In this document: piece by piece, positions 1 through 32,115 of the stretch
Layout: each line of letters starts with the position of its first letter
Position numbering within the stretch: the first letter of the stretch is position 1
Notes under the pieces: model-generated
The model's input: the letters and a program-made list of their open reading frames with translations, nothing else
What the model was told of the DNA's origin: nothing
Databases searched by the model: none
Origin: a virus
Direction: 5' to 3' (one strand)
DNA: 32,115 bases
IMG/VR virus record: IMGVR_UViG_3300027970_000090
Span: 1-32,115 of that record
Translations under genes and position numbers: made by a program

Positions 1-1214
1 TTCTATATACACAAAAATTTAAAGGAGTTGTTCCAAAATTTATTGATAGATTATATCAAGAACGTGTAAATGCTAAAAATAAAATGATTTCCTTGTCAAA
101 GGAATCTAAAAAAATAAAAGATCCTGCTGAAATATCTAAAATAGAAGAAAAAATCATGGATTTAGATACCATACAAAACGTATATAAATTGATTTTGAAC
201 TCTATTTATGGTGTTTTTGGTCAAAAGTATTCTCCGTTGTTTGATATTGATCACGCAGCAAGCATTACCTTAACAGGTCAGGCAGTAGTTAAACAAGCAT
301 CGGAAATTATTTATGATTATGTAAAAAGTAAAAATATTGAGTGTGAAAAATCTGCTATTTACAAATACGGAGATACGGATAGTTGTTATTTTTCTATTCA
401 ACCTATCTTAGATCATTTTAATGTAGAATTATTAGATAATAAAATCACAGATAAATCATATTCTATTATTAATGAAATTGGGGATTATCTAAATAAGGGA
501 ATTATTGAATGGGCTAAATCTGAACTGAAATCAACAGATCCTAGATTTATTTTTAAACAGGAAGCAATCTGTGATGTTGCAGTCTTCATGGAAAAGAAAA
601 GATACATAATGCATGTATTGGAATCGGAGGGCGTCGTTCCTAAAAAACCTTTTAAATATGTTGGAGTAGAAGTTATTCGATCATCCTTTTCAGATGCGAC
701 AAAAAACTTGATTAAAAATGTAATCGAATCTGCAATTTTATCACAAGACAAAGAAGCTTCTAATAAAATTTTAAAATCTGCCTATCAACAATTCTGTAAT
801 TTTCCAATAACGGATATTGCATTTAGAACCAAAATATCTGATATAGAAAAACAGAAAAGAAAGATAACATCTGATGGAAAAATTGGATTAGGCACACCAA
901 TTCATGCAAAAGGTGCTATACATTTTAATAATATGTTAAAACATTTTGATTTGGAGGGAAGATATGAATCTATTGGTAGTGGAATAAAAATTAAATGGTT
1001 TTATCCGTCTAAAAATTCTTTTAATTTTAATGCAATGGCTTTCTTGGATGAGTTTCCTTCAGAATTTAATCCTATTTTTACTATCAATCATTCAAAAATG
1101 TTTGATAAGAGTGTAACTCCTCCTGTAAAACGTCTTTATGATTGTATAGGTTGGCAGCTTCCACAAATTACTTTAGAAACTCATACAAATTTATTTGATT
1201 TATTGGGAGATTAA
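1..1214 (+). CDS. 43: Family B DNA polymerase (T4 gp43-like), 3' part
   Basis: This is the C-terminal part of the phage replicative DNA polymerase. The gene enters from the left edge; the frame is open from base 3, so the ATG at 84 is internal. The palm domain shows motif B (KLILNSIYG, bases 186-212) and motif C with its two metal-binding aspartates (YGDTDS, bases 366-383). The residues before base 84 (FKGVVPKFIDRLYQERVNAK) also fit the polymerase fingers region. The protein ends in LFDLLGD, which resembles the C-terminal clamp-binding peptide of T4/RB69 gp43 (LFDMFDF), and a gp45-like clamp is encoded at 9210. The exonuclease domain lies outside the window. Family assignment is secure from the motifs; the clamp-peptide role is inferred by analogy. 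Confidence 0.95.
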   Translation, partial: LYTQKFKGVVPKFIDRLYQERVNAKNKMISLSKESKKIKDPAEISKIEEKIMDLDTIQNVYKLILNSIYGVFGQKYSPLFDIDHAASITLTGQAVVKQASEIIYDYVKSKNIECEKSAIYKYGDTDSCYFSIQPILDHFNVELLDNKITDKSYSIINEIGDYLNKGIIEWAKSELKSTDPRFIFKQEAICDVAVFMEKKRYIMHVLESEGVVPKKPFKYVGVEVIRSSFSDATKNLIKNVIESAILSQDKEASNKILKSAYQQFCNFPITDIAFRTKISDIEKQKRKITSDGKIGLGTPIHAKGAIHFNNMLKHFDLEGRYESIGSGIKIKWFYPSKNSFNFNAMAFLDEFPSEFNPIFTINHSKMFDKSVTPPVKRLYDCIGWQLPQITLETHTNLFDLLGD

Positions 1215-1222
1215 TTTATAAT
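1195..1222 (+). promoter_or_regulatory. Putative sigma70-like promoter of thyX
   Basis: TTGATT (1195-1200) and TATAAT (1217-1222) are separated by 16 bases. Counting seven bases from the end of the -10 box puts the start site at 1229, the A of the thyX ATG, so the message would be leaderless. The -35 box lies in the last codons of the polymerase gene. No Shine-Dalgarno sequence is present. In such AT-rich DNA the match alone is weak; the shared geometry with uvsX and the helicase gene supports it. Confidence 0.45.
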
Positions 1223-1228
1223 TTTATC

Positions 1229-2917
1229 ATGGAAGTACAACTAATAAGCATAACACAACCGTTAATCGAAGGATTAATATCAGCAGAAGATCTAATCAGC
1301 TATATCGCTAGGGTTTCCAATCCTAGCAATCAAATGAATACTGAAACTTCTCCAAAATTGTTGAAGTATTTAATTAATCATAAACATTGGTCTCCTTTTG
1401 AACAAGTTTCTTTGACGTTCCAAATTGTCACCTCAAGAGCAATAGCTGCTCAGATTCTTCGACATAGAAGTTTCTGTTTTCAAGAATTTTGCATAACAGG
1501 AGATTCTTTAGTAACCACTATTTTTCCTAAAAATAAAACTGCTCATTATATAACAATAAAAAAACTTTTTGAACGTCAAGATTGGAAATCTTATAAAAAC
1601 ATTTTAGTAAGAACTTTTGATGAAAAGAATAAAACGTTTTGCTATTCTAAAATAAAAGAAGTGTTTAATACTGGAGAAAAACCAGTTTATGAAATAACAT
1701 TACATGATGGCAAAAAAATAAAATGTACAAAAGAACACAAATTTTATACCCCAAATGGGTTTGATACATTAGAAAATGTTGTAGGGTTAGATTCTAAATA
1801 TCATACAATGTCTAAAATTGGTTATATAGGAGTAAATGGTATTCCAGCCCATCAATCATATGAATGGTTAGAATCCGTTAAAATGGAATCTATTAAAAAT
1901 AAAAAGGGATTACCATACATTGCAGAAAAGGCTGGATGTTCCTATCATACAATAAGAAAATGGTTAAAAAAACACGAATTATCATTTTCAAAAAAAGAAG
2001 TAGCTAGTTATAGAGAAATATGGAATAAAAACAAATTTGGATATAAAACATCTCTTGTTTTATCTGAAAGTCATAAAGAAGCTATAAGAAAAGCCAGAAG
2101 CGGACTGAATTCAAATTGGTGGAAGGGAGGATGTGATAGGTCTGATAGGGCTAAAATAGGTGATTGGTGTCAAACTATACGTTTAAAAAAGTTAAAAGAA
2201 TTTAATTACTCTTGTTCAAAGTGTTCATCTACTAAAAAATTAGAACTTGACCATATTATTCCTGTATGGAAAGATAAAGAATTGGCATACAATTATGAAA
2301 ATATTCAAGTTTTATGTTCATCCTGTCACGACAAAAAACATTCACTTGATGGTGATACAAAAATATGGAGACAAAAACATGAGGGGAATAAATTGACTGT
2401 AAAATTCACAAAAATAGAAAAAATCGAATTTTTGGGAAATCAACAAACATTTGATTTGGAAGTTGAAAACAAAAATCATAATTATGTAGCAAATAAAATT
2501 TTAGTTCACAATTCTCAACGTTATTCTACAATTACCGAACTTGAATCTTTTAACATAAGAAAACAAGCAGATAAAAATAGACAATCCAGTAGTGATATGT
2601 TGGATCTTTCCGAAGAGGACTTGGAAAGGTTGAAATCCCACATCGTAGAGGGGGTTTCTTTATATGAAAGTTTGTTAGAAAAGGGTGCAGCAAGGGAATG
2701 TGCAAGAATGTTACTTCCCCTCTGCACTCAGACAAAACTTTATATGACCGGAAACCTAAGAGGATTTATTCACTATGTAGAATTAAGGACTCAGGAGAAT
2801 ACACAAGAAGAGCATAGAGAAATCGCAAGTGCTATTAAAGAATGTTTGATTCAAAACTTTCCAAATACAAGCGAAGCATTAAATTGGAATCTTTCAGTTG
2901 ACAAAACCGAAAATTAA
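1229..2917 (+). CDS. thyX: Flavin-dependent thymidylate synthase ThyX, intein-containing precursor
   Basis: ThyX methylates dUMP to dTMP using FAD, NADPH and methylene-tetrahydrofolate, supplying thymidylate for phage replication. The 562-residue precursor contains a 341-residue intein (residues 88-428); the spliced protein would be about 221 residues, normal for ThyX. The signature RHRxxSxxExSxRY is split: RHRSFCFQEF (78-87) lies before the intein and SQRY (429-432) after it. The third conserved position is Cys83 instead of the usual Ser. The C-extein has RQSS, ARMLLP and TGNLRGFIHYVELR, matching the substrate- and FAD-binding half of the family. It lies between polymerase and a small gene, in the replication block. 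Activity depends on splicing. The ATG at 1229 is the first in frame; no ribosome binding site is visible. Confidence 0.93.
   Translation: MEVQLISITQPLIEGLISAEDLISYIARVSNPSNQMNTETSPKLLKYLINHKHWSPFEQVSLTFQIVTSRAIAAQILRHRSFCFQEFCITGDSLVTTIFPKNKTAHYITIKKLFERQDWKSYKNILVRTFDEKNKTFCYSKIKEVFNTGEKPVYEITLHDGKKIKCTKEHKFYTPNGFDTLENVVGLDSKYHTMSKIGYIGVNGIPAHQSYEWLESVKMESIKNKKGLPYIAEKAGCSYHTIRKWLKKHELSFSKKEVASYREIWNKNKFGYKTSLVLSESHKEAIRKARSGLNSNWWKGGCDRSDRAKIGDWCQTIRLKKLKEFNYSCSKCSSTKKLELDHIIPVWKDKELAYNYENIQVLCSSCHDKKHSLDGDTKIWRQKHEGNKLTVKFTKIEKIEFLGNQQTFDLEVENKNHNYVANKILVHNSQRYSTITELESFNIRKQADKNRQSSSDMLDLSEEDLERLKSHIVEGVSLYESLLEKGAARECARMLLPLCTQTKLYMTGNLRGFIHYVELRTQENTQEEHREIASAIKECLIQNFPNTSEALNWNLSVDKTEN
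1490..2512 (+). other. Intein with HNH homing endonuclease inside ThyX
   Basis: This in-frame insertion has all splicing-block features of a class 1 intein. It begins with Cys88 (CITGDSLV), has a block B TxxH motif (TKEH, residues 167-170), and ends in a block F/G region finishing LVHN with Ser429 as the +1 residue. The middle holds an HNH endonuclease: zinc cysteines at 329/332 and 363/366, and LELDHIIP around His342. It also has a helix-turn-helix-like stretch (YIAEKAGCSYHTIRKWLKKH, 230-249) like the NUMOD DNA-binding modules of homing enzymes. The +1 Ser aligns with Ser88 of Thermotoga maritima ThyX, so the insertion is at the most conserved point of the active-site motif. All expected residues are intact, so both splicing and homing appear functional (inference). 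Confidence 0.93.
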
Positions 2918-2925
2918 TATAAAAT
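2898..2925 (+). promoter_or_regulatory. Putative sigma70-like promoter
   Basis: A perfect TTGACA (2898-2903) is followed after 16 bases by TAAAAT (2920-2925). The predicted start near 2932 leaves only about four bases before the ATG at 2936. The -35 box lies in the end of thyX. Overlapping TATA-rich alternatives make the exact -10 box uncertain. Confidence 0.45.
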
Positions 2926-2935
2926 ATATAAGAAC

Positions 2936-3337
2936 ATGGAAACACAAAATAAATTCATCGCAATTCTAGACACCGTTGGCAGAACTATTATTGGAGAACC
3001 TGACAACACACAAAGCACAGCAGAAATTCTAGCCATTAAGAATCCCGTTATTCTTCATGTCGAGCAGCAAGATCAAATGGGCAGAATGTCTGTAAAACTA
3101 TTTCCAATTATTTTCAGAGAGTTCTTGGGAGACAAGACTAGTGATTCTGTTGCCTTTTATAAAAAGACAAATATCACCGAAACAAATGTTGATGCATTTG
3201 ATTATCGTTTGAAATCTCAGTATGATCAGATGTTTAATAAGAACAATGTATTCACTGCACCGTCATCAACACCATCACAACCTTCATCAGGGGAAAAAAA
3301 CTCTCCTGCCATTATAAATCTATTTGATGAGGCTTAA
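2936..3337 (+). CDS. Small conserved-looking phage protein with putative clamp-binding tail
   Basis: This 133-residue protein is not assigned to a named family. Residues 1-75 alternate hydrophobic and polar positions as in a small beta-barrel (GRTIIGEPDNT, AIKNPVILHVEQ, MSVKLFPIIFREFL). An LSm-like fold is conceivable but unproven. Residues 105-125 are a Ser/Pro/Thr-rich linker, and the chain ends AIINLFDEA. That tail resembles clamp-binding peptides such as the polymerase end (NLFDLLGD) encoded just upstream, so contact with the gp45-like clamp is a possible inference. It sits between thyX and uvsX and is followed by an intrinsic terminator, so it ends a transcription unit. No signal peptide or membrane segment is seen. 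Confidence 0.8.
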   Translation: METQNKFIAILDTVGRTIIGEPDNTQSTAEILAIKNPVILHVEQQDQMGRMSVKLFPIIFREFLGDKTSDSVAFYKKTNITETNVDAFDYRLKSQYDQMFNKNNVFTAPSSTPSQPSSGEKNSPAIINLFDEA

Positions 3338-3355
3338 CATTTTAGTTTGACACAC

Positions 3356-3393
3356 AAAAAAACCTAGAAAGTTTTTGACTTTCTAGGTTTTTT
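3356..3393. terminator. Intrinsic terminator between the 133-aa gene and uvsX
   Basis: AACCTAGAAAG (3361-3371) and CTTTCTAGGTT (3379-3389) form a perfect 11-bp stem with a 7-base loop. Flanking A and T runs extend the pairing and supply a U-tract (TTTTTT, 3388-3393). The A run on the other side could serve antisense transcripts, so it may work in both directions. It ends the transcription unit coming from thyX. Confidence 0.9.
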
Positions 3394-3402
3394 GTTTATA
3401 AT
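3375..3402 (+). promoter_or_regulatory. Putative sigma70-like promoter of uvsX
   Basis: TTGACT (3375-3380) and TATAAT (3397-3402) are 16 bases apart. The predicted start is base 3409, exactly the A of the uvsX ATG, so the mRNA would be leaderless. The -35 box overlaps the loop and 3' arm of the preceding terminator. The -10 region (TATAATACT) could alternatively be read as a late-type element. There is no Shine-Dalgarno sequence. Confidence 0.6.
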
Positions 3403-3408
3403 ACTAAC

Positions 3409-4506
3409 ATGGCTAAAAGAAAAAACGAAACAGACGAAACAGAACTAAGTGGTGACATCAAAGACGCATTCAAAATTCTTGATGATCTAAATCCAGATGC
3501 TCAATTTTTGGATGAAAACACTCTATCCACTGTAAAAGAGTGGGTGGATACTGGATGTATGGCATTAAATGCTATTATATCTGGTTCTTTGTATGGTGGA
3601 ATACCCGTAGGAAGAATAACTGGGTTTGCAGGCCCACAAGCATGTGGAAAAACTTTGATGGTTAATAAAATAATGGCTAATGCACAGAAAAAGGGAATGC
3701 ATGTGGTGTATTTTGACACCGAAAATGCTTTGGACAAGGAAACCGCTGAATCATTGGGATGTGATTCCTCAAAAATCAAGCATTGTCCGATTGAAATTAT
3801 TGAAGAATGTAGGAATCAAATCGTAAAATTCTTAAAATCTGTTGTAGATAATGGTTTGCAAGGCAAAATTATGTTGGCAATCGATTCTTTGGGAAATTTG
3901 ATATCTGCTAGAGAAGCAAAGATCATTGACGATGGTAAGGATTCCGCCGACATGGGTGCAAGAGCAGTTAGTTTGAAAAGCATGCTGAGAGCAATCACAC
4001 ATGCAGCAGCAAAGGCAAACTGTCCGGTTGTTTTTACTAATCATACCTATGACAATCCCGGTGCAATGTACCCAACTCTAGTAAAAAGCCAATCCGGAGG
4101 ATCTGGGCCGCTTTATATGTCCTCTGTATTAGTTCAAATGTCAACCAAGCAAGAAAGAGTCGGTAAATCGGATAATAAAAATGCTTCTGACGAGACAACA
4201 CCACTATCAAAGGATGTTAATGGTCTTACTATGAGAGCACTTACTACTAAAAATCGATTTGTACCTCCATTTTTGGAAGCAGAGATGTATCTAAATTTTA
4301 GAACGGGTATTTCTAAGTACTCTGGACTGTTGGAAATGGCAGAAGGATATAACATTGTTCATAAACAAGGACATAGATATGCGTTGGGAGAAGAAATTCT
4401 TGGATTTTATAAGGACTTTAAAGATAATGATGCAGTTTGGGCAAGAATTCTTCCACTTTTGGAAGAAAAATTGAAAACGGAGTTAAGATTCAACCAAGAA
4501 GAGTAA
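3409..4506 (+). CDS. uvsX: UvsX, RecA-like recombinase
   Basis: UvsX forms filaments on single-stranded DNA and drives strand exchange for recombination-dependent replication and repair. The 365-residue protein (T4 UvsX 391) has the RecA core: Walker A GPQACGKT (residues 75-82), a following strand with YFDTEN near 101-106, and Walker B IMLAIDSLGNL with Asp159. The TNHTY stretch fits the RecA L2/motif region. The N-terminal 40 residues are charged, and the C-terminus is acidic (LRFNQEE). The gene has its own upstream terminator and promoter and is followed by the helicase gene, matching the T4 recombination/replication grouping. The start ATG is six bases after a TATAAT box, with no ribosome binding site. 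Confidence 0.93.
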   Translation: MAKRKNETDETELSGDIKDAFKILDDLNPDAQFLDENTLSTVKEWVDTGCMALNAIISGSLYGGIPVGRITGFAGPQACGKTLMVNKIMANAQKKGMHVVYFDTENALDKETAESLGCDSSKIKHCPIEIIEECRNQIVKFLKSVVDNGLQGKIMLAIDSLGNLISAREAKIIDDGKDSADMGARAVSLKSMLRAITHAAAKANCPVVFTNHTYDNPGAMYPTLVKSQSGGSGPLYMSSVLVQMSTKQERVGKSDNKNASDETTPLSKDVNGLTMRALTTKNRFVPPFLEAEMYLNFRTGISKYSGLLEMAEGYNIVHKQGHRYALGEEILGFYKDFKDNDAVWARILPLLEEKLKTELRFNQEE

Positions 4507-4514
4507 TTTTGTTG

Positions 4515-4543
4515 TTGCCATTTCTAGGAAATAAGCATATGAT
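4515..4543 (+). promoter_or_regulatory. Putative sigma70-like promoter of the helicase gene
   Basis: TTGCCA (4515-4520) and TATGAT (4538-4543) have a 17-base spacer. The predicted start is 4550, the A of the ATG, again leaderless. It lies in the 43-base gap after uvsX. A short inverted repeat TACCA-ACA-TGGTA (4543-4555) spans the start codon; only RNA reading through from uvsX would contain both arms. Confidence 0.5.
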
Positions 4544-4549
4544 ACCAAC

Positions 4550-5935
4550 ATGGTAAAAAGCTTGCCCTTAAATGTTGAACTTTTTGAGAAAATGGTGATC
4601 TATAATGCTCTTATGGATCCCATTTATCTTGAAAGTATTGTAGAACACGCAAAACCTTCGTATTTCAAAGATAAGGATATAAAAATAATCTTTGAATCAT
4701 TGTGTCAGTACTACTCTACATATAATAAAGTTCCAAATATAACCGAATTAAAGGTTCATTTGGTAGAACAAGAAAAAAGAGATGCACTAAAGAATGTTGC
4801 CTTGAGTTTTTCCGGTCTTGATAAAAGTTATGATAGAGATGTTTTATTAAAAAACACTGAAAGGTTCTTAAAAGAAAAGGCAGTATTGAATACTGTGATC
4901 AGAACTTCTGTGGATGTTCAATCCGGAGAAATAGACAGTGCTAAAATCTTGGCAGATTTTGAAAAAGCTTGTGGAATCTCATTAATTGAAAAAATGGGGT
5001 TTGATTATCTAGAATCTGTTGATGAGCATTGCAAAGAACTATTAAAAGTATCAAAAACAATTCCTAGTGGGTGGAATTGGTTAGATGAAAAGATTGGTGG
5101 AGGGTTTTTATCCGAAGGAAGGGCTATATATGTCTTTTATGGTGTTACTAACGTAGGAAAATCGATATTTTTGGGAAATATTGCCTCAAATATCTTAAAT
5201 CAAGATAACACAGTAGTTTTGATCTCTTTGGAAATGTCAGAACAAGTATATGCCAAGCGAATGAGTGCAAACCTCACGCAAATAGCGATGGCAGATCTTA
5301 CCAACAGCATAGAACCGCTTAAAAAAGAGCTTGGTTCTTACAAAACAAAGCATAAGAACGCAAAACTTATCATAAAAGAGTTCCCGCCACAAACAGTAAC
5401 ACCTAATCAGATAAAAGCATATCTAGATAGATTGGTAAAAAAAGGAATAAAACCTGATGTTGTGGTTCTTGATTACTTAAATCTCCTAGCACCTCCAGAA
5501 AAGGGAAAGAATTCATACGAATCAGTCAAAGCAATTACAGAGCAGGTGCGAGCAATGTCTTATCACTTTGAATGTCCTATTATAACCGCTACTCAGGCTA
5601 ATAGAAGCGCATATGGAGAGGCTAATCCTGGTCTTGAAACGATGAGCGAATCCATGGGGCTTTCACATACAGCAGATGCACAGTTTGCAATTTGGTCGGA
5701 AGAAGGAGACGTGGATCTCGGACAGATTCACCTCGGAATTAATAAAAATAGGTTTGGACCTGTTCAATGTCATACCGTATTGGAGTTGGACTATCCTACG
5801 TTAACACTTAGAGATCCAAGTGATGTATCTAAAATGTTTATACCAAAGAAAAAAACCATTCCCGGATCCATTCCAGCAATTCAAAGCATAGCAGATACCT
5901 TGAATGCAATTGAAAATATTGGCAGTGATGATTGA
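4550..5935 (+). CDS. 41: Replicative DNA helicase (T4 gp41 / DnaB-like)
   Basis: This is the hexameric 5'-3' helicase of the phage replisome. The 461-residue protein (T4 gp41 475) has an N-terminal helical domain (about 1-150) like the DnaB N-domain and a RecA-type motor domain. The motor has Walker A GVTNVGKS (198-205), a LISLEMSE motif with the catalytic Glu near 228, Walker B VVVLDYLNLL with Asp308, and the ITATQANRS segment (345-353) of the DnaB family. It is likely loaded by the gp59-like protein at 7158 on gp32-coated DNA. It starts with an ATG placed six bases after a TATGAT box, and its stop overlaps the region where the DHH gene begins. Confidence 0.93.
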   Translation: MVKSLPLNVELFEKMVIYNALMDPIYLESIVEHAKPSYFKDKDIKIIFESLCQYYSTYNKVPNITELKVHLVEQEKRDALKNVALSFSGLDKSYDRDVLLKNTERFLKEKAVLNTVIRTSVDVQSGEIDSAKILADFEKACGISLIEKMGFDYLESVDEHCKELLKVSKTIPSGWNWLDEKIGGGFLSEGRAIYVFYGVTNVGKSIFLGNIASNILNQDNTVVLISLEMSEQVYAKRMSANLTQIAMADLTNSIEPLKKELGSYKTKHKNAKLIIKEFPPQTVTPNQIKAYLDRLVKKGIKPDVVVLDYLNLLAPPEKGKNSYESVKAITEQVRAMSYHFECPIITATQANRSAYGEANPGLETMSESMGLSHTADAQFAIWSEEGDVDLGQIHLGINKNRFGPVQCHTVLELDYPTLTLRDPSDVSKMFIPKKKTIPGSIPAIQSIADTLNAIENIGSDD

Positions 5936-5951
5936 AATTATATGAACGGCA

Positions 5952-5959
5952 TATAAATA
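5952..5959 (+). promoter_or_regulatory. Possible promoter element TATAAATA before the DHH gene
   Basis: The octamer is an exact match to the T4 late-promoter consensus. If used as in T4, transcription would start near 5965, just before the ATG at 5968 and after the one at 5959. A TTGAAA lies at 5932-5937. AT-rich sequence makes chance matches likely. Confidence 0.3.
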
Positions 5960-6858
5960 TGTTTCAAATGGCTAATTGTCATCATATTTTCACGCATAAC
6001 GATTTAGACGGGGCTGTAAGTGTTTTAGTATACATGTGGAGTCAACCTAAAGAAGATTCCTTTTATTATACACCCATATCTAATCTAGAAATTTCAAAAT
6101 TAAAAAGAGAAGTATTAAACGCTCACAATCCATCAAAGACATTAATATTTGATATGGGATTGCGAGAAGAATTTCTACCAGATTTGGATAAATCGCATAT
6201 AGTTTTTTTCGATCATCATAAATCTTCCGAGAATTTTATAGATAGGTTTAAAAATGCAAAAATAATTTATAAAGAATATTCATCCAATACTCTTTTGATG
6301 TATAAATTATTAAAAGATAAAATAGAAACAACCGATGCTAGAAAATTATTGGTTGCTTTAACTGATGATTTTGATTCTTATAAATTAAACCTTCAATATT
6401 CATATGATTTGAATATATTATTTTGGAGTGAATATCAAAATAGGTTTTCAGACTTTTTAAATGATTATTACGATGGATTCAAACCATTCACCGAAAAACA
6501 AAAAAAAGCAATTGCATTTATAAAAAATGAAGCAGAAAAAGAAGCTTTAAAAATACAAATGTTTTCCGGTTCTATCCATGTAGAAGGAAAAGAAAAAAAG
6601 GTTTGTGCTGCTATGGTAGATAGAATAGTTCCACAAGTCATGGAAGTGTTGGTAAGAAAAAATAAAGCTGATTTATTCTTTTTTATAAACATGAAAAATG
6701 AAAAAGTCTCCATAAGACAGTACAAAGAAAATGATAAAATAGATTGTGGAGCATTTGCAGAAAAATATTGCAATGGTGGTGGTCATATGAATGCTGCCGC
6801 AGGTACTATTACTCCATTATTCATGGAAATTACAAAAAACTTAAGCCCCGTTATATGA
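5959..6858 (+). CDS. DHH/DHHA1 family phosphoesterase (NrnA-like)
   Basis: DHH proteins hydrolyse phosphodiester bonds with two Mn ions; phage members may degrade short oligonucleotides or act like RecJ. With the ATG at 5959 as residue 1 (299 residues): motif I THNDLDG (12-18), motif II with Asp65 (IFDMG), motif III FFDHHK with the DHH triad (85-87), motif IV TDDFDSY (about 135-141), and a C-terminal DHHA1 substrate motif GGGHMNAAAG (273-282). All catalytic positions look intact. Start choice: a TTG at 5932 extends the frame and overlaps the helicase stop, but ATGs at 5959 or 5968 fit better; 5968 starts right before the first domain strand. The stop overlaps the next ATG by four bases, suggesting translational coupling. 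Confidence 0.9.
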   Translation: MFQMANCHHIFTHNDLDGAVSVLVYMWSQPKEDSFYYTPISNLEISKLKREVLNAHNPSKTLIFDMGLREEFLPDLDKSHIVFFDHHKSSENFIDRFKNAKIIYKEYSSNTLLMYKLLKDKIETTDARKLLVALTDDFDSYKLNLQYSYDLNILFWSEYQNRFSDFLNDYYDGFKPFTEKQKKAIAFIKNEAEKEALKIQMFSGSIHVEGKEKKVCAAMVDRIVPQVMEVLVRKNKADLFFFINMKNEKVSIRQYKENDKIDCGAFAEKYCNGGGHMNAAAGTITPLFMEITKNLSPVI

Positions 6859-7154
6859 TTATTACCTCAACACAACAAGTAGAAGACATGATGAACCCAT
6901 CGAATGCAATGGATTTGTCGGAATTCGAAGATATTACTTTAAAATTTGGATCTTTTGTTTGCATAGCGAAAAAAAAGAAATTTAATTTCTTGAACTTCCT
7001 AAAATTCGTGATAGAAGATAAGAAGACACAGAACATTTACTTCAAACTTTTGAATGAAGAAAATTTTCAGATGATAATGAAGGCATACTTGAATAGTACG
7101 CCAAATATATACAAAAAAATATTTAGATCAAAACTCAACAAAGAAAAACCATAA
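6855..7154 (+). CDS. Small uncharacterised protein between DHH and gp59-like genes
   Basis: This 99-residue protein is not recognised. It starts at an ATG that overlaps the DHH stop codon (ATGA), so translation is probably coupled. Residues 1-25 are mixed and acidic; residues 26-95 are lysine- and phenylalanine-rich (IAKKKKFNFLNFLKFVIEDK) with likely helices and a basic tail (IFRSKLNKEKP). In T4 the gene upstream of 59 is 33, the late-transcription coactivator, but no gp33 resemblance is evident and its tail lacks a clamp peptide. It shares the reading frame of the next gene, separated by one TAA. The larger frame opening at 6744 runs inside the DHH gene and is not used. Confidence 0.75.
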   Translation: MIITSTQQVEDMMNPSNAMDLSEFEDITLKFGSFVCIAKKKKFNFLNFLKFVIEDKKTQNIYFKLLNEENFQMIMKAYLNSTPNIYKKIFRSKLNKEKP

Positions 7155-7157
7155 AAA

Positions 7158-7814
7158 TTGAATAATATTACGCAGCAAGAAAAAAATATTTATAATTGCT
7201 ACTTAAAACATTACAGGAAAGGACTGCCGTTCCAACCTAGAAAAGATTTTTCAGACATTGATTACACTAATATAGTGCTTCTGCGTAAACTCAATGCGTT
7301 TTTCAATAAATTTCCTCATATTACATATGACGATTTTTTAGGAGCACCAAATTTCTTACATCCGGACGAAAAATGCCCTCCTCTCAACTTTTTCATAACT
7401 AGACCAGCAATTAAATCATATTCGTTGGCTATTAAAAAGCGAGAAGACGAATCTCCCGAAAAACAGCTTGACAAAATCAAAGAAAGTTTTCATTATATCG
7501 CAATGTTTTGTTTAAAAAACAATCTTTTCTTGGAAGATTACCTTAGCCATAAAACCCATAGCATGCCTACATGGATGCAACATTATAGAGAACATCATGT
7601 AAATCCATATGCCTTCTTTGAATTGGGAGATTTTAATAAATTTAAAATTATGAATGAAGAGGAGCGAATCGTATGGTCTGGAGATTTTTTTGAAAAAATT
7701 GATTCGTATCGGACTCGATATTATAACAGCGAAAGGACAAAAATCCTTGTAAAAGAAGCTGCTAATAAAATAAAAAATTTTCTAAAAAAAGAGTTGCAAA
7801 CTTCAAGAGTTTGA
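7158..7814 (+). CDS. 59: Probable helicase loader (T4 gp59-like)
   Basis: gp59 loads the gp41 helicase onto gp32-coated forked DNA. The assignment rests on three things: length (218 residues, T4 217), position directly before the gp32 gene as in T4, and overall pattern. The N-terminal part (YNCYLKHYRKGLPFQPRKDF) parallels the T4 YKLYLMIKQHMNGKYD region. The C-terminal half has the same layout of aromatic helices (YREHHVNPYAFFELGDFNKF, then IVWSGDFFEKIDSYRTRY). The basic, aromatic composition suits a DNA-binding protein. The start is a TTG at 7158; no in-frame ATG precedes about residue 112, so a rare start is required. The frame is the same as the preceding gene, three bases after its TAA. 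Assignment is good but based on pattern rather than catalytic motifs. Confidence 0.72.
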   Translation: MNNITQQEKNIYNCYLKHYRKGLPFQPRKDFSDIDYTNIVLLRKLNAFFNKFPHITYDDFLGAPNFLHPDEKCPPLNFFITRPAIKSYSLAIKKREDESPEKQLDKIKESFHYIAMFCLKNNLFLEDYLSHKTHSMPTWMQHYREHHVNPYAFFELGDFNKFKIMNEEERIVWSGDFFEKIDSYRTRYYNSERTKILVKEAANKIKNFLKKELQTSRV

Positions 7815-7834
7815 GCTAATATTTAGAAGCATAG

Positions 7835-7865
7835 AAACAACAAAATAACACAATACAAAATATAT
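7835..7865 (+). promoter_or_regulatory. G-free leader before gp32, possible autoregulatory site
   Basis: From 7835 to the ATG there is no G; the sequence is A/C/T only and very A-rich, so the leader RNA should be unstructured. T4 gp32 represses its own translation by coating an unstructured A/U-rich leader. The same could apply here; no pseudoknot was identified upstream. Confidence 0.35.
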
Positions 7866-8718
7866 GAAATATACAAGTAACCTATTCGAGTCCATTAAAG
7901 AGGCTCTTAACAAGAAAACAACATCAGAGAATGCCAACTATAAGGACTTCCTAAAGTTGGAGGTCGGAAACAGCTATGTAGTTCGTTTGGTTCCTAATCT
8001 AAACGCTCCGGAGAGGACGATGTATCACTACTATCATCACATTTGGAAGAGCATCATTACAACTCAGTTGGTATCCGTTCTCTGTCCGAATACATACGGA
8101 GAGACTTGTCCTATTGACGAATATCGTTCTAAGATTTATAACACCAAGAATGAAGCGGAAATTGAAAGGATCAAACCTATTCGTAGGAATGAGAATTGGC
8201 TTTGTAATGTATTTGTTGTAAAGGATCCAACAAATCCAGAAAATCAAGGTCAGATGAAAGTTCTTCGCTTCGGTAAACAACTTTATAATGTAATCTCTGC
8301 TGCAATTAGTGGTGATGATTCTGATGAATTTGGTTCAAAGGTATTCGATCTTTCGGAAAACGGATGCAGTCTTCGTATTAAGGTAGAAGGAAATGATGGT
8401 GGGTACCCTCAATACACCGCATCTAGGTTTATGTCTCCATCCGCACTTGAGGGAGTTGATGATATTGAACAGCTATATGCGTCTGCTAAGGATCTTGATA
8501 CTGTTTTTGAACATAAGACAAGGGAAGAGATTCAGGCTACTTTGAATACTCATTTCTTGGGTCAGGAAGAAAGTTTTGCTCCTACAAACAAGACAATTGT
8601 TGAGGATGTAGAGGAAGATTTTATTCCAGTAACTAAAAGGGCAGATAACGTCATTGAACGAAACTCGGATGAGTTGTCTAATGATGATAAAATTCAAGAC
8701 ATTCTAAAGGATCTGTAA
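7864..8718 (+). CDS. 32: Single-stranded DNA-binding protein (T4 gp32-like)
   Basis: gp32 coats single-stranded DNA and organises replication and recombination. The 284-residue protein (T4 301) has a basic N-terminal region and an OB-type core with aromatic residues (NSYVVRLVPNL, MYHYYHHIWKS). A zinc-site region lies at residues 58-85 (HH, then CPNTYGETCPIDEY), and the C-terminus is long and acidic (VEDVEEDFIP to DDKIQDILKDL), which in T4 recruits partner proteins. In T4 the zinc ligands are one His and three Cys; here only Cys74 and Cys82 are seen and Asp85 occupies the third cysteine position, so zinc binding is altered or lost. It lies directly after the gp59-like gene, as in T4, and one base before the next ORF. 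Confidence 0.85.
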   Translation: MKYTSNLFESIKEALNKKTTSENANYKDFLKLEVGNSYVVRLVPNLNAPERTMYHYYHHIWKSIITTQLVSVLCPNTYGETCPIDEYRSKIYNTKNEAEIERIKPIRRNENWLCNVFVVKDPTNPENQGQMKVLRFGKQLYNVISAAISGDDSDEFGSKVFDLSENGCSLRIKVEGNDGGYPQYTASRFMSPSALEGVDDIEQLYASAKDLDTVFEHKTREEIQATLNTHFLGQEESFAPTNKTIVEDVEEDFIPVTKRADNVIERNSDELSNDDKIQDILKDL

Positions 8719-8719
8719 T

Positions 8720-9217
8720 ATGCAAAATCGAGAAGAAGTTATTGAAGCTGCAATGCTCGCACGTATGGTTGGTTCACACCTTATCGGTGTGGACCAACTG
8801 ACCACAGAGCGTTCTAATAATCCAGCAAATAAAATTAACATGGAGAACTTTGTTGCTCCATTGTTAGGCAAACAAACACATTCACAGACCTTTATTGATC
8901 CGAGATCGGCTTCTCCTGAAATGGTAAAGGCATACGAAGGCTTGAATGAATTGGCACTGAGATCTGTTCCAGATCCTATCATGAGTCACCCACAACCAAA
9001 TACAGCACCATTAATGCCGCAAGTAGCTAATTTAGCGATTCACACACCGGAACCCATTAAAAATATGCAACACCAACCATCAGATTCGTTGAATACTTTT
9101 GATGGATATTCTTGGCGTAAAGAAGATATCGGTTCTATTAAAAATTCATTGAAAAATATTGACAAAACTTTGGCGAAGATGTTTACTCTTTTAAAAGAAA
9201 AAGAAACTAATGTCTAA
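8720..9217 (+). CDS. Uncharacterised protein between gp32 and clamp genes
   Basis: This 165-residue protein is not recognised. Residues 1-45 look helical (REEVIEAAMLARMVGSHLIG). The middle (60-125) is rich in Pro, Asn and Gln and likely disordered. The end (SIKNSLKNIDKTLAKMFTLL, about 138-157) forms an amphipathic helix that could be a coiled coil or partner-binding segment. It starts one base after the gp32 stop, with AAGGA about eight bases upstream (one of the few Shine-Dalgarno-like sequences, inside the gp32 end). It overlaps the clamp gene start by eight bases. Tight packing between gp32 and the clamp suggests a replication-associated role, but no function can be assigned. Confidence 0.8.
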   Translation: MQNREEVIEAAMLARMVGSHLIGVDQLTTERSNNPANKINMENFVAPLLGKQTHSQTFIDPRSASPEMVKAYEGLNELALRSVPDPIMSHPQPNTAPLMPQVANLAIHTPEPIKNMQHQPSDSLNTFDGYSWRKEDIGSIKNSLKNIDKTLAKMFTLLKEKETNV

Positions 9218-9959
9218 ATTAATACCAATCCCAAAATCATTTTTAGAACGACTATTAAAACCTGTAAATAGATTAACAGAAAGTTGTATTTTAAAAACCG
9301 ATAATCAAGGTTTATATACTATATGTTCTTCACCGGACAGTACTGTTATCTTATATGCTAGAGTAAAGCTTCCTAATGATGTTGAGAATCCTGTTAGGTT
9401 GAATTTAATAAACGTAAAAAAACTTTTGTGTGGATTGGATTGTTTAGGAAGTGATGGAGAATTTTCGATAGAATATACAGAAAATAACATAAAATGTTCT
9501 AATACTCTGGATGGGGAAAATACTCATTTTAAATATCACTTGGTAGATGATAGTGTCATTCGAGAATGTCCTGTCAATATCAATAAGATTTCTAAATTGA
9601 ATTTTGATACAGAGTTTTTAGTATCTAGCAATAAAATAAAACAGATAATGGCTGGATATGCATTTGCTTCTGATACAACAAAAATATACTTTTATAGCAA
9701 AGATGATGGTGTATATGCAGAGATTAATGATAAAACATTATCAAATGTGGATAACATAACATTAAAAGTTTCTAATACTTTTAGTGGAGTAGAAATTACA
9801 GAAGCAGTTCCTATAAATACTGAAGTTTTTAAAAATCTTGCAACTTGCAGAACTGACGTTAAAATAAAAATTAACAATGAATACAAAGTATTTGTCTTTC
9901 AAAATAAGGATGATAACGATGTAGAATTAAAATATATCGTATCAGCCCTTGTAAAGTAA
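9210..9959 (+). CDS. 45: Sliding clamp, DNA polymerase processivity factor (T4 gp45-like)
   Basis: The trimeric clamp tethers the polymerase to DNA, and in T4 it also activates late transcription by sliding to RNA polymerase. The 249-residue protein (T4 228) shows the repeated clamp pattern. It opens with a helix (IPKSFLERLLKPVNRL), then ILKTDNQGLYTICSSPDSTVILYARV. The interdomain region carries LNLINVKKLLCGLDCL, and the second half repeats with FLVSSNKIKQIMAGYAFAS. The C-terminus ends in VELKYIVSALVK. It overlaps the preceding ORF by eight bases and so is co-transcribed. Clamp-like tails in the polymerase and the 133-residue protein are potential partners. In T4 the clamp sits with the loader genes 44/62; these are not in this window. 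Confidence 0.88.
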   Translation: MSKLIPIPKSFLERLLKPVNRLTESCILKTDNQGLYTICSSPDSTVILYARVKLPNDVENPVRLNLINVKKLLCGLDCLGSDGEFSIEYTENNIKCSNTLDGENTHFKYHLVDDSVIRECPVNINKISKLNFDTEFLVSSNKIKQIMAGYAFASDTTKIYFYSKDDGVYAEINDKTLSNVDNITLKVSNTFSGVEITEAVPINTEVFKNLATCRTDVKIKINNEYKVFVFQNKDDNDVELKYIVSALVK

Positions 9960-9987
9960 TAACTAAAAAATAAATAATATTAATCTT

Positions 9988-10311
9988 ATGTCAAAAAACA
10001 GAGTAACAATATGCAGCTACTTCATTAAACGTCTTCGTGACAGTGGATATGTAGTAGATAAACTATTCAATGATTATGCAGATTCCGATCCACGTAGTTG
10101 GACGGCAATTGTAGATCCTACGGTGGCTTCTATATTAGTAACTTGCTATAATAATCACAATGATTTAGGTGAAGAATATTTTGAAATGCATGATGGGGGG
10201 CAATTCATTCCAGAGCGATTTAAAATTAAAACAAGTTCTATCGAGGTTATTGTTGAATATCTTGTAAAATTTAATATCAACAACAAAGCCTCGACATATG
10301 CAGGAGCGTAA
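9988..10311 (+). CDS. Small uncharacterised protein downstream of the clamp
   Basis: This 107-residue protein is not assigned. It looks like a compact globular fold: a basic N-terminal helix (ICSYFIKRLRDSGYVVDKLF), DPRSWTAIVDPTVASILVTC in the middle, EMHDGGQFIPERFKIKTSS, and a final helix (IEVIVEYLVKFNINNKAS). It follows the clamp after 28 AT-rich bases that include AATAAATA (9969-9976), a possible late-type element. The next gene overlaps its end by 14 bases. Its place between the clamp and the tail genes could suit either a regulatory or a virion role; nothing in the sequence decides this. Confidence 0.8.
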   Translation: MSKNRVTICSYFIKRLRDSGYVVDKLFNDYADSDPRSWTAIVDPTVASILVTCYNNHNDLGEEYFEMHDGGQFIPERFKIKTSSIEVIVEYLVKFNINNKASTYAGA

Positions 10312-10702
10312 AAAACCTTCAAGGAAAAAAAAAGAAACAATAACACCATCATTATCCTCTACACCAAATGTAGAGGATAATGAATCTTGCATTAAGAATG
10401 TAAGAGATGTAGTTTTTTCTTCTATGAATGACATAGAGCTTCAAAAGGCTCTAGACAATTTTCTTAAGAAAAATATTAAAGATAAAAATTTAATAGTAAG
10501 AGATTTGAGCATTCTTCGCAACGTTATAACAGAGTATCTCGATGCTTATATATTGTTTGGATATAATTTAGAAGGAGAGAGGGTAATTGTTCAACAGTTT
10601 AAAACCCCAAAGGACCGAGATGCTATAATGGACTTCTTAAAAACTATATTTTTAAGACAACAGCATGAAAATTTTTTGGATGATGAGGGATACGAGGATT
10701 AA
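10298..10702 (+). CDS. Uncharacterised basic-then-acidic protein containing a perfect DNA hairpin
   Basis: This 134-residue protein is not recognised. The first 13 residues are strongly basic (MQERKKPSRKKKE), followed by a Ser/Thr/Pro stretch encoded by the inverted repeat at 10349-10383. Residues 40-125 are helical (NVRDVVFSSMNDIELQKALD; LIVRDLSILRNVITEYLDAY), and the end is acidic (NFLDDEGYED). A basic start plus an acidic hydrophobic end recalls small transcription cofactors such as T4 gp33, but no convincing similarity was found. The ATG overlaps the previous stop by 14 bases; there is a six-base gap to the next gene. Confidence 0.78.
   Translation: MQERKKPSRKKKETITPSLSSTPNVEDNESCIKNVRDVVFSSMNDIELQKALDNFLKKNIKDKNLIVRDLSILRNVITEYLDAYILFGYNLEGERVIVQQFKTPKDRDAIMDFLKTIFLRQQHENFLDDEGYED
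10349..10383. repeat. Perfect 15-bp inverted repeat inside a coding region
   Basis: Arms 10349-10363 (TCATTATCCTCTACA) and 10369-10383 (TGTAGAGGATAATGA) are exact complements around the loop CCAAA. It lies near the 5' end of the 134-residue gene and would form a stable RNA hairpin. No T-tract follows on the + strand, so it is not a normal terminator. It could be an attenuator, a processing site or a protein-binding site. Confidence 0.9.
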
Positions 10703-10708
10703 TATATT

Positions 10709-11467
10709 ATGTCTAATAGCTTTGTAAATTTAAATTTATTTCCGAGTGCAACCGCAACAAGCGGGTATAGAACTTGGCTTAATGAAATTGTTAAAACCGC
10801 AGGAATAGAAGATTTTGATCCTGTTTTAAAACCAATTAAAACACCCAATGGATATGTTAATGAAGATGGAACTCCCTATAAAGAATTTGATTATCTGCAA
10901 ACTATTCCAGACTTTTCATTATTGAGCGGAGTTGGAGATTATAGATATTCTTTGGGTCATATGGTTTCTTCTGCATTAGAAACCTTTCTTCCTAGAATTT
11001 TATTATATACAGAAGTAGCACAGGCAGGTGGATGTCAGGTTATAGAAAATTATGTTTGTGATGCCGATGGCGTTCCTATTAAACAATTAGAAACTACATG
11101 TCCGGTGGGTACAACATTGGACATAATAAATCCACAGGAAGTTTTAGACTTTGTATTTACAAAATATAATACGAAAAAAACAGAAGACATTCAAGCTTTT
11201 TATAATTATATAAACGATAATTACATTAAGAATGGATTTATAGTTGAAATTTGTCAAATTGATAAATTTCCATATTTTATTTTTTTAAGATTACGAAAAG
11301 AAAATGAAACAAAATATATAAAATATCATTACGATGATAGAACCGATGTATCTATTTTGTTCAAAACTCCTATTATATACATAGCACAAAAAGATGCAAC
11401 AGATTCTGATATATTAGAAGCATTGCAAGCAGAAATTCCCTTATATAATACTCGCCTAACAATTTAA
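10709..11467 (+). CDS. Uncharacterised protein at the end of the + strand block
   Basis: This 252-residue protein is not recognised. Residues 1-60 begin like a virion or baseplate-associated protein (SFVNLNLFPSATATSGYRTW). It has a hydrophobic helix (SALETFLPRILLYTEVA, about 89-105), four cysteines between about 109 and 131 and one more near 182, and a C-terminal half of alternating strands (FIVEICQIDKFPYFIFLRLR). It is the last gene before the convergent tail operon and overlaps the end of the spike gene by 12 bases, with no terminator between them. That position, facing baseplate genes, hints at a structural role, but this is only context. Confidence 0.82.
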   Translation: MSNSFVNLNLFPSATATSGYRTWLNEIVKTAGIEDFDPVLKPIKTPNGYVNEDGTPYKEFDYLQTIPDFSLLSGVGDYRYSLGHMVSSALETFLPRILLYTEVAQAGGCQVIENYVCDADGVPIKQLETTCPVGTTLDIINPQEVLDFVFTKYNTKKTEDIQAFYNYINDNYIKNGFIVEICQIDKFPYFIFLRLRKENETKYIKYHYDDRTDVSILFKTPIIYIAQKDATDSDILEALQAEIPLYNTRLTI

Positions 11468-13453
11468 TGCAGATGCTGGTAATGTATTTGCAGGGATTGT
11501 ATAATTTCCCGTTATAGGTGTTGTTGTAGTGCCTTCGTAGACTACACTAAATTGTGGTGGGGGAATTAGATTTCCACCAGAATCTCTTTTAATGTTGTAT
11601 GGAATGTAATTTAATCCACTAAAAGGATCTAAAGCATTTAATCCATATTTTTCGTTTCTATTTTTGGTGTATAATCCACCACCACCGCAACCACCGGATT
11701 TCGACTTAGGACCCGGTGCTGAGCTATCTCCGTGTACTGGACTCGGAGTTGGAATAGAACTTCCTCCCATTCTTTCTTGCCCCCATGCCTTTCTGTCATT
11801 CCAAAAACTTGCTTTTGGAACTGTTGTGCTATGAGTATGATCTTCTCCAACTCTTGTATGGTTGTGTTTAAAATTCCAAACAGACATATAAAACAGCCCA
11901 ACGCCTATTCCGGTTTGCTCTAATTCTATGGTCATTGCCATCATTATAGTATCATAAATTTCACAAATTAAAGAATATATTCCAGCTATTGTCATTATAT
12001 AACCAGTCATTACATATCTAAATATAATATCTTTTACTAAATTTCCAATTGAAAGTGTAACGGCACTTCCAACCCAATTTGGACCTTCTATTTTAAATTT
12101 AGAAGGAGAACTAACCGTGCTTTCTGTTCTCATACTAGGAACAATTAAATATGGACATGATAAAGCACCATCCATTGTTACATGTCCTTTGAATGAGGCA
12201 TCACCTCTGACGTTAAACGAGCCATTAATCATGGTATGCTGAGATTGCACAACAAATCCACTATCGCCACTCATATCGTTAGCATCCATGTATATATTTT
12301 TGCCTTTAATTGTAGTGACATTAGCAGAACCAAAAACAGCTTCTCCTTCATTGGCATTTAAAACCATGTCACCAGCCATTACATTAAATCTTCCAGAGGT
12401 TTGGATATCAACACCGGGAGATCCTGCATTAATTGTAAAATTATTTGCAACATCAAACATCACACTGCCATGGGTTCTTTGTGGAGGGCAAAATACAACT
12501 TTTTCGCAACTTCCCTTACTTCCCATGGCTAAAACGTGACCATTGCCATTTTTCCCCGGCATGAAATACAATCCAAATACATTATGTCCTTTTTTCTTAT
12601 AAGCAGGAACTGTATTTTTCTTTAATCCCGATTTAAAAACAACATCAGTTTTATATGGAACAATTTCTGCACCACCAGAACCTAATTGTTTTGAATATTT
12701 TGAAATATTCTCTGAATTATCTTTTATTGCCTGTGCAGTTGCCTTATCAGCAGCCTTGGTTGCTGCTACAGGCGATTCTATTTGTCCTCCTTTACATGCA
12801 GGACTTCCACAACCACTTGGTCCGGTAAGTGCTATGTTTTTTTTAGGAGTTAATATAGGAGATATTAATGTTTTTGCTAAAAACTCAAGTACATCTAAAG
12901 GAAAGCAAAAATACGGTATTACATATTTTCTAATACACGCAAATAAATTTTGAACTAAAGAACTATGGTTATCAACTAAGTGAGTAACATTGCAAATAGG
13001 ACATGCAACCATTGCTCCTTTTTTATCCATTGCAGCTAGTCTTGCTTCTTGTATTTTAGCAGTTGCTTCTTGAAGTTTTGTTGCAGCTTCGACTTCAGAA
13101 TCCCCCTGTTTTCCTTTTATATTTTTTACATCACCTTTTGCATAAGATGTAGTAGAACCAGAGACAACTTCTTGTTTATTTCCTTTAATACTAAGATTAA
13201 AATGTTTATTAGAACCTAATGTTAAATTCTCCGCAGCATTTATTAAAATATGACCACCAGAAGATATTCTTATTTTGGACTGAGCCTTTTCGTTATTTGA
13301 TAATTCTATATAAGAATCATCTCTAACAACATTTGATTTTTTTTTATCGAAAGACCTATAAACCGCAAAAATCAATCCACCAATTTTTGTAAAAATTGAA
13401 TGATCTTCTTTTTCATAATTTTTGTCTAAGACAGGATTTGGTATCTTTGCCAT
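11456..13453 (-). CDS. Tail spike/needle protein, beta-helical (gp5 C-terminal-like)
   Basis: This 665-residue protein is probably the membrane-piercing needle under the baseplate hub. Short strand-turn repeats typical of gp5/VgrG triple beta-helices fill residues 60-112 (HILINAAENLTLG, NLSIKGNKQEVVSGS, GDVKNIKG) and 330-430 (NNFTINAGSPG, RFNVMAGDMVLNA, FNVRGDASFKGHV). Between them are a short coiled coil (120-142), a Cys/His region (CPIC 151-154, His158, CGSPAC 215-220) and a hydrophobic stretch (172-200). A second helical hydrophobic segment (462-525) precedes HNH and HTH (530-541), resembling the metal-binding tip of contractile spikes. The tail is glycine-, serine- and proline-rich. It lies 24 bases after the gp5-like OB/enzyme gene; together they look like one gp5 split in two. 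A TATAAAAA (13455-13462) precedes the ATG. Confidence 0.75.
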   Translation of the reverse strand: MAKIPNPVLDKNYEKEDHSIFTKIGGLIFAVYRSFDKKKSNVVRDDSYIELSNNEKAQSKIRISSGGHILINAAENLTLGSNKHFNLSIKGNKQEVVSGSTTSYAKGDVKNIKGKQGDSEVEAATKLQEATAKIQEARLAAMDKKGAMVACPICNVTHLVDNHSSLVQNLFACIRKYVIPYFCFPLDVLEFLAKTLISPILTPKKNIALTGPSGCGSPACKGGQIESPVAATKAADKATAQAIKDNSENISKYSKQLGSGGAEIVPYKTDVVFKSGLKKNTVPAYKKKGHNVFGLYFMPGKNGNGHVLAMGSKGSCEKVVFCPPQRTHGSVMFDVANNFTINAGSPGVDIQTSGRFNVMAGDMVLNANEGEAVFGSANVTTIKGKNIYMDANDMSGDSGFVVQSQHTMINGSFNVRGDASFKGHVTMDGALSCPYLIVPSMRTESTVSSPSKFKIEGPNWVGSAVTLSIGNLVKDIIFRYVMTGYIMTIAGIYSLICEIYDTIMMAMTIELEQTGIGVGLFYMSVWNFKHNHTRVGEDHTHSTTVPKASFWNDRKAWGQERMGGSSIPTPSPVHGDSSAPGPKSKSGGCGGGGLYTKNRNEKYGLNALDPFSGLNYIPYNIKRDSGGNLIPPPQFSVVYEGTTTTPITGNYTIPANTLPASALNC

Positions 13454-13477
13454 ATTTTTATAAACATATTTAGTTGT

Positions 13478-14599
13478 TTATGTTGAACCTTCAATAGCAG
13501 ATGCAAAATAAACAGGTCTTTGTATATCTCCACCATAAAAGAAAACCCAAACCTTGGCACTTTCATTCGGAACCGAAACTGTTCCATTAGGAGAACCGGA
13601 AGCGGAAGAATATGTATTATTGTTTCTTGCAGCTTGTCCGTTTTTAGGATCATTTTGAGAATCTATAATGTTTGCATTTGAAGAATCTACGGATGGAATA
13701 TTGTTTATGCCTAAATTATCAACATCTGCTCCAAAATAAGCCTTAACTCTTTTTTTATCTGCTTCTTCTATGTTATAAATTTCACCACCACTTCTTGCAG
13801 TTTCTATTCCCAATCCTATACCAAGAGGAACTAATTTATTAACAACATCGTATTCTTGATCATTTCCTGTAGCATAATTTGAATAATTTGAACCTTGTAA
13901 AACAGTACCATAAATTGTATTATCATATTTATTATTAAGAGTTTCGTTCGGAGAATATGACATTTTTTGTTGTGTTCTAGACCCATAATACGCTTTAATA
14001 GAATCTATTCCATCTGCATTTCTTAGTGCTATTCTATTCATAACACTCTCAGCAAACATTATCTGTGCCTGTTCGCCCTGCGATCCAACTTCCGCTTCTA
14101 ATACAGAATAAAACCAAGCCTTTTTAGCAGGATCTTCCAATTCTTTAACAAATCTTTGTCTTAATTCTTTAATTTTAGGATCTATGGTAGGAGAATTTTG
14201 AAATGTTGTTTTATTACCTTCAATATTTGATGTTAATAATGCAGTTGAATTGGGATTTACCATAGATACTCCTCCCATTGCATCAAAACCTGCAAATGTT
14301 GGAGTTCCGGTATTATTCACCTCAACCTTTCCGGTAGAAGAATTAGAAGTTACTGATGTTGCACCTCCAAATATCGGAGCCGCATATTCTGCCCATGGAA
14401 GAGTTTGTTTTAATCTATCTAAAACACCATATTTTTGTAAATCTACAGTAGTTCTAAATGTTACATCTTTTAATTTATTATTCCAATCCGCAAATAAAGT
14501 ATTTGTTAAATATGGAATAAAAACTTGAACTCTTTTTCTTCCTTCTGGATCATTATTACTAATGACCATTCCTAAATGATTTCCAAAAACAGGTTCCAT
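13478..14599 (-). CDS. 5: Baseplate hub protein with OB-fold and cell-wall hydrolase-like domain (gp5 N-terminal-like)
   Basis: T4 gp5 joins the hub to the spike and digests peptidoglycan. This 373-residue protein has the N-terminal OB pattern (NHLGMVISNNDPEGRKRVQV, 7-26; LPWAEYAAPI, 67-76) and its closing part near the C-terminus (AKVWVFFYGGDIQRPVYFAS, 348-367). Between them, at about 160-290, lies a domain with AEVGSQGEQAQIMFAESVMN (169-188), then YATGN (242-246) and GIGLGIETARSGG. These resemble cell-wall hydrolase domains with a conserved Glu in EAEVG and AESVMNR; the fold differs from T4 gp5 lysozyme. The beta-helix is missing from this polypeptide and is encoded by the next gene. The start is one base after the stop of the preceding gene. 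Function is inferred from the OB pattern and context. Confidence 0.75.
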   Translation of the reverse strand: MEPVFGNHLGMVISNNDPEGRKRVQVFIPYLTNTLFADWNNKLKDVTFRTTVDLQKYGVLDRLKQTLPWAEYAAPIFGGATSVTSNSSTGKVEVNNTGTPTFAGFDAMGGVSMVNPNSTALLTSNIEGNKTTFQNSPTIDPKIKELRQRFVKELEDPAKKAWFYSVLEAEVGSQGEQAQIMFAESVMNRIALRNADGIDSIKAYYGSRTQQKMSYSPNETLNNKYDNTIYGTVLQGSNYSNYATGNDQEYDVVNKLVPLGIGLGIETARSGGEIYNIEEADKKRVKAYFGADVDNLGINNIPSVDSSNANIIDSQNDPKNGQAARNNNTYSSASGSPNGTVSVPNESAKVWVFFYGGDIQRPVYFASAIEGST

Positions 14600-14600
14600 A

Positions 14601-15980
14601 TTATTCTACTGGAGGAGGTGGAGTAAAACTTTCTATTGTTGTACCAATCCATCCGAATGGTTGTAAATTTATATTCAATGGAGGCAAGTTTCCTGATATA
14701 TTTGCTATAGAATATGAATATAAATTAGGACTTCCGATATTAACACCTGTATTAGAAGTTTTATACCACTTACTTCTATTACCAACAGTACCCGCAGAAG
14801 ATAAAACATCCTCTAGAGGTCCGAGAGAAGATCCAAGTCCATAGCGTTTAACTATTGTATTTGCAATAGCAAGTGCTTCATTATTAGCAATAGTACCAAA
14901 TCCTATGTTTTGATAAAGTTTTCCTAAAAAAGTTTGAGGCAAATTTTCAATATTTCGTATAAATTCATAAACTTTTTGAGTTTCTTTAGGAAATAGAGAA
15001 GCCAATCCTCCTAATGGATCATATGCAAAGTTAACTCCAAATGAAGCATAGTTAACTACGGTTTGAATTGCATTTAATGTTTGAAATAAGTTATCAGAAC
15101 CATTAAATAACTGAGCAAAAAATCCAACATCATCCAAAATTGTTTGTGCAGCATCGAGTATTAAACATATTAAATCCAGTGGGATTATTTGTTCAATAAC
15201 ACTTGTAATATATTGCTGAACCATTCTAGATATATTGTTTAACCATGTATATAATTGTTGCACTAGAAGAACCATTCCCTGATATATTTCAACCAATCCT
15301 TGATATAACGAAGTTACAGCACCAGTTATGAACCACATAGCCTGATTTAAACCACCAAACGTATCAGAAGGAAGAGAAAGATAGGAGCGAGTTCTTATGA
15401 CATTGCAAAAGTTTTCAATATCATCCACCATACCCGGATGTATTTTGTTTAAAAGATCAGTAGCCAAACAAGGAGTGTTAATACCCGGTCCAGTCATTAT
15501 GTTTACCGCATTATTAGCAGAATATCGAGTAAAAGACCCATCAGAACCTATATCTTGAAGTTGTTCTTTCTTACCCGCAGGAGTATTTTTTAAATTTTCC
15601 TCAAATCCATTGTCTTTTATATAACAAGTAACAAACCATTTATAAAGATCAGGAGTTATTGATACTGGATCTGATCCAGTAAACGTAAATTGTGCTCCTA
15701 AAGCATCATATCCCTTTATTAAAATAAAAAGAAGAGCGGCATAAAGGTTTTCATTGGGTAAACAGCTGTGTTTTATCTTATATAAAACACCATCAGAACC
15801 AAATATAAGACCTGTTTGAAGTTCTAATGAAGCTATAGTGACTCCTTCAGTAGCATCATCCAACAAATTAACTATCGAATTCTTTGCAGAAGAAAGTGTA
15901 TTTGTTATTGTAGAAGAAAAATTCAATATAGATTGTGCTACTGGATTTATTTTTTCTGAATTTGTTGTTGCATCTGCCAT
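14601..15980 (-). CDS. Hydrophobic tail/baseplate-associated protein of unknown function
   Basis: This 459-residue protein is not recognised. The N-terminal 35 residues are Ser/Thr/Asn-rich. Residues 75-90 (NLYAALLFILIKGYDA) and especially 208-292 are long hydrophobic or amphipathic helices (QAMWFITGAVTSLYQGLVEI; IPLDLICLILDAAQTILDDV). The chain ends in a proline run (TPPPPVE). It lies directly before the gp5-like gene (one-base gap) in the late module, so it is probably a virion protein; the hydrophobic core could be released from the tail into the host membrane, as with tape-measure-like proteins (inference). No enzyme motif is seen. It diverges from the dNMP kinase gene with only 24 bases between their starts. 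Confidence 0.85.
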   Translation of the reverse strand: MADATTNSEKINPVAQSILNFSSTITNTLSSAKNSIVNLLDDATEGVTIASLELQTGLIFGSDGVLYKIKHSCLPNENLYAALLFILIKGYDALGAQFTFTGSDPVSITPDLYKWFVTCYIKDNGFEENLKNTPAGKKEQLQDIGSDGSFTRYSANNAVNIMTGPGINTPCLATDLLNKIHPGMVDDIENFCNVIRTRSYLSLPSDTFGGLNQAMWFITGAVTSLYQGLVEIYQGMVLLVQQLYTWLNNISRMVQQYITSVIEQIIPLDLICLILDAAQTILDDVGFFAQLFNGSDNLFQTLNAIQTVVNYASFGVNFAYDPLGGLASLFPKETQKVYEFIRNIENLPQTFLGKLYQNIGFGTIANNEALAIANTIVKRYGLGSSLGPLEDVLSSAGTVGNRSKWYKTSNTGVNIGSPNLYSYSIANISGNLPPLNINLQPFGWIGTTIESFTPPPPVE

Positions 15981-15993
15981 AATAAAATGTTAC

Positions 15994-16001
15994 TATAATA
16001 A
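15994..16001 (+). promoter_or_regulatory. Possible promoter element for dNMP kinase
   Basis: TATAATAA ends three bases before the ATG at 16005; as a -10 box (TATAAT, 15994-15999) it would start transcription at the ATG within one base. No good -35 box is found at normal spacing. It occupies the 24-base gap between two divergent genes. Confidence 0.35.
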
Positions 16002-16004
16002 CTT

Positions 16005-16622
16005 ATGTCAAAAACCATAATTTACCCGCCAATTGGAATATCTGGTGCCGCATTATCTGGAAAAGATACTCTATGCTCATATCTTATTTACAATTTTGCT
16101 CTTTTATACAATACAAAAGCCAAAAGATGTTCAATTGCAGGTGATATTATAAGAAAAGATCTACAAGAAATGATTTTTAGTAAGATAGATGCTGATATAG
16201 ACATAAATGATCCCTTACAAAAGGAAAGTGTTCGTCCTCTGATGGTTGAATATGGTAGATATATGAGAAATCAGACAAACGGTAGGTATTTTATTGAAAT
16301 TTTGAACAAAAGTAAACAATTTGGCAAGAATTTTATCCCAATTATACCAGATATTCGCTATAATGAGTATGAAAAGGACGAATTGTATTGGTTGAAAGAA
16401 GAAAAAAAAGGAATTTTAATATTTTTAGAACGAGATGACATTCCTCCTGCCAATAAATTTGAAAAAAATAATAATATTTCTCTAAAAAAGGCAGCTGATA
16501 TGGTTATAGAAATACAAAATTTTTATAAAGCAGAGGATTATGCTGATTTTATACAAGATTATGTTGATAAAATTATTACCACTTACCAACAGGGCATTTC
16601 TCAGCCCTTAGATAGGTCTTAA
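16005..16622 (+). CDS. 1: Deoxynucleoside monophosphate kinase (T4 gp1-like)
   Basis: The enzyme phosphorylates dNMPs to dNDPs for phage DNA synthesis. The 205-residue protein has an N-terminal P-loop GAALSGKDT (residues 14-22) after a hydrophobic strand (IIYPPIGIS), in the form used by the dNMP kinase family (GKDT rather than GKST). Later features include an arginine-rich lid-like region (RPLMVEYGRYMRNQTNGRYF) and PDIRYNEYEKDEL. T4 gp1 is 241 residues, so this is slightly short. It is the only + strand gene inside the tail block, diverging from the hydrophobic protein gene and overlapping the zinc-binding gene by 47 bases tail to tail, which suggests later insertion. Substrate specificity cannot be read from the sequence. 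Confidence 0.78.
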   Translation: MSKTIIYPPIGISGAALSGKDTLCSYLIYNFALLYNTKAKRCSIAGDIIRKDLQEMIFSKIDADIDINDPLQKESVRPLMVEYGRYMRNQTNGRYFIEILNKSKQFGKNFIPIIPDIRYNEYEKDELYWLKEEKKGILIFLERDDIPPANKFEKNNNISLKKAADMVIEIQNFYKAEDYADFIQDYVDKIITTYQQGISQPLDRS

Positions 16623-16887
16623 CAGCCATATTACATCCGCATTTTCCGCATCTTTCAGAGCCAGAATCAAAAAATTCACACCCTCTGCATATGGATAAAC
16701 GTGACTTTGCTTGTTCAGAATCAGTTTTTAATGCGTTTCCTGCCATTACACTTGCTGCATTATTTACTATGCTTCTTCCTAAGTTAACTGCCATCTTAGT
16801 TGCTGATGGCATTTGCGGCTTATTTGATGATTGTAGCTGCTGTATTCTATTGCTTTGTAGACTTCTTAGTAATGAATTTTTGTCCAT
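16576..16887 (-). CDS. Small zinc-binding protein in the baseplate cluster
   Basis: This 103-residue protein has a basic, Gln/Ser-rich N-terminal half and a C-terminal cysteine cluster: Cys67, Cys70, Cys80, Cys83, Cys85 and Cys98 in SICRGCEFF, ERCGKCGCNM and KCPVGKW. The pattern suits a zinc-ribbon-type knuckle. Function is unknown; location next to the hub gene suggests a tail assembly factor or minor virion protein. Start: an upstream TTG at 16905 is possible in frame, but the ATG at 16887 follows a late-type GATAAATACT element and lies one base after the hub stop, so it is preferred. The last 47 bases, which encode Cys98 and the PVGKW end, overlap the dNMP kinase gene on the other strand. 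Confidence 0.82.
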   Translation of the reverse strand: MDKNSLLRSLQSNRIQQLQSSNKPQMPSATKMAVNLGRSIVNNAASVMAGNALKTDSEQAKSRLSICRGCEFFDSGSERCGKCGCNMAVKTYLRAEKCPVGKW

Positions 16888-16888
16888 A

Positions 16889-18586
16889 TTAGTATTTATC
16901 GTCAAGTTCTTCCCACCATTTACTGAAAATATCTATTTTAGTGCAGATTACATCTGTTGTGTATGATTCTTTATCAAAATAATGTACAATTTTGGTTATT
17001 AACCATTGTCCTAAAAATTTATCGTCAAATGGATTTTTATCTGCCGTGGAAGAATCACGATCAACGAATAAAAACTTACCCGGAGTCCTAATCGTAAGCC
17101 CCGTTGCTTTAAAGTAAAGTGCTTGATTTAACATTAAAAAATCTTTTAACATTGAAATCATACTCATATCCGTAGGGAAAAATGTTCTTTGGATAAAACA
17201 ATTAGATGTCATCAATCCACTACTTTTGGTTTTGTTAAAATTAAACAATAATTGTGCTTCATTGTTCTTGTTTTGTTGACTAAAGCTATGCAATCCTTCC
17301 TTTGCGATATTTTTCATATTTTCCAACACATCTTTAGCAGTATTATTTGTATAAAATACATTAAATTGATTTTGAGAAAAATTATAATTATGAACTGGTT
17401 TATTTGTAAGGTTCAAATCATCAATAGGAACCATAGAAACAAATTTATAATTATTTATCATTGAAGCTATTCCAGATTGAAAATTTCTTATCACAGAATC
17501 TTCATTTTGATTATACGGTGCTCTTGCAAAGTAAGGACTAGAATTCGTGATTTCTTGATTGTCATTTATAACAATTCTTTCTACTTGATTATTATTAGCT
17601 TCTTGAATAATTTTTTTTAAAGAAATTAATTTAAATCTTTTACCACCTACTCTATCGTATCTATCCAAGTCTAAAAATGCTGGAGAATTGTCTTCTGATT
17701 TAAATAAACTATAAACATAATTTAAATCTTCTAATGCATTTCTATTGGCGGGAGAGGTATATAATACAGATCCTTCATAGTTGGGTTCTCCAGAAGAACA
17801 TCCCGAATCCCAATTATCAAGATCAAAAATGTTTATAGATTGATCGGGATCGTCTATAAATTTTCCTCCTTTGGAACTACCCACTTTAATACCATTTGAG
17901 CTAATTCCATCAGAACTATTGGATGCTGCTGTTTGTATTATAGATTTTATAGCATCACTCACTGGCATACTTCTTTCTGTATCCTTTGCTAGTATATTCC
18001 CTTTATTAGGACCATACAATGCAGTAGACCATTCTATGTTTCGTTCCAATAATATTTGATATCTTTCATCCCAAAAATAAAATTTTCTTGTTTTTTTAGT
18101 AGCAGAATTAGTTTTTATATCTTCAATGTCATAAACAACAAAATTATAAGCCATTTCCCACTGTTCTGGGGGTAATTGTGAATTTGAAGAAGAATTGTTT
18201 GCTGTTGTTATTGGATATATCTTAATGTTTATTTTATTTCTTCCATCTGTTCTAAATAAAAACGGAGCATCTATTTTTTCTTGATTTTTTGCAGGAATAG
18301 AGCCTCTTTCTATCATTTCATAATCAGTAGACAATGTTATCCAACCTTTTGTATTCCAATCATCCAAATTTTCTTCTATTGCAAGACCATCAACAAAGAA
18401 AAATGGAACTGCAAATGGTTTAAAATTTTTTATTTGATTATACATCCAAAGTTCAATATAAAATAATTGACCTCCAATTTGATGTACAAATCTATTGTCC
18501 AAGTTGGATCCACCAGCAGTATCGTTAGAATTTAATGCTGGATTGCTTACTTCTGCATTTGTAGATGGAACTTGAGTTACTGGCAT
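16889..18586 (-). CDS. Baseplate hub protein (probably gp27-like)
   Basis: This 565-residue protein is probably the central hub connecting tail tube and spike. The C-terminal region (about 490-565) has the hub-type pattern of strands (TGLTIRTPGKFLFVDRD; FLGQWLITKIVHYF; SYTTDVICTKIDIFSKWWE), as in gp27 and phage late-control D proteins. The N-terminal half has strand-rich segments (GQLFYIELWMYNQIKNFKPF; ITLSTDYEMIERGS), consistent with tube-like barrels. A Gly/Ser/Asp linker lies at about 220-280. T4 gp27 is 391 residues, so this version is enlarged. It follows the 199-residue tube-fold gene after three bases. Its last codons double as a promoter element for the next gene. Assignment is by pattern and neighbourhood. 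Confidence 0.65.
   Translation of the reverse strand: MPVTQVPSTNAEVSNPALNSNDTAGGSNLDNRFVHQIGGQLFYIELWMYNQIKNFKPFAVPFFFVDGLAIEENLDDWNTKGWITLSTDYEMIERGSIPAKNQEKIDAPFLFRTDGRNKINIKIYPITTANNSSSNSQLPPEQWEMAYNFVVYDIEDIKTNSATKKTRKFYFWDERYQILLERNIEWSTALYGPNKGNILAKDTERSMPVSDAIKSIIQTAASNSSDGISSNGIKVGSSKGGKFIDDPDQSINIFDLDNWDSGCSSGEPNYEGSVLYTSPANRNALEDLNYVYSLFKSEDNSPAFLDLDRYDRVGGKRFKLISLKKIIQEANNNQVERIVINDNQEITNSSPYFARAPYNQNEDSVIRNFQSGIASMINNYKFVSMVPIDDLNLTNKPVHNYNFSQNQFNVFYTNNTAKDVLENMKNIAKEGLHSFSQQNKNNEAQLLFNFNKTKSSGLMTSNCFIQRTFFPTDMSMISMLKDFLMLNQALYFKATGLTIRTPGKFLFVDRDSSTADKNPFDDKFLGQWLITKIVHYFDKESYTTDVICTKIDIFSKWWEELDDKY
16893..16900 (-). promoter_or_regulatory. Late-type promoter octamer before the zinc-protein gene
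   Basis: GATAAATA on the - strand, followed by CTAAT and the ATG at 16887, matches the T4 late consensus TATAAATA at seven of eight positions, including the common downstream CT. In T4 geometry transcription would begin at the A of the ATG. It is embedded in the last codons and TAA of the hub gene. Confidence 0.55.
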
Positions 18587-18589
18587 AAA

Positions 18590-19189
18590 TTAACAATTAG
18601 AACTATTAATATCCTTTAATAAAGAAATATTTAATTGATTAAAAACGAAGGTTGCAGTACAAATAATTTCATTTGCAGTTTGAAAAGAATATTCAATAGG
18701 ACTTAAACTAGTTATAAATGCTTGTGTATATTTAAATTCTATTATTTTATTGTTAAATTCATCTAAACCAAATAAACTAAACGTAGTTGTAAAATCTGAC
18801 ATGGGATTTGTTAATCGAATATCGTCAATTTCCATTATTATTGGTTCTGTTAAAGTAGTGGAACTATTTTCACTATTATTAAATAGATTTAACCATTTCC
18901 AAAGTATCCAATAGTTCTGATATCCATTATCAATTAAAAATTTCAAAGTTAGAGAATCATATGAAGGACGAGATATGCTAGATGCATTATAAACCTGTCC
19001 TCCGAAAGGAACTTTAATTTCATTAACCTTTATACTTGGCACCGGAGATCCAAATGTAGTAAATTGAACCTGATCTGCATTGTAATTTGATTCTATTACA
19101 AGATCTTGTTTTCTTTTTAATGCTATTGGCAAATCCATAACAAGTTTGAATTTGTCATTCCTAGATCTATTTAAAATTGATTGATTCAT
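18590..19189 (-). CDS. Tail tube-fold protein (baseplate or tube-initiator candidate)
   Basis: This 199-residue protein has a tail-tube-like pattern. An early FGSPVPSIKVNEIKVPFGGQ stretch is followed by RPSYDSLTLKFLIDNGYQNY, then a helix (WILWKWLNLFNN) and a C-terminal strand set (QTANEIICTATFVFNQLNIS). This matches tube proteins, which have a central long loop and a helix packed on a beta-barrel. It is distinct from the main tube at 27562 and lies just after the terminase gene and before the hub gene. A role as tube initiator or baseplate tube layer, as gp54 or gp48 play in T4, is inferred from fold pattern and position only. One base separates it from the terminase stop. Confidence 0.65.
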   Translation of the reverse strand: MNQSILNRSRNDKFKLVMDLPIALKRKQDLVIESNYNADQVQFTTFGSPVPSIKVNEIKVPFGGQVYNASSISRPSYDSLTLKFLIDNGYQNYWILWKWLNLFNNSENSSTTLTEPIIMEIDDIRLTNPMSDFTTTFSLFGLDEFNNKIIEFKYTQAFITSLSPIEYSFQTANEIICTATFVFNQLNISLLKDINSSNC

Positions 19190-19190
19190 A

Positions 19191-21047
19191 TTAAAAAACT
19201 ATAGTCGGATGATAGGTGTCCATAGAAGACTTATCCATTTCATCAGCCTTTAAAGGCAACATACGATCTGGACCATCACTTTCCAATAACCATGTAGTAA
19301 GAGCCGCCCTATCATCTGAATATAAATCAAATCCAGAGGCTGTATCCATGTCACCAACATATGAAAATGGAGTATTTACGAAAGGTTTTCTAACAATTGT
19401 TTGTCCTCCTCCTATTAATAAAGGACTATTTTTAATAATCTCCTTATTATCTGAAATTGGAAAAATTTTCATCGGCCTACCTTGATCGTCTATGTCTAAA
19501 ATATTAAAATATTTTCCAACCAATGAAGGATCAAGAATAAATAATGCCCAAATAAGTCCAAACACTCTATCATCTAAATATTTATCAGATTTTTTTGAAT
19601 ATGTAAAATTTGGAAGTCTAATGAAATTGTCTATTTCTAATAATGTTTCAATATCATTTAATTTCACTGCCTTTAAACTATTAACCCAATATCTAAAATT
19701 TGTTATTCCTTTATATCTGGTATTTGTATGATTGTGTATACCAAATCTATTAGCATTGTTATAATGCTTACTAAATCCCTCAAAATGATAGGAAACAACA
19801 TTTTCATAGTTGTGAGTTTGGCACAAAACATCTAAAATTTGTTGACCATTGTTATTATTTTCAACAAGAATCGGAGGTCTTCCCCAATCCTGTAAAATTC
19901 CCATCAAACGAGTTCCAAAATGAAATGGATTTATATTATTTGAAGAAAAAAGAGCTACTTGTTGAATATCCTGTAAATTTGATACGTCTAATATCTGTGC
20001 AACTGAATTTGATCTTCCAATTCCTTCTCCAACGTCAACTCCTATGACATAGAAACTTTCCGGATTGGGCAATTTAAATACTTGATAGGCTCCATCTTCC
20101 AAAGATAATATAGGTTCTGAACAACTAGCCTTTAATTCGGCTAGATATTCTTCATCGATAACGCCCTTTCCAGGTTCGTGGAATTTATTGGCATATTCTT
20201 GATCAAAATCATCTTTAGATCCCATGAGAGCCAGTGTTTTTCTTTTCCACTCTTCATCTCGATCTGGAACATCCCACCAATTAACAATTTCTAAGTGCCA
20301 TTCACTGTTTTCTTCTTGTGCGCTTTTATAAAGTTCATAAAATTTATTATCAGTTCCATTTGGAGTACTAATAACAACAATTTGCGACCTTTTCATCGAT
20401 GAAATAATTGGAATAGCAGACTTCCACAATTCTTTCATCAAATCATTAGGACAATGAGCCATCTCATCAATAATCAAAAGATTACTTGTAGTTCCGCGAG
20501 GTCCAGATGATGATGTTGTACTAACAGTTATTGCTGAATCGTTTCCAAGATTAAAACCATCTTTTCTCCAAGATTTTATAGGAGGTTTTAAGTATATAGG
20601 AAGTTGTTCATATGCCATTTTAATTCTAGCAAATATTTCCTTAGCAGTTGCTTCTTTATTTGCTACAATTGTTATTCGCTTATCAGATTGAAAACATACT
20701 AACCATAATGCATAAATAGTTATTGTTGTAGTTTTTCCGCTTTGTCTTGAGCTAAGAATAACATTAAATCTATTTGATTTAAATGCCTTCAGTAGAGTTT
20801 TTTGATACTTATAAAGTTCTATTTTCCTTTTACCATCTTCGGTTATTATGTAAAAATGACTTTCTGCAAAATGCAAAATACTTTTGACGCAAAGCCTAAG
20901 CTCTGCTTTCATGTCATCCGTCCATTTAAACAATGCATCCTTACGAAGGATGTTTTCGTTTCCTTGATAGAACTTTCCGTCTACAAGAATATCATCTATA
21001 TCTAAATCATCTAATGAATTTTCTTCTACTTTCTTTTTTCTGGGCAT
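19191..21047 (-). CDS. 17: Terminase large subunit (T4 gp17-like)
   Basis: The terminase pumps DNA into the prohead and cuts the concatemer. The 618-residue protein (T4 610) has an ATPase domain with the classic motif SSRQSGKT (99-106), Walker B LLIIDEMAH with Asp194 and catalytic Glu195, and coupling motif STPNG (228-231). The C-terminal RNase H-like nuclease has VIGVDVG (Asp338), ILVENNN (Glu396) and YLDDRVFG (Asp492/493), matching the T4 catalytic acidic triad. All key residues are present. It lies within the baseplate cluster, unlike T4 where 17 sits beside 18 and 19. It has its own late-type promoter element in the 30-base gap upstream. No small terminase subunit is recognised in the window. 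Confidence 0.96.
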   Translation of the reverse strand: MPRKKKVEENSLDDLDIDDILVDGKFYQGNENILRKDALFKWTDDMKAELRLCVKSILHFAESHFYIITEDGKRKIELYKYQKTLLKAFKSNRFNVILSSRQSGKTTTITIYALWLVCFQSDKRITIVANKEATAKEIFARIKMAYEQLPIYLKPPIKSWRKDGFNLGNDSAITVSTTSSSGPRGTTSNLLIIDEMAHCPNDLMKELWKSAIPIISSMKRSQIVVISTPNGTDNKFYELYKSAQEENSEWHLEIVNWWDVPDRDEEWKRKTLALMGSKDDFDQEYANKFHEPGKGVIDEEYLAELKASCSEPILSLEDGAYQVFKLPNPESFYVIGVDVGEGIGRSNSVAQILDVSNLQDIQQVALFSSNNINPFHFGTRLMGILQDWGRPPILVENNNNGQQILDVLCQTHNYENVVSYHFEGFSKHYNNANRFGIHNHTNTRYKGITNFRYWVNSLKAVKLNDIETLLEIDNFIRLPNFTYSKKSDKYLDDRVFGLIWALFILDPSLVGKYFNILDIDDQGRPMKIFPISDNKEIIKNSPLLIGGGQTIVRKPFVNTPFSYVGDMDTASGFDLYSDDRAALTTWLLESDGPDRMLPLKADEMDKSSMDTYHPTIVF

Positions 21048-21053
21048 TAGGAA

Positions 21054-21061
21054 TACTTATA
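21054..21061 (-). promoter_or_regulatory. Late-type promoter octamer before the terminase gene
   Basis: TATAAGTA on the - strand lies six bases (TTCCTA) before the ATG at 21047. It matches the T4 late consensus TATAAATA at seven of eight positions. T4 spacing would start RNA one base before the ATG. A weak 5-bp inverted repeat (21044-21048 with 21074-21078) encloses it and includes part of the start codon. Confidence 0.6.
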
Positions 21062-21077
21062 AAAATATATAAAAATG

Positions 21078-21434
21078 CTATCTATTGATTTGACTATTCA
21101 ATTCTGAAATAATAGAAGAAACATACTTTGCTTTTAATATTTTCAATTCCGTTCCATTTTCTGGCATTTTTACTGGATTTTGAATTTGATTATAAGAACA
21201 TACCAACCACCACAAATCCATAGTATTATAATATTTATGTGATATTAAATGCCATGTATCATTATATGTAGTATAATAAGAATCTTCTACGTCTGAATTA
21301 TTTGCTGGAAATAAATTAATAGCTCTTAATAAATTATAAAATTTAAAATCATTATTATCGTTATAGATATTAAAAAAATTTTCATATCTATACATTGAAA
21401 TATTTGATAAATCTGTAAAGGAATTATGTTTCAT
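21078..21434 (-). CDS. 53: Baseplate wedge protein (T4 gp53-like)
   Basis: gp53 locks baseplate wedges around the hub. This 118-residue protein (T4 196) carries the LysM-like signature of the family: YNDTWHLISHKYYNTMDLWW followed by LVCSYNQIQNPVKMPENGTE. The first 50 residues include aromatic and Asp/Asn-rich stretches (YRYENFFNIYNDNNDFKFYN). It is shorter than T4 gp53, apparently a minimal version. It lies between the gp48-like gene and the terminase gene, with nine bases to the former. The ATG is at 21434; no ribosome binding site is visible. Confidence 0.8.
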   Translation of the reverse strand: MKHNSFTDLSNISMYRYENFFNIYNDNNDFKFYNLLRAINLFPANNSDVEDSYYTTYNDTWHLISHKYYNTMDLWWLVCSYNQIQNPVKMPENGTELKILKAKYVSSIISELNSQINR

Positions 21435-21443
21435 GAGTTTTTA

Positions 21444-22439
21444 TTATTTTTTGCTAAAAGGGTTTAGATAATTAGTAGCATCAGCAGCAATATTTCCAAC
21501 CTCCTTAACTACATTACTTGCGGCATTAACAGTCGCAGTAGCTGCTTCTGGGGTTGTTAATGCTAAACTTTTAATAACACTAATTCTTTGATTAGGATTT
21601 GCTGCTCCTCTATATATATTAGTACTTTCTGGAATTAATGAAGTTAATGTTATAGTAACTTTATATGCTTCGGGAATTAATGAACTAGATCCATTTCCTA
21701 TATCTATTTCTCTAGTTGCTCCTATACTTTTTATCGAATAATTACTAACATAAGCAGCTGGCATAAAAACTCCTCCTCCTCCTTCACTTTCTACTGTATA
21801 TATTTTAGGAGGAATGTGAGTTAAATATGTAGTTCTTATTTTTAAATTTTGAAGAGCAAATAATTGTACAAACCAAAAATTATCTATTGTTTTTTTTATG
21901 TCTACTGTATTATATAAAGGAAATGAAATGCTAACGGATTTATTATTAGAAGATTCAAATGTTTGCGGAGTCTCATAACTAAATCCACTAGTAATAAAAC
22001 TTGCAATAGAATCACTTTTTCCTATAGCGGTTTTAATAAGACCTCCAAATACTGGCATTTTTTCAAGGTCTAATGGTTTCCAAGTGTTTACTATGTCTCC
22101 ATTCAAGGAATCTCCGGGTTTTATTAAATAAGGAAGTCTATAGTTAAATCCGGTTGCAATTCCTTCGTATAGCATACCATATGGATCGTCTTGTTTTTTT
22201 AAATCTGCTATATTTTTAAATAAATTTAGAATATTTTGCGTCCATTTTCCGTATGGTAATGTATATTCTTTTAAAGAAATTGCAGGAACCTCGGATATGG
22301 CATTTACTGTCATATTATTTTTCCATTGAAAATCCTTTATAATATCTATTGTTCCTTCCACTGGCGAGACGAGCGGCCATGAGAATTTAATGCCATTAAA
22401 TTGTATAGGCTGATCAGTTATTTTAAAAAATCTGTTCAT
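21444..22439 (-). CDS. Baseplate tube-cap protein (gp48-like)
   Basis: This 331-residue protein is probably the baseplate component that starts the tail tube (T4 gp48 364 residues, gp54 320). The C-terminal half has the tube-type layout: SISFPLYNTVDIKKTIDNFW, LFALQNLKIRTTYLTHIPPK, then AAYVSNYSIKSIGATREIDI and EAYKVTITLTSLIPESTNIY. T4 gp48 also ends with a strand set of this kind. The C-terminus is Ala/Asn-rich and may be flexible. It follows the tape-measure gene after six bases, which fits with a tube-assembly role. Which of gp48 and gp54 it corresponds to cannot be decided from the sequence. Confidence 0.62.
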   Translation of the reverse strand: MNRFFKITDQPIQFNGIKFSWPLVSPVEGTIDIIKDFQWKNNMTVNAISEVPAISLKEYTLPYGKWTQNILNLFKNIADLKKQDDPYGMLYEGIATGFNYRLPYLIKPGDSLNGDIVNTWKPLDLEKMPVFGGLIKTAIGKSDSIASFITSGFSYETPQTFESSNNKSVSISFPLYNTVDIKKTIDNFWFVQLFALQNLKIRTTYLTHIPPKIYTVESEGGGGVFMPAAYVSNYSIKSIGATREIDIGNGSSSLIPEAYKVTITLTSLIPESTNIYRGAANPNQRISVIKSLALTTPEAATATVNAASNVVKEVGNIAADATNYLNPFSKK

Positions 22440-22445
22440 ATTTTT

Positions 22446-24743
22446 TTAATTCCTAAAAGTGTTCGAGTAATTTCTTGCATTATATTTTTGTCTATATTCA
22501 CGCACTTCATCTCTTTCTCCAGAAACACTTCCCTTAGAATTGCCACCAGTTATAACAGTTGAACTTCCTTGATTATCAGATCCGTTTGATATTGCTCTTC
22601 TTAGTTCTTCTATGCTTTCGGGAGAAAGACTGGTTGTTTTTGGAGTTGGTGCTGGAATTGGCAGTGCTTCTCTCAAATCTATATTAGGAGGAGGAGTAAC
22701 AGGTGTTGGAGTTCCTATGGGAATCCATTTTTTGGGTGTTTCTACCCCAGTTGGACGATTAGAATCCACTTCAACACCATCTACTGTGTAAAATTGATCG
22801 TTTTCTCCACCCATTTCATTATTTTTACTATCATCCGCCATTGTAGATGCAGATCCATTTGAATCCACTTCAACACCATCTACTGCGTAAAATTGATCGT
22901 TTTCTCCACCCATTTCATTATTTTTACTATCATCCGCCATTGTAGATGCAGATCCATTTTTGTTAAAATTTTGATTGGTTAAAGCTTGTTCCGATGCTTG
23001 TTGTTTTGATTCTTGATCTTGTTCGTCTAAAGAATCTAAATACATACTAAGAGGAATTTGTATAAATGCCATTTCCGGACCTAATAGATATAAAAGATTG
23101 CTAGAAGCAGAAGCCAATCGTAACCACATTCCTTTATAATCCCCGTCCATTCCTCTTTTAATAGCCATTCCCAATTCATAAAGACCACCAAATAATGGAA
23201 TTCTTTTTAAAAACGTTCCCAAAGCACCTCTTCCGAATAATGCTCCTATTTTAGTAAGATTTCCTAGTTTAGATGCTACGGCACTGCTTGCAGAACCAAT
23301 ACCTCTTAAGATCGTTCCCATTATGCTAGAAGATTGTGCAACCGCTTTAATAGCATTTGTTCCTCTTGTGGCAAGAGCAGCAACAGAACCTGCAAGAGCA
23401 GCACTTCTTGTAACTAATCCCTTGGGTAAAATATTTAAAATAGCAGAACCAGCAGATGATGCAACTTTAGAAACTCCCGAACCAATTGCAGCCCATCTAG
23501 GTGCTACTTTTTTTGTTATTTGGCTACCAACTGCTACCGCACGTTTACCTGCACGTTTTTTCATTAAAAAAGCACCCAACGAACCAACACCTAATCCACC
23601 ATATAAAAACAGGTTTTTATAAAAATCCATTCCTCCCGGTTTATCAACTCCCATTGCGGAAGAAGCAACGTCAATAGCATCACTGGCAACTTTGGTACCA
23701 GTTAATTTATCTATATATTTTCCAATAGATTCTCCGAAAAATCCCAAAGCCAATCCTGCACCGCCTATTGCCAATGAAAAGCTTGAAAGAGGAAGTATTA
23801 GCTTACGAAGTATAAACCTAGCAAACGTGCCAACAATCGCTAGCAATCCTACGGTTATTCCTAAACCCGCAAGTCCTGCCAATGCCATTCCTCCTCCACC
23901 AGAACCGCTTGGTTTATCAGAAATTTCTTTGAGTTTTTTATCGCTTTGATTTAAAGTTTCATCAATAGCTTGTAAAATTTTTTGTTGGTCTTTAGCATTT
24001 ATTTTTAAAGAATTAAAAATTTCTGAAAGAGATTTTGGATCTAAAGTAACTTTAAGATTTCCATATGGATCTTTTTTATACAATTCTTTGCTAAATGGAT
24101 CTATTTGTTGTTTTTTTTCGATAGATTTTTTATAAAAATCCATCATAACATCCAGAGATAATCCAGTTTTTTCAGCGATTGTAAATAGCTTTGATTGATC
24201 TATAGTAAGCTTATCAGATTGATTGCTTATTAATTGATCAAATCTTTCTAATATTTTTTCTAATGCTGAATTAGAGGAATTATTATCAGATACTTCATCT
24301 GATTTATTTATATTTTCTTGTCTTTGTACAAGATTATTTTGAATATTTTCCGGAAATCCTAACGGATTTGTTATTTTTCTTATAGTTTCTTCATTGATTT
24401 TATCTAAACTATTTTTTATTTCATTCGAAACTTCTAAACTTTTAGATAAAATTTCTTTTCTTATAACATCTAGGGGAGTAGTATCAAGATTTTCAGACGA
24501 AATTCCTAATAATTTGCTTATTAATTCTTTATAATTTGTTTTTTTTGCTTCATCTGCAAGTGATTCTTTTGCCTTATATGCAATATTTGCAGCTTCGGCG
24601 TGTGTATTTTGGAATGAATCTTGAATATTTTTTGATGTTGAGGATGCTCCTAATAAAAGCTCTAAAAATATTTTAGAGTCTATAGACCCAGCAACAGAAA
24701 TTCCTTGATTTTTTAGAAAATTTTCTAACTCTTCCATGCTCAT
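22446..24743 (-). CDS. Putative tail tape measure protein
   Basis: The tape measure sets tail length and is ejected with the DNA. This 765-residue protein (T4 gp29 590) has a helical, charged N-terminal region (about 1-275). Then come glycine-rich hydrophobic segments (285-345: MALAGLAGLGITVGLLAIVG; LSSFSLAIGGAGLALGFFGE) and further Ala/Gly-rich helices (375-565) capable of entering membranes. The C-terminus is low-complexity. Residues 596-628 and 629-661 are near-identical 33-residue repeats. The gene follows two gp26-like genes and precedes the tube-cap gene, the usual place for a tape measure. It has its own late-type promoter, and an inverted repeat pairs its start codon with upstream sequence. 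The ATGs at residues 1 and 3 are both possible. Confidence 0.72.
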   Translation of the reverse strand: MSMEELENFLKNQGISVAGSIDSKIFLELLLGASSTSKNIQDSFQNTHAEAANIAYKAKESLADEAKKTNYKELISKLLGISSENLDTTPLDVIRKEILSKSLEVSNEIKNSLDKINEETIRKITNPLGFPENIQNNLVQRQENINKSDEVSDNNSSNSALEKILERFDQLISNQSDKLTIDQSKLFTIAEKTGLSLDVMMDFYKKSIEKKQQIDPFSKELYKKDPYGNLKVTLDPKSLSEIFNSLKINAKDQQKILQAIDETLNQSDKKLKEISDKPSGSGGGGMALAGLAGLGITVGLLAIVGTFARFILRKLILPLSSFSLAIGGAGLALGFFGESIGKYIDKLTGTKVASDAIDVASSAMGVDKPGGMDFYKNLFLYGGLGVGSLGAFLMKKRAGKRAVAVGSQITKKVAPRWAAIGSGVSKVASSAGSAILNILPKGLVTRSAALAGSVAALATRGTNAIKAVAQSSSIMGTILRGIGSASSAVASKLGNLTKIGALFGRGALGTFLKRIPLFGGLYELGMAIKRGMDGDYKGMWLRLASASSNLLYLLGPEMAFIQIPLSMYLDSLDEQDQESKQQASEQALTNQNFNKNGSASTMADDSKNNEMGGENDQFYAVDGVEVDSNGSASTMADDSKNNEMGGENDQFYTVDGVEVDSNRPTGVETPKKWIPIGTPTPVTPPPNIDLREALPIPAPTPKTTSLSPESIEELRRAISNGSDNQGSSTVITGGNSKGSVSGERDEVREYRQKYNARNYSNTFRN
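22762..22959. repeat. 99-bp tandem duplication in the tape-measure gene
   Basis: Bases 22762-22860 and 22861-22959 are two adjacent 99-bp copies differing at one base (TGTG against TGCG), giving Thr or Ala in the protein. Being a multiple of three, the duplication keeps the frame and doubles a 33-residue acidic segment containing NGSASTMADD and FYxVDGVEVDS. Near identity at synonymous positions means it is recent or maintained by recombination. Confidence 0.95.
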
Positions 24744-24770
24744 ATAGAATACTTAATCTAAAATGAGCAT
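24736..24770 (-). promoter_or_regulatory. Start-codon hairpin with a late promoter in its loop (tape-measure gene)
   Basis: On the - strand, ATGCTCAT (24770-24763) and ATGAGCAT (24743-24736) are exact complements around a 19-base loop. The second arm begins with the tape-measure ATG. The loop contains ATTAAGTA (24757-24750), a late-type octamer six bases before the ATG. Transcripts from upstream genes would carry both arms and hide the start codon; RNA begun at the octamer would lack the first arm. T4 gene e uses this logic. The pairing is directly seen; the regulatory role is inference. Confidence 0.6.
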
Positions 24771-24777
24771 TTCTATT

Positions 24778-25623
24778 TCAACTACCAACAAATAACATAC
24801 TATCAACTTCGATAATCTTGGAAACCTCTTCGTATTTTACGGTAGATAAATTGTTAATTTCACCTCTCCATTTAACAACTTTTTCTAAAATATTTTGAAC
24901 CAATGCGGCAGGAAGTTTTTCAACAAATTGAATTTTTTGTGGAATATGCATACTTTGATAATCAAAATCAGTTCCATTTAACTTTACATGTCTTATATAT
25001 TTTGAAGTTTCGCCTAAAAATGCCCCTGTTATTATGTTTTTAATTTCTTCAACTTCATTGGATTTTTTTTCTTTTCCGTAGATATAAGAATCAAATTTAT
25101 ATTCTTCGCTAAATGTTGGAATATCTATCAATACTTCCAATTCTACAGAATTTTTAGAAAAATTTATAATTTCAGCCTGTGGATGTGTATATTCTTTGAA
25201 ATTATTTAATACATCTGAGATATTCACATCACTTTCTATTTTCGGTTCTTCTTGAAATAATACTTTTATCTTATCAGATATTTGATATCGCATAGAAAAT
25301 GCTATAGAATGTTTGTCAATTGTTGTAAATTTTTCTACAATTTCTTTATCTTCTGAGCAATTAGAACATACTATCTCATAAAAATATTTTGAAAATGTAG
25401 ATTTCAAAACCGTTGAGTCTATAGCAGATTCTATTAAAGTTTTTTGCTGTTTTGCTGTAATTTCTTGTATTTTAACGCTTCTTTTTAATGATGGAATCCA
25501 AACATCACTGGAAAAAGATTCTTTTGATATATTATTTAAAATGTTTAAAGCTTCATTGAAATTTATTTGCGTTGTGGTTTGTTCTGACATAAAACTAATT
25601 ACTTCATCACTCTCCAAATTCAT
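24778..25623 (-). CDS. gp26-like baseplate/tail assembly protein
   Basis: This 281-residue protein resembles the T4 baseplate protein family that includes gp26. After about 40 residues it has VWIPSLKRSVKIQEITAKQQ, KYFYEIVCSNCSEDK and FTTIDKHSIAFSMRYQISDK, the sequence layout of that family (IPSLK..V, cysteine-bearing helix, D...YLxFxxR). The C-terminal part is longer than T4 gp26 (208 residues). It lies immediately before the tape measure, consistent with a chaperone for it. The start at 25623 overlaps the previous gene by 17 bases; an ATG at 25590 (residue 12, MSEQTTTQ) would remove the overlap and is a fair alternative. No enzyme motif is seen. Confidence 0.65.
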   Translation of the reverse strand: MNLESDEVISFMSEQTTTQINFNEALNILNNISKESFSSDVWIPSLKRSVKIQEITAKQQKTLIESAIDSTVLKSTFSKYFYEIVCSNCSEDKEIVEKFTTIDKHSIAFSMRYQISDKIKVLFQEEPKIESDVNISDVLNNFKEYTHPQAEIINFSKNSVELEVLIDIPTFSEEYKFDSYIYGKEKKSNEVEEIKNIITGAFLGETSKYIRHVKLNGTDFDYQSMHIPQKIQFVEKLPAALVQNILEKVVKWRGEINNLSTVKYEEVSKIIEVDSMLFVGS

Positions 25624-26563
25624 CCATTAAATCTTCTAAATTAGATGAATTTTCGTTATTATTTGAAGATTCGCTCTCCGATTCTTTTCTGTTTTTAATT
25701 TCTTCTTCAATAAAAGAACAAAAAACTCTTCTGTCTGAAATTGAAATATTGTCTACATATAAAGGATTTATGTTTTTAGATGCTAATGCATAATATTCTT
25801 GATATATATTTTTTAAAGGTTCTGTAAAAAATAATCTTATGATATGTTGATATGATTTATTGTATAGATTGAATTTAAAATAATCCATTTTTTTAAGTCC
25901 AAAAAGATTTTTCTGTGCAATATTTTCAATACTATTAAATATAAAGGTTTGTATTTTTGTTTTTACTGAAATCGGCAAACTTTCGTATATTTCTAATTTT
26001 TGTTCATGATTAAATTCTTTTAAATCTATTTTATATTCTTTTGTTGAAATTGTTTTAATATATTCTTGTATAGTAGATAATATATGTATGTATATATTTT
26101 TTTCTTCATTTAAAAACAAATTTTCAGATTTTACAGAAGGCCAGTCCAGTGTTATAGTAAAATCCTTAACTTCCAAAATAGAATTTTTCATACAATCGTT
26201 TGCCGCATCGAACAAAAGTTTCATAAAAATATTTAAATCTATAGAAATTTTTGAGTTTTTAGTAAACTCGTCTTCTGAATTTTTAAATACTAATTCGATT
26301 ATACTTCCTATGCTTAAAATTCTAAGTTTTGTTATGAATAAAATATATTCTATTATGTTTAATTCATAAAAATCTTTTTTATTTTCTATACAATTTGAGA
26401 CAATATCTTTTATTACTTTTGCATATTCAAGATATGTGTCTTCGTTTTCTGGTAGAAGAATATTAGCCTTAGACAGTATTAACTGTTCCTTAGAAGATAT
26501 ATCTCTATAAAAAATTCGAGTCCCTGAAAAGGGCATCTCAACTGAATATAAAAAATATTCCAT
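25607..26563 (-). CDS. Second gp26/gp51-like tail assembly protein
   Basis: This 318-residue protein is weakly like its downstream neighbour. It has a strand and helix start (IFYRDISSKEQLILSKANIL), a helix with cysteine (VIKDIVSNCIENKKDFYELN) and then IIEYILFITKLRILSIGSII, the same order as the gp26-like family. The remainder is helical and lysine-rich, ending in a Ser/Asn/Glu-rich acidic tail (ESESESSNNNENSSNLEDLM). T4 has two such baseplate hub genes, 26 and 51. This pair, overlapping by 17 bases before the tape measure, may be tail-assembly chaperones. The ATG is at 26563, nine bases after the tube-like gene. Confidence 0.55.
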   Translation of the reverse strand: MEYFLYSVEMPFSGTRIFYRDISSKEQLILSKANILLPENEDTYLEYAKVIKDIVSNCIENKKDFYELNIIEYILFITKLRILSIGSIIELVFKNSEDEFTKNSKISIDLNIFMKLLFDAANDCMKNSILEVKDFTITLDWPSVKSENLFLNEEKNIYIHILSTIQEYIKTISTKEYKIDLKEFNHEQKLEIYESLPISVKTKIQTFIFNSIENIAQKNLFGLKKMDYFKFNLYNKSYQHIIRLFFTEPLKNIYQEYYALASKNINPLYVDNISISDRRVFCSFIEEEIKNRKESESESSNNNENSSNLEDLMDEFGE

Positions 26564-26571
26564 TATATATT

Positions 26572-27525
26572 TTACTTAATAGTTTTTCTAACTAACATGC
26601 TATTTTTATAACCCGGATCATAAGTAAATTTAGGAGCAGCAGGAACAACCGAAAACCCTCTTGTAGTTACAATTCCATTATTATCTTTAGTGACAGCAGT
26701 ACCCGTTTCAAAAATAGGAGAACCATCAGCACCGTAAAGAGTATTTGTATATTTAAATCCTCCAAGTTCTCGGTTAGAACTGATATCTACCTGAGATTTT
26801 TCGGTTATATTTTCTCCACTAGCCATATTATTATAATCCTCCGCAGCAATACTATAAGAATCATATACAAAATCAACACTTATAGTTTGTAAAGAAGGAG
26901 AATTATAACCATCGGAATAACCTCCTACGCTTACAGGTGCTATATTATAGAATCTTATTAGTTTTCTTTTAAGCGGTTTGGTATATGCTCCTGCTTTTCC
27001 CATAAAAATTACATCTAATTTATTGGCTTTTACGTTATATTGAGGATCTCTTCTGGTTACAAATCCAAAATGTCCAACCAAAATCATCCAAGGACGAATA
27101 ACAAAATCAACAAAAGAAGCATTGGTTTCATTAAAAGTTATAGTCAATTTTCCAAATGGTTTTCTGCTACTCATAGTAACCGGAGCTTGAAATCCCGCAT
27201 ATTCTAAACCCGCATTAGAAGCATTTATACTATCGCTTGGAATTGATATTTCAGAAGCAAAAACACATGCTAAAAATTCATGACCCTGTTGATATTCATC
27301 AGATATTAAAGATTTAACAACAGAATCTTGTATGCCCCAAGAATCTTCAAAGCTAGAGCCGCTTTCGTATCTCCTAACATTATCGATAAAAGATTTTTTT
27401 AAAGCAAGTATGTCTTTAAATGGTATGGTTAAAAACCACTGACTCCCAACCGCTATAGAACTAGGCCATTTACTTATTATATCTAAATAATAAGGTATTG
27501 GACCGTTTAAATTTTCAAAAGCCAT
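26572..27525 (-). CDS. Second, larger tail tube-like protein
   Basis: This 317-residue protein has tube-fold features. An N-terminal helix and strand region includes GSQWFLTIPFKD, and a central stretch contains LTITFNETNASFVDFVIRPW and ILVGHFGFVTRRDPQYNVKA. Then come LDVIFMGKAGAYTKPLKRKL and a strand with ISVDFVYDSYSI. The end (about 230-317) is a looser region with Gly, Asn and Thr. It directly follows the main tube gene and has its own late-type promoter. It could be the T4 gp54-type tube initiator, or an additional tube or baseplate layer. No close match to gp54 sequence is evident, so the role is open. Confidence 0.6.
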   Translation of the reverse strand: MAFENLNGPIPYYLDIISKWPSSIAVGSQWFLTIPFKDILALKKSFIDNVRRYESGSSFEDSWGIQDSVVKSLISDEYQQGHEFLACVFASEISIPSDSINASNAGLEYAGFQAPVTMSSRKPFGKLTITFNETNASFVDFVIRPWMILVGHFGFVTRRDPQYNVKANKLDVIFMGKAGAYTKPLKRKLIRFYNIAPVSVGGYSDGYNSPSLQTISVDFVYDSYSIAAEDYNNMASGENITEKSQVDISSNRELGGFKYTNTLYGADGSPIFETGTAVTKDNNGIVTTRGFSVVPAAPKFTYDPGYKNSMLVRKTIK

Positions 27526-27548
27526 ATCAAATACTTATGTATGATATG
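27523..27548 (-). promoter_or_regulatory. Start-codon hairpin with a late promoter in its loop (tube-like gene)
   Basis: On the - strand, CATATCA (27548-27542) and TGATATG (27529-27523) are exact complements around a 12-base loop. The ATG at 27525 lies in the second arm. The loop contains CATAAGTA (27539-27532), a late-type octamer six bases before the ATG. The arrangement repeats that at the tape-measure gene: read-through RNA from sheath and tube would sequester the start, while RNA from the octamer would not. Confidence 0.55.
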
Positions 27549-27561
27549 TTATTATCAACAT

Positions 27562-28128
27562 TTATCTAGTAAGAAGCGGAGATGATTCTGGCTGAACCCA
27601 GTATTGATATGCAATTGTTGCCTGTGTAGTAACAATGTCGCCACCAGTGGTTACGTCAAGATTATAATCACCAATGTTTACACAATAAGCACCGATTAAA
27701 TTATAAACTCTTATAACCTGACCACCCTTGCCCATAAGTGCAAGACCAATATTTCCTAAATCTTTTACTTCATAAGCACCAGTGCTTGTTGCATCATCAA
27801 ATGTTCCGCGAGTCCAGAGTTCAAGCTTAGAACGAATGGATACGTCTTGCGGCATTCTAAAGGTTACATTCCAAGAATCACTTGAAGGATAGCTGGCGGT
27901 TCCGGGAACATTGAAGGAAAGTCCCATAAAAGGGACCGCAATGGTTTTAATCGCACGTTTAGGAAGACTTGTTGTAGTAATATATACTAAGTCTTGCTGA
28001 TCAAAAACAATGTTTGTTGCTCCAGATGATATATAAAGAACTCGGAAAAGATTTGTTCTTGCGAAATCTTTGTTGATAGCATTCTGAAAGAAGCTATTGA
28101 TATCTTGGTTTTGAAATAGGTTTGCCAT
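27562..28128 (-). CDS. 19: Tail tube protein (T4 gp19-like)
   Basis: This 188-residue protein (T4 gp19 163) forms the inner tail tube. It has the typical order: N-terminal FQNAINKDFARTNLFRVLYI, central VYITTTSLPKRAIKTIAVPF with the GLSFNVPGTASYPSSDSWNV long loop, then the helix with RSKLELWTRGTFDD and final strands (TTQATIAYQYWVQPES). It directly follows the sheath gene, as in T4, with a 21-base gap. A late-type octamer GATAAATA lies six bases before its ATG at 28128. There is no Shine-Dalgarno sequence, though the protein must be made in quantity. Confidence 0.88.
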   Translation of the reverse strand: MANLFQNQDINSFFQNAINKDFARTNLFRVLYISSGATNIVFDQQDLVYITTTSLPKRAIKTIAVPFMGLSFNVPGTASYPSSDSWNVTFRMPQDVSIRSKLELWTRGTFDDATSTGAYEVKDLGNIGLALMGKGGQVIRVYNLIGAYCVNIGDYNLDVTTGGDIVTTQATIAYQYWVQPESSPLLTR

Positions 28129-28134
28129 ATAATA

Positions 28135-28142
28135 TATTTATC
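28135..28142 (-). promoter_or_regulatory. Late-type promoter octamer before the tube gene
   Basis: GATAAATA on the - strand is followed by TATTAT and the ATG at 28128, the same six-base spacing as three other late genes. It matches TATAAATA at seven of eight positions. T4 geometry would start RNA one base before the ATG. It lies within the 21-base sheath-tube gap. Confidence 0.55.
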
Positions 28143-28149
28143 TTTTAAA

Positions 28150-30546
28150 TCATCTAATAAGCTCGTTAAAATCAACACCTGTTCTGGTTGCAATGAAATC
28201 AGCTAAAATAAATTCAGCAGTTCTGACTGGTTGAATGTATATAGAAAGTCTGAGTTCATTGTTATCAATTACATCAGGAGTATTGTTACGTTCATCGCAA
28301 ACGATTCTATAGTCATATAAACCATCATTGTTTTTAGCTTGATTGAATATAGGAGCTAAACCATTAACCAAACGAGATCTGGTTGTGAATGTGTTAGGCT
28401 CGAATACATAGAATTTTAATAAACTTTCTGTCGTTTTTTCGAGTGATAAGAAGAGTCTTCTTACATTGATTCGATCAAATGCGGAAGGTTTAGTAAACAA
28501 TGTTTTCTGACCAAATATTACAAATCCATCACCGGGAAAGAATGCAATTGGATTGACATTTATTCTCGCAAGTAAATCACGTTGTTTTTGTGTAGGATTG
28601 ATTCCAACATCAGTAAGATTTGTTAAAACACCACGATTGAATCCAGCAGGAGCAGACCAAGGATATGCTATTTGTGAAGATGTTGCAAACACTGCGGCAA
28701 CATAACCAGAAGAAGGAATCCAAACTTGCTTGTTAGAAGCGGTATCATTTGTTTTAATCCAGTTTCCATAAACCGCTGCATAGCTTGAAACGCTTCCAGC
28801 ATAGAGGTTTTTTAATGGCCAATAGGTATCACTAGAAAAGACATAATTAGCATTTCTAGATACTTTTGAATCCGCTCCTTGAATGAAGATATATTTAAGA
28901 GGATCAGCAATGAAAACATGATCCTTTCTTGTATTATCAGCAAATGCTACAAATTGATTTGCAATGTCTTTATAATCCGCACATATTCCTGCAACCGGAT
29001 TATTTGTTTGATCTTTAAGTATTGTTGTATCAACAAAATAAGTATCATCATAGATATACGGAGCATTCACAGTAGAAGTTCCATACAAAGCAGTTTTTCT
29101 TGCTTTAGCACCTGTCCAGATGGTTCCTAATCCAGCTTCAGCAGTTACGTCCAAATCAATATCAAGATTATCGATATTATTTAAAATTCTTTGAAGTTTT
29201 GCTGGAACATTTCCAACATCACCCGCAACCGAATTTGTATCTGAAATATAAACGCCCTGTGAGAAAAGACTTTTAGTTTCATTAGCAGTTCTTACAGTTT
29301 TGGCTGGTAAACCATCATCATTAACCCAATCTCCAGTATTTGAAATATAAGGATTTATTACAACCTTAATCTTATTTGATGCTCTGTTTGCTATATTTTC
29401 CAAGAAGAAAGTATCAGCAGGACCAGCATTTCTATCATTTTGTGTACGTTTGCTATACAATGAACCAGTATAGCCCTCTGATACAATTGCGTCAATAACA
29501 ACCGTGTCCTGTGCATAAATAGAGGTACGAAGCTTAAACACCATAAGAGTTAAGCAATCATTATAATAGCTAGTTCCAAAATCAATTCCTATTGGAAACT
29601 GTTCAACTGTTTGAGAAATACTATTTCCTGCGGATGAAAATGATTGAGTCAGAGTAAAGTTTAATCTTGAGCTTGGAACTGTTACAAATGTTTGATAATT
29701 TCCATTAACAATTGTATTACTTGCTTTTACGCTTGTTATACAAGTAAAATCAGTTGCAGGGTTGCTATTGGAATTATCAGAAATAGCAATGTAATACCCC
29801 TCATAGAGATTATTGACAGAGGTTTTTACAGAATCGATGACAACAATACCGCCATAATTTTGAAGATCTTTAAAACTTTTGATATTGACAGCACTATAAG
29901 AATTTCCCCAAGCAACATTATTTTCAACGATATCCAAATATTGTTGATCAGAGAGCAAAATAGATTTAGGAGACAATACATCATATGATGTAGAATCCGT
30001 ATATGAAAGATTGGTGGTTGTTGCGGTATATCCGCTAATAACGTCTATGATTGTATTTTCATAAACAGCCTCTACTGATGTGAGACTGAGATAAGTAGTA
30101 TGTGAAATTTCGGTATCATATCCCAAATATACAGGATATGAATTAGTTCCATCAGAACTCAATGCAATATTTCCACTAACTGTACTTAATGCAGCTATTT
30201 TAGTTGTAGTTTTTCCTTGAAGAGGATATACTAAAGCAGTGTATTGATTGGAAAATCCTGCTCCTGCACCAGATCCGTATGGCATTCTTGTTACCAAAAG
30301 ATTAGTAGGAGATTGTGTTAAAAGTTGACGAGCAGAATGATAAAGATATCTTTCAGCTGCATTTGTTGGACTTCCGAACACTTCTTCATATTCAGAAAGA
30401 CTTCCAACATTGATAATCTCATCAGTTGGTCCTTGGCTGGCAAACCCTGTGATAAAGGTATTTGTTGCTCCAGTTGGTCTTGCAATAAGGCTAATATCTA
30501 CTTCGTTAATTTGTACACCGGGAGATGCTATGGTTCTTGTTGACAT
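28150..30546 (-). CDS. 18: Contractile tail sheath protein (T4 gp18-like)
   Basis: The sheath contracts to drive the tube through the host envelope. The 798-residue protein (T4 659) begins with the conserved sheath start (RTIASPGVQINEVDISLIAR) and the domain with GFASQGPTDEIINVGSLSEY. It ends with the conserved C-terminal core (INVNPIAFFPGDGFVIFGQK; FDRINVRRLFLSLEKTTESL; ELRLSIYIQPVRTAEFILAD). The middle (about 130-420) is a larger, variable surface domain, explaining the extra length. It is the first gene of the leftward late block. Its upstream region holds TATTATAAATT directly before the ATG and a possible late octamer a few bases further back; the exact element is unclear. Confidence 0.96.
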   Translation of the reverse strand: MSTRTIASPGVQINEVDISLIARPTGATNTFITGFASQGPTDEIINVGSLSEYEEVFGSPTNAAERYLYHSARQLLTQSPTNLLVTRMPYGSGAGAGFSNQYTALVYPLQGKTTTKIAALSTVSGNIALSSDGTNSYPVYLGYDTEISHTTYLSLTSVEAVYENTIIDVISGYTATTTNLSYTDSTSYDVLSPKSILLSDQQYLDIVENNVAWGNSYSAVNIKSFKDLQNYGGIVVIDSVKTSVNNLYEGYYIAISDNSNSNPATDFTCITSVKASNTIVNGNYQTFVTVPSSRLNFTLTQSFSSAGNSISQTVEQFPIGIDFGTSYYNDCLTLMVFKLRTSIYAQDTVVIDAIVSEGYTGSLYSKRTQNDRNAGPADTFFLENIANRASNKIKVVINPYISNTGDWVNDDGLPAKTVRTANETKSLFSQGVYISDTNSVAGDVGNVPAKLQRILNNIDNLDIDLDVTAEAGLGTIWTGAKARKTALYGTSTVNAPYIYDDTYFVDTTILKDQTNNPVAGICADYKDIANQFVAFADNTRKDHVFIADPLKYIFIQGADSKVSRNANYVFSSDTYWPLKNLYAGSVSSYAAVYGNWIKTNDTASNKQVWIPSSGYVAAVFATSSQIAYPWSAPAGFNRGVLTNLTDVGINPTQKQRDLLARINVNPIAFFPGDGFVIFGQKTLFTKPSAFDRINVRRLFLSLEKTTESLLKFYVFEPNTFTTRSRLVNGLAPIFNQAKNNDGLYDYRIVCDERNNTPDVIDNNELRLSIYIQPVRTAEFILADFIATRTGVDFNELIR

Positions 30547-30636
30547 AATTTATAATACTATTTACCTTTCATTAATATCCATTTAATTATTTTTTTTATT
30601 AAGAAATTTTTAACATACAGTATAATTATATATAGA
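30547..30636. promoter_or_regulatory. Divergent promoter region between sheath and the 146-aa gene
   Basis: These 90 AT-rich bases are the longest gene-free stretch in the window. Leftward, TATAAATT and AAATAGTA (30563-30556) are candidate late elements for sheath. Rightward, TATAAT (30621-30626) would start RNA near 30633, four bases before the ATG at 30637; a weak TTAAGA at 30599-30604 is 16 bases upstream. Individual boxes are uncertain in this base composition. Confidence 0.45.
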
Positions 30637-31077
30637 ATGAAAAATTTTGACAAAATTATAAGTAAAGCCAGTACACAATTATTAGAAGATAATCAAAATC
30701 CTGTTATTGACAAAGCAGTAGAAGATATTAGAAATGCTATTACTAGTAGCGGAAAAGCAAATTCAAATCCAAATGCAAAGGCACTTGCTTCTAAATTATT
30801 TGACACACCAGAAGGTACGACAAATGATCCTTTACACAGTGCTTTTGATAAATTAAAAAATAACCCAGAAAATCCAAATCTATCTGCAAAAGAATTAGAA
30901 ACTTTTTTATCCGTTGCTGCCAAGTTAAAACCAACCGAAACACCAATTGACAAACAAGAAGCAAAACAAGGAGAAAGTCCAAATACATATCAACAATCGG
31001 GAACAAAAACATCACAACAAACATCACAGCAACCAAACGGAAAACAATACAACCCTTTAAATCAGCCGAGTGCTTAG
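30637..31077 (+). CDS. Small uncharacterised protein upstream of phoH
   Basis: This 146-residue protein is not recognised. Residues 1-95 are mostly charged helices (FDKIISKASTQLLEDNQNPV; DPLHSAFDKLKNNPENPNLS; ELETFLSVAAKLKPTE). Residues 100-146 are low-complexity and rich in Gln, Ser, Thr and Asn (SGTKTSQQTSQQPNGKQYNP). It could be a disordered-tailed structural or scaffolding protein, but nothing specific supports that. It is the first gene of the rightward block, diverging from sheath, and lies 12 bases before phoH. No Shine-Dalgarno sequence is visible at its ATG. Confidence 0.78.
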   Translation: MKNFDKIISKASTQLLEDNQNPVIDKAVEDIRNAITSSGKANSNPNAKALASKLFDTPEGTTNDPLHSAFDKLKNNPENPNLSAKELETFLSVAAKLKPTETPIDKQEAKQGESPNTYQQSGTKTSQQTSQQPNGKQYNPLNQPSA

Positions 31078-31089
31078 TAATTATTACTG

Positions 31090-31896
31090 ATGCGTAATAA
31101 ACCTCGATCAAAAGCGAAGCCTTTGGAAAGTAAAATTGAAACATCTTCCGAAGACACCTCTCCATATGTTTTTCAACGTGATAAAATTAAATTTGACTTA
31201 ACAGTTAAAGAATTACCGTGGACGAATAGACAAAAGGAAATAATAAAAACGTTTTTAGATAAAAAAACAAAAGTATTGTTGCTGAAGGGTCCGGCAGGAA
31301 CGAGTAAAACTACCTTGGGAATGTATTGCGGTCTTACTCTTTTAAATATGAGAAGAGTTTCTGATATGGTTTTAGTTAGATCGGCGGTTGAATCATCAGA
31401 TTCTAAGCTGGGATTTCTACCGGGTGATATTGCGGAGAAATTTAATGTTTATTTGACTCCTTTTCATGATAAATTTCAAGAATTATTGAATAAATCCTTG
31501 ATAGATAAGCTAGAAAAGGATAATAGACTAACAATATGTCCTATAAATTTTGCAAGAGGACTTCATTTTTCGGCAAAATTTGTATGTGCAGATGAAGTTC
31601 AAAACTTTTCTAAACGAGAAATACATACTCTTATGAGCAGAATTGGAGAATTTTCAAAAGTTTTTTTATGTGGTGATCCAGAACAAAGTGATTTACCATT
31701 TGGAAAATCAGGATTTGATAAAATTTATAATCTCTTCAATAATGAAGAATCTAAAGAACATGGAATTTTTTGCATGGAGTTAACCGAAGAAGATATCGTT
31801 CGTTCAGAACTTTGTAAATATATAACACACAAATTTAAAGAATTAATTGCAAATGAACAACCAAAAGACACTTGGAGACCATCGGATGGTAAGTAA
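31090..31896 (+). CDS. phoH: PhoH-like P-loop ATPase
   Basis: PhoH proteins are ATPases related to superfamily I helicases, widespread in marine and other large phages; their role in infection is not settled (RNA metabolism has been proposed). The 268-residue protein has a basic N-terminal extension (1-40), a Q-motif-like region (LPWTNRQKEIIKTFLDKKTK), Walker A GPAGTSKTT (67-75), Walker B FVCADEVQN with Asp168 and Glu169, and GDPEQSD (195-201). The RSAVESSDSKLGFLPGD segment (97-113) is the family signature after the first helix. All ATPase residues are intact. The ATG follows a short palindrome (31076-31088). The next gene begins 11 bases downstream, so they are likely co-transcribed. Confidence 0.93.
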   Translation: MRNKPRSKAKPLESKIETSSEDTSPYVFQRDKIKFDLTVKELPWTNRQKEIIKTFLDKKTKVLLLKGPAGTSKTTLGMYCGLTLLNMRRVSDMVLVRSAVESSDSKLGFLPGDIAEKFNVYLTPFHDKFQELLNKSLIDKLEKDNRLTICPINFARGLHFSAKFVCADEVQNFSKREIHTLMSRIGEFSKVFLCGDPEQSDLPFGKSGFDKIYNLFNNEESKEHGIFCMELTEEDIVRSELCKYITHKFKELIANEQPKDTWRPSDGK

Positions 31897-31907
31897 GTAA
31901 ATAAGAC

Positions 31908-32090
31908 ATGAATAATACTACATCATATAATACAGTTACAAACAGGCCGATTGCTTGCACTTTTTGCGGAGCAAATGTTAGTGGTCAAGTATCTCCCATA
32001 CAAAACCAGCAAACAAAAGAAACAGAAAACGTCTGTAGATGGGTTTGTTCCAGATGTGGAAATTTAGTCAAAGTTGGAAGAGTAAACTAA
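31908..32090 (+). CDS. Small zinc-ribbon protein
   Basis: This 60-residue protein has two CxxC pairs: CTFCGANVS (residues 17-25) and CSRCGNLVKVG (48-58), a classic zinc ribbon, with an extra Cys at 43 (VCRWVC). The N-terminal 15 residues are Asn/Thr-rich and the middle is polar. Such small ribbons often bind nucleic acid or RNA polymerase, but no specific role is shown. It follows phoH by 11 bases and precedes the next gene by one base, so all three likely share a transcript. Confidence 0.82.
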   Translation: MNNTTSYNTVTNRPIACTFCGANVSGQVSPIQNQQTKETENVCRWVCSRCGNLVKVGRVN

Positions 32091-32091
32091 A

Positions 32092-32115
32092 ATGAACTTC
32101 GAAGAAACACTTGAA
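32092..32115 (+). CDS. Start of a gene cut by the window edge
   Basis: An ATG one base after the zinc-ribbon stop opens a frame encoding MNFEETLE before the window ends. Tight spacing with the previous gene supports it as a true start. Eight residues are too few to identify it. Confidence 0.55.

Follow-up and report, generated by a model that had tools for sequence, protein, structure and literature searches.

Early and late promoters set close to start codons, and probable leaderless expression, in an uncultivated lake phage distantly related to T4

The uvsX region and its promoters

The DNA analysed here (the window) is the entire IMG/VR record IMGVR_UViG_3300027970_000090, 32,115 bases at 32% GC, from an uncultivated lake phage distantly related to T4. 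At the DNA level the window has no near match among annotated phages, and no close isolate was found; the phage does resemble the Far-T4 phages (Roux et al. 2015, PMC4360716), a group of T4-like lake phages that is likewise uncultivated and has PhoH and gp23, and in that paper we found no analysis of promoters or translation signals. Near the start of the window the end of a DNA polymerase gene is followed by thyX, a gene for a 133-residue protein, uvsX and a gene for a replicative helicase, each behind a two-box promoter that stops just short of the ATG (Table 1). On the opposite strand, the tail tube gene and four others are preceded by a different box, of the T4 late type.

Table 1. Coordinates of genes, promoters and other signals in the window
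Feature	Position	Strand	Basis or details
thyX early promoter	1195-1222	+	TTGATT 1195-1200, 16 nt, TATAAT 1217-1222, 6 nt, ATG 1229
thyX, flavin-dependent thymidylate synthase split by an intein with HNH endonuclease	1229-2917	+	Pfam Thy1 6e-42, Intein_splicing 9e-18, HNH 4e-10
Early promoter of the 133-residue gene	2898-2925	+	TTGACA 2898-2903, 16 nt, TAAAAT 2920-2925, 10 nt, ATG 2936
133-residue protein gene	2936-3337	+	conserved C-terminal INLFDE-type tail
Intrinsic terminator hairpin and T-run, overlapping the uvsX promoter	3357-3393	+	terminator scan, 17 pairs
uvsX early promoter	3375-3402	+	TTGACT 3375-3380, 16 nt, TATAAT 3397-3402, 6 nt, ATG 3409
uvsX recombinase	3409-4506	+	Pfam RecA 3e-22; tblastn to annotated UvsX
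Helicase early promoter	4515-4543	+	TTGCCA 4515-4520, 17 nt, TATGAT 4538-4543, 6 nt, ATG 4550
DnaB-type replicative helicase (gp41-like)	4550-5935	+	Pfam DnaB_C 3e-26
Late-type box TAAATA	16893-16898	-	at -11 of gene 16576-16887
Late-type box TAAGTA	21054-21059	-	at -12 of gene 19191-21047
Late-type box TAAGTA	24750-24755	-	at -12 of gene 22446-24743
Late-type box TAAGTA	27532-27537	-	at -12 of gene 26572-27525
Late-type box TAAATA	28135-28140	-	at -12 of tail tube gene 27562-28128

The four early promoters had been picked out in an earlier note made from the window's letters, and reading the sequence again places them at the same sites, with a gap between -10 box and ATG of exactly 6 nt in three and 10 nt in the fourth. 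In a promoter scan covering the initial 12 kb on both strands, all four come out within the first seven entries. Promoter-like strings as such are no more numerous there than in shuffled sequence (50 against a mean of 58.1 +/- 8.0), so that it is the position of these promoters, not their existence, that is unusual. The geometry before thyX is preserved in the relatives L011, L013, L016 and L077, the promoter of the 133-residue gene is found at the same place in many relatives, and the helicase gene has orthologous promoters in relatives too. Since the thyX -35 box overlaps the final codons of the DNA polymerase gene (C-terminus NLFDLLGD, then stop), its conservation may be due in part to the coding constraint on that C-terminus.

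A few other features of these genomes deserve a brief mention. The closest large relative, G001, has an intein-free thyX of 239 aa, unlike that of the window. Rfam identifies no known RNA element in the window, and within gene 10298-10702 there is an inverted repeat of 16 pairs (10349-10383, minus strand) that looks like a terminator on that strand. The relative G004 carries a tmRNA (L122:5194-5653, minus strand; Rfam RF00023, E 6e-56) with the predicted tag ADEEMLLAA. Among 39 proteins scanned from the 16-32 kb region of G001 (L089, L090) there are four of the YopX family, two matches to LCIB-type beta carbonic anhydrases and one product of an IS605 OrfB-type transposase gene.

Promoter position and Shine-Dalgarno use across the relatives

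Searching IMG/VR with UvsX yielded 80 loci, several of them in records of 160-230 kb. Six large genomes were read fully or to 200 kb: four relatives of 163-212 kb, with UvsX identities of 99% (G001), 85-86% (G003 and G004) and 67% (G005), and two outgroups, G011 and G012, at 50-53%. Genes were called from codon usage and the first ATG, an ATG-only procedure that misses or misplaces some starts; internal in-frame ATGs of the same genomes, along with shifted positions, served as controls, and the counts given for the four relatives are sums over G001, G003, G004 and G005.

In the window, 3 of the 31 starts have a two-box promoter in front of them at a gap of 5-7 nt, as against none of the 163 internal ATGs (p=0.004). 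The earlier note had made its reading depend on such a spacing bias extending through the rest of the genome, and the bias is indeed present in the relatives: the same arrangement of sigma70 boxes stands before 67/878 starts versus 10/2932 internal ATGs in the four relatives, a roughly 20-fold enrichment (p from 1e-6 to 1e-11 per genome), and before 38/505 versus 7/1868 in the outgroups. The TTGACA- and TATAAT-like hexamers lie 15-19 nt apart, at a position common to the genomes, and unsupervised de novo k-mer counts place the peak of TTGACA at -36 to -34 from the ATG. The gap in the relatives is mostly 6-7 nt and extends up to about 11 nt.

The second class of promoter is a T4-late-like TAARTA box. 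At -14 to -11 it was counted at 160/878 starts and at 5/2932 internal ATGs of the four relatives, with the outgroups behaving in the same way, and the k-mers TAAATA and TAAGTA peak de novo at -13/-12. The box logo has a -10 element like T4's TATAAATA (here TAARTA) and no -35 element, which is the make-up of a T4-type late promoter. Consistent with this, all six phages examined encode a gp55-like late sigma (phmmer 5e-12 to 1e-8), matched in three of the six by the PHROG 'late sigma transcription factor' profile at 1e-26 to 1e-31. These gp55-like proteins are without the C-terminal SLDFLYE tail of T4 gp55. The 133-residue protein, which has no match in Pfam or PHROG, ends in a near-invariant [VI][IV][NK]LFDE in nearly all of its orthologues, a tail that resembles the sliding-clamp-binding C-termini of T4 gp43 (SLDFLFG) and gp55 (SLDFLYE); judging from this sequence, it is possibly a gp33-like late co-activator.

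Shine-Dalgarno (SD) motifs, scored as four-mers at -15 to -7 before the start, are at background in all six phages (48/878 starts versus 200/2932 internal ATGs in the four relatives), and from the sequences it seems that SD-led initiation has been abandoned. With an SD-free interval at -15 to -7 and a TANNNT-like box above background some 10-12 nt before the start, these genes have the characters by which leaderless genes are recognized: TANNNT about 12 nt before the start marks such genes in bacteria (Zheng et al. 2011, PMC3160421). The two promoter classes with a common leaderless geometry that the earlier note had seen in the window are thus a property of the four relatives and both outgroups. 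Its further claim, that with standard spacing +1 falls on the A of the first three ATGs, is too precise for the family, in which predicted leaders of 0 to about 5 nt for both classes fit better and need not always be zero. Strict leaderlessness is not universal, because some relatives either have a gap of 9-11 nt or lack the uvsX promoter, with uvsX then directly adjoining the neighboring gene.

Not every gene has a promoter of its own. Using position weight matrices with thresholds set to a 1% false-positive rate per class on internal ATGs, one or both classes were found at 329/877 genes of the four relatives, or about 37% (with a range of 35-44%); the matrices were trained on the genomes that they scored, so this share is an estimate, while the simple consensus counts above are independent of training. 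Genes of G001 with a promoter follow a median upstream gap of 37 nt, as against 3 nt for those without, and 61% of the promoter-less genes with a codirectional upstream neighbor lie within 12 nt of it. Such short gaps suggest that the promoter-less genes are probably translated by coupling or reinitiation.

When other phages were subjected to the same analysis, T4 presented a very different picture, with SD motifs at 135/247 starts and neither two-box promoters (0/247) nor late boxes (0/247) in the leaderless position. Cr30 (SD at 93/234 starts), phiM12 and S-SSM5 resemble T4 in that SD is present and promoters in the leaderless position are not the pattern, and Rhodothermus phage RM378 has little of either signal. 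TAARTA clusters at -31 to -40 in T4, -21 to -40 in S-SSM5 and -31 to -50 in Cr30, as opposed to -11 to -20 in G001 (57 of 108 counted); in T4, Cr30, phiM12 and the cyanophages the late box is mostly at -21 to -50, so that the motif is about 20 nt nearer to the ATG in the clade described here. The late promoters of T4 and of these phages have in common the TAAATA core, the absence of a -35 box and an encoded gp55 homolog; they differ in that G is allowed in the core here, the box is at -12 instead of T4's -20 to -40, and the SD leader is absent.

The cultured T4-like Pelagibacter phage HTVC008M (NC_020484) is intermediate. It has the late box at -14 to -11 at 18/182 starts and at 0/907 internal ATGs, mostly as ATAAATAGTA and before baseplate and other genes, but it retains SD at 79/182 starts and is without the leaderless early class (1/182). 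For pelagimyophages, a published attempt to find late promoters reportedly failed to yield usable ones (PMC7029224). Leaderless phage mRNAs are already known: most middle and late transcripts of the large lytic Thermus thermophilus phage phiYS40 are reported to be leaderless (PMC3594737). In our tests, however, phiYS40 has a weaker -10 signal at the start (a TATAAT-like box in position at 12/157 starts versus 10/486 internal ATGs) and keeps SD (60/157), whereas the lake phages have SD at background level, extend the arrangement to early genes and pair the late class with a gp55-type sigma. Similarly, in the TA-led genes of Actinobacteria and Deinococcus-Thermus (PMC3160421) a -10 box about 12 nt before the start replaces the SD motif, but they are usually a minority (about 20-40%) beside SD-led genes; here an SD class is undetected and the -35 boxes are clear. 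What is distinctive, then, is the inclusion of early genes presumably read by the host polymerase together with the loss of SD use.

A terminator merged with the uvsX promoter

The most unusual single element encountered is the one preceding uvsX, where the -35 box TTGACT lies in the loop and 3' arm of the terminator hairpin of the preceding gene. The merged form was observed at uvsX loci L009-L066; across 20 distinct relatives the two arms of its stem vary in concert whereas TTGAC is retained, and in 13 of 22 uvsX loci (with the ATG of L016 and L019 taken from the sequence itself) TTGAC lies at a distance of 34 nt to the ATG. Elsewhere an ordinary terminator precedes a separate promoter, some relatives have neither, and in some uvsX directly abuts the preceding gene. 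The structure has the stable stem-loop, the T-run and the compensatory stem changes of an intrinsic terminator. Among 20 distinct hairpins from relatives, pairing is kept at every stem position through A-T, G-C, C-G and T-A pairs (stem position +5, for example, is C-G in 9, A-T in 5, G-C in 5 and T-A in 1), and the mean minimum free energy of -21.9 kcal/mol for the hairpins' own arms weakens to -11.6 kcal/mol when arms are swapped between relatives.

A composite hairpin is not a general promoter feature, since only uvsX, where the element is present, has a strong (about -20 kcal/mol) hairpin centered on the -35 box; the remaining strong early promoters of G001, G003 and G005 all lack one of comparable strength. 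In the subclade of L059, L062, L063, L065 and L066 a second stable hairpin (-17 to -21 kcal/mol), with no obvious T-run, extends over the helicase promoter from the -35 box to the -10 box. Our literature search found no paper on a terminator merged with a -35 box or on leaderless T4-like phages, although such a search is not proof of absence.

Leaderless expression, its alternatives and the host

Taken together, these observations make it highly probable that the phages express their genes from early and late promoters set on the start codons, without leaders and without SD motifs. Early genes (thyX, the 133-residue gene, uvsX, the helicase gene and others) would be transcribed from canonical TTGACA/TATAAT promoters by unmodified host sigma70-type holoenzyme, and late genes from a TAARTA box read by a phage gp55-type sigma; in both classes the RNA would begin somewhere between the A of the ATG and a point about 5 nt upstream. 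As SD leaders are absent, leaderless initiation is to be expected, presumably by 70S ribosomes or 30S subunits on the 5'-terminal AUG, and genes without a promoter, mostly a few nucleotides behind the previous gene, would depend on coupling or reinitiation. In the case of uvsX, where the hairpin loop holds the -35 box and the spacer holds the T-run, the merger may prevent read-through RNA from burying the AUG behind a leader. A bolder version, in which all of this clade among the T4-like phages has dropped SD and runs its entire program, the earliest host-transcribed genes and the virion proteins alike, on AUG-starting mRNAs, with composite terminator-promoters blocking read-through leaders, is plausible but somewhat more doubtful than probable.

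It could be argued that the promoters are real but minor, and that most proteins are made on longer, polycistronic mRNAs through coupling or standby entry of ribosomes, leaderless initiation being a side product. The roughly 63% of genes with no detectable promoter of their own, the tight packing of such genes in G001 and the relatives in which uvsX abuts the preceding gene are all compatible with this. On the other hand, most relatives have a strong terminator before uvsX, merged or in front, that would cut read-through, and the first genes after strand switches are also SD-free, which implies that at least their starts are leaderless or very short-leadered; we regard this account as unlikely, though not negligible. 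Somewhat less likely again is the idea that the uvsX hairpin is not a terminator but regulates the promoter, as an operator bound by protein or as a DNA cruciform. A perfect inverted repeat centered near the -35 box would suit such a role, as would the helicase hairpin of five relatives with its lack of a clear T-run. However, the repeat varies widely in sequence without losing its pairing, and the stem is followed by a T-run, as in intrinsic terminators; relatives in which the merged form is lacking carry an ordinary terminator and, immediately after it, a separate promoter.

Alternatively, the TA-rich boxes might be a non-SD translation signal, similar to the A/T start context of Bacteroidota, on transcripts that start further upstream. 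All of the genomes are AT-rich, with a general A/T enrichment at -6 to -1, and most genes have no strong promoter match, but a ribosome site has no use for TTGACA at -35 and a spacer of 16-17 nt. Furthermore, TAARTA matches the T4 late promoter, read by a gp55-type sigma, T4, Cr30 and cyanophages have the same box farther upstream, along with SD leaders, and in G001 the box-bearing genes are those that follow the larger gaps; this explanation is very improbable. The idea that common AT-rich strings have lined up by chance in a genome of 32% GC, for which one could cite only that promoter-like strings do not exceed those of shuffles, is refuted by the internal-ATG and shifted-position controls, with their roughly 20-fold enrichment at starts, and by T4, which at similar GC shows none, and can for practical purposes be dismissed.

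If expression is leaderless as we propose, it is fair to infer, as the earlier note suggested, that the promoter geometry may say something about translation in the host, because the early genes would depend on host polymerase and ribosomes in unmodified form; the host would then be one that translates leaderless mRNAs well. A search of 84,980 bacterial and archaeal genomes found no UvsX relative, and a major capsid protein profile found only a contig with 31% identity, in a Saprospiraceae bin. That bin was rejected as a lead to the host, the whole of it having no bias in promoter-ATG geometry (81 versus 68 in the control). A Pfam scan of the G001 proteins revealed no metabolic gene indicative of the host. 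Genes for ribosomal protein bS21 are present in G003 (21101-21226), G004 (70324-70455) and HTVC008M, but their absence from G001, G005, G011 and G012 rules out bS21 as a common cause, and no homolog of IF3, a possible tuner of initiation, was found in the phages.

Most work on leaderless translation has dealt with a small number of bacteria and with single phage genes, of which lambda cI is one. A clade-wide leaderless program, if real, would suggest a host lineage in fresh water with ribosomes that start translation chiefly on leaderless mRNAs, and the combination of sigma70-like promoters with efficient leaderless initiation would narrow the range of possible hosts. It would also provide a natural comparison, in which the promoter set has shifted together with the mode of initiation, between this clade and T4 or the cyanophages, with their upstream late box and SD leader. 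In such genomes, gene callers that expect SD motifs may set starts wrongly. Finally, there is a direct prediction for HTVC008M, which is cultured and carries the late version of the arrangement: its late transcripts would have the leaderless geometry.

Follow-up and report, generated by a model that had tools for sequence, protein, structure and literature searches.

T4 late genes are the textbook case of a promoter followed by a leader that bears a Shine-Dalgarno (SD) sequence. Can the late genes of a T4-like phage do without such a leader and begin their mRNAs at the start codon? The question arises from a viral contig of 32,115 bp with a GC content of 31.8% (the window, by which we mean this whole stretch). 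The original prediction was that four octamers on its minus strand each lie exactly six bases before an ATG, and that late mRNAs start at that ATG or one base before it. It proposed a genome-wide table of octamer-to-ATG distances as a check. All four octamers are present as described, and the same strand holds others.

21054-21061, minus strand: late-promoter octamer TATAAGTA, 6 nt before the ATG (21047) of the large terminase gene (19191-21047)
24750-24757, minus strand: octamer ATTAAGTA, 6 nt before the ATG (24743) of a tape-measure-like gene (22446-24743)
27532-27539, minus strand: octamer CATAAGTA, 6 nt before the ATG (27525) of a tube-like gene (26572-27525)
28135-28142, minus strand: octamer GATAAATA, 6 nt before the ATG (28128) of the tail tube gene (27562-28128)
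30559-30566, minus strand: octamer GGTAAATA, 12 nt before the ATG of the tail sheath gene (28150-30546), overlooked in the original prediction
26573-26580, minus strand: octamer-like ATTAAGTA, 9 nt before the ATG of a baseplate-hub gene (25607-26563)
13467-13474, minus strand: octamer-like ACTAAATA, 13 nt before the ATG of the gene at 11456-13453

"Exactly six" is partly a product of selection, since the same strand has distances of 12 (sheath), 9 (hub) and 13 nt. In the window there are 5 instances of WTAARTA-N6-ATG where 1.34 would be expected, a count that one of 100 dinucleotide shuffles also attained. The instance that is not among the four octamers (24296-24311) lies inside the tape-measure gene, out of frame, and is probably chance. 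Raw octamer matches are not enriched in the window, where WATAARTA was found 12 times against 23 expected.

The phage and its relatives

The window carries T4-like genes for DNA polymerase, uvsX, a DnaB-like helicase, gp32, terminase, tail tube, sheath and PhoH. Its late genes form a compact co-directional block, in which many genes lack individual promoters. The same phage is found on a 70.7-kb contig (99.98% identity across 32,118 bp), which stood in for the window in the genome-wide spacing table. There are 107 terminase relatives in IMG/VR; the best 80 of the 107 are 62-100% identical and lie on contigs of up to 226 kb. No closely related cultured phage was found, the best terminase match being about 35% identical. 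The group is a widespread, uncultured, mostly freshwater one of T4-like phages. An actinobacterial host was considered and dropped, as WhiB, a sign of such a host, had no match in the 9 records searched. A genome scan for the host returned a single relative, a 45% identical terminase on a contig from a Verrucomicrobia MAG. Along that contig the GC content rises from about 40% to some 58%, and the link is too weak for assigning a host. The tRNA genes gave no host clue.

Alignments of orthologue upstream regions indicate that the window ATGs are conserved starts. The distance is 6 nt in 4/4 distinct orthologues of the tape-measure-like gene, 5-7 nt in 22 of 25 distinct upstreams of the tube-like gene, and 5-13 nt in all 27 of the tail tube. 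It is 7-15 nt in 20/20 distinct sheath orthologues, with a mode of 12. For terminase the distance varies, lying at 5-16 nt in 39 of 45 distinct upstreams with a mode of 10. The gene at 11456-13453 has TAARTA in 17 of 22 orthologues, mostly at 4-7 nt. The hub octamer is a weaker case because only 6 of 17 orthologues carry one. Operon-internal orthologue sets have the octamer in few members or none (e.g. 2/44 and 0/18).

Octamer-to-ATG distances across genomes

The proposed table was made from ten related contigs of 70-226 kb, in which 2,141 ATG ORFs were called mechanically, and it peaks strongly at 5-7 nt, with a steep drop below that range. The TAARTA-to-ATG counts at 0-13 nt are 3, 11, 12, 10, 12, 83, 132, 73, 49, 43, 35, 29, 36 and 24. 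They reach background by about 14 nt, with about 7-11 per position at 16-17 nt. The idea of a fixed 6-nt spacing has to be given up. What is seen instead is a floor at 5 nt, a most frequent value of 6 and a tail, reaching about 13, that takes in the sheath and the hub.

The counts at 5-7 nt exceed those of all 200 column-preserving and all 200 first-order Markov shuffles in each of four genomes. One of these, G004, has 43 against 9.8 in shuffles, with a shuffle maximum of 19. An unbiased 6-mer scan for position-locked words ranks TAAATA first and TAAGTA third. One can imagine a caller that favours distances of 3, 6, 9 and 12 with TAA serving as an in-frame stop. Caller bias is not the source of the peak, since the counts at 5 and 7 are raised as well, that at 3 is not, and a call-free count agrees. 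That count, of ATGs after every TAAGTA, gives 37, 55 and 26 at 5, 6 and 7 nt against about 12, and there is little or no peak for GTG, TTG or CTG. Some ATGs in the table are caller choices; those of the window are backed by the orthologue alignments. Genome compaction is ruled out as the cause because the peak is kept in 635 genes with 45 nt or more of unoccupied sequence upstream. When each family is counted once, the median spacing is 5-9 nt in 35 of 53 octamer families. It must be noted that raw whole-genome pattern counts are scarcely above a reversed-pattern control (e.g. 44 vs 37 in G002). Only the start-anchored counts discriminate, and the raw whole-genome count is uninformative.

Octamers precede tube (10/10), sheath (10/10), gp21 (7/8) and terminase (8/10) families and are absent (0/10 each) before DNA polymerase, uvsX, helicase and SbcD. 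They occur at 4% of genes that overlap the previous gene, versus 41-56% of co-directional genes with a gap of 10-59 nt, and at 33-42% of divergent genes. The base preceding TAARTA is A in 54%. The first octamer base is not constrained, and G is frequent at the fourth base of TAARTA. The columns upstream of the octamer have no conserved block, so no conserved -35 element is seen.

In a sister clade whose terminase is about 45% identical, TAARTA stands 20 times at 5 nt, 9 times at 6 and never at 4 among 88 distinct starts, and the median spacing is 5 or 6 in 15 of its 25 octamer-bearing gene clusters. The T4 late region peaks at 27-28 nt. No peak at 5-13 nt was found in phiM9, phiM12, cyanophage S-8S56 or marine virus AG-345-L05, and SD-like words are above control in these.

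Predicted transcript starts and probable initiation without SD

The short spacing had been seen as a peculiarity of late genes. This does not hold up, as sigma70-type early promoters are positioned likewise, with a peak at 6-7 nt. Three of them are in the window.

1195-1222, plus strand: sigma70-type TTGATT-16-TATAAT, 6 nt before the ATG (1229) of a ThyX-intein gene
3375-3402, plus strand: sigma70-type TTGACT-16-TATAAT, 6 nt before the ATG (3409) of uvsX, conserved in most relatives
4515-4543, plus strand: sigma70-type TTGCCA-17-TATGAT, 6 nt before the ATG (4550) of the DnaB-like helicase gene

Before octamer-less genes the pattern TTGAC.-N15-19-TA..AT lies 3 times at 5 nt, 33 times at 6 and 20 times at 7, and at 4-9 nt there are 67 observed against 2.8 expected. 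Judged from the sequences, leaderless-type spacing is one facet of a genome-wide promoter architecture, not an isolated late-gene trait.

Where would transcription begin? The -10 hexamer of sigma70 promoters ends at -7, which makes 6 nt the zero-leader spacing for the early genes. The T4 late octamer starts at -13 (PMC2988020). Its last base is then -6, and counting six bases on gives +1. By T4 geometry a 5-nt spacing sets +1 on the A of the ATG, and the predicted leader is the spacing minus 5. The observed distribution rises abruptly at exactly 5 nt, the zero-leader distance. The octamer and sigma70-type edges are one base apart and point to one shared start for both promoter types. Leaders of 0 up to about 8 nt are predicted for octamer genes, about 7 nt in the case of the sheath. 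The claim that late mRNAs start at the ATG or one base before it thus gains from the genome-wide peak but is too narrow, given the predicted leaders. Leaderless genes are marked by a -10 box that precedes the start codon by about 10-12 nt (PMC3160421), and both the octamers and the sigma70-type boxes have this placement. They are also marked by an AUG start without SD; here the peak is strong for ATG only and SD is near background. We argue on this strong sequence evidence that early and late mRNAs of this phage lineage are very probably leaderless or near-leaderless.

The machinery for late transcription was sought in 9 records. A gp55 late sigma (phrog_234, E about 1e-27) is in 9/9. Its gene is outside the 32-kb window but is on the 70-kb contig of the same phage. 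The gp55 homologues have an N-terminal extension, and all ten end before the SLDFLYE clamp motif of T4. Since they are without this C-terminal clamp-binding motif, we do not claim clamp-activated transcription. The window does encode a clamp.

9210-9959, plus strand: PCNA-like sliding clamp (AlphaFold2 pLDDT 86; all 50 PDB matches listed are PCNA clamps, best E 1.4e-12)

This product is the probable gp45 counterpart. The clamp profiles phrog_223, PF09116 and PF02916 had no match to it, and the fold alone revealed the clamp. For gp33 (phrog_254) there was no match in the 9 records, in a search without a positive control for a protein that diverges strongly.

The general lack of SD sequences that had been claimed is borne out. 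SD-like words precede 45 of 954 genes against 20 in the control, which is near background. The claim that structural genes of high demand are leaderless fails for the major capsid gene, the one with the highest expected demand. Its start has no octamer nearby in the relatives examined. It has an upstream gap of 38-71 nt with a hairpin, whose sequence varies among genomes, and an SD in 8 of 9 relatives (AGGAG or AGGAGG in most). This SD suggests that the host ribosomes can use SD sequences.

The preferred scenario, and one we consider highly likely, is that gp55-type late octamers and host sigma70-type early promoters give leaderless or ultra-short-leader mRNAs that are translated without SD. 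The octamers would set the transcription start at the initiator AUG or a few bases before it, and early genes would use host sigma70-type promoters positioned in the same way. Promoter-proximal genes would then have leaderless or ultra-short-leader mRNAs without SD, and the ribosome probably binds their 5'-terminal AUG directly. Operon-internal genes start near the stop of the gene before, have no SD and commonly carry T at -1; they would probably rely on coupling or on SD-independent initiation. The major capsid gene would stand apart, having a structured leader and an SD.

Read-through from upstream operons could yield leadered copies of octamer genes. One can therefore imagine that the promoters are real yet most late mRNA is read-through, with leaderless copies minor and leadered translation dominant. 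The compact co-directional late block, where many genes have no promoter of their own, is in line with this. However, the read-through copies would also be without SD, as SD-like words are near background there, and single genes as well as divergent gene pairs have kept the octamer (present at 33-42% of divergent genes). We regard dominant read-through as unlikely.

Another line of reasoning makes the octamer an A/U-rich, Kozak-like translation context on leadered mRNAs and not a promoter. SD-less Flavobacterium have such a context, with A at -3 and -6 (PMC6847099). Here too the starts are SD-less, and the stretch from -12 to -1 is A/T-rich with U at -1 at most genes, octamer or not. U at -1 is found at 829 of 1,652 genes without octamer, and so translation accounts for some of the start context. 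Against this reading, operon-internal sets need to be translated too and mostly do without the octamer (2/44, 0/18), and its 4% frequency at overlapping genes compares with 41-56% after a 10-59 nt gap and 33-42% at divergent genes. Families tend to all-or-none carriage, and in replication genes the place of the octamer is taken by sigma70-type boxes at the corresponding distance. In F. johnsoniae the mean leader length is 33 nt (PMC6847099). It is very improbable that the octamer is such a context. Chance, AT-rich composition or a gene-calling artefact, in which the TAA of TAARTA is merely the in-frame stop before the first ATG, might be read from the GC content of 31-32% and the 12 vs 23 WATAARTA matches in the window, but the position-specific shuffles refute it, as do the ATG count that needs no gene calling, the high counts off register at 5 and 7 with no rise at 3, the five control phages and the second clade; its probability is next to nil.

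The preferred reading of leaderless or ultra-short-leader mRNAs has several consequences. A T4-type promoter appears to be fused to the start codon genome-wide, and early promoters reach the same start by a different geometry. Such phages would be a natural system for leaderless translation at the scale of virion production, with the capsid gene as a built-in contrast. Gene-start prediction in metagenomic phages would be affected, as SD-based callers may misplace starts. Plausible hosts would be narrowed to bacteria that translate leaderless mRNAs well. It is also possible, though we offer this tentatively, that a deep lineage of the T4 superfamily gave up SD-led translation genome-wide, has leaderless or near-leaderless promoters throughout its early and its late regulon, and uses SD with a structured leader essentially for the major capsid. 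If this is true the lineage could favour a ribosome state or a host that prefers 5'-AUG initiation, with capsid output controlled separately. No earlier report of such an architecture was found in the open-access literature; subscription papers were mostly beyond the search.

Comparison with known systems

The late system is like that of T4 in having a gp55 homologue, a PCNA-like clamp and octamers at tail, portal and packaging genes. The promoters are alike too, with a -10-like TATAAATA-type octamer, no conserved -35 and an AT-rich stretch downstream. Unlike in T4, the octamer has a free first position, and G often stands fourth in TAARTA. The spacing is 5-7 nt here versus 27-28 nt, and SD is near background here versus SD-like words at 35 of 49 starts in the T4 late region (control 2). 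The gp55 here has the N-terminal extension and no C-terminal clamp motif, and gp33 was not detected in 9 records.

The early promoters of this phage, of the TTGAC/TATAAT type, differ from the Bacteroidota consensus. The likeness to Bacteroidota with Kozak-like initiation is in the absence of SD and the A/U-rich start context (PMC6847099). The difference is that F. johnsoniae mRNAs are mostly leadered, and that the phage capsid gene uses SD. In leaderless genes of Actinobacteria and Deinococcus-Thermus, a TA-like (TANNNT) box precedes the start by about 10-12 bp (PMC3160421). They resemble the phage genes in having a -10-type box too near the ATG for a leader and no SD. Unlike them, the system here is that of a T4-like phage in which host-sigma-type and phage-sigma-type promoters occur together.

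Judged by terminase and sheath, marine cyanophages and the Sinorhizobium phages phiM9 and phiM12 belong to the closest annotated relatives. They share the T4-like core genes and have octamers before some genes. However, their octamers are at least 14 nt from the ATG, and their SD-like words are above control.

Start signals of the major capsid gene and the sister clade

Among the relatives, the major capsid gene is the sole gene family in which almost all members carry a Shine-Dalgarno (SD) sequence. One example comes from a related phage record:
G002 (L090-L100) at 144152, - strand: major capsid gene, SD-bearing start
In the relatives, two elements lie between the scaffold gene and this SD: a hairpin, and an ATCCA-type sequence that is conserved. 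The major capsid gene would thereby stand in contrast to the genes predicted to be leaderless.

In the sister clade (L195-L225), ACTTAC is over-represented at about 35 nt 5' of starts; read on the opposite strand, this word is GTAAGT. This suggests that late promoters there are arranged back-to-back and divergently.

The uvsX promoter and other features

Three features of the window are as follows:
3343-3408, + strand: intrinsic terminator overlapping the uvsX promoter, 3' of the gene at 2936-3337
1229-2917, + strand: ThyX thymidylate synthase, split by an intein containing an HNH endonuclease
22758-22959, - strand: tandem duplication of about 100 bp inside the tape-measure-like gene
The TTGAC (-35) of the uvsX promoter sits within the terminator loop and 3' stem, and its -10 is reached from the T-tract. 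The stem has double changes at 9 of 17 pairs across the six relatives compared.

A Verrucomicrobia MAG contig, L187 (regions 777-2522 and 5111-12245), carries a T4-type terminase (GC about 40%) adjoining bacterial glycosyltransferase and methyltransferase genes with GC of about 58%. Either the contig is chimeric or a phage fragment has been inserted. As a hint of the host it is weak.

Sliding clamp and gp55

Two genes belong here:
window 9210-9959, + strand: sliding clamp, PCNA by fold
L086:7400-8038, + strand: gp55 (late sigma) homologue
The gp45 profiles gave no match to the window clamp, the sequence being too divergent, and its predicted fold is all that makes it recognisable as PCNA. The gp55 homologues, this one included, bear a charged N-terminal extension. 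T4 gp55 has a C-terminal clamp-binding motif, whereas the homologues here lack it.

Follow-up and report, generated by a model that had tools for sequence, protein, structure and literature searches.

A late promoter inside a start-codon hairpin at a probable tape-measure gene: a candidate RNA switch in distant T4-like phages

The tail operon and its start-codon hairpin

The window, by which we mean the whole 32,115-nt stretch of viral DNA analysed here, is a fragment of a distant T4-like phage in which sheath, tube, a gp26-type hub gene (PF12322), a gp53-like wedge gene and terminase are recognisable. On the - strand the genes follow one another in the order sheath, tube, A, B, C, tape measure, D, wedge and terminase, with these features:

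28150..30546, - strand: tail sheath gene (PHROG tail sheath), first gene of the late tail operon, late promoter at about -18
27562..28128, - strand: tail tube gene (PHROG tail tube), same promoter spacing and no start hairpin, an internal control
27542..27548, - strand: 5' arm of the gene A hairpin, CATATCA
27532..27537, - strand: core of the late promoter, TAAGTA, part of CATAAGTA and located in the gene A hairpin loop
27523..27529, - strand: 3' arm of the gene A hairpin, TGATATG, ATG included
26572..27525, - strand: gene A, 317 aa, tail-tube fold (from structure model and gene order)
24778..25623, - strand: gene C, 281 aa, without its own late promoter and with no predicted terminator ahead of the tape gene
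24763..24770, - strand: 5' arm of the tape-measure hairpin, ATGCTCAT, lying in the 34 nt that separate gene C from the tape-measure gene
24744..24762, - strand: hairpin loop, 19 nt, TTTAGATTAAGTATTCTAT, whose core TTAAGTATT is kept in close relatives
24750..24757, - strand: late promoter box ATTAAGTA, family motif TAA[AG]TA, 6 nt before the ATG
24743..24744, - strand: predicted 5' end of the late RNA, about -1/+1 of the ATG, placed by the T4 late box position
24736..24743, - strand: 3' arm of the hairpin, ATGAGCAT, start codon plus codons 2-3, ATG at 24743
22446..24743, - strand: probable tape-measure gene, 765 aa, mostly long helices (from position, length and predicted helices)

The 765-aa ORF is the probable tape measure by position, length and helical content rather than by homology, being the largest ORF between the hub-like and wedge-like genes and modelled, at low confidence, mainly as helices. 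It matched no PHROG or Pfam family, and its comparison with T4 gp29 gave a marginal local match (hhalign E 0.06 over 24 columns). Neither the tape protein nor gene C found a match when searched directly against phage records, and a scan of bacterial genomes for gene C found no relative. The model of gene A (pLDDT 57) matches the tube/Hcp fold, with VIA Z 9-11 to Hcp, T4 and KP1 tube-like chains, and on this model its product is probably a tube-end protein (gp54/gp48-like or terminator). The order of a tube-fold protein, a gp26-like gene and, further on, a long ORF resembles that of phiM9, by which the gene A product may be a tube initiator; profile comparison with gp54 detected no homology.

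Elsewhere in the window, a second tail-tube-family protein (PHROG 45, E 5e-15) is encoded downstream of terminase (18590-19189, - strand), and the family match of a thymidylate synthase ORF (1229-2917, + strand) is interrupted by an HNH endonuclease domain, the pattern that an intein or an in-frame mobile insertion would give. In the relative L006 (10911-12728) the terminase large-subunit ORF stops soon after SGKC and is followed by a 454-aa ORF, which looks like an intein or homing insertion and is absent from the window's 618-aa terminase.

The sequence-only reading had placed exactly complementary arms around a 19-base loop, the second arm opening with the tape-measure ATG, and had placed the promoter box within that loop, six bases before the ATG. 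Both descriptions were confirmed: the 8-nt arms ATGCTCAT and ATGAGCAT are perfect complements at 24770-24763 and 24743-24736, separated by 19 nt, and ATTAAGTA lies at 24757-24750 (- strand). Within the loop a further pairing is possible between TAGA (24760-24757) and TCTA (24748-24745), and a 50-nt piece of RNA folds into the 8-bp stem plus this inner stem at about -13 kcal/mol. On the single sequence the hairpin is modest and only mildly unusual: the 151-nt fold of the site has a z of -1.28, and in four related genomes a perfect stem of at least 8 bp covers 331 of 25,970 ATGs (1.3%). The left arm also opens a five-codon ORF, ATGCTCATTTTAGATTAA, on read-through RNA (window 24770-24753, - strand), which is not kept in relatives such as L029.

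Pairing across relatives

A search with gene C gave a family of 57 loci in viral contigs, and the junction between gene C and the tape gene was read in about 50 of them. In nearly all of these junctions the late-promoter motif precedes the ATG by about 12 nt, and a hairpin spans or abuts the ATG, with arms that differ from phage to phage. In place of the window's 5' arm, relatives have a sequence complementary to their own start region, and although the tape proteins of relatives are only 14-35% identical to that of the window, the arms change together, as in these pairs:

L024: TGTCATATA / TATATGACA
L029: GACATATAG / CTATATGTC
L030: TCCATATAG / CTATATGGA
L032: AAATGACATATA / TATATGTCATTT
L034: GGCATATAG / CTATATGCC
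L035: GGGCATATA / TATATGCCC
L037: AGACATATA / TATATGTCT

Two geometries recur, one in which the promoter forms a loop of 8-12 nt and another in which it lies within the stem, beneath an AATAA-type loop (L039, L054, L057, L064, L066). The stem is weak, shifted or missing in a few lineages (L041, L059, L062/L063, L075-L084), and in several phages it runs through the promoter and merely abuts the AUG, where occlusion of the start codon may be partial.

Whether the arms belong together was measured in 29 junctions less than 80% identical to one another, by folding the 22 nt on the left of each together with the 28 nt on the right of the same phage or of another. At the tape junction, cognate halves folded at -9.8 kcal/mol on average and swapped halves at -5.0, a difference reached in 0 of 20,000 permutations; at gene A the values were -9.3 and -6.5 kcal/mol (again 0 of 20,000). 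At the tube gene cognate halves gave -2.4 and swapped halves -2.9 kcal/mol (18,741 of 20,000 permutations), and across tube, sheath, TerL, D and B the test was not significant. In ten sequences of the same register the covariation score was 0.235 against 0.114 when shuffled (0 of 500) and dropped when the partners were slid along each other. Relatives use every one of the six standard pair types at the first base of codon 2. The AUG is paired upstream in 26 of the 29 tape lineages. G-U exceptions in the stems outnumber A-C exceptions, scored alike, by 17 to 7, a modest sign that the sense RNA is the selected form.

Loss of the pairing in relatives, had it gone uncompensated, had been named beforehand as an outcome that would refute the proposed silencing by the hairpin; instead, compensation keeps the pairing in most of the 29 divergent lineages. 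Judged by this comparison, the hairpin is far beyond chance, and we regard it as almost certainly real and under selection.

Late promoters and other start hairpins

Upstream of the ORFs of a 202-kb relative (G002), no six-letter words are more enriched than TAAATA and TAAGTA, which occur 46 times against 6.9 expected and 13 times against 1.15 expected, respectively. The core is most often found at -12 in this genome and peaks at -11 to -13 in two others (G004 and G005), and in nearly all tape lineages TAARTA lies at -11 to -14, in the loop or at the stem tip. A gp55-like late sigma gene was present in all five of the larger relatives searched (E about 1e-27). The T4-type box, TATAAATA, lies about one turn of the helix ahead of the start and is recognised by a gp55-type sigma factor; the window's box ATTAAGTA departs from it at three of eight positions, and the TAA[AG]TA core is general in this phage family. 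The enrichment, the sharp positioning and the sigma gene together back the earlier proposal of a late promoter in the loop, and on these grounds the loop motif appears to be the genome-wide late promoter of these phages.

In T4 the late box lies at -13 to -6 relative to the RNA start (PMC2988020). With a box-to-start spacing like that of T4, the RNA would be expected to begin at about -1, so that late messages, the predicted tape-measure message included, would be nearly leaderless. No ribosome-binding motif was enriched upstream of the ORFs, and the overall pattern suggests that nearly leaderless late messages are common in the clade. In four relatives (G002, G001, G004 and G005) the late cores cluster at -11 to -13 from the ATG, with no ribosome-binding motif enriched there.

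A start hairpin is not a general feature of these late promoters. This possibility was ruled out by G002, in which only 4 of 52 late-promoter ORFs have a strong one, and by tube, sheath and TerL, which have none; the tube gene, adjoining gene A and sharing its promoter spacing, has an essentially unstructured start. The four in G002 belong to gene A, the tape gene, a gene with a lectin domain and, immediately upstream of a phage lysozyme, a gene for a 143-aa membrane protein; this last case recalls T4 gene e. A putative holin followed by a PF00959 phage lysozyme is found at 9219-10258 of L008, with orthologues in G004 and G005, and the late promoter of the putative holin is accompanied by a start hairpin that is strong in G002 (-14.1) and weaker in G005. 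The gene A start hairpin is absent in several phages. A 73-aa gene with late promoter and start hairpin was seen on the - strand of G004 (155541, -11.7 kcal/mol) and G005 (164183, -13.1 kcal/mol), and is possibly a further member of the regulated set.

Outside the family, the device was not found at the starts of T4 genes 29, 48 and 54, the gene 29 start having neither promoter nor hairpin. phiM9 and the tail regions of AG-345-L05, S-8S56 and Aswh_1 yielded no equivalent, a weak negative as only two ORFs there have a promoter at this spacing, and the sliding-clamp family gave no signal, which is uninformative as its controls were equally silent.

A candidate switch and its known counterparts

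The best explanation of these observations is, in our view with good confidence, an RNA start-codon switch released by the internal late promoter. RNA arriving from the upstream genes (sheath, tube, A, B and C) would hold both arms, fold and bury the tape-measure AUG, so that ribosomes could not initiate the tape measure on it. The loop, as DNA, would serve as a late promoter, and RNA begun there would start at about the AUG, lack the 5' arm and expose the start as a short, nearly leaderless message. As the sequence-only reading had supposed, the start is predicted to be hidden in the folded read-through RNA: the computed probability that the AUG is unpaired has a median of 0.01 there, compared with a mean of 0.89 in RNA begun at -1. 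Because gene C lacks its own late promoter, the message that carries it is expected to continue into the hairpin, and prediction placed no terminator on the way to the tape gene. These sequence features make it probable that long messages yield no tape measure and that the gene is translated solely from its own short RNA. Tape-measure output would then be set solely by its own promoter, uncoupled from the abundant sheath and tube RNA, and the same switch would act on gene A and, in relatives, on the holin/lysozyme cassette.

What such a switch is for is less certain. A timing role, in which the hairpin keeps early or middle read-through RNA from yielding tape measure and gene A product prematurely, as in T4 e, soc and I-TevI, has precedent, since the reviewed T4 examples are late genes on early or middle polycistronic RNA (PMC2988022), and the hairpin before the putative holin and phage lysozyme of relatives is a classic timing case. 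Against it, the tail operon has a late promoter at its first gene, sheath, and the genes that come next upstream in the window are oppositely oriented, so RNA entering the tape gene should itself be late; moreover, the tube gene would need equal protection and has none. We therefore consider timing unlikely, though the most serious of the rivals, and favour control of amount because the upstream promoters of the operon are themselves late. That the purpose is stoichiometry, meaning amount control of low-copy tail parts, we would put at roughly even chances, and control of the tape-to-tube ratio is plausible. Slightly more doubtful is the broader proposal that phages throughout this T4-like clade use promoter-in-hairpin switches and leaderless late messages to adjust how much tube-end protein and tape measure, both low-copy tail parts, is made relative to the abundant sheath and tube of the shared late operon, which would be the first such tail-stoichiometry system.

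The hairpin might also serve translational coupling, with ribosomes that terminate at gene C opening it, the tape measure made in proportion to gene C and the promoter incidental. In the window the left arm begins 7 nt past the gene C stop, within reach of a terminating ribosome, and ribosomes ending there could open the hairpin, which counts against the switch. However, the distance from stop to arm is variable, being 7 nt in the window and about 24 nt in L024, while that from promoter to ATG is nearly fixed at -12, and almost all lineages that have the stem retain the promoter at its tip or in its loop; coupling thus seems improbable. A little less probable still is an element acting as DNA, an inverted repeat around the promoter that is bound by a dimeric regulator or extruded as a cruciform. 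Covariation alone cannot separate RNA from DNA self-complementarity, but a sequence-reading protein would not allow arms that vary freely between phages, which disfavours a fixed operator; G-U exceptions exceed A-C ones, in most lineages the start codon is part of the arm, and late promoters elsewhere have no hairpin. A chance inverted repeat in AT-rich DNA, for which the 1.3% of ATGs with comparable stems could be cited, is refuted by the swap test and the covariation in relatives and has a negligible probability.

The RNA switch bears on a balance that is poorly explained in phages, that of a few ruler molecules against hundreds of tube and sheath subunits from one operon, and it offers a concrete, conserved, one-site candidate mechanism for setting the proportion of ruler, tube and sheath proteins. 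It also suggests that these phages commonly use leaderless late messages.

Known counterparts come from T4, where genes e and soc have start-region hairpins with internal late promoters and where the switch logic of e and I-TevI was demonstrated experimentally (PMC3014915, PMC2988022). As at e and soc, the hairpin here would hide the start on long RNA and the internal promoter would yield RNA without the 5' arm. There, however, a ribosome-binding site is hidden together with the AUG and the late RNA keeps a leader, whereas here no ribosome-binding site is seen, the arm contains the AUG itself and almost no leader is predicted on the late RNA; and the target here is a tail-assembly gene that belongs to a late operon, not a late gene carried on early RNA. 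The homing-endonuclease hairpins of T4 I-TevI/II/III, segB and Aeh1 mobE (PMC2988022) share the promoter-in-hairpin anatomy, and deletion of the I-TevI 5' arm raised early translation (PMC2988022). Those genes are mobile, unlike the conserved structural genes described here, and family-wide covariation like that of the tape-measure hairpin was not found for the endonuclease hairpins in the literature consulted. Start-region RNA structure control has also been reported for the T4 baseplate genes 25 and 26 (PMC2988022), a helper hairpin bringing together the split site of gene 25 (PMC3014915), but neither is a tape measure. The mechanism proposed here is the known T4 e/soc/I-TevI device, and what is new is its place, at tail genes, by which a device reviewed for lysis genes and homing endonucleases would be extended to core virion assembly in a large uncultivated group.
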